In this document: positions 1 through 43,713 of the stretch, one piece after another
How positions within the stretch are numbered: the first letter of the stretch is position 1
Layout: every line of letters starts with the position of its first letter
Position numbers and translations under genes: made by a program
Notes under the pieces: model-generated
Told to the model about the DNA's origin: nothing
Seen by the model: the letters and a program-made list of their open reading frames with translations, nothing else
Database searches by the model: none
Virus record (IMG/VR): IMGVR_UViG_3300036781_000437
Span: 1-43,713 of that record
Strand: one strand, 5' to 3'
Length of the DNA stretch: 43,713 bases
Source of the DNA: a virus

Positions 1-21
1 CCGTCCGCTCACATTCCGCTC

Positions 22-79
22 GCGGGGGTCCTACCCCGCCGGCGCCGTTGGCCGGACTGGCCGGTGTTGAAGTCCGGCC
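22..79 (-). terminator. Two hairpins after the HNH gene
   Basis: Two stem-loops lie between the window edge and the end of the leftward HNH gene. GGCCGGACT (50-58) pairs perfectly with AGTCCGGCC (71-79), and GCGGGG (22-27) pairs with CCCCGC (34-39). There is no T-run, so a factor-independent terminator is only inferred. If the molecule is circular or has cohesive ends, these stems sit in the junction before the packaging operon and could instead belong to a packaging site. Confidence 0.35.
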
Positions 80-91
80 ACGAGGCTCGCG

Positions 92-397
92 TCAGTTCGG
101 CCGCGACGGCTGCGTCGTCGGCCGCTCCTGCGCCTGGCACTCGGGGCAGAGCGCGAGCAGCTCGTCCGCCCTGGCGAGCTCGGCCGATCCGGTGCGCACG
201 AGCACGCGCACGTGGTGCGCCGACAGCCGAGCCCGCCGACCGCAGCGTTCGCAGTGCCCATCCGCTCGAGCTACCGCGACCGAAGCCAGTCGCCGCCAGC
301 GCCGACCACCGATGCGCCGATGCCGAGCGCAGCGTCCGTCGCGTGAGACGGCGAGCTCGGGGCAGGCCCAGACGGCGCAGATCGTGCGGGCACTCAT
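92..397 (-). CDS. Small HNH endonuclease
   Basis: A 101-residue protein with two Cys pairs and an HNH-like core: a C-x5-C pair near residues 7-13, then a zinc knuckle CERCG near 49-53, 'SAHHV' near 59-63 (candidate first His of the HNH fold), and a C-terminal CPECQ pair. Stand-alone HNH nucleases of this size often sit beside terminase genes in long-tailed phages and assist DNA packaging. If the ends of the window join, this gene lies directly upstream of the ParB/TET/terminase operon, which fits that role. Its ATG overlaps the stop of the preceding hydrophobic frame by ATGA. A homing-type nuclease is the alternative. Confidence 0.7.
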   Translation of the reverse strand: MSARTICAVWACPELAVSRDGRCARHRRIGGRRWRRLASVAVARADGHCERCGRRARLSAHHVRVLVRTGSAELARADELLALCPECQAQERPTTQPSRPN

Positions 398-571
398 CGC
401 TTGGTTGCGAGTGCGATCACGAGCAGGGCCACGAGGAACGCGACGTAGACGAGCGCGACCCCGTCCGACCTAACCCCAGCCGTGGAAGTAGGCGAGCACG
501 AGGAAGATCGCGATCACGACGAGGGCGACGTCGCTGATGCCGATGCTCCACCTCGGGCCGACGGGAGTCAT
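394..571 (-). CDS. Small two-segment membrane protein, apparent frame break
   Basis: An ATG at 571 (ATGA overlap with the gene upstream) opens a 33-residue frame that ends at 470 and carries one hydrophobic helix (IAIFLVLAYF). Immediately after it, in the +1 frame and with no start codon of its own, a second hydrophobic stretch (VALVYVAFLVALLVIALA) runs to a stop at 394-396. That stop overlaps the HNH start by ATGA. The precise spacing and the coupled stop suggest one two-helix protein split by one extra base at the GGGG run (474-477 on +). Function is unknown; a holin-like role is possible but unsupported by context. Confidence 0.45.
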
Positions 572-816
572 CGCTTCCGGCCCTTCGCCCTGAGCGGACC
601 GCGCTTGTGGACGAGGGCGTTGACCTTGGCCGGGGTGCCCATCGTGGCCTTGCGGGCGGCGTAGCTCTTGGCCGCTCGATGCGTCGCGACGCGTTGCTTC
701 TCGGTGATGCCCGCCTTCCGGGCCTGGGCCTTCGTCGGCACCGGGTACTTGCGCACCGAGGGGTAGACGAACGCCGAAGCCGGGAGCTTCGCCCGCTGCT
801 TGGCGGTGAGCGCCAT
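568..816 (-). CDS. Small basic protein with LPASAF motif
   Basis: An 82-residue, Lys/Arg-rich protein that starts at an ATG with a strong AAGGAGGAAGGC ribosome site. Its N-terminal segment 'LTAKQRAKLPASAFVYP' followed by 'RKYPVPTKAQARKAG' resembles a motif found near the ends of several actinophage and actinobacterial proteins (LPxSxFxxPxxRxYPI...HARxA). There it is usually annotated only as a domain of unknown function. The C-terminal half is a basic tail (THRAAKSYAARK, then HKRGPLRAKGRKR), so nucleic-acid binding is plausible. The in-frame open sequence further upstream looks like antisense shadow and was not included. Confidence 0.65.
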   Translation of the reverse strand: MALTAKQRAKLPASAFVYPSVRKYPVPTKAQARKAGITEKQRVATHRAAKSYAARKATMGTPAKVNALVHKRGPLRAKGRKR

Positions 817-940
817 GCCTTCCTCCTTCTTCCGAGAGCCCGGTGCCGCTGGGCCGAGTCTGATTTTGAGCAGACCACGACTACAGCAAACGTTCGCACC
901 AGTGATATGGGACTGGCTCGGCTCGGGCTCGGTCGGCAGT

Positions 941-1249
941 CTACGGCATCGCCGCGAGCTGTGCCAACACGCGCCGCTCGAGCTTGCCGAGTTGGTGCTG
1001 GAGCAGGCGCAGATCGGGCGCGAGCTCGCGGGCGAAGGGGAGCGTCTGGAGCTCGTCGAGCGCGACGACGATCTCGATCCGTCGGCGCTCCCACTCGACC
1101 CGGTAGCGCTCGCTCGCGGCCCGGGCTGCTTGCGCCGTGAGCTCGCGCTGCTCGGCCGCACTGACGGCCTCGGGCTCCTCGGGCAGAGCTCGGTCGGGGC
1201 GGTCGGTGTAGCCGAGCTCGGAGCGCAGGGCGAGCAGACGCACGATCAT
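941..1249 (-). CDS. Hypothetical helical protein
   Basis: A 102-residue protein starting MIVRLLALRSELGY; its ATG overlaps the stop of the next upstream gene by ATGA. It is rich in Ala, Arg, Glu and Leu with heptad-like spacing (EQRELTAQAARAASERY, then a second helix ending LLQHQLGKLERRVL), consistent with a coiled-coil helical hairpin. I do not recognise a family. After its stop, 817-940 contains no gene; I see only a small stem (GTCTG/CAGAC at about 855-872). Confidence 0.55.
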   Translation of the reverse strand: MIVRLLALRSELGYTDRPDRALPEEPEAVSAAEQRELTAQAARAASERYRVEWERRRIEIVVALDELQTLPFARELAPDLRLLQHQLGKLERRVLAQLAAMP

Positions 1250-1395
1250 GGCTTGCCCTGGCGGACGCGACCGGCCTCGTAGCCCCGCCTCCACGCCCGC
1301 TGGTACTCGGCCTCGACGGTCGCCGCAGCCCGGCCCCAGAAGCCATCCCGCCAGCCTCGCATCCGCCTCGCCTTTGCGGCCTGCGCTCGCTTCAC
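1246..1395 (-). CDS. Small Arg/Ala-rich hypothetical protein
   Basis: A 49-residue basic protein if GTG 1395 is used, or 38 residues from the ATG at 1362, which has the better ribosome-site match (AAGGCGAGG). The recognisable part is the helix 'RDGFWGRAAATVEAEYQRAW' followed by 'RRGYEAGRVRQGKP'. It is the first gene of the leftward group ending at the HNH gene and diverges from the rightward cassette that starts at 1500, so a promoter for it should lie in about 1396-1460. Function unknown. Confidence 0.45.
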   Translation of the reverse strand: MKRAQAAKARRMRGWRDGFWGRAAATVEAEYQRAWRRGYEAGRVRQGKP

Positions 1396-1454
1396 CTTGC
1401 CCCGAAGTCTAACCCACCTGGGCGAGCGAAGCGCCCGTCGAAGTCTGATGCGAC

Positions 1455-1463
1455 TGCTATAGG
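1455..1463 (+). promoter_or_regulatory. Candidate extended -10 promoter for the rightward cassette
   Basis: TGCTATAGG (TG at 1455-1456, -10 TATAGG at 1458-1463) lies 37 bp before the GTG at 1500 and 22 bp before its AGGAGG site. It is the only AT-richer stretch in the divergent gap. No clear -35 was found, so this is a weak call resting on the extended -10 form and position. Confidence 0.35.
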
Positions 1464-1499
1464 TTGCCCTGCACGGCAAACTAACAGGAGGCGACCGAA

Positions 1500-1694
1500 G
1501 TGACCAAGACCGAAGCAGCGCAGCCCGACCCCTTCAAGGGCACGTACATCCCGACCAGCCAGGCCGACGCCGAGCGCGTTGCCGCCGAGCTGGAGAACGC
1601 AGTCCAGGCGGCCCCGAGCATCGACGAGCGCGAGCGCCTGCTCCGGCTCGCCTCTGCCTACTGGGAGCTCTCGTACTCCTGGAGCCAGGCATGA
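1500..1694 (+). CDS. Small hypothetical protein, first gene of rightward cassette
   Basis: A 64-residue acidic protein with a GTG start behind AACAGGAGGCGACCGAA. The same GGAGGCGACC leader recurs before the integrase and the repressor-like gene. The C-terminal half is one predicted helix (DERERLLRLASAYWELSYSW). It overlaps the next gene by ATGA. Being first in a cassette of eleven tiny rightward genes with its own promoter, it is likely early-expressed accessory content; the specific function is unknown. Confidence 0.6.
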   Translation: MTKTEAAQPDPFKGTYIPTSQADAERVAAELENAVQAAPSIDERERLLRLASAYWELSYSWSQA

Positions 1695-2632
1695 AGCGGC
1701 ACCGCTGGTACGCGAGCAAGCACATGCAGGGCTTCTTCTGCTCCGACTGCAACCGCCACTCCCACGAGCGCGAGGCCTCCGAGTGCCTCGTCGCCGTCCA
1801 CCCCGACCCGGCGATCAACAAGCTCTACCGCGCCCGGCGCAAGGCGGCCACGGCTGCCGACGGGAGCGGGTACAAGGCGAGCCGCGGCTGGGCCGAGCTG
1901 GAGCAGATCCAGACCCAGCTCCGCGAGCTCGACCCCGAGGGCGACTGGCGCTTGGAAGGCAACTACTACGACGGCCTCGGCTGGCGCGTCAAGCGCCCCG
2001 AAGGTGAAGCGACCGATCCGGCGAGGCGCGAAGTTGAGCCCTCTCGCCCCACCGGATCGGCCGGGACTGACCCGACCGACGCTACGCAAAGGAGAGCCTA
2101 CATGGCCCGCAAGACCGCAACTCCCAGCACCGCCAGCACGAAGACCGCCGCCGCCCCGAAGGCCGAGGCCGTCCAGTTCCAGCCCCTCCTCATCGCGGCC
2201 CTCAAGGCCGAGGGCGTCAAGCCCGAGGTGCGGGTCGCCCCGAAGGGGAACTACTCCTCGCTCCTGCTCGACGGCACGAACATCGCCTACCTCGACAAGC
2301 AGACGAGCAAGGGGATGAAGGTCATCGCCGCCGGGAAGCCGGGCGAGCTCAAGAACGGGTTCGTCGCCTCCGGGCGCTCGGGCAAGTTCGCCGCCCAGCT
2401 CCTCGTCAGCAAGGAGGCCGAGGTCGCCAAGGCCGCCGCCGGGCTCAAGCTCGTCGCCGAGGCGCTGGCCGCCGCGACCAGGCCCGCCCCGAAGGCGAAG
2501 GCCGAGCCGAAGCCGAAGCCCGCGCCGAAGGCGAAGGCCGAGCAGGCCGACGGCCCGGCGGTCACCCCGAACGCGGTCGTCGTCCGCGAGGGCTCCGAGC
2601 CCGAGGCCGTGCAGGCCGAGGTCCAGGCGTGA
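1691..2632 (+). CDS. Continuous 313-aa frame that probably holds two proteins
   Basis: The frame opens at ATG 1691 and is uninterrupted to 2632, but looks bipartite. Residues 1-105 include a zinc-type signature (CSDCNRHSHERE near 18-29) and a charged helix (WAELEQIQTQLRELDPEGDW). Residues 106-136 are low-complexity. An internal ATG at 2101 is preceded by a good site (AAAGGAGAGCCTAC), giving a 177-residue product with a compact domain (about 16-120 of it) and an Ala/Lys/Pro-rich tail (KAKAEPKPKPAPKAKAEQA). That tail resembles those of nucleoid-type or single-strand-binding proteins. I infer two proteins from one frame, the downstream one being the better-defined gene. No family recognised. Confidence 0.6.
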   Translation: MKRHRWYASKHMQGFFCSDCNRHSHEREASECLVAVHPDPAINKLYRARRKAATAADGSGYKASRGWAELEQIQTQLRELDPEGDWRLEGNYYDGLGWRVKRPEGEATDPARREVEPSRPTGSAGTDPTDATQRRAYMARKTATPSTASTKTAAAPKAEAVQFQPLLIAALKAEGVKPEVRVAPKGNYSSLLLDGTNIAYLDKQTSKGMKVIAAGKPGELKNGFVASGRSGKFAAQLLVSKEAEVAKAAAGLKLVAEALAAATRPAPKAKAEPKPKPAPKAKAEQADGPAVTPNAVVVREGSEPEAVQAEVQA

Positions 2633-2874
2633 TCATCCCGCTCTGGCTCCTTCCGTACCTGCTCCTCCTCGGAGGCGGCGGGTGGCTCGGTGAAGCGATC
2701 CACGTGCCCGCGCTCGGCTGGACGCTCGGGATCGCCGCCACGATCGCCTACGGCATCTGGCGCAAGCGAGCCCGCGCGGCCCAGTTCTACCAGGCCGAGG
2801 CGCAGCGTCAGTGGCTGGCCGAGGAGCTCGCCGAGCTCGACGCCCGCCGCAGTGCCGAGCAGGCCGAGGGGTAG
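2629..2874 (+). CDS. Small membrane protein
   Basis: An 81-residue protein starting at GTG 2629 (GTGA overlap with the previous stop). The first 45 residues form two hydrophobic segments (PLWLLPYLLLLGGGGWL and LGWTLGIAATIAYGIW), followed by a charged cytoplasmic-type helix (KRARAAQFYQAEAQRQWLAE). The layout is two short transmembrane helices plus a soluble helix. No enzyme motif. In an early accessory cassette a small membrane protein may alter host envelope functions such as superinfection or ion flux, but that is inference. Confidence 0.6.
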   Translation: MIIPLWLLPYLLLLGGGGWLGEAIHVPALGWTLGIAATIAYGIWRKRARAAQFYQAEAQRQWLAEELAELDARRSAEQAEG

Positions 2875-2876
2875 CG

Positions 2877-3053
2877 GTGAGCTCCGCCTCCGTCCGCGAG
2901 CCCTTCTCGCCCCACTGGGAGCTCGTCAGCGGCCGGAAGCGCTGCGAAGCCTGCGGCGCCTTCGTGACGCGGGCCTGGGTCTGGCTCGTCAAGCCCGGCC
3001 TCTGGCGCCACTGCCTCTGCGAGGCCTGCGTCGAAGAGGTGGTCGAGCAGTGA
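2877..3053 (+). CDS. Small zinc-ribbon protein
   Basis: A 58-residue protein with a GTG start two bases after the previous stop. It has two Cys pairs, CEACGAF near residues 23-29 and CLCEAC near 46-51, arranged like a treble-clef or zinc-ribbon fold, with a hydrophobic 'WVWLVKPGLWRH' between. Small two-knuckle proteins of this kind are frequent in actinophage early regions and usually lack known function. An upstream in-frame ATG at 2811 exists but lies inside the previous gene in a different codon register, so the GTG was preferred. Confidence 0.55.
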   Translation: MSSASVREPFSPHWELVSGRKRCEACGAFVTRAWVWLVKPGLWRHCLCEACVEEVVEQ

Positions 3054-3078
3054 GCTCGGCCGCCACCCGCCCTCCAGC

Positions 3079-3117
3079 GCCCTCGGCTCACCCCGAGGGC
3101 GTTGCCATCTCTGCAAC
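3079..3117 (+). promoter_or_regulatory. Tandem hairpins in an intergenic leader
   Basis: The only real gap in the rightward cassette holds two adjacent perfect stems. GCCCTCGG (3079-3086) pairs with CCGAGGGC (3093-3100) around a 6-base loop, and GTTGC (3101-3105) pairs with GCAAC (3113-3117) around 7 bases. The ribosome site AGAAGGAG follows at once. There is no T-run. A role in translation control or transcript processing of the downstream half of the cassette is inferred. Confidence 0.5.
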
Positions 3118-3132
3118 CAGAAGGAGCCAACC

Positions 3133-3480
3133 GTGAACCCGAAGACCAAGCGCTTCCAGCGCAAGTACCAGGCGGCGGCCGATGCCGTCGCCCGGATCGA
3201 CCTTCCCCAGGAGCACCGCGACCGCATCGCCGCCGACCTGACCGAGGCCTTCCGCGGTCAGCCCGACTTCCTGCCCGAGCTCTTCCAGCTCCTCGCCTCC
3301 GACCCGCTCTGCCCCTGCGCGGGCTTCGGCGACGAGCCCTGCCCCGAAGGCCGGGAGATCCGTGTGGGGATGCACCTGTCCTCGGCGGCCGACGGCCGCT
3401 CGCAGGCCTGGAGCTCGAGGAGGCCGGTCGTGCGCTGCGTACCCTGCGGCTCGCGGCAGTTCCTGGAGCAGGCCTCGTGA
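3133..3480 (+). CDS. Hypothetical protein with C-terminal Cys cluster
   Basis: A 115-residue protein with a GTG start directly behind AGAAGGAGCCAACC. The N-terminal 60 residues are helical and charged (KRFQRKYQAAADAVARIDLP, then EHRDRIAADLTEAFRGQ). The rest carries Cys at 'LCPCAGFGDEPC' (about 59-70) and 'RCVPCGSRQF' (about 101-110), which could bind one zinc. It overlaps the next gene by GTGA. The family is not recognised; it is the first gene after the paired hairpins and so may start a separately controlled half of the cassette. Confidence 0.5.
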   Translation: MNPKTKRFQRKYQAAADAVARIDLPQEHRDRIAADLTEAFRGQPDFLPELFQLLASDPLCPCAGFGDEPCPEGREIRVGMHLSSAADGRSQAWSSRRPVVRCVPCGSRQFLEQAS

Positions 3481-3704
3481 GCCGGACGGAGCGCATCCGG
3501 CAGGGCCTCGCCTGGGCCGAGGCGAAGGGCGTCATCCGCTCCTGGTTCGCCCAGAGCTCGATGCCCGGCAAGCGCTGGACGCTGGAGGGGCTCGGCTTCT
3601 CCTCGCGCACCTTCTCGACGGCCGAGGTGGAGGCGTTCTTGCTCGGCGCCCACGAGGGACACATCGCGGGGCTGCTCAAGCTCGACCCGGGAGCGAGGAC
3701 GTGA
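3477..3704 (+). CDS. Small hypothetical protein
   Basis: A 75-residue protein beginning at a GTG overlapping the previous stop by GTGA. It has an N-terminal amphipathic helix (RTERIRQGLAWAEAKGVIRS) and a central segment 'MPGKRWTLEGLGFSSRTFST' followed by 'AEVEAFLLGAHEGH'. The shape suggests a small winged-helix or helix-hairpin fold, but no diagnostic motif is visible. Stop overlaps the next start by GTGA, so it is translated with its neighbours. Confidence 0.5.
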   Translation: MSRTERIRQGLAWAEAKGVIRSWFAQSSMPGKRWTLEGLGFSSRTFSTAEVEAFLLGAHEGHIAGLLKLDPGART

Positions 3705-4057
3705 GGCCCCAGAAGCCGACGCGGCTGGAGCGCGAGCTCCTCGGCCAGCGCATCGTCGCCGTGGACGACAAGACCGACGGGAAGGAGGACGGCGGCTACG
3801 TCGTCCTCCACCTGGAGGGCGGCCGCCTCTACGCCGACGCCCCGACCTACCACGAGAACGCGACACACACGCCGAACGGCTTCGACCCGGCCTGGGTCGC
3901 GGCCTTCAATGCCGTCCTGCGCGACCGCCAGGGCGGCGTTCGCATCGTTGACCTCGACGACGCCTTCTGGGCCGCCTTCATCGGCCCAGCGGTGGACGCG
4001 ATCGAGGACGGCGAGTACCTGGCCGACTCGGCCCGACCGAAGGAGGGTGAGCGATGA
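3701..4057 (+). CDS. Hypothetical protein
   Basis: A 118-residue protein with a GTG start in a GTGA overlap. It begins with a basic helix (KPTRLERELLGQRIVAVDD) and continues with a beta-rich segment (GGYVVLHLEGGRLYADAPTY) and an acidic C-terminal half (RIVDLDDAFWAAFIGPAVDA). The strand-rich start with 'YVVLHLEGG' is typical of small single-domain phage proteins, but no family was recognised. The strong third-position GC in this frame supports coding. Confidence 0.5.
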   Translation: MRPQKPTRLERELLGQRIVAVDDKTDGKEDGGYVVLHLEGGRLYADAPTYHENATHTPNGFDPAWVAAFNAVLRDRQGGVRIVDLDDAFWAAFIGPAVDAIEDGEYLADSARPKEGER

Positions 4058-4302
4058 GAGCCTACGACCCCGACCTCGACTTCCTGTACGTCCGCCGCGA
4101 CGGACGCATCCTCCTGGAGGGCGAGCTCCTCGGCCGCGTCGCCAAGGTCGATCCGGCCTACCGAGCGATGGGCTCCTGGCGGGCCGAGCTCGGCGACCCC
4201 GCGAAGCCCGAGGCCTGGCCGCCCTACCGCGCCTGCTACGCCCGCACCCGCCGCGGCGCCGTCGCCGCAGTGCTGGAGGGCCTGGAGGTGCCGGAGCCGT
4301 GA
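4054..4302 (+). CDS. Hypothetical protein
   Basis: An 82-residue protein starting at an ATG in an ATGA overlap. The N-terminal half is strand-rich (LDFLYVRRDGRILLEGELLG), the C-terminal half mixed (PPYRACYARTRRGAVAAVLE). No catalytic motif. It is co-translated with both neighbours. Function unknown. Confidence 0.5.
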   Translation: MRAYDPDLDFLYVRRDGRILLEGELLGRVAKVDPAYRAMGSWRAELGDPAKPEAWPPYRACYARTRRGAVAAVLEGLEVPEP

Positions 4303-4484
4303 GAGCGATCGGCTACTGCACCGAGTGCCACCGCGTCCGCTACGTTCTCGTCTCCAGCGCCGGACTGGTGAAGTTCGCGGCGCAGGGCGTGCCCGAGGGC
4401 GTCTGCGGCGACTGCGAAGAGGAGCTCCGGCCGAAGCGGCCGAGCTCAAGGAGGGAGATGCCCGATGGCCCGGACCGCCGTTGA
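4299..4484 (+). CDS. Small zinc-ribbon protein
   Basis: A 61-residue protein beginning at GTG 4299, with a GTGA overlap to the previous stop. Four Cys form two knuckles: CTECHRVRYV near 7-16 and CGDCEEELRP near 40-49, separated by a hydrophobic strand (VLVSSAGLVKFAA). This is a classical short zinc ribbon. The longer open frame upstream of this GTG is antisense-like shadow of the previous gene. Its last 20 bases overlap the next gene. Nucleic-acid or protein binding is the usual role of such ribbons; the target is unknown. Confidence 0.55.
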   Translation: MRAIGYCTECHRVRYVLVSSAGLVKFAAQGVPEGVCGDCEEELRPKRPSSRREMPDGPDRR

Positions 4485-4689
4485 CGTACCAGCGGAGCTC
4501 GCCGCCGAGCTGCGCACGAACGCGATGGTCGAGCGCCTCGCGACCTCGCAGGCCGAGGCGGCCCGGCTCCAGCTCGCCCGCCTGCTCGCCCAGGCCCAGG
4601 CCGAGGGCTTCTCGGTGCGTGCGCTCGGGCAGGCCGCCGGGCTCTCGCCGAAGCGGGTGCGCCTGCTCCTGCGCGAGAGCGCGGGGTAG
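4465..4689 (+). CDS. Small helix-turn-helix protein
   Basis: A 74-residue all-helical protein. The C-terminal segment 'GFSVRALGQAAGLSPKRVRL' (about 49-68) reads as a helix-turn-helix of the sigma-factor or MarR/extended type, preceded by two charged helices. It begins at an ATG behind AAGGAGGGAGATGCCCG, overlapping the end of the zinc-ribbon gene, and is the last gene before the terminator at 4713. It may regulate the cassette or its neighbours. The helix-turn-helix reading is from pattern only. Confidence 0.55.
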   Translation: MARTAVDVPAELAAELRTNAMVERLATSQAEAARLQLARLLAQAQAEGFSVRALGQAAGLSPKRVRLLLRESAG

Positions 4690-4712
4690 GCTTCTCAACG
4701 CCGCAGAGCGAA

Positions 4713-4750
4713 GGGGAGGCCCCGCAGGGCCTCCCCTCCCTCCCTTCTTA
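4713..4750. terminator. Strong terminator between convergent operons
   Basis: GGGGAGGCCC (4713-4722) and GGGCCTCCCC (4727-4736) form a perfect 10-bp stem with a CGCA loop, followed on + by a pyrimidine tract ending CCCTTCTT. It lies 23 bases after the last rightward gene and just before the end of the leftward gene at 4748, so it probably ends both transcripts. Confidence 0.75.
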
Positions 4751-5068
4751 CGAGTAGAGCCCGTCCTCGCCGTTGGCCCGGAGGAAGGCGAGCCGGTTCA
4801 GGTCTTCGACGGCGCCGGCGGCCGTCGGATCGCACGGCTTCCACGTCCGCCCGTCCAGCCGAGCGAACCAGCCCCGCTCGCGGCACTCGGCGACGCCGGG
4901 CCACTCGCCCGCCCAGGCCGCCGCCGCCGGGTCGTGCCCCTCGCACTCGTAGAGGAGGCGCTGGAGCCCGCAGACCGAGCAGCGCTCGACGTCGCAGCCG
5001 GGCTCGTGCGCCCGGCCGGGCTCGACGCCGCAGTCGGGGCAGGCGTTCGACTCCTCGAGCTCGCTCAC
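4748..5068 (-). CDS. Actinophage-type zinc-ribbon protein
   Basis: A 106-residue acidic protein with two to three Cys knuckles near the N-terminus: CPDCG (10-14), a C-D-V-E-R-C-S-V-C segment (about 25-33) and a later Cys (42). Then comes the stretch 'AAWAGEWPGVAECRERGWFA'. The pattern CPDCGVxPGxxHxPGCDVExCSxCG...EWPGxxECRExGW is one I recall from many streptomycete and actinophage proteins of unknown function. Start ATG overlaps the next upstream gene's stop by ATGA. No catalytic residues are evident. Confidence 0.7.
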   Translation of the reverse strand: MSELEESNACPDCGVEPGRAHEPGCDVERCSVCGLQRLLYECEGHDPAAAAWAGEWPGVAECRERGWFARLDGRTWKPCDPTAAGAVEDLNRLAFLRANGEDGLYS

Positions 5069-5301
5069 GACGCCACCGGGGCGATGCTCAGTTGCAGGCC
5101 CCGCTCCTCCAGCATCGCCGCGAGGTAGGCCGCGAGGTCGTAGGCGGCGTCGCTGTCGTCCTCGTAGCCGACGAGCTTGATCCCGCCTTGGTTGCCGCTG
5201 GAGAGCAGGATCACGCAGCGCTCGTCGCCCTGCGCCTCGGCGTGCTCCTGGAGCGTCGCCGCCATCGCGTCGCTGATCCGGGCCAGCCGGTCGGTGCTCA
5301 T
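5065..5301 (-). CDS. Hypothetical alpha/beta protein
   Basis: A 78-residue protein with an ATG that overlaps the previous stop (ATGA). An N-terminal helix (DRLARISDAMAATLQEHAEA) is followed by a strand (RCVILLSSGNQGGIKLVGY), an acidic turn (EDDSD) and a second helix (AAYDLAAYLAAMLEERG). A beta-alpha fold of this size is seen in small phage proteins of unknown role. An upstream in-frame extension to 5481 exists but lies across the membrane peptide and was rejected. Confidence 0.55.
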   Translation of the reverse strand: MSTDRLARISDAMAATLQEHAEAQGDERCVILLSSGNQGGIKLVGYEDDSDAAYDLAAYLAAMLEERGLQLSIAPVAS

Positions 5302-5399
5302 CGCTCGCCGTCGCTGACCTTGAGCACGGAGGCGAAGGCCCAGCCGAGCAGGGCGATCACCACGATCGCCGCGAGCCCGAGCACGATCCACCAACCCAC
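5298..5399 (-). CDS. Single-helix membrane peptide
   Basis: A 33-residue peptide that starts at GTG 5399 (MGWWIVLGLAAIVVIALLGW...) and is one transmembrane helix with a short charged tail. Its stop overlaps the next start by ATGA, and third-position GC is high only in this frame, which supports a real gene despite its size. Location between small soluble genes gives no functional clue. Confidence 0.5.
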   Translation of the reverse strand: MGWWIVLGLAAIVVIALLGWAFASVLKVSDGER

Positions 5400-5405
5400 G
5401 GCCGC

Positions 5406-5974
5406 TCACTCCTCCCCTCCGAGCAGCGCCTCCCGCAGCCAGGCCACGCGCCCGCCGACTTCGCCCTCCATCGGCTTCCATGGTGAGAGCGTCGGCGCCT
5501 GTCGGGGTAGCGCTTGATCGCCGCCTGCCACGTCTCGCCCCGCTCGCGGTCGACCAGCTCGACCGTCAGCATCTCGACCCGGTCGGGGTGCTCGCCGAAG
5601 TGATCGACCCACTCGCCCGTCTGCGCCATGAAGCGGTCGGCCGCCTCCTCCGTGCTCTCGCCCTCGCGCATCTTGGAGACGAGCATCCAGCCGTTGATCA
5701 GCAGGGCGTAGCGGAGCGCCTGGCGCTCGCGCAGGAGCTCGGCGAGCTGGTGGAAGACGGCGTCCTTGCGCCCGGGCTGGAAGAGCTCGGGGTCGAGGCC
5801 GTACACCTCGTGCTCGTGCCGCTCGTTCTCCAGGTGGAGCAGGCCCGGCAGCCAGTCGTCGTCGGGGTCGGTGAAGCGCTCGCCGATCGCGACCACGTTG
5901 CGCCGCACCTGCTCGCCGAACACCTCCAGGCTGGGCTCGCGCGTCGGCGGCACGCGCCCCTTCTTGCGGGCCAT
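5406..5974 (-). pseudogene. Hypothetical protein with a probable one-base frame break
   Basis: An ATG at 5974 (one-base overlap with the previous stop) opens a frame with a coherent acidic protein (VAIGERFTDPDDDWLPGLLH, then ALRYALLINGWMLVSKMREG) as far as 'ETWQAAIKRYP'. Beyond that the codons lose their GC-rich third positions. The natural continuation 'PTLSPWKPMEGEVGGRVAWL' with stop at 5406 is in the -1 frame. One extra C at the CCCC run (5504-5507) would restore a single protein of about 189 residues. Either the base is missing from the assembly or the gene is frameshifted. The family resembles conserved actinophage proteins of unknown function. Read as one gene, not two. Confidence 0.55.
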
Positions 5975-7437
5975 CAGCGCGACCGGTCGAGCCGGTTCAC
6001 GTCGAGCCGCTCGGCCCGGCCGAGGCCGGTGTTGTGGACGCCGACGAGCGCCTTCGCGAGCGCGAGCCCGGTCGCCGCCCGGCTGGAGCCGAAGGCTCCG
6101 GCAATGTCCCGCGCCCGGGCGAGGATGAGCAGCGGCCCGGTCGCCTGGAGGAGATCCTGGAAGCGCGGGTCGCGTTCGCTGTCGACGATCTCCTCGTCGC
6201 CGAAGACGGCGTAGAAGCGGGCGAGCCCGCGGATCAGCTCGGCGTCGACCGACTTCTTGAGCCCGGCCCAGGTGCTGCCGATCACGCGCAGCGCAGGCGA
6301 GAGCGTGTCCTCCCGGTGGGGCGAGGGGAGGTCGTAGGCCCACTCCAGCGCGGCGACCGCGCCAACCTCGCCCCGCTCCGAGGCCGTCGCCGCCCTGATG
6401 CGCAGCCCGTGCGCCTCGACCAGCCGGTCGATCTCGACCGCCTTCTCCTCGCCCGAGAGCACGCGAGCCCGGAAGCCGTAGAAGGGGTGGACGCCCTTGC
6501 GGTGCTTGTTCACGCGGTAGAAGAAGCGGGCCTCGGCCGCCAGGTCCATCCCCTCGTAGATCGCGGCGTAGAGACGCTTCTTGCCGACGAGCTGGCAGGC
6601 CCGCCAACGCGTCTGCCCGTCGAGGATCGCGTAGCGCCCGCCCTCGCGCACGCTCACCTCGATCGTCCCGACGAGGCGCTCGTCGAAGTTGAGCACGATG
6701 TCGCGGATGAAGCGATCGCCCGGCGGCCGCTGGTAGCGGTCGTCGGCGAAGCAGGCCTCCAGCGCGATCAGCTCGACCACGAACGGCCACTCCTTGCCCG
6801 CCGGGAGCACGATCTCGCCGAGCGCCCCGCTCGTCTCGATCCCGCGGGCCTTGCGGGCAAGGTCGACGTAGAGCCCGAGCGGGTCGTCCTCGGCCGCGAA
6901 CTCGTTGGAGAGCTGCCAGAGCGCCTCGCGGCTCGCGTCCTTGACGCCGTTCCCGTCCATCACGTTGCGGATCGTGTGCACGGCCGACTCGGGCGTTGGG
7001 AAGACGCCGTTGGAGCTGGCGTGGAGGTAGCGGGCCAGGTCCCAGACGACGCCGGGCGTGTCGGCCCCGATCTTCTTCCACCACGGCTCCATCGCCGCCT
7101 TGAGCTCCAGCGCCTTGCGGCGCCGCTCGTTCGTGGCGACCCGGAGCGCCTCCCGCATCGCGACGATGCCGCGCTGGGAGCTCGGGCTCGGCTTGCTCTT
7201 GCGCTGGCCCTTCTCGCGCAGGACGCCGCTCGCCTGGAGCGCCGTCTCCATCCGCACGACCGCATCCGAGCGCCCCGTCCCGGTCAGGGTGAGGTTCTTG
7301 CCCTGGTACTGGACGAGCCGCCCCTCCGGGTCGAGCACGCGGAAGTGCCCGCCGCCGGTTCGCTCGATCGTGTAGCCGCGCCTCAAGCGCCGCTGCACGT
7401 CACCGAGGTGGCTCGGTAGTTCCTTCGCTGTTGCCAT
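5974..7437 (-). CDS. ParB/Srx-fold protein with HicA-like N-terminus
   Basis: A 487-residue protein. Residues 1-65 resemble the double-stranded-RNA-binding-like fold of HicA ('GYTIERTGGGHFRVLDPEGR', with the Gly-Gly-His seen in HicA toxins). Residues about 235-330 hold a ParB/sulfiredoxin-like domain: 'RYQRPPGDRFIRDIVLNFDE' then 'YAILDGQTRWRAC', the equivalent of the GxHR box, here GQTR. This is the layout of the phage family often called DUF6551 (recalled, not searched). ParB-fold proteins can be nucleases, CTPases or kinases. The rest is helical. ATG 7437 has the site GAGAGGCG. It sits with small genes downstream of the helicase operon. The function is not established from sequence. Confidence 0.7.
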   Translation of the reverse strand: MATAKELPSHLGDVQRRLRRGYTIERTGGGHFRVLDPEGRLVQYQGKNLTLTGTGRSDAVVRMETALQASGVLREKGQRKSKPSPSSQRGIVAMREALRVATNERRRKALELKAAMEPWWKKIGADTPGVVWDLARYLHASSNGVFPTPESAVHTIRNVMDGNGVKDASREALWQLSNEFAAEDDPLGLYVDLARKARGIETSGALGEIVLPAGKEWPFVVELIALEACFADDRYQRPPGDRFIRDIVLNFDERLVGTIEVSVREGGRYAILDGQTRWRACQLVGKKRLYAAIYEGMDLAAEARFFYRVNKHRKGVHPFYGFRARVLSGEEKAVEIDRLVEAHGLRIRAATASERGEVGAVAALEWAYDLPSPHREDTLSPALRVIGSTWAGLKKSVDAELIRGLARFYAVFGDEEIVDSERDPRFQDLLQATGPLLILARARDIAGAFGSSRAATGLALAKALVGVHNTGLGRAERLDVNRLDRSR

Positions 7438-7768
7438 GAGATTCGCCTCTCTCGTAGTGGTGACGACTCCCGCCTGCCTGCGGCAAGCGAGCAGGCCCCG
7501 AAGTCTGCCAGGTGAACCGGCCCTCCACCTCCCGCCCGCCTCCCATCCGCCGCCGCTCGCGGTAGGCCCGCTGGCGCTCCGTCCGGCAGCGGCGGCACTC
7601 GCGATGCCCGGTCGCCGGGTGGTAGTAGGTGTTCGCTCGCGTGAAGGCGTGGCCGTGCACGCACTCCGTCCGCAGCGCCCGCGAGCTCGAGGCGGCCCGG
7701 AGCGCCTCGCGCCGCTGGGCGAGCTCGGCCTCCGAGAGCGGCTCGCCCCGAGCTCGGCCCCAGGTCAT
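7400..7768 (-). CDS. HNH/zinc-finger-type small protein
   Basis: A 122-residue basic protein that starts at an ATG overlapping the previous stop by ATGA. The core 'TECVHGHAFTRANTYYHP' then 'GHRECRRCRTERQRAYRERR' matches the CxHGHxFTxxN...GxRxCRxCxxxR pattern of small phage zinc proteins. These are often annotated as HNH or homing-endonuclease-associated. The last 38 bases overlap the HicA/ParB gene. The tail after about residue 90 looks low-complexity and the true end may be functionally earlier. A DNA-binding or nuclease accessory role is inferred. Confidence 0.6.
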   Translation of the reverse strand: MTWGRARGEPLSEAELAQRREALRAASSSRALRTECVHGHAFTRANTYYHPATGHRECRRCRTERQRAYRERRRMGGGREVEGRFTWQTSGPARLPQAGGSRHHYERGESHGNSEGTTEPPR

Positions 7769-7998
7769 CGCCGCCGCCACTCGTCGGCCTCGGGGCAGGT
7801 GGAGAAGTGCGGCCGGTGGCGCAGCTCGTCCGGGTCGAAGCCGAGCACGAGCACGCGGAGCTCGCCATCGACGTCTTCGATCAGCGCGAGCGTGCCATCG
7901 TCGGCGGGCTCGGCGTCGACCGGCATCAGCTTCCCGGCGACCGTCCGCGCCCAGACGATCGCGGCGCCGCAGGAGCGACAAGCGGAGGCCGCGCTCAC
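7765..7998 (-). CDS. Actinophage-type zinc-ribbon protein
   Basis: A 77-residue protein with a GTG start in a GTGA overlap with the helicase stop. It has CRSCGAAIVWA at about 7-17, 'KLMPVDAEP' at about 23-31, and 'HFSTCPEADEWRRR' at the end. The pattern CxxCGAxIxWAxTxxGKxxPVDxxP...HFxTCPxADxWRRR is one I recall widely in actinophage proteins of unknown function. Four potential metal ligands (two Cys near the N-terminus, His and Cys at the C-terminus) suggest one zinc. It is immediately downstream of the helicase and co-translated with it. Confidence 0.65.
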   Translation of the reverse strand: MSAASACRSCGAAIVWARTVAGKLMPVDAEPADDGTLALIEDVDGELRVLVLGFDPDELRHRPHFSTCPEADEWRRR

Positions 7999-9308
7999 GG
8001 CTGCTCGTCCGGGCCGAAGAGTGGGTTGTTCGGATCGTGCCAACCCGACGCAGACCCACGCACACCCTCACCCTCCCCCCCTATAGGGGGGTCGGGAGGG
8101 TGTGCCACTGGCTCTGCTACGCCCGCGCCCTGGGGCACCCTGTCAGACCGTACCCCCCCAAGGGTGCCCGTGACCTCTGTAGCCATGCGGGTTTGCAGGT
8201 TTTCGCCGCCAGAGGCACCCTCGGGCACCCTCGCGATTTCGCCCTCCAAAGGGAGCCGTAGCGAGAATCTGTCAGACCGTCGGCTCTCGTTGACGATTTC
8301 GCCCCTTCCGACGGCCTCCCGCGTGACCTTCGCGAGCCGGTTGCGGGCACCCTGAACGTCGAACTTCACGTCGTCCAAGGAGGCCCGACTGCGCGTCGCG
8401 AGGTACTCCTTCACGCGCCCCAGGAGCTCCTCGTCGCCGACCACTTCGCGGGTCGCGTCGAGCGTCCGGCGCACGTAGCCGAGCGTCTCGACCTGCCACT
8501 CCAGGAGCACGGGCACGCCGAGCTCGTGCGGGTCGGCCGGGCGGGCCTTCTCCAACGTCACCTTGGTCGCCGGGTTCTGGCCGTCCTTCTCCAGGTGGAG
8601 CACGGTGTCGGGGTGCCGCGCCCAGTCGCCCGACACCATCCCGTTCTTGTTGGAGTGGTGCGCGGTGATGATCCCGAGGTCGTCCCAGAGGCCGAAGCCC
8701 CGGAGCATGTGCTTGAACTCCTCCGTCTCCTGCGGCGACCCGGCCCCGCTCGTACCGAGCGTGTGCAGCGGGTCGAGCGCGAGGTAGTCGGCGCCGAAGT
8801 CGCGGACGAAGGCGTGGGCGTGCTCGACGATCGAGGCGTCCCGGAAGGTGAACTCCCCCCACGGCGAGACGTAGATCGCGAGGTTGTCGAGCACGAGCTC
8901 CGAGTCGCCCGACCAGAGCTCGATCTTCTGCCGGAGCTTGTCCTGGAGCCCGCCGGGGATGCCCTCGTTGACGACGGCAACGACGCGCAGCGGCCGGGCC
9001 ACCGGGTAGAGCAGCCAGTCGAGCCCGGCGCAGGCGTGGAAGAGCAGGTCGACGAGGACGCTCGTCTTGCCCGAGCCCTCGCGGCCCCACGGCATCACCC
9101 AGCCGTAGCGCGGCAAGAGGTTCGTCCCATCGCGGGTCGAGCCCATCAGCGACTCGGCGGGCGGCAGCTCGCGGCGCAGGAACTCGCGCAGCGTCTCAAA
9201 CAGGATCGCCTCGAGCTCGTCCGTCGGCGGCGGCGGGGCGGTGCCGTTCGCCGCCAGCCCGCGGATCAGCGAGACGAGCTGCTCGACGGTGGGCTCCTCC
9301 TCGCTCAT
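7995..9308 (-). CDS. RepA-like AAA ATPase/helicase
   Basis: A 437-residue P-loop ATPase. Walker A is GREGSGKT at 75-82, Walker B hydrophobic-D at about 175-180 (YLALDP), and a sensor-like 'TAHHSNKNG' at about 212-220. This RecA-fold layout matches the RSF1010 RepA-type hexameric helicases (AAA_25) common in phage replication modules. Residues about 310-370 read as a winged-helix-type segment (SLDDVKFDVQGARNRLAKVT). The C-terminal 70 residues are Gly/Pro-rich and are encoded by DNA full of repeats. It likely acts at the phage origin as the replicative or initiator helicase. The gene is followed by two small zinc-protein genes in overlap. Confidence 0.8.
   Translation of the reverse strand: MSEEEPTVEQLVSLIRGLAANGTAPPPPTDELEAILFETLREFLRRELPPAESLMGSTRDGTNLLPRYGWVMPWGREGSGKTSVLVDLLFHACAGLDWLLYPVARPLRVVAVVNEGIPGGLQDKLRQKIELWSGDSELVLDNLAIYVSPWGEFTFRDASIVEHAHAFVRDFGADYLALDPLHTLGTSGAGSPQETEEFKHMLRGFGLWDDLGIITAHHSNKNGMVSGDWARHPDTVLHLEKDGQNPATKVTLEKARPADPHELGVPVLLEWQVETLGYVRRTLDATREVVGDEELLGRVKEYLATRSRASLDDVKFDVQGARNRLAKVTREAVGRGEIVNESRRSDRFSLRLPLEGEIARVPEGASGGENLQTRMATEVTGTLGGVRSDRVPQGAGVAEPVAHPPDPPIGGEGEGVRGSASGWHDPNNPLFGPDEQP
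8061..8104. repeat. 44-bp interrupted palindrome inside the helicase gene
   Basis: Outer arms CACACCCTC (8061-8069) and GAGGGTGTG (8096-8104) enclose an inner perfect stem CCCCCC-TATA-GGGGGG (8076-8091). The encoded segment is low-complexity (PPDPPIGGEGEGV), so protein constraint does not explain the symmetry. It lies next to the iteron-like repeats and could be a hairpin of the replication origin or an RNA control element. Confidence 0.7.
8133..8353. repeat. Iteron-like GGGCACCCT repeats
   Basis: GGGCACCCT occurs at 8133-8141, 8223-8231 and 8345-8353, inverted at 8161-8169, and as GAGGCACCCT at 8212-8221. Two further repeats are interleaved: CTGTCAGACCGT at 8140-8151 and 8269-8280, and CGATTTCGCCC at 8234-8244 and 8294-8304. 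All lie within the last third of the helicase gene. Repeats next to a RepA-like gene suggest an origin with initiator-binding sites; function is inferred. Confidence 0.6.
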
Positions 9309-9580
9309 GCGAGCGGGTTGTCCTCGTCCGCGGCCGGGACGGGGATCGTCAGCATGCGCTCGTAGGCCCGGCTCGACATGATCCCCATCGCCCGCTCGTA
9401 GTTCGCCTGCATCGCCCGGCGCCCGCTCGCCTCGGCCTGGTAGGCGTCGATCAGCTCGCCGACGTCGCGAGCAACGAGGCGACAGCGCCGGGCGTGCTCG
9501 GCGTTCGTCTCCTCGTAGCCGTCGGCCCAGGCCCACAGCTCGCGAGCTCGCGTGGCGATCGCCTCCAGGTCGGGCGCCAT
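9305..9580 (-). CDS. Hypothetical helical protein upstream of helicase
   Basis: A 91-residue, mostly helical protein (LEAIATRARELWAWADGYEE, then ARRCRLVARDVGELIDAYQA) whose stop overlaps the helicase start by ATGA. Tight coupling to the helicase suggests a replication accessory role such as a loader or regulator, but no motif supports a specific call. The start ATG is 3 bases after the stop of the directionality-factor gene. Confidence 0.55.
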   Translation of the reverse strand: MAPDLEAIATRARELWAWADGYEETNAEHARRCRLVARDVGELIDAYQAEASGRRAMQANYERAMGIMSSRAYERMLTIPVPAADEDNPLA

Positions 9581-9583
9581 CGG

Positions 9584-10804
9584 CTAGTAGCCCGGCGGGA
9601 ACTCGTTGTAGTGCGCCCTGGCGGCGGCCTCCTCCTCGGGAGAGGGCTCCGGCGGCGCCTGCGGCTCCGTGGAGGAGCTCGTGCGCTTCGCCAGGCCCGC
9701 CAGCCTGTCGAGGAGCTGGACGGCCTCCGGGCGGCTCAGGGACTCCCGCAGCGGACTCCAGTGGAGCACGAGCTCCGAGTCGTAGGCGCCGAGCTCCAGC
9801 ACGAGGTCCTCGCCCGCCTGGCCGCGCATCTTCGCGACGGCGTCGTAGAGGTGCCGCTTCTCGATCGCGCCGTTGTTGACGAGCTGGACGACGAGGATGT
9901 CGGCCTTCGTCTTCATCGCCTTGCTCGCCTTCGCGATCTGCGCGAGCTCGGGCGGCTCCGGCGGCGGCGGGGCGTCGGGCTCGGGCGGCTCGGGCTCGGG
10001 CGGCACATCGCCGCCCTCCACGTCGTCAGGCCCGAACGCCGCCGCCCGCCTGCCCTGTTGAGCCTGGGGCGGCGAGCCGACGGCGGTCAGGGCCTGCTCG
10101 ATCGTCGGACTGCGCCTGGCCGCGGGCACGAAGCCCGCCGGCGGAAGCGCCCGCGAGTCGTCGGGCTGCGCGGGCGCCGCCAGCGCCAGGTAGCCGACGC
10201 CGAGGTCGAGCGTCGGGACGACGAAGCGGACGACCTGGCCGTCCTTGACGCCGCGACGCTGGTCAAGTCGAAGCTTGCTCGGGACGAAGGAGGAGCCGCC
10301 GCGGGCCTCCATCAGCGCGAACATCGTCGGCAGCTCGTGCGCCGCGTTCGCCCCGCGCGTGATCAGGCGCCAGCCCAGGACGGTGTCCAGCTCGGGCAGA
10401 GCGACGACGAGCCTTGTGTACAGATCGCACTTGTCTTGCCCCTCCGCGTTGCAGATGCAAGGGCCTCCGGTCAGCTCCTCGTCGACACCGTCGCAGAGGC
10501 GCATCCGCTTGGTCGCGCCCTCCCAGAGCTCGTAAGTCTGCCGCAGGGAGTAGCTCGGCATCACGAGCACCGGCAGCTCCTCGGCCTCGGTGTAGAGCTG
10601 CCACTCCTCGCCCGTCGGCGACTGCCACTTGGACACGTCGCCGCCGTAGAGCGAGGCGGCCTGCTCGAGGAGCTGGCGCCGCGGCGATGTGAGCCGGAAG
10701 GCCTCCAGCTTGCGGCCGGGCGCCTTCGGCTGCTTCTCTCCTCCTGCGCGGATCGCGCCGACGATGGTCAGGCGGCGTTGGAGCATGATGATCGCTTCGG
10801 GCAC
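9584..10804 (-). CDS. phiC31 Gp3-like recombination directionality factor
   Basis: A 406-residue protein. The N-terminal half (about 10-220) matches the Gp3-like family. It shows 'LQRRLTIVGAIRAGG', 'FRLTSPRRQLLEQAASLYGG' with 'DVSKWQSPTGEEWQLYTE', a Cys cluster (RLCDG...GPCIC...DKC) and later 'SKLRLDQRRGVKDGQVVRFV'. In phiC31, Gp3 binds the serine integrase and switches it from integration to excision; this phage also encodes a large serine integrase at 17147. The C-terminal half is an acidic Pro-rich linker (about 255-290) and a helical domain, making it longer than Gp3 (about 244 residues). Start GTG 10804 has the site GAGAGGAGGCGATC. 10805-10898 upstream shows no gene. Confidence 0.75.
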   Translation of the reverse strand: MPEAIIMLQRRLTIVGAIRAGGEKQPKAPGRKLEAFRLTSPRRQLLEQAASLYGGDVSKWQSPTGEEWQLYTEAEELPVLVMPSYSLRQTYELWEGATKRMRLCDGVDEELTGGPCICNAEGQDKCDLYTRLVVALPELDTVLGWRLITRGANAAHELPTMFALMEARGGSSFVPSKLRLDQRRGVKDGQVVRFVVPTLDLGVGYLALAAPAQPDDSRALPPAGFVPAARRSPTIEQALTAVGSPPQAQQGRRAAAFGPDDVEGGDVPPEPEPPEPDAPPPPEPPELAQIAKASKAMKTKADILVVQLVNNGAIEKRHLYDAVAKMRGQAGEDLVLELGAYDSELVLHWSPLRESLSRPEAVQLLDRLAGLAKRTSSSTEPQAPPEPSPEEEAAARAHYNEFPPGY

Positions 10805-10898
10805 GATCGCCTCCTCTCGTAGTTGGGCGAACCGAGCCGAGCCCCGCTCTGCCATGACGAGCGCTGCCCAGCAAGACCCGGCTCTGGTACGCCCTGCT

Positions 10899-11402
10899 TC
10901 ACGTCGAACGTTCTGCCAGCGTCTCGACTGCGGCCGCGACGAGCTCGACAGCCCCGCGCAGCTCCTGGTACTGCTCGTACCGGGCCTGCCAGCCGAGGAG
11001 CTCGCGCTCGGCCCTCACGACGATCTGGTCGGCCAACTCGGGCGAGGCCCAGACGACCCGTTCGGACACGTACGCCCGCTCGGCCCTCCCTTGCCCTCGC
11101 AGGGTGACGTTGTGGAAGGCCCGCGTGCGCTGCTCGCCGCTCGCGGTGAAGCGGATGACGGCGATCGAGCGCAGGATGCCTCGGGCCTGCGCCAGTCGGT
11201 GCTCGTGGGCCGCCCTCGCATCGTCCCAGTCGAAGTAGCGGTGGAGCGGCGAGCGCGAGGACTGCGCCATCTTGACGATGGCCTCGGGGTCGATCGGCCC
11301 GTCGCGGAAGCGCTTGTCGAGGAGCTCCCCGATGCGCTGCGCCTCCTCGTCGGTGTGCAAACCCGAGACGCCCGCGACGACGCGGTACTCAGTCGAGCTC
11401 AC
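10899..11402 (-). CDS. Conserved phage hypothetical protein
   Basis: A 167-residue protein. GTG 11402 lies in a GTGA overlap with the upstream stop. The mid-region 'YFDWDDARAAHEHRLAQARG' then 'ILRSIAVIRF' resembles phage proteins usually found in recombination/replication gene blocks, without a defined function. The C-terminus is a long helix (ERELLGWQARYEQYQELRGA). The large in-frame extension upstream belongs to antisense of the neighbour and was rejected. It follows the 227-residue protein and probably works in the same complex or pathway; that is inference. Confidence 0.6.
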   Translation of the reverse strand: MSSTEYRVVAGVSGLHTDEEAQRIGELLDKRFRDGPIDPEAIVKMAQSSRSPLHRYFDWDDARAAHEHRLAQARGILRSIAVIRFTASGEQRTRAFHNVTLRGQGRAERAYVSERVVWASPELADQIVVRAERELLGWQARYEQYQELRGAVELVAAAVETLAERST

Positions 11403-12082
11403 GAGAGCTCCTCCACGCTCTTCACGCGAGCACGGCCGAAGCTCCCGGACTTGTTCTTCGGGGCGGACGGGCGCCATTCGCCGATGCCGCCGCAGAAGAG
11501 GCCGAGGTCCATGATCGCGACCACCTGCTCGAGCGAGACGGTGCGGGCGTTGAAGCTGACGAAGAGCTCGCACGACCAGTCGGTGAACTCGGGCCGGTAC
11601 ACGGGCTGGGTCGGGTTGCGGCCGATGTCGGTGCGCAGGACGACCCCGGAGAAGTCGAGCACCGGGTCGCGGTCGACGAAGAGCCAGCCGGTCGCCTTCG
11701 TCTTCGGGATGCGCTTGTCGTCGAGCTGCGACACGCCGTAGAGGAACGCGTGCTTGAACGCCGAGGCCGGGTGGAAGTACTTGCCCGGCTTCCAGTCGAT
11801 CAGCTCCTCCTTGCCGGGGACGATGTACGCGGCGGCAACCCACTCCTCGTCGGGCACGCGGGCCGTCTTCTGCTGCATCGCCTTGCCGGTCTGCTTGCCC
11901 TCGATCTGTGCGAGTGCCTTCTTCGACCACTGGTGCTGGATCAGCCCCGAGATGCCGACGATGTTGAGGATCGCCTGGCGCATCTCCAGCTCGGGGATCG
12001 CGATCTCGCGAATGTCTTCGACGACGGCGGGCTTCTCGGTCTTCGCCGCCGCCTTGGTCTTCGGTACTGCGGTCGTAGCCAT
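11399..12082 (-). CDS. Conserved phage protein, possible recombination partner
   Basis: A 227-residue protein with an Ala/Lys-rich leader (1-25) and a compact domain. Distinctive stretches are 'LIQHQWSKKALAQIEGKQTG', 'WKPGKYFHPASAFKHAFLYG', 'YRPEFTDWSCELFVSFNART' and 'GLFCGGIGEWRPSAPKNKSG'. The last part recalls a conserved phage family I know only as hypothetical, often encoded near exonuclease or recombinase genes. Start ATG is preceded by AGCAGGAGGAGCGTAACCAAC. It is separated from the exonuclease block by the pentamer tract. A strand-annealing or single-strand-binding partner of the exonuclease is a position-based guess only. Confidence 0.6.
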   Translation of the reverse strand: MATTAVPKTKAAAKTEKPAVVEDIREIAIPELEMRQAILNIVGISGLIQHQWSKKALAQIEGKQTGKAMQQKTARVPDEEWVAAAYIVPGKEELIDWKPGKYFHPASAFKHAFLYGVSQLDDKRIPKTKATGWLFVDRDPVLDFSGVVLRTDIGRNPTQPVYRPEFTDWSCELFVSFNARTVSLEQVVAIMDLGLFCGGIGEWRPSAPKNKSGSFGRARVKSVEELS

Positions 12083-12113
12083 GTTGGTTACGCTCCTCCT
12101 GCTAGTTGGGTGG

Positions 12114-12827
12114 TTACACGGGCGGGGCCGTTTGAGCGACCCCGCCCGAGCTTGTAGGTGCCTGCCGTGCCTCGCCCAGCCACGCGCCGCCTTGCGCTGC
12201 CGTGCCGCCCCTCACCGTGCCTGCCATGCCAAGCCCTGACCGGCTCCGCGGTGGGTTGCCGCGTCGTGTGCTGCCCTGTCGAGTCGTGCCGTGCCCGCCT
12301 TGCCTTGCCGGGCTCTGTCGAGCCCGGAGCGGAAGCGCCATGCCGAGCCCGCCGTGCCGAGTCTCGCCAAGCCAAGCCTTGCCCCGCCACGCCGTACCCT
12401 GCCCAGCCTTGCCCGCCCAGTCTTGCCATGCCGCACCCAGCCACGCCCGGCCGCACCACGCCAGGCCCGACCGCGACCTGACCGGCGGTGCCCCGCCCTG
12501 ACGGGCCTTGCGCGTCCATGCCCGCCGTTCCAAGCCGAACCGCGCCCGGACACGCCGTGCCGAGTCGCGCCACGCCACGCCGGACTCTGCCGCGCCTGGA
12601 GTCGCCATGCCCGCCTTGCCTCGCCTGGCTGCGCCAAGCCAAGCCGCGCCCGGAGACGCCGTGCCGAGCCCTGACGCGCCCGCCCTGCTTCGCCGCGCCG
12701 AGCTCTGTCCCGCTGGGGCGTGCTCTGACACGCCTGGAAATGCCGTGCCCGCCTCGCTGTGCAGTGATACGCCCTGCCCAACCCGGGCACGCCCGGACGA
12801 GCCGGGACTAGCCTTGCCTGGCGTCAC
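12114..12827 (-). CDS. Low-complexity open frame across the pentamer tract
   Basis: A 237-codon frame that starts at GTG 12827 in a GTGA overlap with the upstream stop, the same coupling used by real genes here, and ends 31 bases before the next gene start. The predicted product is Ala/Gly/Arg/Trp-rich with a five-residue rhythm (examples: AWCGRAWLGAAWQDW, GTAWRGKAW). Because the DNA repeats every 5 bp, all three leftward frames are open over most of the tract and give similar peptides, so an open frame alone is weak evidence. It could be a true repetitive protein or a chance opening across a non-coding element. Confidence 0.25.
   Translation of the reverse strand: MTPGKASPGSSGRARVGQGVSLHSEAGTAFPGVSEHAPAGQSSARRSRAGASGLGTASPGAAWLGAARRGKAGMATPGAAESGVAWRDSARRVRARFGLERRAWTRKARQGGAPPVRSRSGLAWCGRAWLGAAWQDWAGKAGQGTAWRGKAWLGETRHGGLGMALPLRARQSPARQGGHGTTRQGSTRRGNPPRSRSGLGMAGTVRGGTAAQGGAWLGEARQAPTSSGGVAQTAPPV
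12119..12148 (-). terminator. GC-rich hairpin at the downstream end of the tract
   Basis: CGGGCGGGG (12119-12127) pairs perfectly with CCCCGCCCG (12140-12148) around a 12-base loop. It lies where leftward transcripts leave the pentamer tract, 37 bases before the next ATG. There is no U-run beyond GTGTAACC. It may be a terminator or attenuator, or a 3' end for a tract-encoded RNA. Confidence 0.5.
12161..12815. repeat. Degenerate pentanucleotide tract (GGCNN on -, NNGCC on +)
   Basis: About 650 bp can be read largely as 5-bp units ending GCC on +. In 12366-12415, nine of ten consecutive units begin GCC. Typical runs are GCCAA-GCCAA-GCCTT and GCCAC-GCCGT. Longer blocks recur, such as CGCCGTGCCGAG (12350, 12554, 12657 areas) and ATGCCCGCC (12528 and 12607 areas), so the tract grew by duplication of larger pieces as well. 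An internal perfect hairpin CCGGGCTC-tgtc-GAGCCCGG is at 12308-12327. It lies between two leftward recombination-region genes. Function unknown. Confidence 0.8.
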
Positions 12828-13051
12828 AGCATCGCCTCCTGTCCGAGGAGCCCGGCCTTCGCCGAGCTCACGCAGGCTGCGTGCGCGAACTCAGGCCGCG
12901 TCTCGCGTAGGCGAATGTCCGAGCCGCCGTGCTTGCCCGAGGCCCGGACGCCCGCGATGTGCTGCCAGCCGACAACGCGCTGCCAGGTGGACGAGGCGAG
13001 CGGGTTGACGGGCTCGCCGCAGAAGGGGCACGTCGCCTCGACCCCGGCCAT
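12824..13051 (-). CDS. Small zinc-binding phage protein
   Basis: A 75-residue protein from ATG 13051 (a GTG at 13054 is also possible). It begins with a zinc knuckle, CPFCGEPVNP at about 8-17. Then come 'TWQRVVGWQHIAG', 'GGSDIRLRE' and 'FAHAACVSS', so two Cys, one His and one Cys could bind zinc. The pattern CxxCGxPV...WxRVxGWE...GG...I.LRE...AHxxC is one I recall in many actinophage hypothetical proteins, often in recombination blocks. It overlaps the upstream stop and its own stop overlaps the GTG of the tract frame. Confidence 0.65.
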   Translation of the reverse strand: MAGVEATCPFCGEPVNPLASSTWQRVVGWQHIAGVRASGKHGGSDIRLRETRPEFAHAACVSSAKAGLLGQEAML

Positions 13052-13380
13052 CACTCCTCCTCGGCGCCGTCGAAGAAGACGTCCGAGACGACGAGGCTCT
13101 TCGTCTCCACGATCGCATCGACGTAGCCCTCGGAGTCGCGGCGGTGGCGCTTGCGCGAGCCCGCGACGTGGCAGGTGACGACGAGCTCGGCCTCCTCGCC
13201 CGCCCGCAGGCCGTTGTAGTACTTCACCTGCTGGGCGTTCGTGCGGTCGAGCTCGAGCGAGCCCGAGAACGCGAGCTTGAGCACGCTCGGGTCGGCCTCG
13301 TCCAGGACAACCGCGATCCTCGGCACTTCAAACAGGCGCCCGTCGCCGGGGCTCTGGTCTTCCACTGCGGCCACGCTCAT
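13051..13380 (-). CDS. Conserved hypothetical protein next to exonuclease
   Basis: A 109-residue, strand-rich protein (RIAVVLDEADPSVLKLAFSG, AELVVTCHVAGSRKRHRR, VDAIVETKSLVVSDVFF). The start ATG overlaps the exonuclease stop by ATGA, so it is translated with the nuclease. Mixed beta strands and an acidic end (GAEEE) would suit a small OB-type or inhibitor/accessory fold, but I do not recognise a family. Likely part of the same recombination unit. Confidence 0.6.
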   Translation of the reverse strand: MSVAAVEDQSPGDGRLFEVPRIAVVLDEADPSVLKLAFSGSLELDRTNAQQVKYYNGLRAGEEAELVVTCHVAGSRKRHRRDSEGYVDAIVETKSLVVSDVFFDGAEEE

Positions 13381-14213
13381 GCCTCCTCCTCGTTGGTAGT
13401 GGGCAGCTCCAGCGGCGCCCCGAACACGTGTCGACTGACCTCGCTCTGCCAGCGGGCCGCCTGCTGTACGTGCAGGAACGCCCGCCAGACCCTGTCGTCG
13501 ATCGCCACCGGCACGGCCAGGAAGTCGAAGGGCGAGATGACGATGCAGAGGGCGCCGTCCACCTTCGGCAGCTCCTCGTGCGTCTGGCTCTGGTCGTAGA
13601 GGTAGTAGCGCCCGCGGTTGGAGTAGCGCTGCTCGGCGATCACGCCCACCTCGGTGCAGCGCGAGTAGGCGCAGAGCTGGAGCGCCGTCTCCGGCCACGG
13701 CGGGCGGGCCTTCTCGCCGCCCGGCGGGTGCTCGGTCGTCTTGTAGTCGACGAGCAGCCGGTAGCCGCCGAGCTCGATGATCCCGTCGAGCGTTCCGGCG
13801 TAGCGGCGCTCGATGTTGTAGACCGGCGCCTCGGCGAGCAGGAAGGTCGGCCGGAACTTCTCGATCCAGCGCCGCCCCTGCTCCACGAAGGGCGCGATCT
13901 GCGGCTCGACGCGCGGCTCGGCCCCGAGCGCGATCTCCTCCAGCGCCTTGTGAATGTCGGTGCCGCGAACCTTCGCCTTCTCCGACTTCTTCCAGCGCTG
14001 GTCGGCGAGCCACTTGATCGCGCCCTCGCGGTCGCCGTCGCGGAGCATCGCGTCGACCGTGCCGCGCTTGTCGACCCCGGCGGTCGCGACCTGGTTGACG
14101 ATCCAGTTGATCAGCCCCGGCCCGGTGCCGAGCCCCATCCCGATCAGGGTCGTCACGCTCCAGAGCTGGAGCGGCGCAGCCTGCGGCAGCGGCTCCATCA
14201 GCGGCGAGCTCAC
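13377..14213 (-). CDS. PD-(D/E)XK exonuclease (RecB/Cas4-like)
   Basis: A 278-residue nuclease from GTG 14213 (GTGA overlap upstream). Catalytic features are in order: 'RGTDIHKALEE' with His 88, 'YAGTLDGIIEL' with Asp 143, 'YRLLVDYKTTE' with Asp 156 and Lys 158, and the downstream 'TALQLCAYSRCTEVG' helix with the Q-x3-Y motif. This is the RecB-type nuclease order used by phage exonucleases that resect double-strand ends for annealing-type recombination. It heads the leftward group with two small proteins and, after the pentamer tract, the 227-residue protein. The long N-terminal in-frame extension to 14261 was rejected for the coupled GTG. Confidence 0.8.
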   Translation of the reverse strand: MSSPLMEPLPQAAPLQLWSVTTLIGMGLGTGPGLINWIVNQVATAGVDKRGTVDAMLRDGDREGAIKWLADQRWKKSEKAKVRGTDIHKALEEIALGAEPRVEPQIAPFVEQGRRWIEKFRPTFLLAEAPVYNIERRYAGTLDGIIELGGYRLLVDYKTTEHPPGGEKARPPWPETALQLCAYSRCTEVGVIAEQRYSNRGRYYLYDQSQTHEELPKVDGALCIVISPFDFLAVPVAIDDRVWRAFLHVQQAARWQSEVSRHVFGAPLELPTTNEEEA

Positions 14214-14383
14214 CGCGCCGCCCTCGGCGGCTTCTGGTCGAAGCAGCCCGGACAGAGCCACGGGCCTCGCGACCGAGCTGCGCCGCAGTGCAGCCGCGCT
14301 CCGCAGTCCGAGCAGGCCCGGAAGCCGCGGTAGGCGGCCCAGGCCTTCCAGGCCTGGAGCGCTTGCCGTTCAAGCGTCGTCAC
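14210..14383 (-). CDS. Small zinc-ribbon protein
   Basis: A 57-residue protein that starts at GTG 14383, overlapping the methyltransferase stop (GTGA), and ends in a GTGA overlap with the exonuclease. An N-terminal helix (LERQALQAWKAWAAYRG) precedes two Cys knuckles: CSDCGARLHCG and CPGCFDQKP. This is a compact zinc ribbon. The function is unknown; the position between methyltransferase and nuclease suggests DNA metabolism. Confidence 0.6.
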   Translation of the reverse strand: MTTLERQALQAWKAWAAYRGFRACSDCGARLHCGAARSRGPWLCPGCFDQKPPRAAR

Positions 14384-15328
14384 GTCGTCACCTCCGAGAA
14401 GTCGAGAAGCCAGCGGCCCGCGGCCGTGGCGCACTGCACCTGGACGGCGTTGCCGAGCATCCGCAGCCGGGCCGTCCGCCGGTTGCCGGTCGTCCAGCCG
14501 TGCGGGAGGCCGAGCATCCACTCGACGAACTCGGGCATCAGGCCTCCTCGATCGTCAGTTGGCCTGGGAGCGGGGCGGCCGAGCTCTCGCTCCCAGCGGC
14601 GGATGGCGGGCTCGTAGCGGCCCCAGTCGACCGCCGCGGGGTCGTACTCCCGCCCGTGCGGAAGAGGTCGGAGAGCGAGACGCCCGGGTTCGCCGCCGAG
14701 CCCGGCAGGTTGCGGCTCCCGGCCGACTTCGCATCCCCTGCCGTCGGCGTCGGCAGGAGCGCCAGCGCCTCCTCCAGGTGCGGGCCGCCGTCCGCGTTCG
14801 CGCTGCGGTACTGGCCGCCCCGGTCCGCGTAGCTCGCCGTCGGCGTCGGCAAGAGCTCCGGCGATGAAGACTCTCCAGCGGAGGTGAGGCGCTCCGACGT
14901 CGACAGCTCGCAGGCGGTCGTACCGCCACCGGTAGCCGAGTAGGGCCAGGTCACCGACCACATCTCCGATGAGGCCGGAAGCAATGAGGCCTGGGACGTT
15001 CTCCAGGAGCACGAGTCGAGGTCGAAGTACGCGAAGGCATCGCGCGATCTCAGGCCAGAGCCAGCGCTCGTCATCCGCGCCGCGTCGGGCTCCGGCCTGG
15101 GAGGCGGGCTGGCAGGGGAAGCCTGCGACCACAAACGTCGGCGGCGATGCCTCGCCGCTCCCAGTCGACGGCCCGCAGGTCGCCGAGGTTGGGGACGTCG
15201 GGCCAGTGGCGGGCGAGGATGAGCGAGCAGGCGCGATCGTTCTCGGCCTGGGCGACGAAGCTCCAGCCGAGGAGCTCGAGGCCGAGGTCGAGCCCGCCGC
15301 AGCCCGAGCAGAGGGAGAGGGCTCGCAC
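14380..15328 (-). pseudogene. DNA cytosine-C5 methyltransferase with three one-base frame breaks
   Basis: The C5 motifs are all present but in different frames. Frame A from GTG 15328 has motif I 'LSLCSGCGGLDLGLELLGW' and ends 'RRGIAADV'. Frame B has 'VVAGFPCQPAS' (motif IV, catalytic Cys), 'LVLLENVPGLI' (motif VI), 'DVGAPHLRWRVFIAG' (motif VIII), and later 'MLGLPHGW' and 'MLGNAVQVQ' (motif X). Frame C holds the variable target-recognition part, 'LLPTPTAGDAKSAGSRN' and 'PGVSLSDLFRTGG'. Switches fall at 15133-15135, about 14858-14861 and 14649-14651. Third-position GC follows these frames, so coding was under selection until recently. It would make 5mC, the substrate for the TET-like enzyme at 42111. 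Either decaying or mis-assembled. Confidence 0.75.
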
Positions 15329-15329
15329 C

Positions 15330-15758
15330 TCACCGCCAGACCCCGAAGTCGTTGCGCAGCGTCTCGACGCGAACGCTCGCGTGCGGCTGGGAGCCGTAGA
15401 GCTTGCGCACGTGCCAGGAGGCAACCTGCGAGTCGTCGCGTACGACGACGCCGGTCATCGCGTCGCCGAGCGCCCGCTGGAGCTTGTCGAGGTCGGGCTT
15501 CGCGCTGTGCCAGATCGGAGCGCTGTCCTTGAGACGCTCGGCGTTGCGGCCGCTGCCGAAGTGGCCCTTCGGCCGCGGGAAGAAGAAGTCGACGATCACG
15601 TTCACCGGGCCGTCGACCGGGCCGTTCGCCATCACCTCGGCGGCGGCCGCCGCGACGCTCTCCCGCCAGCTCTTCACGTGCGGGTTCGCCTCGGCGCCCC
15701 ACGGCATCTTGGAGCCCTGCGGCACGGGCACGCCGGGCACGGTGAAGGTCAGCTCCAC
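15330..15758 (-). CDS. RusA-like Holliday junction resolvase
   Basis: A 142-residue protein with the RusA order: an N-terminal strand 'LTFTVPGVPVPQGSKMPWG', a central 'FFFPRPKGHFGSGRNAERL', then 'KPDLDKLQRALGDAM' and 'GVVVRDDSQVASWHVRKLYG', with the conserved Asp residues that bind metal. RusA enzymes are dimeric nucleases that cut four-way DNA junctions and are common in phage early regions, where they clear branched replication or recombination intermediates before packaging. ATG 15758; its first 10 bases overlap the upstream gene. Length is typical for the family. Confidence 0.85.
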   Translation of the reverse strand: MELTFTVPGVPVPQGSKMPWGAEANPHVKSWRESVAAAAAEVMANGPVDGPVNVIVDFFFPRPKGHFGSGRNAERLKDSAPIWHSAKPDLDKLQRALGDAMTGVVVRDDSQVASWHVRKLYGSQPHASVRVETLRNDFGVWR

Positions 15759-15967
15759 GGGAGCTCCCGGCGCAGGGCGTAGAGGCGCTCGGCCGTCGCC
15801 GCGTCCATCCAGCTCGGGGCCGCCGGCGGCGGCGGCAGGCGCTGCGGGAGCTCGGGAGCGAGCGCGGGCGCGGGCGGGAGGTGCTCCCGCTCCCAGCGCA
15901 CCGTCTCTCGACTGGTCGCCTTGCGATGGCGCCCGCGGCCGTCGTAGTTGCGGCGCTGGGTCGGCAT
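15749..15967 (-). CDS. Small Pro-rich basic protein
   Basis: A 72-residue protein that starts at an ATG overlapping the previous stop by one base. A basic start (TQRRNYDGRGRHRKATSRET) leads into a charged helix (VRWEREHLPPAPALAPEL), a Pro stretch, and an ending helix (AATAERLYALRRELPW). No family recognised. It overlaps the RusA start by 10 bases, so it is co-translated with it. Confidence 0.5.
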   Translation of the reverse strand: MPTQRRNYDGRGRHRKATSRETVRWEREHLPPAPALAPELPQRLPPPPAAPSWMDAATAERLYALRRELPWS

Positions 15968-16113
15968 CACCGCTCGCGCTCCTTGCGCTCGGCCTCGGCG
16001 AGGGCGCAGCCCTTCGCGTGCGAACAGGCGAGCGTGTTCAGCTCCCACCACGTGCCCGCCCGGCGGCAGACCTGGCAGAGGAGCCATCCGGCCTTGAGCT
16101 CCGTCGAGCTCAC
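15967..16113 (-). CDS. Small zinc-binding protein
   Basis: A 48-residue protein from GTG 16113 (GTGA overlap upstream) to 15967, too short for usual gene calls. It contains CQVCRRAGTWW near 13-23 and 'ACSHAKGCALAEAERKERER' at the end, i.e. C-x2-C plus C-x5-C, a small zinc knuckle with a charged C-terminal helix. Stop and next start overlap by one base (TGATG). Strong third-position GC supports it. Function unknown. Confidence 0.5.
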   Translation of the reverse strand: MSSTELKAGWLLCQVCRRAGTWWELNTLACSHAKGCALAEAERKERER

Positions 16114-16445
16114 CGGCTACCCTCCTCGGGAGGATGGGCGGCGGCCGCCGAGGTCGCCTCCTTTGCGCCGCCGCCCTTCTCCTTCTCCACGACCCTGAGC
16201 CCCTCGGCGGCGCCGTAGCTCTCCTCCGGGTTCTGCCGCTCCCACTCGGCCTCGAGCTCGCCGATCAGGTGGAGCAGGCCCGCGATGCGCTGGAGGCCGA
16301 AGCCTCCGAGCTCGGGACCGGGCGGGGCGAGCGCGGCGGCGGCGAGCTGCCGGTGCTGGTGAGCCACCTCGCGCTTCAACACATCGGCCAGGTAGTCGGG
16401 CCGGAGCCCGAGCGCCTGGCACACCTCCTTCGTGCCCATGCTCAT
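16110..16445 (-). CDS. Hypothetical protein with HTH-like start
   Basis: A 111-residue protein from ATG 16445, preceded by GAGAGGAGC. The N-terminus 'GTKEVCQALGLRPDYLADVL' could be a helix-turn-helix, followed by helices (HQHRQLAAAAL, then LLHLIGELEAEWERQ) and a Lys/Glu/Ala-rich tail. It lies directly downstream of the Rpf-like gene with only 7 bases between them, so they share a transcript. Regulatory function is possible but uncertain. Confidence 0.5.
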   Translation of the reverse strand: MSMGTKEVCQALGLRPDYLADVLKREVAHQHRQLAAAALAPPGPELGGFGLQRIAGLLHLIGELEAEWERQNPEESYGAAEGLRVVEKEKGGGAKEATSAAAAHPPEEGSR

Positions 16446-16452
16446 GCTCCTC

Positions 16453-16818
16453 TCATTGCAGGCAGCCCCAGTAGCCACCAAGGCCGAGCCCGTACTGGGC
16501 GACGCGCATCTGCACGAGCGGCGGCGCCATCCAGGCGTGTGGGTAGCGGGCAGAGAGGCCGAGCGCTCGCGCCCAGGCCCGCCAGGTCGAGGCGGCGAAG
16601 CCGACGCCTCCCTCGTACTCGGTTCCCTCGTTCGGTCGGTGCCTCGCGCCCCAGTCCCAGAGCGCCGGGCCACCGCCTCCCGTCTCGCAGGAGCCGACTC
16701 GCATCCAGAACTGGATCTGTGCCCTGGTGAGCTCGGCCGAAGCTGGCGGCGCCGTCGCGAAGAGCAGCGCGGTCGCCGCGATGACTCCGAGGAGCCACCC
16801 GTGCAGGTGGGTCAGCAT
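16453..16818 (-). CDS. Secreted Rpf/transglycosylase-like muralytic protein
   Basis: A 121-residue protein with a clean signal peptide: 'LLGVIAATALLFATAPPASA' (9-28) with an Ala-x-Ala cleavage site. The mature part follows the resuscitation-promoting-factor fold: 'RVGSCETGGG' with the candidate catalytic Glu, 'YEGGVGFAASTWRAWA' for the Rpf YxGGLQFxxxTW box, and 'APPLVQMRVAQYGL' then 'GGYWGCL' at the end. Rpf enzymes cut peptidoglycan glycan strands and wake dormant actinobacteria. The gene has a perfect AAGGAGGTCGCG site and is first in the leftward early operon beside the integrase promoter, away from the endolysin. It might serve lysis, entry or lysogen physiology. Confidence 0.7.
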   Translation of the reverse strand: MLTHLHGWLLGVIAATALLFATAPPASAELTRAQIQFWMRVGSCETGGGGPALWDWGARHRPNEGTEYEGGVGFAASTWRAWARALGLSARYPHAWMAPPLVQMRVAQYGLGLGGYWGCLQ

Positions 16819-16838
16819 CGCGACCTCCTTGCGTCCAG

Positions 16839-16888
16839 GTGGGAGCGCCCGGGTGCCGAGGGGGGTCCAAGGGGCCGGGCGCTCCCAC
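16839..16888 (-). promoter_or_regulatory. 14-bp stem-loop just upstream of the Rpf-like gene
   Basis: GTGGGAGCGCCCGG (16839-16852) and CCGGGCGCTCCCAC (16875-16888) pair perfectly around 22 bases. In the leftward RNA this stem ends about 20 bases before the Rpf-like ATG and just ahead of its ribosome site. A regulator of translation or early termination is inferred; on DNA it could be an operator. Confidence 0.6.
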
Positions 16889-16905
16889 GTTGAGGCGGGG
16901 AGGAG

Positions 16906-16968
16906 GCCACGGGCACAGCGTCGGAGTCCCGTGGCTGCCGGTTTGCAGCCCACCGCGGAGACAGCCAC
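16906..16968. other. Overlapping inverted repeats in the integrase/Rpf gap; candidate attP region
   Basis: GCCACGGG (16906-16913) pairs with CCCGTGGC (16928-16935), but the same GTGGC also begins GTGGCTG (16931-16937), which pairs with CAGCCAC (16962-16968). The two stems exclude each other. The 38-bp symmetric element 16931-16968 is of a size and place (directly upstream of a serine integrase) that would suit attP. No core could be proved. The gap 16819-17146 otherwise holds no gene. Confidence 0.4.
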
Positions 16969-17030
16969 ACGTTGCAGGCCGCCTCCGAGCTGCATGTCTA
17001 CGCCGGGCCGGACTCCTCCCCACGCACAGC

Positions 17031-17055
17031 GAAGGCCGCCGGAGGGGCGGCCTTC
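17031..17055. terminator. Hairpin upstream of integrase promoter
   Basis: GAAGGCCGCC (17031-17040) and GGCGGCCTTC (17046-17055) form a 10-bp perfect stem with a 5-base loop. The + side continues GGGCTTCTAC, a weak pyrimidine tail. It would insulate the integrase promoter from upstream transcription, or act in the leader of the divergent Rpf operon. Confidence 0.55.
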
Positions 17056-17104
17056 GGGCTTCTACAGGCTGACGGGCTTTAGCGCTCGGCGCTGTTGCGC
17101 CCGC

Positions 17105-17110
17105 TATAAT
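17105..17110 (+). promoter_or_regulatory. Integrase promoter -10 (TATAAT)
   Basis: A perfect TATAAT in a GC-rich region, 37 bases before the integrase ATG and followed by AAGGAGGCGACC. No good -35 at 16-18 bp is visible, so an activator may be needed. This is the best -10 match noticed in the window. Confidence 0.6.
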
Positions 17111-17146
17111 AGAGCCTCCAAGAGAGAAGCAACCAAGGAGGCGACC

Positions 17147-18529
17147 ATGCAAGGCACCGAACCGAAGAGCTCGAGCAGGCGGCGAGCCGTCATCTACGTC
17201 CGCGTCAGCCGCAAGGGCAAGCGCGGCGGCGACAGCTACATCACCGAGGACGTGCAGGTACAGACCTGCGAGGCCTACGCGAAGGGGAAGCGCATCCGCG
17301 TCGTCGGCACCTTCACCGACGTCAACCGCTCGGGCAAGAACGCGGCCCGGCCGGGCCTCCAGGAGGCGCTCGGGATGCTGGAGCGCGGCGAGGCGGACAC
17401 GCTGATCGTCGCCCGGCTCTCGCGCTTCGCTCGCTCGGTCAAGGACACCGCGATCCTGCTGGACGAGATGCAGGGCTGGGGCGCTTCGCTCGTCGCCTGC
17501 GACATCGACATCGACACGAGCACGCCGATCGGCAAGCTCGTCCGCCAGCTCCTCGCGGCCTTCGCCGAGCTGGAGCTGGAGCTCGCCCGGGAGAAGTGGG
17601 AGGAGGCTCGCTCGCACGCCGAAGACCGCGGCGTCTACCTGCGCAAGGCGCCTCCCGGCTACCGCAAGAACGGCGGCCGGGAGCTCGTCCGCGACGAGGC
17701 CGTCGCGCCGCTCGTGGAGGCGCTCTTCGCCGACCGGGCGGCGGGCGTCTCCTGGGCCGAGCTGCTCCGGCGCTGGGAGAGGGGCGGCGGCCCGAAGATC
17801 AGTCGGCAGGGCCTGACGACGATCGTCGGCAACCGCGAGTACCTCGGCGACCCGCACGAGGCGATCGTCACCGTCGAGCAGTTCGACGCGGCGCAGGCCG
17901 TGAAGGCGCCGCGGCCGTGGCGCAGTCGGAACGGCTCGCTCCTCGCGGGCGTGCTCGTCTGCTCGGTCAGCGGCGAGCCGATGACCTCGGCGGGCGCAGA
18001 CCCGCGGCGCGGCCGGAGCCTCTACCGCTGTCAGCCGGGCGCCTGCAAGGGGCACCGCCAGACGGTCACCGCGGAGCTCGTCGACCGCTGCGTCGAGGAG
18101 CAGCTCCTCGCCTGGGCGGGCGAGGTCACGCTGGAGGGCACGGCCAACGGGGAGGGCGGGCTGATCGCCGCCGCCCGCGAGCGGGAGTCCGCCGAGGCCG
18201 AGCTGGCCGCCTACGTCATCCATGCCGCAGCCTTGGATGCCAAGGTGTTCCAGCTCGGACTCGACGCCCGGCAGGCCCGCGTCGACGAAGCCGTCGATGC
18301 AGAGGCCCGGCTCAGGTCTGAGCGCCGGGTAGGGAACGTGCGCGTCCGGCTCGCCGAGGTCTGGCCGGAGCTCTCGACCGAGGAGCGCCGCCAGCTCCTG
18401 ATGCAGGCCGTTGAGCGAGTCGAGGTCAAGCCCTCAACCCGCCGCGGCCTCGGCAGCTACACGACCGAGGAGCAGCGCCAGGACGCGATCTGCGAGCGCC
18501 TCCGGGTCGTCTTCCGCTCGGACGTCTGA
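17147..18529 (+). CDS. int: Large serine recombinase (phage integrase)
   Basis: A 460-residue recombinase. The N-terminal catalytic domain (about 12-150) has 'VIYVRVSRKG' with the nucleophile Ser 21, 'LIVARLSRFARSVKD', and the later Arg-containing 'PIGKLVRQLLAAFAELELEL' E-helix. The recombinase domain follows (about 155-260, 'KAPPGYRKNGG...GLTTIVGNREYLGDP'), then a zinc-ribbon region (about 265-305) and a coiled coil (about 340-400). The zinc ribbon is atypical: the first knuckle reads CSVSG where CxxCG is normal, while later Cys remain (YRCQPGACKG). It catalyses attP x attB integration; excision would need the Gp3-like factor at 9584. The last 96 bases overlap the convergent gene at 18434. 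Confidence 0.92.
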   Translation: MQGTEPKSSSRRRAVIYVRVSRKGKRGGDSYITEDVQVQTCEAYAKGKRIRVVGTFTDVNRSGKNAARPGLQEALGMLERGEADTLIVARLSRFARSVKDTAILLDEMQGWGASLVACDIDIDTSTPIGKLVRQLLAAFAELELELAREKWEEARSHAEDRGVYLRKAPPGYRKNGGRELVRDEAVAPLVEALFADRAAGVSWAELLRRWERGGGPKISRQGLTTIVGNREYLGDPHEAIVTVEQFDAAQAVKAPRPWRSRNGSLLAGVLVCSVSGEPMTSAGADPRRGRSLYRCQPGACKGHRQTVTAELVDRCVEEQLLAWAGEVTLEGTANGEGGLIAAARERESAEAELAAYVIHAAALDAKVFQLGLDARQARVDEAVDAEARLRSERRVGNVRVRLAEVWPELSTEERRQLLMQAVERVEVKPSTRRGLGSYTTEEQRQDAICERLRVVFRSDV

Positions 18530-18667
18530 GCGCTTGCGCCCACGACTCGGCTTCGGCGCCCAGCGCCGGGCCGGGTCGCGGCGGCGCATCACTTCGATGA
18601 AGGCCCGCTCCAGCGGGGTCAGCCGAGCCGAGTGCCCGGCCGTCGTCGTCCCTCCTGGCTTCGCCAT
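18434..18667 (-). CDS. Small basic protein convergent with integrase
   Basis: A 77-residue protein starting at ATG 18667 with a strong GAAGGAGGCGAGC site. The first 50 residues look coding ('ARLTPLERAFIEVMRRRDPA', then a basic RWAPKPSRGRKRS stretch). The remainder overlaps the integrase 3' end on the opposite strand and may be shortened in reality. It diverges from the repressor-like gene across the operator-like repeats, the position of a Cro, excisionase or early regulator. No DNA-binding motif is certain. Confidence 0.5.
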   Translation of the reverse strand: MAKPGGTTTAGHSARLTPLERAFIEVMRRRDPARRWAPKPSRGRKRSDVRAEDDPEALADRVLALLLGRVAAEAAAG

Positions 18668-18720
18668 GCTCGCCTCCTTCACTTGCCGAGGAGGGCACGC
18701 TACACCTCCCTCCGGCCTCC

Positions 18721-18794
18721 CGGCAACCTCCCGCCTTCCGAAGTTGCCGCAGTTTGCGAGAAGGACGTTTACCGCGTCCACCGGACGGCAACCT
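18721..18794. promoter_or_regulatory. Operator-like CGGCAAC repeats between divergent regulators
   Basis: CGGCAACCT occurs at 18721-18729 and 18786-18794, with the inverse GTTGCCG at 18743-18749, in the 169-bp gap between the basic gene (-) and the repressor-like gene (+). The first two form an inverted pair with centres 22 bp apart. The third overlaps a possible -10 (TAAACT, 18794-18799). Likely binding sites for the repressor-like protein. Confidence 0.5.
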
Positions 18795-18836
18795 AAACTC
18801 CCCCTTGCACACGCACCTGGGAGGCGACCGAACTGA

Positions 18837-19232
18837 ATGGAGAAGGCTGCGGCAAGCCTCGGGCCTGTCAACGACGGCCCGGATGAGATGAACTCGTCGG
18901 TGGGCGAGCGCCTACGCGAGGCCCGCCGGGCGGCGGGCCTGAACCAGCGCGAGGCGGCGGCCGAGCTCGGCGTCACCCGGCGCTCGATCTACGAGTGGGA
19001 GACCGACGTGCGCCTGCCTCACTCGGCCCTGCCCGCGCTGGCCGTGCTCTACGGCACGAGCGTCACGCAGCTCCTCTACGGCGTCGATCCTGCGAGCGAG
19101 GAACTGGTGGCTCTCCGCACCGAGGTCGGGGTGCTGGCACAGCTCGTGGTCGACCTGGCCGCGGCGACGGAGGCGGGCTTCGCAGAGCTTCGGCGGCTCG
19201 TAGAGGAGCTCCTGCGCGGAGATGACTCGTAG
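18837..19232 (+). CDS. Cro/CI-type helix-turn-helix regulator
   Basis: A 131-residue protein. Residues about 20-80 form an XRE/HTH_3 domain: 'VGERLREARRAAGLNQREAA', 'AELGVTRRSIYEWETDVRLP', 'ALPALAVLYGTSVTQLLYG'. The C-terminal 45 residues form a leucine-rich coiled coil (LVALRTEVGVLAQLVVDLAA...) for dimerisation. No peptidase domain, so it is shorter than LexA-type repressors. It starts at ATG 18837 behind GGGAGGCGACC (a start at 18891 is possible). Its place after the integrase and its own operator-like repeats make it the likely lysogeny regulator. Confidence 0.8.
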   Translation: MEKAAASLGPVNDGPDEMNSSVGERLREARRAAGLNQREAAAELGVTRRSIYEWETDVRLPHSALPALAVLYGTSVTQLLYGVDPASEELVALRTEVGVLAQLVVDLAAATEAGFAELRRLVEELLRGDDS

Positions 19233-19352
19233 CTACGCCGAAGGCGATCGCGTGCTCGCTGATCGCGTCGAGGTACCTGACCACGTCGGCCCACAGCTCC
19301 GGGTCGGCGAGGCCCGCTGCCGCAAGATGGAGCAACGATCCCCCCCGGTCAT
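19063..19352 (-). CDS. Small hypothetical protein, probable homopolymer frame break
   Basis: A leftward frame with good codon bias covers about 19235-19335 (HLAAAGLADPELWADVVRYL, then DAISEHAIAFGVATS). The nearest ATG (19352) is in register only if the run of seven C on + (19340-19346) has one more base; otherwise a TTG at 19335 must serve. The downstream end is antisense to the regulator gene to 19063 and may be non-coding. Weak call; the phrase resembles short conserved actinobacterial proteins. From 19353 to 19450 there is no gene, only a CCCCA-GTAG-TGGGG palindrome (19387-19400). Confidence 0.35.
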
Positions 19353-19451
19353 CTCAAATCGGAGCGGGGAGCCTACTCGCTTGAGCTCCCCAGTAGTGGG
19401 GCCGCCGGACTGCGGTTAGCGCTCGGAGCGAGAAGTTTGGGACCAAAGACA

Positions 19452-19473
19452 AGGCGGGCCTCTCGGCCCGCCT
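19452..19473 (-). terminator. Terminator of the leftward late operon
   Basis: AGGCGGGCC (19452-19460) pairs perfectly with GGCCCGCCT (19465-19473) around TCTC. In the leftward sense it follows the last small late gene by a few bases and is followed by TGTCTTTGG. A clear intrinsic terminator at the end of the 24-kb late region. Confidence 0.75.
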
Positions 19474-19476
19474 CGG

Positions 19477-19581
19477 TCAGTCCTCGTCCTCCGGCTTCGG
19501 CTCCGGCTCGCCCGGCTGCGGCTCCGGCTCGCCCGGCTGCGGCTCCGGCTCGCCCGGCACGGGCGTCGGCGTCTCTGTCAT
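19477..19581 (-). CDS. Short Pro/Glu repeat protein
   Basis: A 34-residue protein built from the heptapeptide GEPEPQP repeated almost three times, ending in an acidic KPEDED tail. ATG overlaps the previous stop by ATGA. Likely an unfolded, acidic peptide. It is the last gene of the late operon, after the lysis genes. The repetition may expand or contract in 21-bp steps without losing frame. Function unknown. Confidence 0.45.
   Translation of the reverse strand: MTETPTPVPGEPEPQPGEPEPQPGEPEPKPEDED
19495..19557. repeat. 21-bp tandem repeat, three copies
   Basis: Copies at 19495-19515 (CTTCGG variant), 19516-19536 and 19537-19557, the last two identical. Encodes the GEPEPQP heptapeptide on the - strand. 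Confidence 0.85.
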
Positions 19582-19859
19582 GGTGCCTCCCTGTTCGGGT
19601 CTGGGTCGGTCGGCCTGTCCGGCCAACTCGGGAGCGTACGTGCCTCGGGCGGCGGCCCGAGCTCGGCCGAGCTGGCGGGCCACTCTTCCGGCTCATCGAA
19701 CCGGTCGCGCTCGACGAACACCCCGAGCCGCGTCCGGTGGGTCTTCGGCTCGCCGCGGAAGACGCGGTAGGCGAGGATCATCGCGACGAGCGCCAGCAGC
19801 GCGACGATGCAGAGCGCCCCGAAGGCGAAGCCGTCGTGCGGGACGATGCTCGCGCTCAC
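19578..19859 (-). CDS. Single-pass membrane protein with acidic tail
   Basis: A 93-residue protein from GTG 19859 (GTGA overlap). The N-terminal transmembrane helix (FGALCIVALLALVAMILAY) is followed by a basic stop-transfer (RVFRGEPKTHRTR) and a Pro/Asp-rich tail. It sits at the end of the lysis region after the secreted barrel protein. Topology N-out/C-in is likely. It could be a holin accessory or spanin-like protein, but actinobacterial hosts lack a classical outer membrane, so this is unresolved. Confidence 0.55.
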   Translation of the reverse strand: MSASIVPHDGFAFGALCIVALLALVAMILAYRVFRGEPKTHRTRLGVFVERDRFDEPEEWPASSAELGPPPEARTLPSWPDRPTDPDPNREAP

Positions 19860-20326
19860 GCGAGCGCCTGGAGCGAGAAGATGAGCTGTTCGCGACTCGC
19901 GCCGACGGTGGAGACGACGAGCGTCCCGACCACGTTCGCGTAGATGCCGGTGCCGCCGATCACGACGAGCTGGTAGAAGGAGCGCGTCCGGAGGATGCCC
20001 TGGGCGAGGAGCGTGCCCTGCGGGAGGGAGTAGCTTCCCGAGCACCAGCTCGTGCCGCCGCCGCGGACGCCGCCCGAGCCGAGGAAGGTGCAGGCGAGGA
20101 TGGAGCTCCCGAGCGCCTCGCCGCGATTGGAGAGCCGAGCGGTGTAGACGGTCACGCCGCCGAGCTTGGTCGCCCTCGGCGAGGCCGAGAGGTCGGCCTG
20201 CGACACGCGAACGGTCGAGAGGCCGGGCGAGAGCCCGGAGGCCGCCGGCGCGAGAGCGAGCGCCAGGAGTGCGGCGGCGACGACGATCCACGATCCACGA
20301 TCCACGATCCTTAGATCGTGCTTCAT
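19856..20326 (-). CDS. Secreted dirigent/allene-oxide-cyclase-barrel-like protein
   Basis: A 156-residue protein with a signal peptide after a short basic start (WIVVAAALLALALAPAASG, cleavage near residue 35). The mature strand-rich part has 'ILACTFLGSGG', 'SYSLPQGTLLAQGILRTRSF' and 'YQLVVIGGTGIYANVVGTLV'. The 'GGTGxYxxxxGxL' element with preceding 'LPxGTLxxxG' recalls the eight-stranded allene oxide cyclase/dirigent barrel found in actinobacterial secreted proteins. Its overlap with the next gene is ATGA. The start codon region contains a 7-bp repeat. A phage role at the end of the lysis module is unclear; it may act outside the cell or in the envelope. The fold call is moderate. Confidence 0.5.
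   Translation of the reverse strand: MKHDLRIVDRGSWIVVAAALLALALAPAASGLSPGLSTVRVSQADLSASPRATKLGGVTVYTARLSNRGEALGSSILACTFLGSGGVRGGGTSWCSGSYSLPQGTLLAQGILRTRSFYQLVVIGGTGIYANVVGTLVVSTVGASREQLIFSLQALA
20283..20310. repeat. 7-bp tandem repeat ACGATCC x4
   Basis: Four perfect copies of ACGATCC on + (GGATCGT on -) lie inside codons 6-15 of the secreted barrel gene. Since 7 is not a multiple of 3, loss or gain of one copy shifts the frame before the signal peptide. Confidence 0.9.
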
Positions 20327-20670
20327 CGGAGCGCCGCCTGCTCGGCCTTGACGCAGGGCGCCCGGTTCTGCATCACGGTGATGTAGCCGCGGAACACGTC
20401 GATCGTCACCTCGCGCTCTTGGGAGAAGCCCTCGGCCACCTGCTCGGTCTGGAGCAGGTAGGCGGCCTGGGCGGTCAGCGCCTGGAGGACGGCGTTCGTG
20501 CTGCACAGGAAGGCGATCGCCTCGGTGTTCGCCTTCGTCTGCGCGTTGACCCGATCGATCGTGTCGTTCAGCCGGGCGTTGAGCACGAACAGCCAGACGG
20601 CGATCCCTGCGAGCACGGCCCAGCCGACGAGGGAGTAGAAGCGCCAGTCGTCGAGGATGCGCCGGATCAC
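20323..20670 (-). CDS. Membrane-anchored coiled-coil protein of the lysis region
   Basis: A 115-residue protein from GTG 20670 with the site GAGGAGGCGGC. Residues about 14-32 are a transmembrane helix (LVGWAVLAGIAVWLFVLNA), followed by a long helix (RLNDTIDRVNAQTKANTEAI). Two Cys (about 52 and 108) could pair. Position two genes after the endolysin suggests a holin partner or Rz-like envelope protein. No direct family match. Start set by the site rather than by the longer in-frame extension. Confidence 0.6.
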   Translation of the reverse strand: MIRRILDDWRFYSLVGWAVLAGIAVWLFVLNARLNDTIDRVNAQTKANTEAIAFLCSTNAVLQALTAQAAYLLQTEQVAEGFSQEREVTIDVFRGYITVMQNRAPCVKAEQAALR

Positions 20671-20891
20671 GCCGCCGCCTCCTCTTCCTTCTTGGCGGCT
20701 CCGGCCACGAGCCGGGCCGCCTGCGGGAAGCCGAGCATCGTCATCGCGGTGCCGACGAGGAGCGGATCGGGGCTGCCGGGCGTCAGCGTCTCGTGGATGA
20801 GAATCCACACGCCGAGCACCGTGAGGATGAGGTCGCGGGAGATCCGCGTCCAGGAGCGAACCGTCGCCTCACGGCTTCGCTTCGCCGTCAT
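20667..20891 (-). CDS. Holin-like small membrane protein
   Basis: A 74-residue protein: basic N-terminus (TAKRSREATVRSW), one strong transmembrane helix (LILTVLGVWILIHETL) and a second hydrophobic segment (PLLVGTAMTMLGFPQAARLV), ending in a Lys/Glu tail (KKEEEAAA). Two short helices with a charged end behind the endolysin gene are typical of phage holins. A neighbouring gene at 20869 has the same character, so the pair may be holin and antiholin. The start ATG 20891 lies inside the previous gene by 23 bases. Confidence 0.6.
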   Translation of the reverse strand: MTAKRSREATVRSWTRISRDLILTVLGVWILIHETLTPGSPDPLLVGTAMTMLGFPQAARLVAGAAKKEEEAAA

Positions 20892-21195
20892 CGGCGGGCT
20901 GGCTCTTGCCGCTCCAGATGCGATTGATCGTGCCCTTGATCCCGGTCCGGCCAACGAACAGGACGACGACCGTTGCGCCTCCGGCGATCGCGATCCCGGC
21001 CTCGGGCGAGAGGTCGACGCCCGCCAGCCCGAGCAGCCAGACGACGGCCGTGCCGGTGATCAGCGTGCCTCCGGCGGCGACGGTGTTCGGGTGCTGGGCG
21101 ACGAGCGTCTTCGCCTTCGGCTTCGGCGGCGGCTTCGGCTTCGCCCTCGGCGGCGGCTTCGCCCTCGAGCTCGGCGGTGGCGGCGTCGCCATCAC
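20869..21195 (-). CDS. Holin-like protein with Pro/Lys-rich N-terminus
   Basis: A 108-residue protein. The first 30 residues are a Pro/Lys/Arg tail (AKPPPRAKPKPPPKPKAK), followed by two transmembrane helices (TLITGTAVVWLLGLAGV and AGIAIAGGATVVVLFVGRTG) and a short basic end. It starts at GTG 21195 or ATG 21192 in overlap with the endolysin stop, so it is co-translated with the endolysin. Two transmembrane helices plus a charged tail fit a holin, which would let the CHAP endolysin reach the wall. Confidence 0.65.
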   Translation of the reverse strand: MMATPPPPSSRAKPPPRAKPKPPPKPKAKTLVAQHPNTVAAGGTLITGTAVVWLLGLAGVDLSPEAGIAIAGGATVVVLFVGRTGIKGTINRIWSGKSQPADDGEAKP

Positions 21196-22121
21196 GCCAC
21201 CCGCACGAAGGTCGTCGCCTGGCCGGTGGTCGAGCGCTGGCGCCGCATGACTTCGCCGCCATTGGAGTTGTTGTCGACGGAGGTGTTGCCTTCGATCGCC
21301 GTGAAGGCCGAGCCGCTCGTCCAGGCTTCGAACAGCCCGACGTGGTCATAGGTGCCGTCGCGGCCCCAGTCGTAGCAGACGAGGTCGCCCGGCATCACGG
21401 AGCTCGGGACGCTCAAGCCGTTCCGATGCTGTCGAGCGTCGTTGACGATGTAGGGGACGTAGGCGTAGCTCTGGCCCTTGGCGAAGGAGGGCGAGCCGCC
21501 CGCGTCGACCTCGTAGCAGTAGCTCGCGAACATGGCGCACCACGGCTGCCCATCGCCTCCGTACCAGGCGCCGAACTTCGTCTTGTTCGACCCGGCCGGG
21601 CTCTCCTTGACGCCGAGGTAGGTGATCGCGGCGGCGAGCGCCCGCTGGCGGGTGGTCTGGCCGGAGGGCGGCGCAGGCGGGATCGGCGCGGGCTCCTGCC
21701 CGCCGTAGAGCTGCCAGGCCTGGGCGATCAGGTTGGCCGCGTTCGCGTCCATCGCCATCTCGCCCTGGTGCGACCCGGTCGGGACGCGAATCGAGCGGAG
21801 GGTGTTGAAGGTCGCCTGGCCGACCCAGCCGGTGGTCGGCTCGACCTTCTGCTGGCGCTGCACCCCGGCGATCCCGGACTGGGCCACGTTGCCGCCCGAG
21901 CCGTGCGCGAAGCCGTTGGAGTAGGTGCGGTCGAAGGCCGAGGCGGGGCCGGGCCAACGCCCAGCTCGCCAGACCGTCCGCTTGTAGGCCTCGACGTCCG
22001 GGCCGTCGGCGCTCGGCGTCTTCCCCTGCTTCGCCGCGTCGGGTGGGTAGAGCGGTCGCGGGAAGCCGGGCACGGCGACCATCGGGCCGCCCTTGTAGGG
22101 CTCGTCCCACCAGTCGGTCAT
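21192..22121 (-). CDS. Endolysin with C-terminal CHAP domain
   Basis: A 309-residue protein without a signal peptide. The N-terminal half (about 1-125) is a peptidoglycan-binding-type module ('GPDVEAYKRTVWRAGRWPGP' then 'EPTTGWVGQATFNTLRSI', the PG-binding repeat). A Pro-rich linker (about 143-155) leads to a CHAP amidase/endopeptidase: 'LGVKESPAGSNKTKFGAWYG', catalytic Cys in 'GQPWCAMFASYCYEVDAG', 'MPGDLVCYDWGRDGTYDHVG' with the His, and 'FTAIEGNTSVDNNSNGG'. It is the main lysis enzyme, followed by holin-like genes. Stop overlaps the next start. Family length typical for actinophage endolysins. Confidence 0.85.
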   Translation of the reverse strand: MTDWWDEPYKGGPMVAVPGFPRPLYPPDAAKQGKTPSADGPDVEAYKRTVWRAGRWPGPASAFDRTYSNGFAHGSGGNVAQSGIAGVQRQQKVEPTTGWVGQATFNTLRSIRVPTGSHQGEMAMDANAANLIAQAWQLYGGQEPAPIPPAPPSGQTTRQRALAAAITYLGVKESPAGSNKTKFGAWYGGDGQPWCAMFASYCYEVDAGGSPSFAKGQSYAYVPYIVNDARQHRNGLSVPSSVMPGDLVCYDWGRDGTYDHVGLFEAWTSGSAFTAIEGNTSVDNNSNGGEVMRRQRSTTGQATTFVRVA

Positions 22122-22378
22122 GTCTCCTCCTCCTCTTCGTCCCTGAGCCGGTAGCCGCCGGGCACACCTTGGAGCTCGCCGTCGGCCTCGGGGTTGTCCG
22201 CCGTGAGCGCGATCAGCTCCCGCTCGAGCTTCCCTTCTTGGTGGAGCTCGTCCAGCACCGCGGCCACCTCGACGGCGTCGAGGCCCTCGGCGGCGAAGGC
22301 GGCGGCGTTCGGGAAGATGAAGTAGTCGGGGCTCTGCCCGCCGAGCACCCGGAGCACGAGCTCGCGGTCGACGCTCAC
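22118..22378 (-). CDS. Small acidic protein before endolysin
   Basis: An 86-residue acidic protein from GTG 22378 (GTGA overlap with the collar gene). Helices such as 'LDAVEVAAVLDELHQEGKLE' followed by a short hairpin (ERELIALTADNP) suggest a winged-helix-like shape. The end is very acidic (EEEEET). It could be a tail-fibre chaperone, given its place between a collar protein and the lysis genes, but nothing proves this. Confidence 0.5.
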   Translation of the reverse strand: MSVDRELVLRVLGGQSPDYFIFPNAAAFAAEGLDAVEVAAVLDELHQEGKLERELIALTADNPEADGELQGVPGGYRLRDEEEEET

Positions 22379-23091
22379 GTCTTCACGACCTTCGACACGA
22401 CGACGAACGAGGGCGTGTCGTTGACGGCCGCGCCTCCGGCTCCGATCGCGCCGGGGATCAAGGGCGAGCTCGTGATGCCACTCACCCAGATGCCGGTCGT
22501 CGCGTTGAACATGCCGTGATCGTGGTTGCCGATGCCGCCGCCCGCGACGACGTTCGGGCCGAGCGCGGAGACGTGCTGCCCGCCAGCGCCGACGTCGCCG
22601 GGGTTCGCGTCGCTGAACCCGCGCGTGTCGAGCGCGTGGTGGTGGCCGGGGTCGCCGATCGCGTGCGCGTGGTCGGGCAGGGTGAGGCCGTGGCGGTGCT
22701 GGTGCTGGACCTGCCGTGTGCCGACCGGGAGCCCTTCGTTGGCGCCAAGCGTCGCGACCTGAGCCTGCCCGCCCGGGGCCACCCCGACGGTGACGCGGCC
22801 GCGCGTGTCGGGCAGGTTGAAGGTGTTGATCCCGTCGCCGCCGCCCCAGGTCGTTCCGACGACGGCGAAGAGGGCGGCGAAGGTGCCGCGGCTGACAGCC
22901 GAGCCGTCGCAGAGCAGGAAGCCGGTCGGCGCCGTGGCGGCGAACCAGTCCATCCCGGCACCGGTCGGCATGCCGACGCCCGGCAGCACGGCCTCCAGGC
23001 GCTGCGCGAGCGCCTGCACGTCGCGGGGCACGTCGGCCGTGTCCGTCTCCTGCGGGTAGGGGAGCGCGTACTTGGGAGTGGTCAGGGTCAT
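22375..23091 (-). CDS. Tail collar/fibre protein (collar domain)
   Basis: A 238-residue protein. The N-terminus 'LPYPQETDTADVPRDVQALA' is the short baseplate-attachment type often seen in actinophages. Residues about 45-110 hold a phage tail collar domain ('GFLLCDGSAVSRGTFAALFA', 'GGGDGINTFNLPDTRGRVTV'). The C-terminal part is rich in His-Gly (VQHQHRHG, DHAHAIGDPGHHHA, IGNHDHGMF), the metal-binding repeat pattern of short fibre tips. It probably contributes to receptor binding at the baseplate. RBS and ATG at 23091 are clear; it is the last structural gene before lysis. Confidence 0.8.
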   Translation of the reverse strand: MTLTTPKYALPYPQETDTADVPRDVQALAQRLEAVLPGVGMPTGAGMDWFAATAPTGFLLCDGSAVSRGTFAALFAVVGTTWGGGDGINTFNLPDTRGRVTVGVAPGGQAQVATLGANEGLPVGTRQVQHQHRHGLTLPDHAHAIGDPGHHHALDTRGFSDANPGDVGAGGQHVSALGPNVVAGGGIGNHDHGMFNATTGIWVSGITSSPLIPGAIGAGGAAVNDTPSFVVVSKVVKT

Positions 23092-23101
23092 GGGCTCCTC
23101 C

Positions 23102-23785
23102 TCACGGCGTGTCGGTCCACACCGCCTGGTAGTTCGGGTAGGCAGCGTTGAGCGCGGCGTAGGTCGCGAAGCGCGTGCGCACCTGGTCGTAGACCTGGCC
23201 GTCGACGCAGACGTAGGTCAGGATCAGGCCGCCGGGCTTCTGGCCGAGGAGCGCTCGCTCGGTCGCCGCCGGATCGGGCGTCTGGCCCCGGTAGGTGGTG
23301 ACGGTCAGGTAGTAGGCGTAGTCCGGGGTGTCGGCCGGGTCGTGATCGCGCTCGGTGAGGAAGACGGAGCGGTTGCCGGTGAGCGTGGCTTGAGCCGCGC
23401 CGATCAGCGCCGCCCGCGTGCCGCGCTGGAAGCCGTCGGTCGCCTTGATCCGCTCGCGGTTCGCCTCGTCGCTCGCGCCCTTGATCAGGCGCACGCCGAC
23501 GAACTGTCCGAGCCACGGCAGGGCCTCGGGCGGGCAGCGCTCGACGTCGAGCAGGAGCGACCAGCCGGGGCCAGTCGGGGTGTCTCTGACCCAGGCCTCG
23601 ACCTGCTCGTAGGCGAGCGTCGCCGCGTTGACGAAGATCAGGAGCGCCCAGCCGTAGGAGGGGTCGTCTCGCGCGAGCGGCGCCATCATCCGGTAGAGCC
23701 GGGAGGCGAAGGGCTGCGGCTGGAGCTCGTCGGGCGGGCTCAGGTTGTAGCCGCTCTCGGACGAGGGCGGGGCAAGCTGGGACAC
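23102..23785 (-). CDS. Baseplate protein, tail protein I-like
   Basis: A 227-residue protein from GTG 23785. It follows the J-like baseplate gene, the place of P2 gpI-type proteins, and shows the short pattern expected: 'FASRLYRMMAPLARDDPSYG', 'LPWLGQFVGVRLIKGASDEA' (the W-x-F/Q-x-G core), then a strand-rich end. Such proteins dock fibres to the baseplate wedge. No catalytic motif. The downstream collar gene is probably attached through it. Confidence 0.65.
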   Translation of the reverse strand: MSQLAPPSSESGYNLSPPDELQPQPFASRLYRMMAPLARDDPSYGWALLIFVNAATLAYEQVEAWVRDTPTGPGWSLLLDVERCPPEALPWLGQFVGVRLIKGASDEANRERIKATDGFQRGTRAALIGAAQATLTGNRSVFLTERDHDPADTPDYAYYLTVTTYRGQTPDPAATERALLGQKPGGLILTYVCVDGQVYDQVRTRFATYAALNAAYPNYQAVWTDTP

Positions 23786-24973
23786 CTACGTCAGCTCCTG
23801 CTCGACCGTGCCCGTGATCGTGCCGGGCCTGGGAAGCGGAGCGACGCCGGAGAGCGCCAGGTCGGCCGTGCCCATCGCGCCGCCGTGCACGCCGAGCTGG
23901 AGCGTCTGCACGTAGTGGATGCCGTCGACCCGGTTGACCTGCTCGGTGAGCTCGAGGTAGCGGACGGCCGTGACGTTGATCCAGGAGCGGCCGCTCGTGT
24001 CGCCGTAGGGCGGGATGCCCCAGGCGCCGGGCGTCAGGTACATCGCGAGCGCGTTGACGACGCGCCCCTGCACCTCGGCGGGGTCCCAGTCGCGGTAGCA
24101 GACGGCGTCGAAGCTGACGTCGATCGTGGTGTAGGTCGGGTCGGCGACGAAGACGAGGAAGTTGACCTCCCGCATCCCCTGGAGCAGGTCGTCCACCTCC
24201 TGCTTGACCGCGGAGGAGCAGGGCTCGCCGTTGGAGTCGCAGACGGCGACGGTGACGCAGCGCGGGCAGTTCGCGTCGACCGGCGGGCCGGGGTTGTAGA
24301 GGTCGATCGCCACCGCCCTGGCGACGCCCGCCACCTCGCGCTGGGCGAGCACGGCGAAGTCCTGCGGCAGGATCGGCCGCGGCGTGAGCAGGGTGAGCAG
24401 GGCCGAGAGCCGGGAGAGGTAGGTGTCGACCGTCTCGGCGTCCTGGCCGCCGCTCGTCGCCGCCTCCAGCGTGACCGACTGGATGAAGACGAGCGAGTCG
24501 ACGACGGCGAGGTCGCCCGTGAGCCCGGAGGCTCCCGAGCCCGCCTCGAGCGCGTAGCACTCGACGCCGGTCACGGTGTCCTGGCCGGAGGGGATGACAG
24601 TGTCGGCGGCGACGAAGAAGCCGAAGCCCTCGGTGCTCGCGGGCGGCGTGATCGCGACGATCGTCCCGGCGGTGATCGTGTAACCCGCCTGGTCGACGGC
24701 CTTCCAGGTGGTGAGGGCGGTCGCCTGGACGGCGGGGTAGGGCGGGATGCCGAGGATGCTGGAGCCGAAGAAGCCGAAGATCGCCTCCGGCACGAGCGCG
24801 GTGAGCTCGCGCAGCTCGGCGGCGATCTCGGCGAGCGCCTCGATCATCCAGGACTCCAGGTTCCCGTTGGCGGGCTCCCAGCCGGACACCTTCCCCTGGA
24901 GGTAGTCGAAGGCCTCGGCGGCGAGGTCGACCGGCGTGGTGTCGATCGGGACCGGGATGTAGGAGCTGCTCAT
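23786..24973 (-). CDS. Baseplate J-like protein
   Basis: A 395-residue protein. Core strands and the segments 'GIPPYPAVQATALTTWKAVD', 'GYTITAGTIVAIT' and 'DAETVDTYLSRLSALLTLLT' match the baseplate J/gp47 family, the wedge component of contractile tails. Between about 215 and 290 it has 'EVAGVARAVAIDLYNPGPPV', a Cys pair (CPRC) and 'ITYTTIDVSFDAVCY'-type strands. Start overlaps the W-like stop by one base. It is adjacent to gp25/W and I-like genes, the standard order in contractile phages. Confidence 0.85.
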   Translation of the reverse strand: MSSSYIPVPIDTTPVDLAAEAFDYLQGKVSGWEPANGNLESWMIEALAEIAAELRELTALVPEAIFGFFGSSILGIPPYPAVQATALTTWKAVDQAGYTITAGTIVAITPPASTEGFGFFVAADTVIPSGQDTVTGVECYALEAGSGASGLTGDLAVVDSLVFIQSVTLEAATSGGQDAETVDTYLSRLSALLTLLTPRPILPQDFAVLAQREVAGVARAVAIDLYNPGPPVDANCPRCVTVAVCDSNGEPCSSAVKQEVDDLLQGMREVNFLVFVADPTYTTIDVSFDAVCYRDWDPAEVQGRVVNALAMYLTPGAWGIPPYGDTSGRSWINVTAVRYLELTEQVNRVDGIHYVQTLQLGVHGGAMGTADLALSGVAPLPRPGTITGTVEQELT

Positions 24974-25293
24974 CAGTCCTCCGTTCTCACGCGCACGTCA
25001 ACCTCGACGTGGCTGATGAGGGTGTCGAGGAGGTCGGGGTAGGAGCTCATCGTCGCGGCGGCTCGCGGCTCCCACTGGTCGAGCGCCTCGCGGACCGTGT
25101 CGAGGTCGGGCGCAGGCGAGGAGAAGGTCGGGTCTTCCAGGCCGAAGGCCGGGAGCTCGATGCGGAAGCCGACCGGACAGACGAGGATCGCCAGGCAGGC
25201 GTCGGCCACCTCGCCGAGCGAGTCCTGTTCGTTCACGGCCACCTGCGGGCTGGCGAAGCGGAACGGGAGCGCGAAGTGCGGGACGTCAGCCAC
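24973..25293 (-). CDS. Baseplate wedge protein, gp25/gpW-like
   Basis: A 106-residue protein with the gp25-like order: 'HFALPFRFASPQVAVNEQDS' at the start, 'CPVGFRIELPAFGLEDPTF' in the middle (the family's R-x-P-x-FG-x-D element), and 'VREALDQWEPRAAATMSSYP' (helix with the E-P-R turn) before a strand 'HVEVDVRVRTED'. It forms the baseplate wedge core with the J-like protein. Its ATG overlaps the end of the small gene at 25286. Confidence 0.8.
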   Translation of the reverse strand: MADVPHFALPFRFASPQVAVNEQDSLGEVADACLAILVCPVGFRIELPAFGLEDPTFSSPAPDLDTVREALDQWEPRAAATMSSYPDLLDTLISHVEVDVRVRTED

Positions 25294-25483
25294 CGAGCGG
25301 CCCCTGTGGCGGCGCCGCCGAGCCGACCGACTCGGGACCGACGCGGCCGCCGGCGGCGACGGACACGGTGCAGACGTCGGCGCTCGGATCGCCGCCGAGC
25401 GCGGCCAGGACGGCCTCGGCCGCGGCCGTTGGATCGAGCGGCGGCTCGCCGCCCGCGAGCTGGATCTGGACGTTGACCACCAT
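25286..25483 (-). CDS. Small hypothetical protein
   Basis: A 65-residue protein from ATG 25483, with the site AGCAGGAGGGCTCCTC. The start 'MVVNVQIQLAGGEPPLDPTA' reads as a strand plus turn, then a helix (AAAEAVLAALGGDP) and a second strand (ADVCTVSVAAGG). A small beta-alpha fold. It is nested between the collagen-repeat protein and the W-like protein. Function unknown. Confidence 0.55.
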   Translation of the reverse strand: MVVNVQIQLAGGEPPLDPTAAAEAVLAALGGDPSADVCTVSVAAGGRVGPESVGSAAPPQGPLGG

Positions 25484-25497
25484 GAGGAGCCCTCCTG

Positions 25498-26925
25498 CTA
25501 AGCGAGTCGGATCGGCTGGATCGCCGCGTAGCGGTTCTGCGAGGTCGACGCGACGTCGGTGTAGAGGGCGAGTGTCATCGTGCCCGCGGTCAGCACCTTG
25601 CCGACCCCCGTCGTGGTCAGGTTCGCCCACCCCGCGATCCCGGCCTGGAGCTGCTGCCACTCGGAGTCGAGAGCTCCGTCGTGCCAGCCGGAGACGCCGA
25701 CCGTGCCCTGCCCCTGACGGTTGACGAGCGCCTGGCCCCAGAAGTAGTAGGCGCCGTTGTAGGGGATCGTGAGGGCGGGGAAGTAGGAGGCCCAGCCGCC
25801 GGGCATCCCGCCCGAGCCGGGGTCGTAGCTCTCGGAGCGGGTGCCGCCGATGAACATCCACTTCTCGGCGAAGCCCGACGAGGCGACGTAGCGCATGTGC
25901 CAGGCGAAGCTCGGCGAGGCGAGGGCGCTCACGAGGATCACTTCCTGCCCATCGACCGGGCTGGCGGGGAGCGTGGTCGAGACGGGGATCGGCGGGACGT
26001 CGGCCCGGGTGATCGCCGACCAGACCGCGGCGCCGCCGACGCCCTTCACCCACTGCCCGTTGACGACCGGCGTCGGGACGCCTGCGCCGGGCGTACCCTG
26101 CGGGCCTTGAGCTCCCGTCAGGCCGGTGTCGCCCTTCGGGCCTTGCGAGCCGGTTGCGCCCTGCGGCCCCTGCGCCCCGGTGGCGCCGGGATCGCCCTTG
26201 AGGCCCTGCGGGCCTTGTGAGCCTGTCGCGCCCGGATCGCCCTTGAGGCCCTGCGGCCCCTGCGTCCCGGTCGCGCCCGGATCGCCCTTCGCACCCTGCG
26301 GCCCCTGAGCGCCCGTCGAGCCGGTGTCGCCCTTGACGCCCTGCGGGCCTTGCGGGCCGGGGACGGTCGAGTCGGCGCCAGTCGCGCCGGTCGCGCCTTG
26401 CGGGCCTACGGCTCCCTGCGGGCCTTGCGAGCCCTGCGCCCCGGTCGAGCCGGTGTCGCCCTTGACGCCCTGCGGTCCCGCCGGGCCGGTGTTGCCGGGA
26501 ACGCCTTGCGTGCCCGCTGGCCCCTGCGGGCCGGGGCCGCCCTGCGTGCCCTGCGCACCCGGATCGCCCTTCGGGCCGGGGCTGCCGGTTGCACCCGGAT
26601 CGCCCTTGACGCCTTGCGGGCCTTCGGGGCCTTGCGGGCCGGGTGGGCCGGGCTCGCCGCCCGTCGCGTAGACGGGAGCAGCCGAGAGCACCCACGGCGT
26701 CCCGTCCTCCTCGGAGAGCAGGAGGAGCACCTCATCGCCCTTGGTCGGAGTGCAGTTGCCGGGCGCCCAGTGGCACGGACCCCAGACCTGGCGGTCGCCG
26801 TCGAAGGCGCCGACCGTGACGAAGAGCTCGTCGCCGGAGCTCGCGGGTGTGTTGGCGACCGTCGCCCGGACAGCCGACACGGGCGGGTCGGGGTGCAGGA
26901 GGTAGTCGGAGAGGGTCGAGCTCAT
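25498..26925 (-). CDS. Collagen-repeat tail protein with OB-like N-terminus (spike candidate)
   Basis: A 475-residue protein. Residues 1-80 form a strand-rich domain ([20 protein letters not shown], then [20 protein letters not shown]) like the OB-fold of gpV-type spikes. Residues about 87-285 are uninterrupted Gly-X-Y collagen repeats rich in PQG, KGD and ATG triplets. The C-terminal 180 residues form a strand-rich head. It sits between the hub gene and the W-like gene, where P2-type phages encode the spike. Collagen helices act as stiff trimeric shafts. It may therefore be the central spike or a fibre. ATG 26925 overlaps the hub stop by ATGA. Confidence 0.75.
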
Positions 26926-28931
26926 GAGCCTGGGAAGTGGCGAGGGGAGAAGCCCGAGAGCGGGTGCATCTCGGGGTTGAAGCCCGGCCCCGACCAGCTC
27001 TTGCCCCAGTGGCCGGTGCCGAAGTGCTTGTCGCCCTGGGGCGTGTGGAAGACGATGAAGACGTGGACGCTGTTCGCGTAGACCGTCAGCTCGGAGCCCT
27101 TGCCGGGCTCGCCCCAGGAGCTCGCGATCGAGCCGGAGCCCATCACGCCGCCGCCGATCGTGAAGCCCATCTCGGCGGCGCCGAGGATGGCGCAGGTTGA
27201 GCCCGAGCAGTCGTAGCCGATGCCCGCGTCGACCTGGCCGGTGTACGGGTTGACGAGCCCGGTGTGGTTGGGGACGCCGCAGCGGGCGTGCCCGCCGCCC
27301 CAGATGTAGGGGTACTGCTTCGCGTCCATCGCCTGCGCCGCCGCCCAGGCGCGGGCGCCCTTGGAGCCGCCCTTCGCGGCGAGGCTCGGCGTGACGCCGT
27401 AGGGCTGGCTCGGGTCGACCTTGGCTGCGGCCTTCGCCGCCGCCGAGCTCGGGTCGGCGGCGGGCTCGAGCAGCGGCAGCGTCACGCGCTTGAGCGTGAT
27501 CGTCGCCTCGGCGTCGAAGATGCCCCGAGTCACCTGACTCACCAGCCAGCGGCCGTCGGCCGGGCCACAGTTGTAGAGCTCGACCACCGAGCCGGGCGGG
27601 ACGGCCCAGCGCGAGGCCCGCGCCTGGACGGTTGCCTCGGAGCTGTCCTTGCCGTTGTCGACGTTGAAGTCGATCGCGTCGACCCCGAGCGTGTCCTCAC
27701 TGATCGAGAGCTCGGGCTTCTGCTGGAGGAGCGTCGCCTCGCTCGCGTAGTACACGCGGCCGTCGACTACGAAGCAGCGCCACTGCACGTCGCTCGCGAG
27801 CCGCTGCATCGCGTGCCAGGAGTTCTCGCGCTTGCCGTTCGTGCCGCCGCGCTGGAACTGGAAGGGCGCCGTCGCCGCGGTGGTGGTGGAGAAGGTGGTC
27901 GGCTGGCTCGTCGCCGAGCTCGTCGCGCCGATCGCGGCGCTCGGCTTCACCTTGAGCTTGGTCGGCAGCCCCGCGTAGGCATTGACCCACACCTCGGCCT
28001 CGTCGTGCCACTGCTCGTTCACCTTCGCCTCGCCGATCCCCATCACGTTCTCGCCGATCCAGGCGGGCGTCCAGTCGGGGTGTTTGAGCGCGAGCTCGAT
28101 CGCGCCGCCGAGGCCGCGGAAGCCACGAGTGAGGTAGGTCTTCGCGCAGGCCTCCGGGTCCATCTGGCTGATGCCGAGGTTGTCGGCCGTGCTCTTGAGC
28201 ACTTGCAGGACGCCGAGGCTGCCGCCGTAGCGCAGGCCCGCCACGTCGCCGAAGTTGATGTTCTGGATCGTGCTCTCGGTGATCGCCGAGGAGATGAGCG
28301 CGACGCAGGCGTTGTGCGGCGCCGAGAGCGAGGCGGCGACGTCGAGCAGGCGCTCGCCGAGCGCCCGCTGGGAGGCGCTGGCCGGGTGGTGCTTGACCGT
28401 GAGCGTCTGCCCTGGCGAGAGCCCCTTGCCGAGCGCCGTCGCCCGTGCGGTCGGTGTGAGCTTCTGGGCGGCGGTCGTGATCGCGACCTTCTGCTGGGTG
28501 TGCAGATCGGGGCAGACGAACTCGACCGGCGGCTTGAGCTCCTGCACGAGCGAGAGGATGAACTCGGCCCGGGTCATCTTCGACCGGGCCGCCTTGCGCG
28601 GGCCGCTCTTCGCCTTGAGGTAGGCGACGACCCGGTCGACGAAGGTGAGCTCGATCGAGCTGCCGCTCTTCGACACGGCCGTCAGCCGCCACCACTGACC
28701 GTCGAGCTCCAGGTCGATCTGTTGCGAGAAGACGCCCGAGCGGAGGAGGTCGCGGTGGGCGTCGTCGACCGTGAGCGAGAGCGTCGAGGCCGCTTCCATC
28801 GAGCGCTCGATTGAGCCGTCGGTGATGCGCGAGTCGATCGAGACGCCCGGCAGGACGAGGTTCTTGGTCGCAACCTCCAGGACGATCGCGCCGACGTTCG
28901 TGTCGGCGACGAGAGGGAGGGCGGCGCTCAC
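26922..28931 (-). CDS. Baseplate hub/tail lysin with lysozyme-like and NlpC/P60-like domains
   Basis: A 669-residue protein from GTG 28931. Residues 1-195 look like a hub (gpD-type) strand domain ([20 protein letters not shown], then [20 protein letters not shown]). Residues about 200-322 hold a lysozyme-like insert ('[17 protein letters not shown]' with a candidate catalytic Glu, then '[18 protein letters not shown]'). After more hub strands, residues about 545-660 form an NlpC/P60-type peptidase: '[13 protein letters not shown]', '[19 protein letters not shown]' with the Cys, and '[13 protein letters not shown]' with the His. So the puncturing complex carries two wall-cutting activities for DNA entry. 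Confidence 0.8.
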
Positions 28932-29662
28932 GGCAGCCGGATCACCTGGCCGGGCACGATCGAGCGCGGGTCGCGGATGCCGTTCAGCTTCGCGAGCTCG
29001 GGCCAGCGCTTCGCGTCGCCGAGCTCCTTCGCGGCGATCGAGAGCAGGTCGTCGCCCTCGCCGAAGCCCGCGGTCACGGTGCCGGGCGTGCCCGCCTGGA
29101 AGCCCGAGCCTCGAGCTCGCCCGGCGACCACGCGCTTGCGGGCGGCGCCGGAGGCCGTCTTCGTCGCGGCGGCCTTCATCTGCTGGAGCTGCGAGGGCGA
29201 GTCCTGGGTGACGCGCACGTCCGAGACGTACTCCAGGAGCGAGAGCGTCACCTGTTGCCGCTGGCGGTTGCCTTGCGGCCCCATCAGGGCATCGCCCCAG
29301 GTGAGCGTGTCGAGCACCCAGCGGCGCCCCTGATGCGGGACGCCGTTCCCGAGCGCCGAGATCGACAGCCGCGGCGGCCAGCCGTCGGAGGCGCTGGGAG
29401 CTCCGAGCCGCTCCAGCGCGGAGATGGAACGCTCGACCGAGAGCCCGGCTTGCCAGCCGTCGAACAGGATCGGCAAGTCCATGCGGAGCGAGGGCGAGCC
29501 CGACCAGACCGTCATCGTCGAGCGCATCGGCCGGATCACCTCCGTCCAGCCGCCGTAGCCCTGCGTCACGTTGGGCCGGTCGGCGGCGAGGCGGGCGGTG
29601 ATCGTGATCGGCGGGTCGACCGAGCGAACGGTCACCCAGCCGAGGCGCGGCTTCCGGGCCAC
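28928..29662 (-). CDS. LysM tail protein (baseplate/tube tip)
   Basis: A 244-residue protein. The N-terminal two-thirds is strand-rich (WSGSPSLRMDLPILFDGWQA, then LPHQGRRWVLDTLTWGD-type strands). The C-terminus (about 195-244) is a LysM-type module: 'GFGEGDDLLSIAAKELGDAK', 'RWPELAKLNGIRDPRSI', 'VPGQVIRLP'. Contractile phages encode a LysM protein between the tape measure and hub, where it joins tube and hub. The stop overlaps the hub GTG by GTGA. Confidence 0.8.
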   Translation of the reverse strand: MARKPRLGWVTVRSVDPPITITARLAADRPNVTQGYGGWTEVIRPMRSTMTVWSGSPSLRMDLPILFDGWQAGLSVERSISALERLGAPSASDGWPPRLSISALGNGVPHQGRRWVLDTLTWGDALMGPQGNRQRQQVTLSLLEYVSDVRVTQDSPSQLQQMKAAATKTASGAARKRVVAGRARGSGFQAGTPGTVTAGFGEGDDLLSIAAKELGDAKRWPELAKLNGIRDPRSIVPGQVIRLP

Positions 29663-29665
29663 GGG

Positions 29666-31627
29666 CTACCTCCGAGCGAGTTGGTCGGACGCGACCCGAG
29701 CGACCGAGCGGGCGATCTCGCGGCGGTCGAGCATCACGGGCACGGTGATGACGAGCTCGCGCCCGTGCCCGACCGAGGCGGTGTCCGGCGTCGGGCGGAC
29801 GAGGGCGCCGGCGGGCAGCGAGACGAGCTCCGGGCCGCGCTCGCCGACGACGAAGGAGCCGGGCCTGGCGACCGCGCCGCCGTACTGCCCGAACGCCTTC
29901 TTGGCGAGCCCGGCGGCGGCGCCTCCAGCCTTGAGCGCGAGGCCCACGCCCGGCACCTTCCGGAGGATGTGGCCGAGCTTGCCGGGAAGCGTCTCGACCC
30001 AGGAGACGAGGTTCTGGATCGCGGTGCGGACGGCGGCGACGATGCCGAGGGCGAAGTTCTTGATCGCCCCGAAGTGCTTGTAGATCGCCGCGGCGGCGAG
30101 CCCGAACGGGCCGAGCAGCACGCCGACGAGGTAGGGCCAGTTGGCCCGGAACCAGCCGACGACGCGCCCGGCGCCGCTGACGATCACCGACCACACGGCG
30201 CCGACGAAGTCGCGCACCTGCTTCCAGTGCGTCACGATCAGCGCCGCGGCGATGCCGAACGGGCCGAGCAGCACCCCGAGGAGCAAGGGCCAGTTCGTCT
30301 TGACCCAGCGCCAGACGAGCTGCGCTCCCGCCAGGATCGCGTGCCAGGCCGTATCGACCGCCCGGTGGAACCAGCCGACCCGCTTGTAGGCCTCGTAGAA
30401 GGCGACGCCCAGGGCGACGACCCCGGCGACGATGAGCAGGATCGGGAACGCGTCGACCGCCAGGTTGAGCAGCCACTGCGCCGCCGCCCAGGCCTTCGCC
30501 GCGAGCGCCGCCGCCTTGCTCGCGGCCGCCTGCACCCAGGTCGCGGCGGCGAGGAGCTTGGTCTGGATCGTCTCGATCCGCTTCGCCACCGTGAGCCGCT
30601 TCGACCAGAGGGTGAGCGCGATCGTCACGACCTTGTACGCGGTGAAGGCGGCGACGACGCCGTAGATGACGACCTTGAGCCGGGTCGAGTTCGACGTGAT
30701 CGGCTGCAGGAGCTTGGCGAAGCGCATCAGCACCTGGCCGACCTGGATCAGCACCGGGAGCAGCGCGAGGGCGAGCTGCACCGAGAGCCCGTGCATCGCC
30801 GCCGAGAGCTCCTTCTGTTGCTTGACCGCCTTGAGGTTGGCCTGCACCTGCTTCTGGGTGAGGTAGTTCCCGGCCTCCCGCTGCGCCTCGAGCCACTTCT
30901 TGATCCCCTCGCGGCCCTTCGTCAGCACGGGGAGGAGCTTGTAGCCCGAGCGGCCGAACAGGAGCTGGGCGTCGGCGGCCCGCTTGGCCGGGTCCTTCAT
31001 CGTCTTGAACGCGTCGGCGACCTGGAGCATCACGGCGGGTGTGTTGCCCTTGGCGAGATCCTTCTGGGAGACGCCGAGCGAGTCGAAGAGCTTGCGGGCC
31101 TTGACGCTCTGGGCCTGCGCGGTGGTGATCCCCTTGGAGAGCTTGGCGAGCTGCTTCGGCGCGTCCTTCCCGCCCGCCGCCGAGACGAGGTCGATCTGGT
31201 GCCGGAGGTCGGCGATCTTCTTCGCGGCGTCGCTCCCGCCGCCGCTCGCCTTCGCGATCTGCTTCGACAGCGTCTGGAAGCTGACCGACGTCTGTTGCGC
31301 GGAGATGCCCATCTCCTCGGTGGCGCTGAGCCACTCGGAGGCGAACTCGGAGCCTGCCCCGGTCTGCTTCTGGAAGCGGTAGGTCGCCTTCGCGAGGTCC
31401 TCGGTCGAGGTGACCGCCTTGTCGATGAAGCGGACGGCGCCGTAGATCGCCGTCGCCCCGGCGGCGTACTTGAGCAGGCCGAGGGCGCCGCGGCCCGCCT
31501 TCTTGCCCGCCACCTCGGCCGACGTGCCAACCCCGGTCGTGGCCTTCGACGCCTCGCCTGCTTGGCTGACGAAGGCGCCGACGTTCTTCATCGACAGGAT
31601 GACCTCGATGATCGAGGGAGGTGGCAT
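29666..31627 (-). CDS. Tape measure protein
   Basis: A 653-residue protein with the usual features: an N-terminal start (IIEVILSMKNVGAFVSQAGE), long helical coiled regions rich in Ala/Lys/Gln (ISAQQTSVSFQTLSKQIAKA, YLTQKQVQANLKAVKQQKEL), hydrophobic segments in the middle (LLIVAGVVALGVAFYEAYKR; a repeated 'WPLLLGVLLGPFG' unit appears twice, followed by a variant) and a short soluble tail (VPVMLDRREIARSVARV). It sets tail length and is placed between the assembly chaperones and the LysM protein. The predicted length suits a short contractile tail. Confidence 0.9.
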   Translation of the reverse strand: MPPPSIIEVILSMKNVGAFVSQAGEASKATTGVGTSAEVAGKKAGRGALGLLKYAAGATAIYGAVRFIDKAVTSTEDLAKATYRFQKQTGAGSEFASEWLSATEEMGISAQQTSVSFQTLSKQIAKASGGGSDAAKKIADLRHQIDLVSAAGGKDAPKQLAKLSKGITTAQAQSVKARKLFDSLGVSQKDLAKGNTPAVMLQVADAFKTMKDPAKRAADAQLLFGRSGYKLLPVLTKGREGIKKWLEAQREAGNYLTQKQVQANLKAVKQQKELSAAMHGLSVQLALALLPVLIQVGQVLMRFAKLLQPITSNSTRLKVVIYGVVAAFTAYKVVTIALTLWSKRLTVAKRIETIQTKLLAAATWVQAAASKAAALAAKAWAAAQWLLNLAVDAFPILLIVAGVVALGVAFYEAYKRVGWFHRAVDTAWHAILAGAQLVWRWVKTNWPLLLGVLLGPFGIAAALIVTHWKQVRDFVGAVWSVIVSGAGRVVGWFRANWPYLVGVLLGPFGLAAAAIYKHFGAIKNFALGIVAAVRTAIQNLVSWVETLPGKLGHILRKVPGVGLALKAGGAAAGLAKKAFGQYGGAVARPGSFVVGERGPELVSLPAGALVRPTPDTASVGHGRELVITVPVMLDRREIARSVARVASDQLARR

Positions 31628-31633
31628 CGCCTC

Positions 31634-31789
31634 CTACTTCGCGTTGAGCTTGTTGACGATCTCGACGCCGCGGTTCGCGACCGCCCGCAGGAGCAGCCGC
31701 TCGCGGGCGTCCGTGGTGGTGAGGTAGCGGTCGACCGGGAGCCCGAGCAGGCCCATGTAGGCGAGCAGCGTCACCGTCCCGCCGCTCAC
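31634..31789 (-). CDS. Second tail assembly chaperone frame
   Basis: A 51-residue frame (GTG 31789, GTGA overlap with the first chaperone). It lies directly before the tape measure gene, the place of the second chaperone product in contractile phages, which is normally made by a -1 frameshift from the first. The frame is -1 relative to the first chaperone and is open through the GGGGG run, so a fused product is possible. Alone, the peptide is a helix-rich segment (YMGLLGLPVDRYLTTTDARE, then RLLLRAVANRGVEIVNKL). Confidence 0.65.
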   Translation of the reverse strand: MSGGTVTLLAYMGLLGLPVDRYLTTTDARERLLLRAVANRGVEIVNKLNAK

Positions 31790-32340
31790 GATTCCCCCAG
31801 CATCTCCTCCTCGAGCTCGCCTTCCATCCCGGACGACCACTGGTAGAGGTCGATCTGCGCCCGCTCGACGGCGACCTCGGGCGAGGGCGCTCCCTCGTAG
31901 AGCACGCGCAGGAGGTCGCGGGCTCGCTTCGTCTCGACGCCGAAGAGCTCGGCGAGCCGCGCGTCGATGCGCACGAGCTCGCCCTCCGGGTCGATCGACT
32001 CCAGCGTGTCGGCGGGACGGCGCCGGGCGAGCACCTCGCGGCAGGAGTCGATGATGATGTCCGCGTTGAAGGCGTAGTCCAGCTTGGCACCGCCGCCAGT
32101 GCGGGTCAGCCGCTCGCGCACCTGGGCGAGCTTGGTCGCGTCGATCGGCCCGCAGCGGATCACGAGGCAGCCGTTGTAGCCGGGCACGTCGAGGTCGAAG
32201 TAGCGGTCGTACGCGAGGGCCTCGCGGCGCTTGCGCACGGCGTCGAGCACGGAGTCCCCCGGCGCCGCCTGAATCGGCCGCGCCTCCTCCTCGGGGAGCT
32301 CCTCCTCGGCGGGCTCGGGGAAGTGGTGGACGGCTTCCAT
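31786..32340 (-). CDS. Tail assembly chaperone (first product)
   Basis: A 184-residue protein from ATG 32340, one base after the tube stop. Acidic start (EPAEEELPEEEARP), then 'YDRYFDLDVPGYNGCLVIRC', 'LAQVRERLTRTGGGAKLDYA' and 'RAQIDLYQWSSGMEGELEEE'. Its position between tube and tape measure, its acidic helical character and the overlapping second frame identify it as the chaperone that loads the tape measure. It is translated together with the tube protein and may also be extended by frameshifting. Confidence 0.75.
   Translation of the reverse strand: MEAVHHFPEPAEEELPEEEARPIQAAPGDSVLDAVRKRREALAYDRYFDLDVPGYNGCLVIRCGPIDATKLAQVRERLTRTGGGAKLDYAFNADIIIDSCREVLARRRPADTLESIDPEGELVRIDARLAELFGVETKRARDLLRVLYEGAPSPEVAVERAQIDLYQWSSGMEGELEEEMLGES
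31794..31798 (-). promoter_or_regulatory. Candidate -1 frameshift slip site
   Basis: On the - strand the first chaperone ends CTG-GGG-GAA-TCG-TGA. The GGGGGAA stretch allows one tRNA to slip back by one base onto GGG, entering the frame of the second chaperone just before the stop. The geometry matches the conserved programmed frameshift of tail chaperones, but the heptamer is not the strongest type. Confidence 0.5.
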
Positions 32341-32762
32341 CACGCGGGCACCGATCCGGAGGGCGTGATCTCCAGCTCGATCGTTGCCGCGTCGGTCGAG
32401 GTCGAGTCGACCTCGGGCGGCGTCACCCGCTTGAGGACGCCCGTGTAGACGAGCGCCTTGCCCCACGAGGCCCCGTTGACGTCGAGCGCCGTCTTGGTGA
32501 GCTTCACCTGAGCCTTGCCGACGCGGGAGAGGAGCCAGTGGAGCTGTGAGTCGTCGCGCGGCTGGTCGTAGAGCCGCGAGACGACGAGCTGCCCGATCGT
32601 GATCGAGCCGCCGAGCGAGACGTTCGGCGCCATCCCGCCGGGCTTGTAGGTGAGCTCGTCCGAGTCCGACTCGCCGCCGGTCAGCACGTCCCAGGAGTCG
32701 GGCAGCGGCTTGCCGTCGACCACCAGCTTGACCCGCCACATGTCTTTGCGCATGCCAGTCAT
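32340..32762 (-). CDS. Tail tube protein
   Basis: A 140-residue protein: ATG 32762 with a strong AGGAGGTGACTAC site. Strand-rich sequence: 'DMWRVKLVVDGKPLPDSWDV', 'NVSLGGSITIGQLVVSRLYD', 'VGKAQVKLTKTALDVNG', 'DAATIELEITPSGSVP'. This pattern and its place directly after the sheath gene are typical of contractile-tail tube proteins that polymerise as hexameric rings. 14 bases separate it from the sheath stop. Confidence 0.75.
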   Translation of the reverse strand: MTGMRKDMWRVKLVVDGKPLPDSWDVLTGGESDSDELTYKPGGMAPNVSLGGSITIGQLVVSRLYDQPRDDSQLHWLLSRVGKAQVKLTKTALDVNGASWGKALVYTGVLKRVTPPEVDSTSTDAATIELEITPSGSVPA

Positions 32763-32776
32763 GTAGTCACCTCCTC

Positions 32777-34081
32777 TCAGGCCGCGACCGCGGGCAGAGC
32801 CTCGTTCACAGCCACCTTGACGATCTCGATCAGCACCCACTCGGCGAACGGGCTCATCCGCACGCCGATGACCGCGTGCAGCTCGCCGTTCGCGATCGTC
32901 GCGGGCGTGTTGATGCTGGAGCCGGTGTCGACGTAGAAGGCGTCCGCGGGCGTCGCGCCGTAGAGGGCGTCCTCGTTGTAGTAGGCGAGCAGCATCCCGG
33001 ACAGGTCGCCGTTGAAGTCCGAGAGCGTGTGCCCGCGCCCGTCGAGCTGCGAGAAGACGTAGTTCTCGCCGATCGCCTCGGCCTGCGCGACGATGCCCAT
33101 GTTCAGGCGGGCATTGCCGAAGTCGAGCCAGGCCGGGGTGGCGACCGGGTCGACGCAGCTCCGGTAGCCGTAGGTGCGGACGCCGCCGTAGATCAGCCGG
33201 GCCATGTTGACGCCGCTGTCGTTCAGCATCTGGTAGTCGGAGTCGGAGTAGCGGCCGTTCAGGTCGAGCGCGTAGACGGCCTGCCCGAGGACGCCGGCGG
33301 CCGCGATGTTCGGGTTGTAGGAGGCGTCGTTGCGGGCGATGATGCCCGCCTCGACCGCGGCGTAGGGCACGGTGCGCTGGGTTCCGGCGACGACGCCGGG
33401 CACGAGCGCGGAGGGAGCGAAGAGCGCCGCGTAGCGCCCGTTCGCGTCGGTCTGGAGGGCGAGCCCGGCGCCCTTGAGCGCAGCCGAGTCGCCGTCGGCG
33501 CAGGAGAGCAGGGCGACGCGGTTGGTCGCGGCGCAGTGGGCCGTGAGGGCGCTCTGGTTGTCGGCGACGGCGGCCTTGGCCGGGTCGGCGAGGAACACCT
33601 GGCCGGGGCCGAGGTCCTTCGTCAGCGCCGCCAGGGCGGCGGCGATGCCCGTGTCGACGGCCGTCGGGCTGGCGGCGAGGTGATCCTCGACCGCCGTGAG
33701 CTCCTCGGCCTTCGTGCCGTAGTCGGCCGGGTTGAGCCCGTAGGAGACGGCGAGCACGTCGAGCTCGGCGCGGGTCATCGCCTCCAGCTCGGCCGTCGTC
33801 GGCGCCGTCTGCACGCCGACGGTCATCCCGCCGGTCGGGTTGGTCGGCGCGACGTAGAGCTTGGCGCCGCCCTCCCGGAAGTAGGTGTCGGCCGCGTCGT
33901 AGGTGGCGTTGCCTGCGCCCGAGCGGTCGCCGAAGGCCGCGACGTACTCGGTCATCGAATGGACGAGCTGGTAGAGCGGGCCTTGCACGGTGTCGCCGAC
34001 GACGAAGGCGACTCCTGTGTCGGTGGGTGCGGACCGTGGCGGTGGAAGCGCACGCGAGATGACGTCGACTCCAGGCCTCAT
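32777..34081 (-). CDS. Tail sheath protein
   Basis: A 434-residue protein. The N-terminal strand 'VDVISRALPPPRSAPTDTGV' followed by 'AFVVGDTVQGPLYQLVHSMT' and 'YFREGGAKLYVAPTNPTGGM' is the standard sheath start (the GP-x-xGP/x-x-V domain). The C-terminal half has 'RYAALFAPSALVPGVVAGTQ', 'NMARLIYGGVRTYGYRSCVD' and 'GIVAQAEAIGENYVFSQLDG', then a basic end. The sheath contracts to drive the tube through the wall. It identifies the phage as a myovirus type. ATG 34081 shares its last base with the previous stop. Confidence 0.92.
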   Translation of the reverse strand: MRPGVDVISRALPPPRSAPTDTGVAFVVGDTVQGPLYQLVHSMTEYVAAFGDRSGAGNATYDAADTYFREGGAKLYVAPTNPTGGMTVGVQTAPTTAELEAMTRAELDVLAVSYGLNPADYGTKAEELTAVEDHLAASPTAVDTGIAAALAALTKDLGPGQVFLADPAKAAVADNQSALTAHCAATNRVALLSCADGDSAALKGAGLALQTDANGRYAALFAPSALVPGVVAGTQRTVPYAAVEAGIIARNDASYNPNIAAAGVLGQAVYALDLNGRYSDSDYQMLNDSGVNMARLIYGGVRTYGYRSCVDPVATPAWLDFGNARLNMGIVAQAEAIGENYVFSQLDGRGHTLSDFNGDLSGMLLAYYNEDALYGATPADAFYVDTGSSINTPATIANGELHAVIGVRMSPFAEWVLIEIVKVAVNEALPAVAA

Positions 34082-34761
34082 CAGTCCTCCTCTCCTGTGG
34101 GTAGCGGGTCGGTGCCGTAGTTGATGACGTGCTCTTCGTGGGTCTGGACGAGCGGCCAGGGCGCCCACGGATCGACGCTCGGCGGGTCGGGTAGCAGCGG
34201 CCCGGCGTTCGCCGAGGCGACGTCCTCGACCTCGACGGTGAAGTGGGCCTGCCCCGAGCTCAGGGAGCGCGAGTCGTCGTAGACGAGGTCGTCGTAGCGC
34301 TCGTCCAGCCAGACCGTCCCGTGCGCGTGGCCGTCGAGCGAGGGCCGCTGGATGATGAGTGTGCGCACGGCGGCGACGTAGTCGAGCGCCATCTCGTGCG
34401 CCTCCTCCTGGTAGCGGGCCGAGCAGACGCAGCCGAAGCCCATCACCCACCAGCACTGGTAGCGCCCGTCGCCCCGCTTGCGGGGCGGCGTCGCCTGCCC
34501 GGCCGAGGCCATGACGATGCGCGGGAGCTGGTCTTCGGGCCACTGGTCGAAGCTCGCCGTGCGGACGAAGGAGCGCGGCCGGGCGTAGTGGAGCTGCGGG
34601 AGCCCGTGCTGACGCTCGACCTCGGCCAGGTAGGTCGAAGTCCAGCGCTTGAGCAGGGCGATGCACCAGTCCTCGACGTCGGAGCCGGTGACGATCCGGC
34701 CGAAGATCGAGTCGGGGTCGGGGTTGAGCTCGCCGACCGGGTCGGAGACTGGCGCACTCAC
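34081..34761 (-). CDS. Tail terminator-like / neck protein
   Basis: A 226-residue protein from GTG 34761 (GTGA overlap). Features: 'EDWCIALLKRWTSTYLAEVE', 'LPRIVMASAGQATPPRKRGD', 'CWWVMGFGCVCSARYQEEAH' and 'IIQRPSLDGHAHGTVWLDER', i.e. a mixed fold with a central sheet, similar to proteins at the neck of contractile phages located before the sheath. It probably joins head to tail or caps the tube. Family assignment is by position and shape. Confidence 0.6.
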   Translation of the reverse strand: MSAPVSDPVGELNPDPDSIFGRIVTGSDVEDWCIALLKRWTSTYLAEVERQHGLPQLHYARPRSFVRTASFDQWPEDQLPRIVMASAGQATPPRKRGDGRYQCWWVMGFGCVCSARYQEEAHEMALDYVAAVRTLIIQRPSLDGHAHGTVWLDERYDDLVYDDSRSLSSGQAHFTVEVEDVASANAGPLLPDPPSVDPWAPWPLVQTHEEHVINYGTDPLPTGEED

Positions 34762-35228
34762 AGCCGCCGCCGGTCCTCGACGATGTAGCCCTGCACCGTC
34801 TCGGTCATCGCCGCGACGGTGCGCGGGCTCAGGTCGATCAGCTCGCGCTTCGGGACGCCCTCGCCGTACTGGTGGTAGCGGGCGTAGGGGACGGAGGTGC
34901 CGAAGGCGAGCTCGTCGCGCCCGCCCGACAACGTCACCTCGAGGGCGGCCGTGCGCGAGGTGAGCGAGCGCTCCAGCTCGCCCGTGCGCCGCAGGATGCG
35001 GGCATCCCAGCCCTGCGCCTGCTTGAGCGCCACGGTCGAGTCCTTGAGCGCCGTCCAGCCCGGCCCGTCGGCGGCGAAGCGGGCCTCCTCGTCGCGGCGG
35101 AAGAGCGGGTCGAGCTGCGGCTTCACCGGGCGCACGTCGGCCGCCCGCTCGCCGACCTGGAGCAGGCGCTCGGCGGCGACCTGCTCGCCGACCACCTCGA
35201 CCTGGAGCTGGGGCGCCGCCGCCGCCAT
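34758..35228 (-). CDS. Phage virion morphogenesis (gpG/gpS-like) protein
   Basis: A 156-residue protein. The core 'RILRRTGELERSLTSRTAAL' with 'ELAFGTSVPYARYHQYGEG' matches the phage virion morphogenesis family (RTGxLxxS and YAxxHQ motifs) required for tail completion. The N-terminal half is helical, the C-terminus basic (VQGYIVEDRRRL). ATG 35228 shares a base with the stop of the adaptor. Its place between adaptor and neck protein is standard. Confidence 0.75.
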   Translation of the reverse strand: MAAAAPQLQVEVVGEQVAAERLLQVGERAADVRPVKPQLDPLFRRDEEARFAADGPGWTALKDSTVALKQAQGWDARILRRTGELERSLTSRTAALEVTLSGGRDELAFGTSVPYARYHQYGEGVPKRELIDLSPRTVAAMTETVQGYIVEDRRRL

Positions 35229-35971
35229 CAGACCTCCAGCTCGGGATCGAGCTGGTGCGGCCAGAGCCAGGAGTAGGGGATGCTCGTCCAGGAGCCGACC
35301 GGCACCATCGCCATGTCGTAGCTCGCGAGCTCGCCGCCGCCTCCCTGGCTGATCGCCTCGGTGAGCGCCTGGAGGTCGTCCAGGTACTCCTCGCGGAGCT
35401 GGGTGTAGGCCGAGCGGTCGGTGCGCACCTGCTCGGGGAAGTACGACTTCTCCACCCGCATCGCCGCCCGGTAGGCGACGAGCGCCTGGAAGGCCCCGGT
35501 CTGCTCGTCGGTGAGCGAGCCCTGCGGCGGGAAGCGAACACCGACGAGCGCCACGGCGGCGTCGATCTGCTCCTCCACCTGATCGGCCGTCGGCCGCGTG
35601 TCGTCGTCGAACGTGCCAACCTCGTTGCCCGCCGAGTCCTTCGTCCGAGCTCGGATCAGGAGCGCCACCTGTTCGACCGTCGGCCGCCCGCTCACGGTTG
35701 CGCCGCTCGCGACCACGAAGCACTCGCCGCTCTGCCCCGAGCTCGTCGACACGGTCACGGTGTGCACCCCGGCCGAGAAGCCGAAGAGGTTGACGGCGAC
35801 CGTCTCCGTCGCCGAGCCGACCGGCCCGCTCGACACGACCACGCCGTCGAGCGCCCAGGCGATCGTCGTCCCTGGGACGGTCGTGTCGACTGGCGTCGCC
35901 GAGCACGTCCAGTAGGTCTGGTCGGGCGGCGTCGTCATCGCCGCCGTGACGGTCAGCGGCTGCGCACTCAT
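35228..35971 (-). CDS. Head-tail adaptor with N-terminal Ig-like domain
   Basis: A 247-residue protein with two parts. Residues 1-95 are a beta-sandwich of the Ig/PKD sort ('TVPGTTIAWALDGVVVSSGP', 'FGFSAGVHTVTVSTSSGQSG', ending with a Cys). Residues 96-247 are the usual helical adaptor: 'PTVEQVALLIRARTKDSAGN', 'ADQVEEQIDAAVALVGVRFP', 'AFQALVAYRAAMRVEKSYFP', 'YLDDLQALTEAISQ'. The helical half connects portal and tail completion proteins. The Ig-like extension would be displayed at the neck and may bind host glycans or stabilise the joint. Confidence 0.75.
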   Translation of the reverse strand: MSAQPLTVTAAMTTPPDQTYWTCSATPVDTTVPGTTIAWALDGVVVSSGPVGSATETVAVNLFGFSAGVHTVTVSTSSGQSGECFVVASGATVSGRPTVEQVALLIRARTKDSAGNEVGTFDDDTRPTADQVEEQIDAAVALVGVRFPPQGSLTDEQTGAFQALVAYRAAMRVEKSYFPEQVRTDRSAYTQLREEYLDDLQALTEAISQGGGGELASYDMAMVPVGSWTSIPYSWLWPHQLDPELEV

Positions 35972-36201
35972 GGCGCGGGCGCCGGGTAGGGGAAGCCGGG
36001 CACGCGCATCATCCGCTCACTCATCGGCCAGGTGCCGGGAGCGTCGTACTCGTAGAGCAGGTCGTAGTTCCGCTGCCACCAGTCGGCGGGCCAGTCGGGC
36101 ATCGGGAAGCGCATCCAGCCCGCGAGGAGCTCCTCCCGCAGCCCGACACCCGCCCACCGAGGAGCGCTGACGATCGGCGGCCGGGTGTCAGGCAACGGCA
36201 T
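35968..36201 (-). CDS. Small Trp/Pro-rich hypothetical protein
   Basis: A 77-residue protein with many Trp and Pro (RWAGVGLREELLAGWMRFPM, then PDWPADWWQRNYDLLYEYDA). ATG 36201; its stop overlaps the adaptor start by ATGA. It lies between capsid and adaptor genes and so is probably a minor head or neck component. No family recognised. Confidence 0.5.
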   Translation of the reverse strand: MPLPDTRPPIVSAPRWAGVGLREELLAGWMRFPMPDWPADWWQRNYDLLYEYDAPGTWPMSERMMRVPGFPYPAPAP

Positions 36202-36202
36202 C

Positions 36203-36406
36203 TCAGGAGCTCGCGCCGCTGGAGCTCGAGGAGCTCGACGTCTTCTTCGGCGGGGCGGCCTCGGCTGGCTTGCCGAGCGTCTGCTCGACGCGCGGCCCGG
36301 CGGGCGGGTTGTCCGGCTCGGGCTCGACGGAGGCGTAGGACGAGTGCTCGGCGTCGGTGGAGAGCGTCGGGTCCGGCGCCTCCGGTTCGGTCGGGGTGGT
36401 GCTCAC
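36203..36406 (-). CDS. Small Ser-rich acidic protein
   Basis: A 67-residue protein, acidic and Pro-rich in front (TEPEAPDPTLSTDAEHSSYA) with a Lys pair and seven consecutive Ser near the end (KKTSSSSSSSGASS). Low complexity and likely unfolded. GTG 36406 lies 14 bases after the capsid stop, so it is translated with the capsid gene. It could be a capsid decoration or linker peptide; no evidence beyond position. Confidence 0.45.
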   Translation of the reverse strand: MSTTPTEPEAPDPTLSTDAEHSSYASVEPEPDNPPAGPRVEQTLGKPAEAAPPKKTSSSSSSSGASS

Positions 36407-36420
36407 AGGGAGCTCTCCTC

Positions 36421-37356
36421 TCAGGTTGCGTTCTTGATCGCCACAAGCGCCCTGGCGGCGTCGTGGATCATGAAGCCGAGCCGCGTCTCGTAGCGGATCG
36501 CGGTCAGGTTCTCGGCGAAGAGCTTGCGGTCGGCGACGCCGTCGTTGACGGTTGCCTCGCTCGACGTCGTCAGGGTGACGTCCTTGCGCACGCGCACGTG
36601 CAGGTTCGGCCGGTAGACGACGAAGCCGAGGAAGTCGGTCGCCGCCGGGGCCGCCGCGGCGGAGGTCACGTTCGTGCTGACGAACGAGCTCAGACCGTAG
36701 AGCGGGTCGCGGCCCGTGCCAGCGCCGTAGATCGGCATCGAGGGATCGAGCGTGCTGCGGGCGTCGCGCAGCACCTGCGAGAAGCCGAAGCCGAGCAGGG
36801 CGCCCATCTGCGAGCTGTCGCCGTAGCCGTTCGCCTCGAGCAGGCCCATCGCCTTGGAGATGGCGAGCTGGAGGGCGTCCGGCTTGGTCTGGTCGTACTC
36901 GACCGACAACGTCGCCTGGGTGAGCCAGGAGTCGAACACGGAGGTGATCGCCGTGCCCTTCTGGAGCCCGACGGCGTGCGCGTCGATGACGTCGTTGATC
37001 GCGCTGCGCACGCCCGAGTCGACGAGCACGTTGAGGTCGCCGCTCTGCACGTCCTCCAGCATCTCGTCGGTGAACAGGACGATGCTCGCGAACTTCTTGA
37101 TGTTGATGTAGGTCAGGCCGAACGAGGCGCCGGTCACCGGCTTGGTCGCGCCCTCGCCGACTGCCGAAGCCGTCGGCTGGCCGAGCCAGATCGGGAACTG
37201 GGTCTTGACGGCGCTGGTCGCCCGCTTGTCCCCTGCGAGCGCGATCGCGCCCGACTCGATGAGGATCGCCTGCGTGAGAATCTCGCCCTGCTCGGGCGGG
37301 AGAAGGTACCCACCAGCAATCGGCGGGTTCTCCGCAAACGGGATTTGGTTAGCCAT
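36421..37356 (-). CDS. Major capsid protein (HK97 fold)
   Basis: A 311-residue protein: 'QFPIWLGQPTASAVGEGATK' with 'YINIKKFASIVLFTDEMLED' are the N-arm/spine and P-domain strands of HK97-type capsids. 'INDVIDAHAVGLQKGTAI' is the spine helix region, and 'NLHVRVRKDVTLTTSSEATV' with 'FAENLTAIRYETRLGFMIHD' is the end of the P-domain. There is no long delta-domain; the scaffold is separate (37403). 420 hexon/penton copies would be expected for T=7, but the triangulation number is not readable here. ATG 37356 has the site AAGGAGAGCAGC. Confidence 0.9.
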   Translation of the reverse strand: MANQIPFAENPPIAGGYLLPPEQGEILTQAILIESGAIALAGDKRATSAVKTQFPIWLGQPTASAVGEGATKPVTGASFGLTYINIKKFASIVLFTDEMLEDVQSGDLNVLVDSGVRSAINDVIDAHAVGLQKGTAITSVFDSWLTQATLSVEYDQTKPDALQLAISKAMGLLEANGYGDSSQMGALLGFGFSQVLRDARSTLDPSMPIYGAGTGRDPLYGLSSFVSTNVTSAAAAPAATDFLGFVVYRPNLHVRVRKDVTLTTSSEATVNDGVADRKLFAENLTAIRYETRLGFMIHDAARALVAIKNAT

Positions 37357-37378
37357 CTAGCTGCTCTCCTTGAGCGAG

Positions 37379-37397
37379 GCCCGGCGCAAGGCCGGGC
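37379..37397 (-). promoter_or_regulatory. Hairpin between scaffold and capsid genes
   Basis: GCCCGGC (37379-37385) pairs with GCCGGGC (37391-37397) around GCAAG. It is the only long gap in the head genes (46 bp), directly before the highly expressed capsid gene. It may be an RNA processing or stability element that raises capsid expression over scaffold. Confidence 0.5.
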
Positions 37398-37402
37398 GAG
37401 GG

Positions 37403-37936
37403 TCAGCCGCGGCGACCCAGTGAGCGGAGGAGGAGCTCGTTGTGCGCCTCCTCGGGAGACTTCTGCTCGGGCACGGTCGGCCGCGCTCCACCGTCGAAGC
37501 CCGCGGTGGCCGGGCGTCCCTGTTCGGCAAGCAGCCGCTCCAGCTCCTCGGCCCGCAGCTCGATCTCCTCGCGCGTGGTGCCCGAGAGGAAGGCGGCCGC
37601 GGCCATGCCCAGCCCGCGCTCGGCGGCGACCTCGTAGCGGAGGAGTCGCTCCTCGGCTGCGTGGGCCTTGCGCTCGGCGCTGGTCAGGCTGTCGTTGAGG
37701 CGCTGTTGCTCCGTCTTGTCCCGGTCTTCGTACTCCTGGAGGCGTTCCTCCAGCTCGGACAGGCGGGTGCGGGAGGAGGCTGCCTCCCGACGGAGCTGCT
37801 TGACGTAGGACTCGGAGTACGTGCGCCCGTGCTCGCCCTCCTGGGGCTGCGGGTCGTCGTTGCTCTCGGGCTCCTGGCCCTCGCGGCTCGCGGGCACCTG
37901 GCCCTCGGGCTGCTCGGCGGGCGATGGCTCATCCAT
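37403..37936 (-). CDS. Scaffold protein
   Basis: A 177-residue protein with an acidic, Pro/Gln-rich N-terminus (DPQPQEGEHGRT), a long coiled coil (about 45-110: 'YVKQLRREAASSRTRLSELE', 'ERLQEYEDRDKTEQQRLNDS') and a C-terminal segment 'TTREEIELRAEELERLLAEQ'. It matches the DUF4355-type scaffolds that direct HK97-fold capsid assembly, always encoded right before the capsid gene. ATG 37936. Confidence 0.8.
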   Translation of the reverse strand: MDEPSPAEQPEGQVPASREGQEPESNDDPQPQEGEHGRTYSESYVKQLRREAASSRTRLSELEERLQEYEDRDKTEQQRLNDSLTSAERKAHAAEERLLRYEVAAERGLGMAAAAFLSGTTREEIELRAEELERLLAEQGRPATAGFDGGARPTVPEQKSPEEAHNELLLRSLGRRG

Positions 37937-37949
37937 CTCGTGCCCTCCT

Positions 37950-39449
37950 CTACTGCGGTGGTGGTGGCCCGCCGGCGGCGCCGGTTGGCGGCGTCCCGGC
38001 CGGGGCGGGAGTCGGCTCGCCCGTTGGGGCGGCGGCCGTCTGCGACGCCGTGGTCGACTGGAGCATCTCGCGGGCCGTCGCGGCCTGGGCCTGGGCGGCG
38101 GCCACGAGCTCGGCCTCCCGGGCCGACTCGGCGAGCGCCTCCATCTCGGTGATCTGCTCGGGCGTGTAGCCGAGCTCCAGCCAGATCACCGGCAGCGGCA
38201 CGCCGAGCGTCCGCTTCTTGACGGCCGCATCGACGAGCTGGCCCTGCGCGATCCGCTCCGGGTTGGCCCAGATCGCCTCGCACTCGGCCGTCTCGACGGC
38301 CGTGCCGGAGGCCTGGAGCGCGAGCGCCATCGCCTCCTCCCAGGGGTCGGAGAAGAAGAGCGTCTTCGACCGGCACTTCGACACGAGCCCGGCCTCGGCC
38401 ACCGAGAGCGCGTCGCCGCTCATGTTCACGAGCTTGGCGAGCAGGTAGTGCGGCGGCGTCCGCGTCTGGGCGGCGAGGTGGGTCACGAACATCTCGATCG
38501 CGTTGACGAAGTTGGAGAGGTCGGCCGCGGCCAGGTCGGTCACGCGGGCGTCGGCGGGCTTGAACGTCCAGAGGCGGCTCATCGCCGCCTTCATCTCGGC
38601 CTGCGCGAGCGGCTGGCCCGTCTCCGGGTCCTTCGGCACCTCGACCCCGGTCACGACCCGCTGCGGGAAGGCGCCGTACTCGCTCGTCACGATCATGTCG
38701 GTGCAGAGCTTGTTGATCGCGTTCTGGAGCGGGATCGCGGGCTCCAGGTCGGAGTGGGCCACGCCGAGCACGCCCGGCTTGTTCTCCAGCGGGATCACCG
38801 GCACGACGCCGAGCGGGTTGCTCACCTCGGCGAGCTCGCCCGAGCGCGGCACCCAGACCGTCTCGCCGAGGCGAGCTCGAGGAGCGTCGACCGACTCGGC
38901 GCTCTCGTACTTGAGCACGACGTCGGGCAGGTAGAGCGTCAGGTACTGGAAGCCGTCGTCGCCGAGCCAGCGCTTCGCGGCGGCGAGCCGGTGGCGCCGG
39001 TTGGCCGGGTCGTGCGCGACGATCACCTGCGAGGCGTGCTCGACGGTGATCAGCGGCTCGCCCTCGTTCGGGTCGACGAGCAGGAAGGCCCGCCCGTTCT
39101 TGCCCGCCTCGGTGTGCGCGATCACGCTCTCGACGTCGAGCCCGTTCGCCTGCCAGAGCGCCCAGGCCTCGTCGGCCACCTTCTCGTTCACCCGGAAGCC
39201 GACCACGCGCAGCCGCTCGACGGCGGCGTCGACCACGATCTGGCACCAGTTGTCGGCGAAGGCCGAGAAGAGGGCGCCGAAGGCCTCGCGGAACTTGGAC
39301 GTCGCGAACTGGAGCGGGTGGCGCCCGTCGTAGTAGCTCTCGTAGAACTCGGCCTCCAGGGCGCGGTGGTCGAGCTGCGGGAGCAGGAAGCCCCGCCAGT
39401 CTTCGGGCGTGCGCTGGGCCTCGCGTGGGAGGCGGGCGACTGTACTCAC
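37950..39449 (-). CDS. Portal protein
   Basis: A 499-residue protein from GTG 39449 (GTGA overlap with the terminase). Pattern of SPP1 gp6-type portals: 'YYDGRHPLQFATSKFREAFG' (clip/stem start), 'VVDAAVERLRVVGFRVNEKV', 'VVPVIPLENKPGVLGVAHSD', 'LQNAINKLCTDMIVTSEYGA' (stem helix), 'RTPPHYLLAKLVNMSGDALS' and a Pro/Ala-rich tail. It forms the dodecameric channel for DNA packaging and joins the head to the adaptor. The long in-frame opening upstream to 40646 is antisense of terminase and was rejected. Confidence 0.9.
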   Translation of the reverse strand: MSTVARLPREAQRTPEDWRGFLLPQLDHRALEAEFYESYYDGRHPLQFATSKFREAFGALFSAFADNWCQIVVDAAVERLRVVGFRVNEKVADEAWALWQANGLDVESVIAHTEAGKNGRAFLLVDPNEGEPLITVEHASQVIVAHDPANRRHRLAAAKRWLGDDGFQYLTLYLPDVVLKYESAESVDAPRARLGETVWVPRSGELAEVSNPLGVVPVIPLENKPGVLGVAHSDLEPAIPLQNAINKLCTDMIVTSEYGAFPQRVVTGVEVPKDPETGQPLAQAEMKAAMSRLWTFKPADARVTDLAAADLSNFVNAIEMFVTHLAAQTRTPPHYLLAKLVNMSGDALSVAEAGLVSKCRSKTLFFSDPWEEAMALALQASGTAVETAECEAIWANPERIAQGQLVDAAVKKRTLGVPLPVIWLELGYTPEQITEMEALAESAREAELVAAAQAQAATAREMLQSTTASQTAAAPTGEPTPAPAGTPPTGAAGGPPPPQ

Positions 39450-40906
39450 AGGAAGGCGTACTCCCCTCGGTCGAGCTCGCTCGCCGCGATCGCATCGCAG
39501 CGGGCCTCGTAGGCCAGGACGGCGGCGACGGCCGCATCGATCTTCTCGGCGGCGGCTCCCTTGTCGAGCCAGTAGCCGCCGCGCACCTCGCGCATCTGGG
39601 CGTTCAGGACGTGCCGCGTGAGCACCTCCGAGCCCGTGTGCGGGATGCCCTCGCCGAGCAGATCGGTGCGGAAGCGCTCGACGGCGCCCATGAAGCGCGA
39701 GCGGTTGGTCGGGTAGCGCGTGACGGCCGGGTCGCCGTACTCCCTCGCCCAGCCGTCGATCTCGCTCTGCCAGAGTGGCGGGTCGAAGTAGCCGCGGACG
39801 ACGGCGTACTCCTCCATCGCCTCGGCGATGGCCCGGTCGACCTCGCCCGTGGGCACCTCCCAGGCGCCGCCTCCTCGCGGTGCCTCCCAGACGCCGAGCG
39901 GCTGGAGCAGGCCGTCCTCCAGGCGACAGGCAACGAGCGCCGTCGAGTCGCCGTAGCGGGAGCCGTCGAAGCCGAGGGCGATCTTGTCGCCGGGCTCGAG
40001 CTCCTCGGTCGCCGCGGCCAGGTGCCAGATGTCGGGCGCCATCCAGAGCCCGCCCGCCCCGGTCCAGATGCCGCAGACGAAGCGGCGCCACTCCCACGGC
40101 AGCGTCGAGGGCGAGTCGTGCGCCTGCGCGAGCTTCTCGACCGTCTGCCAGCTCGCGGGGTTCACCTCCTTCACGAGCTCGATCGAGTCCGGGTCGTCTT
40201 CGGCGTCGAGCGCCCACTCGTGCAGGGCGAAGCCGTTGTCGAGGCTGCGGGCGTAGGTGTAGCGGCCCTCGCGCTCCAGGTGCGGGAGCTGGTAGGCGGC
40301 CTGGCGCGTGTGCCCGAGCGGGCTCGTGACGCTCTCGCCCGCGACGGAGATGGCGACCATCTGCCCGTCGCGCGGGCCGAGTCCGTGCCGGAAGATCGCG
40401 TAGAGCTCGGCCGAGCGGTGGCGCCCGAGCTCGTCGACCAGGGCGAGCGTCGGGATGATGCCGTCGGCCGTGTCGACGTCCGCCGCGAGCACCCGGATGC
40501 GGCCCGAGTCGCGGCGGCTGCGGATCTGCCGGTAGCCACCCTTGACGACCACCCGGCGCTGGAGGAACTCGGACCGCTTGACGAAGCCGGAGGCCTGCTC
40601 GTAGAGGATCGAGGCCTGGTCGCGCGAGGTGGCCCCGATCACGCACTCGGCGTCGCCCGTGGTGATCAGGTGGTAGAGGGCGAGGGCGCCGAGGAGGGTG
40701 GTCTTGCCGTTCTTCTTCGACAGGAGGACGAGCGTCTCGACCACACCCGCGAAGTAGTCGGCGAGCATCCGCCGCTGGAAGGGCTCCAGCTCCATCGCCT
40801 TGCCGTTCTCCAGCGTGAGCGCCTGGCAGAAGCGGGAGAAGCCGTCAAGAGCTGCGGCGGACTCGGCGCTCGGCGAGCTCGTCGAACTCGGTGAACGGGT
40901 CGTCAT
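39446..40906 (-). CDS. terL: Terminase large subunit
   Basis: A 486-residue packaging ATPase/nuclease. ATPase part: 'VVETLVLLSKKNGKTTLLGA' (Walker A variant, KKNGKTT), 'CVIGATSRDQASILYEQASG', 'IPTLALVDELGRHRSAELYA' (Walker B VDELG). Nuclease part (about 310-470): 'GDKIALGFDGSRYGDSTALV' with a metal-binding Asp, 'VRGYFDPPLWQSEIDGWARE' and 'EKIDAAVAAVLAYEARCDAI' with the final Asp. The class cannot be read alone; the nearby HNH gene would fit cos packaging. ATG 40906 lies 62 bases inside the small-subunit gene. Confidence 0.93.
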   Translation of the reverse strand: MTTRSPSSTSSPSAESAAALDGFSRFCQALTLENGKAMELEPFQRRMLADYFAGVVETLVLLSKKNGKTTLLGALALYHLITTGDAECVIGATSRDQASILYEQASGFVKRSEFLQRRVVVKGGYRQIRSRRDSGRIRVLAADVDTADGIIPTLALVDELGRHRSAELYAIFRHGLGPRDGQMVAISVAGESVTSPLGHTRQAAYQLPHLEREGRYTYARSLDNGFALHEWALDAEDDPDSIELVKEVNPASWQTVEKLAQAHDSPSTLPWEWRRFVCGIWTGAGGLWMAPDIWHLAAATEELEPGDKIALGFDGSRYGDSTALVACRLEDGLLQPLGVWEAPRGGGAWEVPTGEVDRAIAEAMEEYAVVRGYFDPPLWQSEIDGWAREYGDPAVTRYPTNRSRFMGAVERFRTDLLGEGIPHTGSEVLTRHVLNAQMREVRGGYWLDKGAAAEKIDAAVAAVLAYEARCDAIAASELDRGEYAFL

Positions 40907-41381
40907 CGGGCGCCTCCTCGGGCTTCTCGTCGGGTGGCGCCTCCTGACGCAGGCGGACGCTCGGCTTGCCGTAGCGGACTGGGGCGATGCGCTCGAGGAG
41001 CCAGGCCGCCGCCTGCCAGCTCTCCCGCGAGGCCTTCGTGATCTCGTTCACGAGCACGACCTCGGCCTCTGCCTGCGCCCGCTGCACGCGCTCGCGCAGC
41101 TCGGCGAAGGGAACGTCCTCGGCCTTGCCCGAGCGGCCCCGCTGCATCCACTCGCGGTAGGTGCGCGAGGCGACGCCGACAGCCCGCAGCGCCACCGGCA
41201 GGTAGGCGCCCGCCCGCAGCATTGCGACGAGCCGGTCGGCGAGGGCGGCGTCGAGGTTCGTCTTGCGGCCGACGAGCCCGGCGTGCACCTGGCAGCGGTC
41301 CGAGCCCTGCATCGCCGGGTTGCGACAAGGAGCGCCGGCGGCCGTGGGCTGACTACACGGTGGTCGCTTGGGGCTGGACAA
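40845..41381 (-). CDS. terS: Terminase small subunit
   Basis: A 178-residue protein, with the only plausible start a TTG at 41381 (site CGGAGATGCGGC). N-terminal zinc motif: 'CSQPTAAGAPCRNPAMQGSD' then 'RCQVHAGLVGRK' (C-x7-C, C-x2-H). The middle is a helix-turn-helix, 'LPVALRAVGVASRTYREWMQ', followed by 'RAQAEAEVVLVNEITKASRE' (assembly helix) and an acidic tail. It recognises the packaging start site and hands DNA to TerL. Overlap with the glycosyltransferase gene is 29 bases. Confidence 0.8.
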   Translation of the reverse strand: MSSPKRPPCSQPTAAGAPCRNPAMQGSDRCQVHAGLVGRKTNLDAALADRLVAMLRAGAYLPVALRAVGVASRTYREWMQRGRSGKAEDVPFAELRERVQRAQAEAEVVLVNEITKASRESWQAAAWLLERIAPVRYGKPSVRLRQEAPPDEKPEEAPDDDPFTEFDELAERRVRRSS

Positions 41382-42114
41382 GCCGCATCTCCGGGAAGCC
41401 GTAGCGCTTGGTGCGCCCGCGGCGCACGAGCTCGGGCCAGCGTCCCTCGATCGCCGCGATGTTGCGCTCGACGCGGGCGAGCGTGCGCCCGAGCCGGTCG
41501 CCGTTCGGGCCGGGACGGTAGTAGGCGGTGAGCGGGCAGACGTAGTCGAGCCGGACGACGACGCCGTCGCGCTCCCAGTAGCGGAGCGTGCGCTCGTAGT
41601 CCTCCTTCGGATCGCCGAAGCGCGGGTGGAGCTCCTCCTCGTGGCGGACGAGCGTGCCGTAGAAGCAGCCGATGCAGTAGCTCAGGTCGGCCCGGACGCG
41701 GGGCTTCATGTAGAAGGCGTTCGCCGAGGGGTAGATGCCCCAGAGGTGCGAGCCCGCCTGCTCGCAGAGGCCGAAGCCCTCCTCTGCCACCTCGGCGAGC
41801 GACACCGGCTCCATTCGCTCGCGGCTGACGAGGCGGCGCAGGCCGCGGAGGTCGTCGTCGAGCCAGAGCACGCGCTCACCCTCGGCGAAGTAGCCGTGCG
41901 CCAGGCGGCGGGCGTTCTGGAGCCCGCGCTCGGCGACGAAGAGCCGCTCGGCCCAGGCGGGGCAGGCAGTCGCGTAGCGCTCGCGCTCGGCCTCGTCGGC
42001 GACGAAGAGCCACACCCGCTCGGGCGCGAGCTCGGTCTCCTCGACCAAGCGCAAGGTCTGGCGCCCGATGAGCGCCGCGTGATCGTAGGTCGGGACAACG
42101 ACGCTCCAGCTCAC
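41353..42114 (-). CDS. GT-A-type glycosyltransferase, probable DNA base modifier
   Basis: A 253-residue protein from GTG 42114 (GTGA overlap with the TET-like gene). Features: the N-terminal nucleotide-sugar site 'WSVVVPTYDHAALIGRQT', 'RLFVAERGLQNARRLA', and the metal/nucleotide DxD as 'RVLWLDDDLRGL' (86-88). A later acceptor region follows, 'YCIGCFYGTLVRHEEELHPR' and 'FGDPKEDYERTLRYWERDGV' with acidic residues that could be the catalytic base. The GT-A order of a small cytoplasmic enzyme and its one-transcript pairing with a TET/JBP-like oxygenase suggest it attaches a sugar to the oxidised cytosine in phage DNA. The donor is unknown. Confidence 0.75.
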   Translation of the reverse strand: MSWSVVVPTYDHAALIGRQTLRLVEETELAPERVWLFVADEAERERYATACPAWAERLFVAERGLQNARRLAHGYFAEGERVLWLDDDLRGLRRLVSRERMEPVSLAEVAEEGFGLCEQAGSHLWGIYPSANAFYMKPRVRADLSYCIGCFYGTLVRHEEELHPRFGDPKEDYERTLRYWERDGVVVRLDYVCPLTAYYRPGPNGDRLGRTLARVERNIAAIEGRWPELVRRGRTKRYGFPEMRLVQPQATTV

Positions 42115-42932
42115 GATGGGGCGAAGCGCCGCCGCTCGCGCTCGGTGCGCCGCCGGGCCGAGGCCTGGACGATCTCGGCCTTCGTGTCGCAGCGCCACAT
42201 CTGCTGGAGCGAGTAGAAGACGACCGAGTAGCGGTAGCCCTCGGGGCGGACGAAGCGGAAGGGTGAGACGCCGTGGAGGATCGCCTGGCCGTCGAACATG
42301 AAGAGCGAGTGGTCGCGGAGCCGGAAGCAGAGCCCGAGCTCGGGGCAGACGAGGTCGCCGCCTTGGCAGCTCGCCTTGAAGACGAGCATGTTCGACCAGC
42401 ACTCGGGGAAGTTGCCGCCGTCGAAGTGGTAGGGGAGCTTGTTGTTGTAGTTGACGATGCCCGAGGTGAAGACGCCGCCCGAGAGCCGCCACTCGGGCAA
42501 CACCTTCGCGACCGTCGCGGCGTGCTCGGCGTAGGCCTCGGCGTTGTGCTCGCGGTACTCGCGCTCGACCACCTCGGCGAGCCCGGCGATGGTCGAGTGG
42601 GCGGCGGGCGCCTCGCGGGCCAGCTTCGCCTCGTCGCACGTCTCGCGGCCGCGGCTCACGATCGGCGGGGCGTAGCCGAAGGTGCGCGAGGTGGAGGGGA
42701 GGCCGCGCAGGCGGTAGCCGGTCGAGTAGCGGAGCGAGCGCAGCGCCGCAACGGCGTTCGGCTGGCGCTCCTCGAGCTCGACGTAGACGACCGAGGGCTG
42801 CTCGGCTCCGTCGACGTAGACGGCGCAGGGCTCGGCGAGCTCGGCCTCGACGTGGCTCGCGTCGGCGAAGGCACCGCGGTAGGCGGCGACGTCGACCGGG
42901 CGGCGCTCGACCTCAAGCCGCCGCAGCGACAA
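42111..42932 (-). CDS. TET/JBP-like 2-oxoglutarate/Fe(II) DNA dioxygenase
   Basis: A 273-residue protein from TTG 42932 (site GGTGGAGAGCG); the stop of the ParB gene lies just inside. The double-stranded beta-helix shows its iron ligands: 'LPYHFDGGNFP' (H169-x-D171), 'DGQAILHGVSPF' (H220), and the 2-oxoglutarate Arg in 'EGYRYSVVFYSL' (R234). Conserved flanks are 'GIVNYNNKL', 'SNMLVFKASCQGGDLVCPEL' and 'SLFMFDGQ', as in TET/JBP-type phage enzymes. It would oxidise 5-methylcytosine to 5-hydroxymethylcytosine on DNA after replication. A 5mU-oxidising (JBP) role is the alternative. Operon partner of the glycosyltransferase. Confidence 0.8.
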   Translation of the reverse strand: MSLRRLEVERRPVDVAAYRGAFADASHVEAELAEPCAVYVDGAEQPSVVYVELEERQPNAVAALRSLRYSTGYRLRGLPSTSRTFGYAPPIVSRGRETCDEAKLAREAPAAHSTIAGLAEVVEREYREHNAEAYAEHAATVAKVLPEWRLSGGVFTSGIVNYNNKLPYHFDGGNFPECWSNMLVFKASCQGGDLVCPELGLCFRLRDHSLFMFDGQAILHGVSPFRFVRPEGYRYSVVFYSLQQMWRCDTKAEIVQASARRRTERERRRFAPS

Positions 42933-43548
42933 CGCTCTCCACCACCTCGGAGTACGTCTCCAGCCCGAGCCGCTCGGCGATCGCATCGAGCTGGGCGACC
43001 ATCCGCTCGTAGCGCTCCTTGTCGAAGGAGAGGAGGATGCGGAAGACGGTGGCGCCGTCGAGCGTCTGGCCGTTCGGCGTCGCGAAGCGCGGGGCGACGA
43101 TCTCCAGGGCGCCGACGTTCAGGTAGGCGAGGAGCGAGTCGACGTCGTCTCCGGTGTAGCCGATGCCCTCCAGGCGGTCGGCCTGCTGGAGTGGCAGAAG
43201 CAGGGCCGCGAGCTCGGCGTCGTCGTAGAGGCCGAGGTCGGCCAGGCGGTTGTCGGCGAGCAGGTAGGCCTCGACCTCGGAAGCGGTCAGGTCGGAGCGG
43301 ACGGTGGCGACGTGGCTCCAGTCGAGCGCGAGCGCCGCCCGCCAGACGTGGTGCCCGGCGACGAGCGTGCCGTCGGGCAGGGCGAGGAGCGGCCGCTGTT
43401 GCCCGAAGCGGCGCAGACTCTTGACGATCTCCTCGACCACGCCGCGGCGCGGGTTCTTCGGGTGCGGCCGGAGCTCGCCGACCGAGACGAGCATGCCGTC
43501 GAGCGAGCCGTTGCCGTACCAGACGATCGAGGTCGTGGCCTCGGCCAT
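42913..43548 (-). CDS. ParB-fold protein at the head of the modification/packaging operon
   Basis: A 211-residue protein with the ParB/Srx N-terminal fold: 'VSVGELRPHPKNPRRGVVEE', 'IVKSLRRFGQQRPLLALPDG', 'TLVAGHHVWRAALALDW' (the GxHR-type box, here GHHVWRA) and 'EVEAYLLADNRLADLGLYDD'. The C-terminal 60 residues are a separate helical part (FDKERYERMVAQLDAIAERL). Phage proteins of this kind occur next to DNA methyltransferases and modification enzymes and may be nucleases, CTPases or kinases. The ATG has AAGGAGGCAAGC. It is the first gene after the palindrome cluster at 43570 and overlaps the oxygenase start. Confidence 0.75.
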   Translation of the reverse strand: MAEATTSIVWYGNGSLDGMLVSVGELRPHPKNPRRGVVEEIVKSLRRFGQQRPLLALPDGTLVAGHHVWRAALALDWSHVATVRSDLTASEVEAYLLADNRLADLGLYDDAELAALLLPLQQADRLEGIGYTGDDVDSLLAYLNVGALEIVAPRFATPNGQTLDGATVFRILLSFDKERYERMVAQLDAIAERLGLETYSEVVESVVAAAA

Positions 43549-43569
43549 GCTTGCCTCCTTGGTCTAAGC

Positions 43570-43658
43570 TCGGCCCGCGGCCGAGCTGCGCTCACCGCAG
43601 CTCGGACGGAGCAAGGCCCGAGGGGCGGGCGACCAATAGGCGGTCGCCCCTCGGGGCC
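43570..43658. other. Three consecutive palindromes upstream of the operon
   Basis: CTCGGCC/GGCCGAG (about 43570-43586), GAGCTGCG/CGCAGCTC (about 43584-43603), and a long GGCCCGAGGGGCG...GACC / GGTCGCCCCTCGGGGCC pair (43615-43658, with a 3-base bulge and 7-base loop). They fill the leader of the leftward operon that starts at 43548. They could be operators, a terminator of the preceding transcript, or packaging-site hairpins. Confidence 0.55.
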
Positions 43659-43681
43659 TATTCGCGCCGCTCGCAGGTTCC

Positions 43682-43703
43682 GCGCGTTTTGCGCACTTTT
43701 TTT
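43682..43703 (+). terminator. Weak hairpin with T-run at the right end
   Basis: GCGC-GTTTT-GCGC (43682-43694) followed after two bases by seven T (43697-43703). As read on +, this is terminator-like but the stem is short; on - the A-run could serve as an upstream promoter element for the leftward operon. Confidence 0.35.
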
Positions 43704-43713
43704 CGCGGGAAGG

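Follow-up and report, generated by a model that had tools for sequence, protein, structure and literature searches.

A punctuated pentamer tract next to a Vipr homolog in a viral genome: very probably a VIPR guide-RNA array

VIPR systems described so far and the window locus

In the available text of a 2026 preprint, VIPR is described chiefly in a coliphage and in a Pseudomonas prophage (PMC13142463). Its protein component, Vipr, is small and RAMP-like; its guide RNAs alternate GGY with NN and, when reading DNA, pass over one base for each dinucleotide (PMC13142463). For SUSP1, the same text reports that Vipr coats the guide, its thumbs masking the constant bases and displaying the variable two. 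It gives vrRNAs a size of 9-16 repeats, reports variant consensus motifs for other VIPR types and also refers, in the main text, to 'staggered arrays with overlapping vrRNAs' (PMC13142463).

We analysed a viral genome of 43,713 nucleotides (IMG/VR record IMGVR_UViG_3300036781_000437, hereafter the window), in which a tract of five-base units adjoins the gene for a 227-aa protein. We conclude that this tract is very probably a VIPR array of guide RNAs (vrRNAs), carried by a temperate phage whose host is probably an actinobacterium. Since VIPR has already been described in the 2026 preprint (PMC13142463), we regard the locus as a further example of a known system and not as a new kind.

Like SUSP1 (type II; PMC13142463, PDB 36pp), the window is a phage genome encoding a Vipr homolog with a G-rich loop and a Cas7 fold, with sense-strand GGY/NN guide repeats beside vipr and a small gene after it. 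The four vrRNAs of SUSP1, however, are separate and each ends in a structured tail, whereas the window has nine head-to-tail guides with a GGCR phase slip between them, and its accessory gene is unlike SUSP1 vap1. VIPR-like loci that are not so annotated are also present in Cheoctovirus phages (Quico, Donkeykong, Saal and others), in the Gordonia phages Pipp, UmaThurman and ODay, and in the cyanophage Cy-LDV1. These share with the window the same Vipr clade (27-36% identity over most of the length), the same accessory family and GGCA-punctuated arrays. However, their units are more regular than those of the window, the Cheoctovirus arrays are shorter (192-345 bp), and the order differs in the Gordonia phages, whose array separates vipr from the accessory gene instead of preceding vipr as in the window.

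The predicted fold of the 227-aa protein is also that of the Class 1 CRISPR-Cas backbone (Cas7/Csm3; Z 12.4 with Csm3). Class 1 systems nevertheless have repeats and spacers together with other cas genes, none of which were seen here, and the VIPR guide code is non-contiguous. Another VIPR type has hammerhead-interspersed arrays, unlike the window array: no Rfam family, hammerhead ribozymes included, matched 11900-13100 up to E 1.

Array anatomy and the Vipr protein

A preliminary description of this DNA had placed a tract of five-base units at 12114-12827, and the computed periodicity bears this out. Lag-5 self-identity was 0.501 over 12141-12815, compared with 0.323 ± 0.017 in dinucleotide-preserving shuffles (about 11 standard deviations), and by this measure the tract is the most strongly 5-periodic 650-base stretch of the whole window. 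Its useful part is nevertheless confined to 12163-12818, since 12114-12162 is a tail that carries a 12-bp hairpin and falls outside the array (Table 1). No U run follows the hairpin, and the ATG of vipr lies about 36 bases beyond it, behind AGGAGGA. No structured tail was recognised between the guides of the window array, the single hairpin standing after the last one.

Read on the minus strand from 12818 to 12163, the array consists of nine pentamer runs, each closed by a four-base unit. The 124 pentamers (12818 to 12167; runs of 13, 13, 13, 17, 21, 12, 10, 14 and 11 units) have the consensus GGC-NN, with exact GGY in 79 (64%) and C or T as the third base in 121; the last two bases take all four letters and vary freely. 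The closing tetramers are GGCG (seven) and GGCA (two), and each moves the phase by one base. Set against the published 9-16 repeats, guides 4 and 5 are longer, at 17 and 21 units, and the other seven range from 10 to 14.

The larger duplicated blocks that had also been described on the tract proved to be weak (TRF scores 62-73), the repeats other than pentamers being imperfect ones of 20-29 bp. The element CTCGGCACGGCG is repeated in guides 3, 4 and 6 (window 12530-12680 and 12350-12370, minus strand), and guides 3 and 4 have the five dinucleotides TC AC GT CG GC in common. The recurrence of CTCGGCACGGCG may mean either that part of a guide was duplicated or that the element is constant. A search with the sigma-70 consensus gave no promoter-like site for the array.

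Table 1. Features of the array region and its flanking genes, in window coordinates
Feature	Coordinates	Strand	Basis
vrRNA (guide RNA) array, nine guides, GGC-NN pentamers and GGCR tetramers	12163..12818	-	unit parsing, periodicity
Guide 1, 13 units, closing GGCG at 12750-12753	12754..12818	-	unit parsing
Guide 2, 13 units, closing GGCG	12685..12749	-	unit parsing
Guide 3, 13 units, closing GGCG	12616..12680	-	unit parsing
Guide 4, 17 units, closing GGCG	12527..12611	-	unit parsing
Guide 5, 21 units, closing GGCG; may be two guides	12418..12522	-	unit parsing
Guide 6, 12 units, closing GGCG; most regular, 11/12 GGY	12354..12413	-	unit parsing
Guide 7, 10 units, closing GGCG	12300..12349	-	unit parsing
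Guide 8, 14 units, closing GGCA	12226..12295	-	unit parsing
Guide 9, 11 units, closing GGCA	12167..12221	-	unit parsing
12-bp hairpin directly 3' of last guide; candidate vrRNA tail or transcript end	12119..12148	-	fold
vipr, 227 aa, Cas7/RAMP-fold protein with G-rich loop (GGIGEWRPSAPKNKSGSFGR)	11399..12082	-	profile, predicted structure
Candidate vap (accessory) gene, 165 aa, weak winged-helix resemblance	10899..11396	-	homology, predicted structure
Small upstream gene, 75 aa, CPFC...H...HAAC Cys/His motifs	12824..13051	-	ORF, motifs
PD-(D/E)XK phage exonuclease (PHROG 298), neighbour gene	13377..14261	-	profile annotation

By sequence and predicted structure, the 227-aa protein is identified as Vipr. 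Combined with 55 relatives from IMG/VR loci into a profile, the window protein matched PDB 36pp ('SUSP1 Vipr protein') with E 9.6e-44, the next chain following at 0.43. The window sequence alone reached E 1.2e-4 against the same entry, and BLASTP of SUSP1 Vipr against window Vipr gave 34% across the C-terminal 65 aa. The AF2 model (pLDDT 89.4) has a single alpha/beta core, which among solved structures most resembles the Csm3/Cas7 subunits of CRISPR type III (Z 12.4, rmsd 2.8 over 144 residues), and shows the one RRM core and G-loop, without a second RRM, by which Vipr proteins are recognised; the conserved residues are G195, G199, G201, R204 and G216. A search for relatives with window Vipr alone gave no close ones, and no Vipr was found on plasmids at E 1e-3.

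Array-vipr linkage and alternative readings

Searching with the tract alone (blastn) retrieved Cheoctovirus mycobacteriophages and one cyanophage, and searching with the 227-aa protein (tblastn) retrieved those same phages together with Gordonia phages, a Pseudomonas phage and Felix-O1-like phages. A GG-rich 5-periodic tract was present beside the gene in all nine phages checked by protein homology, with GG on the sense strand of the gene. SUSP1 has a 5-periodic GG tract too, a weaker one, and there the gene matching the window family is flanked by intergenic regions with such repeats. Neither vipr nor an array is found in Che8, Tweety and Fruitloop, which belong to the same genus (Cheoctovirus); on inspection, the GG-periodic spots of Tweety, Fruitloop and Brujita proved not to be arrays.

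The linkage was also seen in IMG/VR when loci were sought by DNA pattern, (GCCNN)x8, with no protein reference, which gave at least 120 loci. Among the matches listed, Vipr is encoded in 85 of 120 loci, always within 862 bp of the match, and the repeat (GGC) is on the vipr sense strand in 83 of these 85; control loci from the same collections, taken with unrelated patterns, encode Vipr in 0 of 46 cases. The pattern loci without Vipr include stretches with the array near an end. Boundaries of the form GGCN followed by GG[CT] number 157 in 41 loci of the fetched set (L001-L131), 146 of them with A, and their spacings, nearly always 4 mod 5, are mostly 39, 44, 49, 54, 59 and 64 nt, equal to one tetramer and 7-12 pentamers. 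The window array has the same punctuated format, with G replacing A at most boundaries. Together with the window, these loci show that long punctuated guide arrays of the VIPR kind are common in viral contigs, and they include those of well-known Mycobacterium smegmatis phage isolates, in which they are annotated as hypothetical proteins or not at all.

Two of the annotated loci are worth recording. The hypothetical protein gp48 of Donkeykong (L001:4956-5342) is the guide array itself, and gp54 of Gorge (L125:3812-5029), annotated as a 405-aa fusion with the accessory protein, has vipr out of frame before the G-rich loop. Since the frame is lost at this point, Gorge Vipr may be broken, although the Gorge array is intact. 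Furthermore, the NN directly before the mark at GGCA boundaries is AT in 31 of 157 cases, possibly a constant 3' end of the guides.

The tract had also been proposed to encode a 237-aa Ala/Gly/Arg low-complexity protein, robust to frameshifts through its 5-base period. An ORF with a GTG start overlapping the upstream stop does cover the tract, and the Donkeykong tract carries an annotation as gene 48, but in Quico no gene is annotated there. The claim that all three leftward frames are open holds for the long ORFs (237, 192 and 184 aa, one in each frame) and not for the 657-base array, which has 0, 1 and 1 stops; such openness is expected from the GGCNN composition, since resampling these units into new arrays usually leaves one or two frames open. 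The reported GTGA overlap arises from the stop codon of the 75-aa upstream gene. Among eleven Cheoctovirus arrays flanked by near-identical genes, the differences consist of single pentamers and of whole guides with 4-base ends, the lengths (192, 232, 240, 246, 251 and 345 bp) represent every residue mod 3, and most arrays contain stops in at least one frame; in the parsing of these arrays, the first guide of some is misparsed owing to six-base units. Because the arrays of relatives gain and lose 4- and 5-base steps, take all residues mod 3 and contain stops, the reading frame is not kept and we do not regard the tract as a protein gene, a translated repetitive protein being very improbable. 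Of the suggested structured non-coding RNA, we retain the non-coding RNA and discard the structure, as shuffled sequences fold just as well as the tract (z 0.15). No tRNA was found, and a CRISPR array was rejected, given that the tract has no long identical direct repeats with unique spacers, only pentamers and weak imperfect repeats.

A role at the DNA level, either as a recombination-promoting, Chi-like or protein-binding tract acting with the adjacent exonuclease or as a replication block, found no support. The exonuclease gene does lie about 0.6 kb upstream of the tract, and in Cy-LDV1 bet and exo are also within a few kb. However, the partner conserved across phages is vipr (85 of 120 loci among the matches listed), the tract in mycobacteriophages adjoins antirepressor and excisionase genes, and the sense-strand bias relative to vipr (83 of 85) suggests an RNA. 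Relatives without the tract, named in the preliminary description as the refuting case, do exist (Che8, Tweety and Fruitloop), but vipr is absent there too. We therefore give the recombination reading almost no credence. A decaying VIPR array, with degenerate units that are now partly or wholly non-functional, is a more serious alternative, though an unlikely one. The window array is indeed more degenerate than that of Quico, since exact GGY is found in 64% of units only and the remaining 36% depart from it, compared with near-regular units in Quico and Donkeykong, and no targets were found for the window guides searched (1-6 and 8). Against decay, the third base is a pyrimidine in 121 of 124 units, the punctuation is intact in nine of nine guides, vipr and the accessory gene are both open, and variant consensus motifs occur in other VIPR types according to the available preprint text (PMC13142463).

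Returning to the VIPR array as the preferred reading, our data show the array anatomy, the homology and fold of Vipr, the gene linkage, guide turnover and one significant decoded target in a close sister system, while transcription, processing, binding, silencing and the targets of the window phage are inferred. If the tract works as a guide array, it would be transcribed leftward together with the genes, as nine guides end to end, delimited by a one-base phase slip (GGCR in place of GGCNN). Vipr, from the gene just downstream, would coat each guide as a small Cas7-like protein, and its thumbs would mask the constant GGC of each unit and display the two variable bases, as in the SUSP1 mechanism. 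The dinucleotides would then pair with one target DNA strand, with one base skipped between them, usually the codon wobble base, and binding would silence the gene of a competing phage. The 165-aa neighbour would be the accessory protein (Vap).

Guide decoding, targets and gene context

Guides were decoded by the published one-base-skip rule, in which dinucleotides are read with one base skipped between them. Exact seeds of 8 or 9 dinucleotides yielded no target, either for window guides 1, 3, 4, 5, 6 and 8 in IMG/VR or for window guide 2 in bacterial genomes: beyond the seed, every match agreed with the guide no more than expected by chance. No self-target was found within the window. Comparing all guides of the fetched arrays with the 1.1 Mb of fetched loci revealed no clear difference between skip rules.

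One significant decoded target was found in a close sister system, that of Quico. Read with the one-base skip, and with no other skip, its guide 2 (AA TT AT TT TT AT GC CC TC AT) agrees with the Che8 tape-measure gene in 19 of 20 bases. The same tape-measure site in Squirty, Wachhund and Minnie also matches at 19 of 20, and across the four phages the site varies at the skipped bases only, which at the Che8 target are the codon wobble bases as counted from the gene start. Quico's own orthologous site, instead, matches at 14 of 20. When the order of dinucleotides was shuffled inside the guides, 26 of 20,551 sets matched as well (p ~0.0013); as the search for this target covered 0.42 Mb of phage DNA and several skip values, a p of about 0.001 is good, not overwhelming. 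In addition, the guide dinucleotides of all arrays fit codon positions 1-2 best (KL 0.139 bits vs 0.169 and 0.396), a weak but independent sign in support of the decoding. The match of Quico guide 2, which hits Che8 and three other phages and spares Quico, opens natural VIPR targets to direct testing, since suitable phages and a laboratory host already exist.

A bolder proposal can be made, which we put forward tentatively and consider rather doubtful as a whole: that the one-base phase slip (GGCR then GGC) is the sole mark between guides, an undescribed format in which a long transcript is parsed by Vipr itself, that the accessory gene is a new vap type, and that the arrays aim at late structural genes of VIPR-less sibling phages. 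We do not claim the format as new, because the available text of the preprint mentions 'staggered arrays with overlapping vrRNAs' (PMC13142463).

The 165-aa family occurs in 33 phage records (27 Mycobacterium, 5 Gordonia and 1 cyanophage), which are the carriers of this Vipr clade; among the matches listed, it is present in 25 of the 85 Vipr-bearing pattern loci and never without vipr. No similarity of the 165-aa protein to SUSP1 vap1 was detected. Its model has a pLDDT of 90.8, with weak structural matches confined to winged-helix entries (Z up to 5.7), so DNA binding is a guess, and the protein is perhaps a DNA-binding accessory (Vap).

The contig also carries genes for a large serine integrase, a Gp3-like directionality factor, tail sheath, tail-fibre and terminase. 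Judging by the integrase and the directionality factor, the phage is temperate, of the phiC31 integrase kind. Since Streptomyces phages have the terminases closest to that of the contig (about 30% identity), the host is likely an actinobacterium. The Gp3-like recombination directionality factor (9584-10855, minus strand) directly follows the accessory gene, and the serine integrase (16727-18529, plus strand) lies further right. A C-5 cytosine methyltransferase is split across two frames (14380-15702 and 15071-15424, minus strand), with the N-terminal motif in one and the remainder in the other, which may be a frameshift, a sequencing error or a programmed event. Finally, a collagen-like tail fibre (25498-26925, minus strand) contains 45/90-bp repeats.

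What the first reader, a model, noticed from the sequence alone, without database searches (positions are those of the whole stretch)
16453..17055. Secreted Rpf-like protein with a heavily structured leader beside the integrase
A phage gene for a secreted resuscitation-promoting-factor-like muralytic protein stands at the head of the early leftward operon, not with the lysis genes. Its 5' region holds a 14-bp stem next to the ribosome site, two mutually exclusive stems and another 10-bp hairpin. The phage might wake dormant hosts or remodel the wall in lysogens, under RNA-based control.
Basis: partly seen in the sequence, partly recalled or inferred. Interest (0 to 1): 0.7.

Follow-up and report, generated by a model that had tools for sequence, protein, structure and literature searches.

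The report
Phage wall-enzyme gene beside attachment site
A soil phage of actinobacteria carries a secreted enzyme gene related to bacterial 'wake-up' factors at the front of its early genes; the striking hairpin in front of it looks mainly like the DNA site the phage uses to insert into its host, so insertion itself would unplug the gene from its control region.

Summary
Confirmed: window 16453-16818 (-) encodes a 121-aa protein with a Sec-type signal peptide and one Rpf-type catalytic domain (profile vs RpfB 1e-13; predicted fold clearly hits only Rpfs, Z 7.2-9.2; catalytic Glu kept). Its nearest relatives are chromosomal genes of two Thermoleophilia genomes (55-57% identity). It heads the leftward early operon, away from the CHAP endolysin. 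It belongs to a large group: 161 soil-virus contigs encode relatives, mostly beside terminase, DNA polymerase III, serine integrase or DnaB genes rather than lysis genes.

Reinterpreted: the 14-bp 'stem next to the ribosome site' is an even-centred 50-bp dyad, the strongest in 43.7 kb. It has the geometry of a serine-integrase attP; the same scan recovers the known phiC31 and Bxb1 attPs. It is absent before 72 homologues. If it is attP, integration cuts the rpf operon from its only upstream -10-like element.

RNA control remains possible but single-genome: a 141-nt fold ranks 2nd of 618 windows, and an anti-Shine-Dalgarno strand has two exclusive partners (2 of 300 shuffles do as well). No Rfam match, no homologue. 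Muralytic activity, resuscitation, integration and expression are untested.

The parts
16453..16818 (-). secreted Rpf-domain protein, 121 aa (signal peptide about residues 1-28; catalytic Glu at residue 45)
   Evidence: PF06737 E 0.012, below the curated cut-off; profile of 24 homologues finds RpfB at 1e-13; model pLDDT 74.5 matches RpfB/E/C at Z 7.2-9.2, next fold 3.6; host homologues 57% and 55%
16824..16830 (-). Shine-Dalgarno AAGGAGG of rpf
   Evidence: sequence
16839..16888 (.). putative attP of the serine integrase: 50-bp dyad, arms 16839-16852 / 16875-16888, centre 16863|16864; edge 20 nt from the rpf start codon
   Evidence: strongest dyad of the window; same scan finds known phiC31 and Bxb1 attPs
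16889..17029 (-). candidate structured RNA of the leftward leader, multibranch fold closed by 17010-17021 / 16897-16908
   Evidence: MFE -80.4, z -3.6 to -4.2 on the minus strand, -0.96 on the plus strand; rank 2 of 618 windows
16897..16908 (-). anti-Shine-Dalgarno strand with two exclusive partners
17010..17021 (-). competing strand that occupies the anti-Shine-Dalgarno strand
17030..17056 (+). 11-bp hairpin, possibly a weak rightward terminator that shields int from read-through (inference)
   Evidence: no good U-tract on either strand, and not listed by the terminator scan
17104..17112 (.). palindromic CTATAATAG, the only TANNNT sites of the gap on either strand: possible divergent -10 elements for int (+) and the rpf operon (-)
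   Evidence: no good -35 hexamer
17147..18529 (+). large serine integrase, 460 aa
   Evidence: PF00239 2.5e-34; phrog_95 1.8e-68
18837..19232 (+). HTH repressor-like protein downstream of int
   Evidence: PF13560 3.7e-10; phrog_8 5.9e-12
16110..16442 (-). next gene of the early operon, 10 nt after rpf, no family
15330..15758 (-). RusA-like resolvase of the early operon
   Evidence: phrog_140 2.3e-33
13377..14261 (-). exonuclease of the early operon
   Evidence: phrog_298 9.6e-29
21192..22121 (-). the phage's CHAP endolysin, in the late arm and not beside rpf
   Evidence: PF05257 2.2e-9; phrog_21825 2.4e-29

Best explanation
The gene is a host-derived, secreted peptidoglycan-cleaving enzyme of the Rpf type, the first gene of the early leftward operon of a temperate contractile-tail phage that probably infects Thermoleophilia. 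Made in infected cells and exported by Sec, it would nick the wall from outside, loosening it or stimulating growth of a slow or starved host cell (inferred). The 14-bp hairpin is mainly a DNA element, the 50-bp attP of the divergent serine integrase. In circular or replicating phage DNA a leftward transcript (putative start near 17100) reads through the leader and attP into rpf. After integration at the centre of attP, int, the promoter region and the structured leader stay at one prophage end, while rpf and the early operon lie at the other end behind host DNA. Integration itself would therefore disconnect the operon from its promoter and leader. Shown: gene, fold family, operon place, dyad and its geometry. 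Inferred: that the dyad is attP, where transcription starts, and what the enzyme does to the host.
For: Rpf domain: (catalytic Glu and GG invariant). Homologues in 161 viral contigs, 77 of the 80 kept with a strongly hydrophobic N-terminal stretch. In relatives G003, G004, L111, L112, L134 and L100 a homologue is likewise divergent from a serine integrase. attP: strongest dyad of the genome, even centre, arms at +-12 to +-25; the same scan recovers known phiC31 and Bxb1 attPs and attP-like dyads by the integrases of Berrie, GardenState and Maja; relatives G009 and L111 have 48-50-bp dyads just upstream of int, and G004 and L112 share a homologous dyad. Literature on imperfect inverted repeats around a core dinucleotide: PMC5937489. 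Stem absent before 72 homologues. Only 20 nt separate attP from the start codon, so the native promoter must lie beyond attP; the only -10-like site does. Host class: homologues in 52 of 249 Thermoleophilia genomes.
Against: No integrated copy of this phage was found, so no attL, attR or attB confirms the site. attP would lie 258 bp from int, further than in phiC31 or Bxb1. No strong dyad was found beside int of G003 or L134. The leader also carries RNA features that attP does not explain. The leftward promoter is only a -10-like hexamer without a clear -35. PF06737 alone is below its cut-off. The signal peptide was judged by eye and hydropathy, not by a dedicated predictor. Host assignment is indirect.
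Confidence: 0.6

Rival explanations
1. One reading: the leader is an RNA device. The 141-nt junction holds strand 17010-17021 against the anti-Shine-Dalgarno strand 16897-16908; when the junction opens, that strand extends the 14-bp hairpin and masks the Shine-Dalgarno, shutting rpf off. It may act together with attP.
For: Minus-strand z -3.6 to -4.2, plus strand -0.96, rank 2 of 618 windows; blocking the distal strand raises pairing of the anti-SD strand with the SD from 0.01 to 0.85; 2 of 300 shuffles meet the switch criteria.
Against: No Rfam match, no homologue by covariance model in relatives or 249 genomes, no exact core in viral contigs, no strong hairpin before homologous genes. Other windows, including coding ones, reach z -3.5 to -4.5. 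The SD is only 0.35 unpaired even in the 'on' state. The test was post hoc.
Confidence: 0.25
2. Lysogenic conversion: rpf sits at the prophage end and is expressed from a host promoter next to attB, changing the lysogen's wall, growth or resistance to superinfection.
For: rpf is the gene nearest the putative attP; its closest relatives are chromosomal host genes.
Against: It is tightly joined to recombination and replication genes that a lysogen should keep silent; homologues in other phages sit beside terminase or polymerase genes without attP.
Confidence: 0.2
3. The protein is a second lysis enzyme that helps the CHAP endolysin from outside the membrane.
For: Muralytic fold and export signal; 27 of 80 homologues lie beside a terminase gene, and 11 of 80 have a CHAP or amidase gene within about 3 kb.
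Against: In this phage it is 4.4 kb away, on the other side of int, in the early operon; 10 homologues lie near DNA polymerase III and 5 near DnaB.
Confidence: 0.15
4. The 50-bp dyad is an operator for the HTH repressor 18837-19232 rather than attP.
For: It lies in a divergent control region next to a repressor gene.
Against: Single copy; 14-bp arms 22 nt apart fit attP better than a dimer operator; no motif was convincingly shared with other gaps.
Confidence: 0.12

Closest known systems
Actinobacterial resuscitation-promoting factors (RpfB/RpfE/RpfC catalytic domain, PF06737)
   Same: Fold, catalytic Glu, conserved GG/W/Q positions, secretion signal
   Different: Phage-borne, single minimal domain with no room for further domains, insert between the CETGG and YEGG motifs; PF06737 score below cut-off
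phrog_29757 'transglycosylase' (phage family)
   Same: Best PHROG for the window protein and its viral homologues
   Different: Window protein matches weakly (E 0.007); the wider group and its gene neighbourhoods were collected here
Rpf-like and peptidoglycan-hydrolase motifs in mycobacteriophage tape-measure proteins (Barnyard, TM4; PMC1796659)
   Same: Phage use of Rpf-type wall enzymes; the TM4 motif helps infect stationary-phase cells
   Different: Those are virion parts acting at entry; this is a separate secreted protein encoded with early genes
Serine-integrase attP sites of phiC31 and Bxb1
   Same: About 50 bp, even-centred imperfect dyad beside int, found by the same scan
   Different: Here 258 bp from int and 20 nt from the start codon of the divergent operon
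Integration-dependent immunity of mycobacteriophage BPs (PMC4557955)
   Same: The place of attP would make integration change expression of an adjacent gene
   Different: There attP lies inside the repressor gene; here it lies in the leader of the early operon
ydaO-yuaA riboswitch (reported in other actinobacteria upstream of rpf genes; from general knowledge)
   Same: Structured leader upstream of an rpf gene
   Different: No match to the Rfam model at any threshold used

Membership tests
Rpf / transglycosylase-like catalytic domain | Significant profile match | tested here: met
   Alignment of 24 homologues vs PDB: RpfB 1e-13. The single sequence vs PF06737 is below cut-off, E 0.012
Rpf / transglycosylase-like catalytic domain | Rpf fold | tested here: met
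   Top six structural matches are all Rpfs, Z 7.2-9.2, next 3.6; model confidence moderate, pLDDT 74.5; Foldseek itself E 0.21-0.54
Rpf / transglycosylase-like catalytic domain | Catalytic glutamate | tested here: met
   E45 invariant in 24 homologues and aligned with the CE motif of RpfE and RpfB
Rpf / transglycosylase-like catalytic domain | Secretion signal | tested here: met
   By eye, with an AxA site; 77 of 80 homologues have a strongly hydrophobic N-terminal stretch; no signal-peptide predictor available
Rpf / transglycosylase-like catalytic domain | Muralytic and resuscitating activity | not testable with these tools
   needs assay
Large serine integrase attP | Adjacent to a serine integrase gene | tested here: met
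   int at 17147-18529, PF00239 2.5e-34
Large serine integrase attP | About 50-bp even-centred dyad around a core dinucleotide | tested here: met
   positive controls
Large serine integrase attP | attL/attR junctions in a lysogen, shared core with attB | tested here: inconclusive
   No integrated relative found in 399 genomes
Large serine integrase attP | Integrase binding and recombination | not testable with these tools
   needs assay
ydaO-yuaA riboswitch | Match to the Rfam model | tested here: not met
   none at gathering score or E up to 10
Integration-dependent immunity (BPs type) | attP inside the repressor gene | tested here: not met
   putative attP 16839-16888, repressor-like gene 18837-19232
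Phage lysis cassette member | Placed with endolysin and holin genes | tested here: not met
   endolysin 21192-22121, 4.4 kb away across int

The most novel reading that the evidence does not exclude
attP is built into the 5' leader of the early operon, between its promoter plus a structured anti-Shine-Dalgarno RNA and its first gene, a secreted Rpf enzyme. Integration thus acts as a physical switch that removes both promoter and RNA control from the lytic operon, and excision restores them.
Probability: 0.3. Interest if true: 0.75.

Novelty: new variant of a known kind. Interest (0 to 1): 0.5.

Why it matters
Rpfs wake or stimulate slow-growing actinobacteria, and soil is full of such cells. 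A widespread group of secreted Rpf-domain proteins in soil phages, encoded with replication, packaging or integration genes rather than lysis genes, makes it directly testable whether phages prime or wake hosts they need to be growing. If attP really sits between promoter and operon, it is a second route, besides truncation of the repressor gene, by which integration itself controls phage genes.

Tried and rejected
Rfam search of the whole window and of the leader at E up to 10: nothing relevant; Rfam on 16 host loci with homologues: only a tRNA. Close relatives of the rpf or int protein in viral contigs by single-protein search: none. Annotated phages: no DNA match, no significant rpf protein match. 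Covariance model of the 141-nt fold: only the window itself. Exact search for the dyad and two RNA cores in viral contigs: none. Leader DNA in 399 Thermoleophilia genomes: none. Repressor-operator repeats between control regions: a partial 12-15 bp match near 19415, at chance level. Literature: no paper in the held library links viral Rpf genes to soil; this shows only absence from that library. Reading the longer ORF to 16995 as the gene was rejected because it would bury the signal peptide. The 17030-17056 hairpin as a leftward terminator was rejected for lack of a U-tract.

Full report
WHAT WAS CHECKED. The window is a 43,713-base virus record of a temperate phage with a contractile tail: large terminase 39446-40906 (-), sheath 32777-34666 (-), tape measure, CHAP endolysin 21192-22121 (-), serine integrase 17147-18529 (+), HTH repressor-like gene 18837-19232 (+). 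The gene in question is 16453-16818 (-), the first gene of a tight leftward operon that continues with a RusA-like resolvase, an exonuclease and a primase/helicase-like gene.

THE PROTEIN. On its own it scores below the curated cut-off of PF06737 (E 0.012). Its closest relatives were found in Thermoleophilia genomes at 57% and 55% identity (G115, G225), in shared chromosomal neighbourhoods without phage genes in the fetched flanks. An alignment with 23 viral homologues finds M. tuberculosis RpfB at 1e-13. The glutamate at residue 45 is invariant and falls on the catalytic CE motif. A model with moderate confidence (pLDDT 74.5) matches only Rpf catalytic domains clearly (Z 7.2-9.2, next 3.6). 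The secreted Rpf-like protein is therefore real. Activity is not shown.

THE WIDER GROUP. Thirteen related contigs were found by terminase. In the closest relative, G003, and in G004 a homologous secreted protein also lies divergent from the serine integrase. G012 and G010 carry one in the early region without a serine integrase beside it. G009 has instead a DPBB (lytic transglycolase) protein in that operon. A scan with three of these proteins found 161 viral contigs, of which 80 were kept with 69 distinct domains. Within the fetched flanks, 27 lie near a terminase gene, 10 near DNA polymerase III, 8 near ThyX, 6 near a serine integrase, 5 near DnaB, and 11 within about 3 kb of a CHAP or amidase gene. 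About a fifth of sampled Thermoleophilia genomes (52 of 249) encode the same family, mostly one copy each. Thermoleophilia are thus the likely hosts; the best terminase match in named genomes is also a Solirubrobacteraceae MAG (39%; lineage).

THE HAIRPIN AS attP. The 14-bp stem with its 22-nt spacer makes a 50-bp even-centred dyad whose arms run from 12 to 25 bases either side of the centre. It is the strongest dyad in the window by three scores. The same scan applied to phages with known sites recovers the phiC31 and Bxb1 attPs, and finds similar dyads beside the serine integrases of Berrie, GardenState and Maja. Relatives L111 and G009 have 48-50-bp dyads just upstream of int, and G004 and L112 share a homologous one; G003 and L134 gave no strong candidate. 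No comparable stem stands before 72 homologous genes. Terminators also score in such scans, but they have short loops, whereas this dyad has a 22-nt centre. PMC5937489 describes serine-recombinase sites as imperfect inverted repeats, often under 50 bp, around a core dinucleotide. The identification remains an inference: no lysogen was found.

CONSEQUENCE. Only 20 nt separate the dyad from the rpf start codon, too little for a promoter. The only -10-like hexamers of the gap lie at 17104-17112, on the integrase side. If the dyad is attP, integration must separate rpf and the operon from that region. Comparable logic, with attP inside the repressor gene, is known from mycobacteriophage BPs (PMC4557955).

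WHAT attP DOES NOT EXPLAIN. The 141 nt between attP and the second hairpin fold far better on the minus strand than shuffles (z -3.6 to -4.2), second of 618 windows, and not on the plus strand. In the computed ensemble the strand 16897-16908 pairs with 17010-17021, and with the Shine-Dalgarno when that partner is removed; 2 of 300 shuffles do as well. No homologue of the fold was found, so no covariation test is possible. The switch test was designed after seeing the sequence.

HOW IT MOST LIKELY WORKS. Early in infection or after excision, the operon is read through attP and the enzyme is exported to loosen or stimulate the host wall (inferred). TM4 shows that wall-active motifs in tape-measure proteins help infection of stationary-phase cells (PMC1796659), and host rpf genes rise during infection of Rhodococcus by phage WC1 (PMC10986025). 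Both are analogies, not evidence for this protein.

VERDICT. A confirmed gene of a known enzyme family in an unusual and recurrent phage setting, with its main 'RNA' feature more likely a DNA integration site: new variant of a known kind.

Noticed in passing
L039 10412-11125 (-): Relative G009 carries, in the operon divergent from its serine integrase, a protein with an N-terminal hydrophobic stretch and a DPBB lytic-transglycolase domain instead of an Rpf-type one: possible functional replacement at the same place.
   Followed up: partly
L106, L108, L110, L136, L137, L139, L143: In larger phages the secreted Rpf-like gene sits between DNA polymerase III alpha and HU or ThyX genes.
   Followed up: partly
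L151-L180: About a fifth of sampled Thermoleophilia genomes hold the same secreted family, mostly as a single copy; its cellular role is unknown.
   Followed up: no
window 42111-42986 (-): Queuine tRNA-ribosyltransferase-like gene near the terminase end (phrog_6059, 3.1e-42).
   Followed up: no
window 1-568 and 43548-43713: Gene order compared with G003 suggests the record is circularly permuted; no terminal repeat of 15 or more bases.
   Followed up: partly
window 16043-16183: Most extreme fold z-score of all 141-nt windows (-4.54 on +, -3.88 on -), at the overlap of small early genes.
   Followed up: no
window 20323-21195 (-): Small proteins with hydrophobic stretches just after the endolysin, possible holins.
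   Followed up: no

Follow-up and report, generated by a model that had tools for sequence, protein, structure and literature searches.

Which modification would be made by the oxygenase and glycosyltransferase encoded immediately ahead of the terminase genes in a virus genome, and what part would be played by the ParB-fold protein encoded with them, was examined using IMG/VR record IMGVR_UViG_3300036781_000437. The window, meaning the whole stretch of DNA analysed, is the entire linear record of 43,713 bases (71.6% G+C). As the record also carries genes for a serine integrase, a repressor-like HTH protein and a protein resembling a recombination directionality factor, the virus is probably temperate.

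The genes were located by ORF and profile analysis on the minus strand, and reading down from position 43548 they encode a ParB-fold protein, a TET/JBP-type Fe(II)/2OG dioxygenase, a glycosyltransferase, the terminase small subunit TerS, the terminase large subunit TerL and a portal protein, the ORFs overlapping or abutting throughout. This agrees with the gene content and order given in a preliminary description of the sequence. The ParB ORF (coordinates 42913 to 43548; 211 aa) and the TET ORF (coordinates 42111 to 42932; 273 aa) overlap by 20 nt, and the GTG start of the glycosyltransferase gene at 42114 (coordinates 41353 to 42114) overlaps the TET stop codon at 42113-42111 in the sequence GTGA, an overlap that had also been pointed out earlier. 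The glycosyltransferase ORF is in turn overlapped by 29 nt by that of TerS (coordinates 40845 to 41381; PHROG 4102, E=2e-25), which is followed by TerL (coordinates 39446 to 40906; PF03354, E=7e-17; PHROG 9, E=8e-73) and the portal gene. The overlaps suggest that translation of the TET gene may be coupled to that of the ParB gene.

The eukaryotic TET and JBP proteins are considered descendants of phage enzymes of the TET/JBP type. The predicted product of the second gene matched Tet_JBP (PF12851) with 38.3 bits (curated cut-off 34.9; E=1e-9), and the best start was found to be the TTG at 42932, which yields exactly the residues H169-x-D171, H220 and R234 listed in the preliminary description. 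An upstream ATG at 42986 was rejected as the start, the extension not being conserved. The HxD...H iron triad and the 2OG arginine are invariant in 26 homologues (H168, D170, H219 and R233 when the start codon is not counted). An AlphaFold model (pLDDT 92.7) most closely matched TET2 (Z 20.2), NgTET1 (Z 19.6) and CMD1 (Z 19.1), with FTO lower at 15.3, and CMD1 was also found by the TET profile at the sequence level (E=0.003). A predicted structure outside the TET/JBP fold had been named as an outcome that would refute the earlier reading, and this outcome was not obtained, TET2 being at the head of the matches. Labels of 'queuine tRNA-ribosyltransferase' or 'DpdA' carried by TET proteins of mycobacteriophages were rejected as misannotation. 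A scan of IMG/VR using the window TET as a single protein gave no matches, and alignment queries were needed to recover relatives.

The third gene encodes a GT-A type enzyme of the TET-associated glycosyltransferase (TAGT) family (PF20691; 29.8 bits against a curated cut-off of 27.5, E=7e-7), and the expected DDD metal motif is present as WLDDD. Two Asp residues of this motif are invariant among six TAGT-like proteins, and the third position is Asn in one of them. TAGT is a DNA-glycosyltransferase family with activity documented in T6-type phages (PMC13216743), and from this family membership the enzymatic steps can be predicted. The substrate of the TET/JBP enzyme would be a 5-methylated pyrimidine of the phage DNA, the methyl group being oxidised to give the 5-hydroxymethyl form, and the TAGT would add a sugar to the 5-hydroxymethyl base. 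The modified phage DNA may then be protected from host nucleases. The combination of TET with TAGT is already established as a form of hypermodification of phage DNA, to which the window adds one member.

As the oxygenase has a TET/JBP fold and the next gene encodes a TAGT, a sugar-bearing hypermodified pyrimidine is the best reading of the cassette, and to that extent the hypermodified cytosine of the preliminary description stands. The case for cytosine as the base is mixed. In this linear record, the methylation step could be assigned only to a C5-cytosine DNA methyltransferase (C5-MTase; PF00145) gene located 27 kb from the cassette (minus strand; coordinates 15328 to 14380), in which motifs I, IV-VIII, the TRD and IX-X lie in different reading frames. 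A genuine same-strand split was sought in the other conserved genes of the window and none was seen, hence a genome-wide indel error was rejected as the cause of the breaks. A local assembly error at this gene is possible, and 5-methylcytosine might also be supplied by a host methyltransferase. In three relatives with TET proteins 65-69% identical to that in the window (L014, L122 and L150), an intact C5-MTase gene is located within the same operon, and the TET substrate is most likely to be 5-methylcytosine.

No C5-MTase was detected in nine cultured phages carrying the ParB-TET pair using either PF00145 or phrog_363, both of which detected the positive controls; the phrog_363 scan was added because the C5-MTase of L014, a divergent one, gives 16 bits with PF00145, short of the cut-off. 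Nor was one found with phrog_363 in L104, a relative of 43.6 kb. When 36 terminase relatives were screened for the window C5-MTase, with no positive control included, none was found either. The broken gene in the window and the lack of a detectable C5-MTase in the nine cultured phages count against the explanation preferred here. Together with the result for L104, they make oxidation of thymine a serious rival, though a somewhat unlikely one. The TET enzyme would then act as JBP does, forming 5-hydroxymethyluracil that is glycosylated by the TAGT, and this phage analogue of base J would require no methyltransferase. ADDT and P-loop kinases are enzymes of thymidine hypermodification, and their presence in several ParB-TET cassettes also favours thymine. 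However, the intact operon copies in L014, L122 and L150, the nearest relatives, point to cytosine, and the TAGTs characterised so far use cytosine-derived bases (PMC13216743), including, reportedly, in the work of Burke and colleagues in 2021 and Pyle and colleagues in 2024.

The relationship of the ParB-fold gene to TET was examined in two sets of IMG/VR contigs, both of which include some mutually close relatives, and a ParB-fold ORF was found directly upstream of TET in 150 of the 160 contigs, the other ten being cut off at that point. The first set included 74 of 80 contigs with ParB directly upstream on the same strand (55 of 55 where at least 2.6 kb of upstream sequence was available), and the six without it end less than 1.2 kb upstream of TET. 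The second set, comprising 80 different contigs, was seeded with TET proteins from cultured actinophages. A recount gave 76 of 80, made up of 63 under a strict overlap rule and a further 13 in which ParB is immediately upstream with overlapping ORF limits, and the TET genes in the remaining four are at the contig start. An apparent ParB-TET fusion in L208 was rejected as a frame artefact, as ParB and TET are separate ORFs in four close relatives and the sequence for the ribbon-helix-helix (RHH) tail was found in another frame of L208. This was the sole apparent fusion of the two proteins, and its loss counts against the preferred explanation.

In cultured phages, the ParB-TET pair is constant and the genes downstream vary. 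The pair is followed by a TAGT and a GlcN-deacetylase (PIG-L) in Indlovu and Altadena, and by ADDT and a P-loop kinase in CloverMinnie and Tonitrus. In the relative L015, it is followed by an FkbM-type methyltransferase. The linkage of ParB to TET is therefore near-obligate across different downstream chemistries.

The window ParB protein matched PHROG 620/723 (E~4e-28), and scored only 18.2 bits with Pfam ParB_N, which is under the cut-off of 26.3. In an AF2 model (pLDDT 84.8), the linker between head and tail is of low confidence. The head (residues 14-105; coordinates 43234 to 43509) has the ParB-CTPase fold and matches M. xanthus ParB bound to CTP-gamma-S (7bnr; Z 11.2, rmsd 1.5 over 86 aa). 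ParABS proteins have a parS-binding HTH and a C-terminal dimerisation domain. The model shows linker helices, which may include a reduced HTH-like helical region, and then an RHH-like C-terminus (residues 166-211; coordinates 42916 to 43053). This terminal piece matches CopG (1ea4; Z 5.3, rmsd 1.8 over 40 aa), and also NikR and MazE9 (Z ~5, rmsd ~2). It is predicted to be an RHH domain, as the Z score of ~5, modest alone, is backed by the sequence pattern and by the specificity of the tail for TET-linked proteins.

In a de-replicated set, the RHH tail was detected in 31 of 36 TET-linked ParBs and in none of 17 non-TET ParBs, using a profile built from TET-linked ParBs that also scores cultured phages outside the training set. 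Among the five negatives, three are near the threshold and show the same visible pattern, and that in L032 is an artefact of the positional filter. The extra ParB of L066 truly has no RHH tail.

Box II of the window ParB reads AGHHVWRAA and does not include the canonical GERR arginine, and near relatives are alike, whereas marine TET-linked ParBs retain the arginine (GGNMRLRA). This residue is required for NTP binding in tested ParB homologues, and nucleotide use by the ParB fold in general is not predictable (PMC12704722). As the arginine is absent in the window and kept in the marine proteins, nucleotide use by TET-linked ParBs cannot be predicted. The altered Box II counts against the preferred explanation.

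Among terminase relatives, the slot directly before TerS was found to hold ParB together with interchangeable chemistry (TET, C5- or N6/N4-methyltransferases, TAGT). The arrangement is ParB-ParB-TET-C5-MTase-TAGT in L014, ParB-TET-C5-MTase-FkbM in L150, ParB-TET-FkbM in L015, ParB-C5-MTase in L125 and L127, and ParB-TAGT, with no TET, in L126. In L142 the ParB is fused to an N6/N4 methyltransferase, and the same is seen in L107 with weaker Pfam support. Where a modification gene was present, every terminase relative also had a pre-TerS ParB (25 of 25, or 15 of 15 when de-replicated); where none was present, 3 of 13 had one, and these three belong to other ParB families. The value of p=2e-5 for this association is indicative, as the contigs are related and recognition of the modification genes depended on profiles and motifs.

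Together, the ParB-TET linkage, the specificity of the RHH tail and the ParB-methyltransferase fusions argue for an adaptor role. The ParB-RHH protein would bind phage DNA and hold or load TET or other modifying enzymes, the RHH tail dimerising and binding DNA and the ParB-fold head possibly acting in a nucleotide-dependent manner. The explanation as a whole, that this virus of bacteria carries a phage DNA-hypermodification cassette with a dedicated ParB adaptor, is considered probable. A broader proposal is put forward more tentatively, at a little under even chances, namely that phage TETs always depend on a dedicated ParB/RHH clamp, which loads them on DNA or scans it, and that ParB heads with swappable tails form a general platform for interchangeable chemistries (TET, C5- and N6/N4-methyltransferases, glycosyltransferases).

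RHH proteins are often repressors, and a regulatory role has been described for the ParB-fold protein DndB, so that the ParB could regulate the operon through its tail. It could also be a nicking nuclease or an NTP-consuming effector directed against host DNA, as several ParB-fold proteins have nuclease or NTPase activity, including a nicking ParB-methylase (PMC5512222). Such roles are unlikely, as the linkage to modifying enzymes is near-obligate and specific across chemistries and relatives include methyltransferase fusions. It is distinctly improbable that this phage has an inactive pathway through loss of the methylation step, the reading that the scattered C5-MTase motifs might suggest, as the ParB, TET and TAGT genes are all unbroken and the catalytic residues are conserved, host 5-methylcytosine or thymine could be the substrate, a local assembly error is possible and split C5-MTases occur in phages.

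That the ParB belongs to packaging and is next to TET incidentally, as might be supposed from the terminase genes that follow in the window and many relatives, is very improbable and largely refuted, as most terminase relatives that have no modification gene have no ParB in the slot either, and in Arthrobacter phage Altadena the ParB-TET-glycosyltransferase-deacetylase genes are at 38.7-42.1 kb and the terminase at 0-1.9 kb, ~37 kb apart along the record. The distant location of the Altadena cassette indicates that ParB goes with modification and not with packaging. It also means that gene order is silent on timing, and the earlier suggestion that the modified base is installed just before packaging was not supported.

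Phage clusters for cytosine hypermodification that combine TET, a C5-MTase and a glycosyltransferase have reportedly been described by Burke et al. in 2021 and Pyle et al. in 2024. Like these, the window encodes a TET/JBP dioxygenase and a TAGT-family glycosyltransferase, and its nearest relatives also have the C5-MTase in the operon. However, the C5-MTase gene in the window is distant and frame-broken, and a ParB-RHH gene precedes TET. The ParB-TET-glycosyltransferase order is shared with Mycobacterium phages Indlovu and PRodriguez and with Altadena, but these add a PIG-L type deacetylase, have no detected C5-MTase and encode TET proteins with 30-33% identity to that in the window. Indlovu also adds a P-loop kinase, and the counterpart in PRodriguez is annotated as an adenylate kinase.

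A ParB-CTPase fold is likewise combined with a DNA-modifying enzyme in ParB-N6/N4 methyltransferase fusions and where ParB is next to CmoX (PMC12704722, PMC12783734), but the window ParB is separate, RHH-tailed and partnered with a TET dioxygenase. The DndDE core of phosphorothioation systems, reported to be an NTPase and RHH DNA-scanning module for interchangeable modifications (PMC10853773), is a conceptual parallel to ParB-RHH; however, it has an ABC ATPase fold with the RHH as a separate protein, and no homology is claimed. Chromosomal and plasmid ParB partition proteins share the N-terminal ParB-CTPase fold but differ from the window ParB, which has a C-terminal RHH and no Box II arginine, and no ParA-type match was found among the window proteins scanned.

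The preliminary description had considered a role for ParB in such a pathway to be undescribed. This was true in part, as association of ParB with DNA methyltransferases has been published, with its function unknown (PMC12783734, PMC12704722). In the literature examined, a set outside which Burke 2021, Iyer 2013 and Pyle 2024 fall, no account was found of near-obligate TET-ParB pairing, of an RHH tail specific to such ParBs or of an exchange of chemistry behind an unchanging ParB. Within that literature, the new part is therefore the ParB partner, with its near-obligate link to TET and its specific RHH tail. A conserved partner of virtually every phage TET found here would change the design of TET assays and could account for the targeting of modification, and the ParB-RHH tail makes the role of ParB-domain proteins in phage DNA modification, a question left open in the literature (PMC12783734), directly testable.

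Two tandem ParB-TET pairs were located at positions 9099-13343 of a 327 kb contig (L066), which also carries one more ParB without the ribbon-helix-helix tail. In the window, an additional match to a ParB-like PHROG was found in the DUF6551 protein (5974-7437, minus strand), and CTP or ATP binding has been reported for DUF6551-ParB fusions (PMC12704722).

The TET genes of three mycobacteriophages (L002:809-1687, L009:855-1787 and L012:813-1691) are labelled as queuine tRNA-ribosyltransferase or DpdA in the public records, apparently a misannotation. The window C5-cytosine methyltransferase gene (14380-15328, minus strand) adjoins RusA and has its motifs distributed over several reading frames, and the related enzymes of Gordonia phages Upyo and Float294 are each divided into two ORFs.

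ParB was also found with TET absent, followed by a TAGT or TAGT-like glycosyltransferase ahead of TerS, in a terminase relative of the window (L126:765-1646) and in L099-L101. Microbacterium phage NoodlelyBoi (L173:3950-6131) carries consecutive genes for ParB, a glycosyltransferase and UDP-glucose dehydrogenase, and three ParB-type genes and a PAPS-reductase-like gene lie upstream of the terminase small subunit gene in Arthrobacter phage Kovu (L172:230-6502).

Other downstream genes were found in further cassettes. One ParB-TET-ADDT-PLP enzyme-P-loop kinase cassette (L016:9378-13187) resembles thymidine hypermodification enzymes but with TET placed in front. In two terminase relatives, an FkbM-type methyltransferase (L015:1524-2219 and L150:8723-9499) is encoded in the operon downstream of TET or a C5-methyltransferase, suggesting O-methylation of a hydroxymethyl base.
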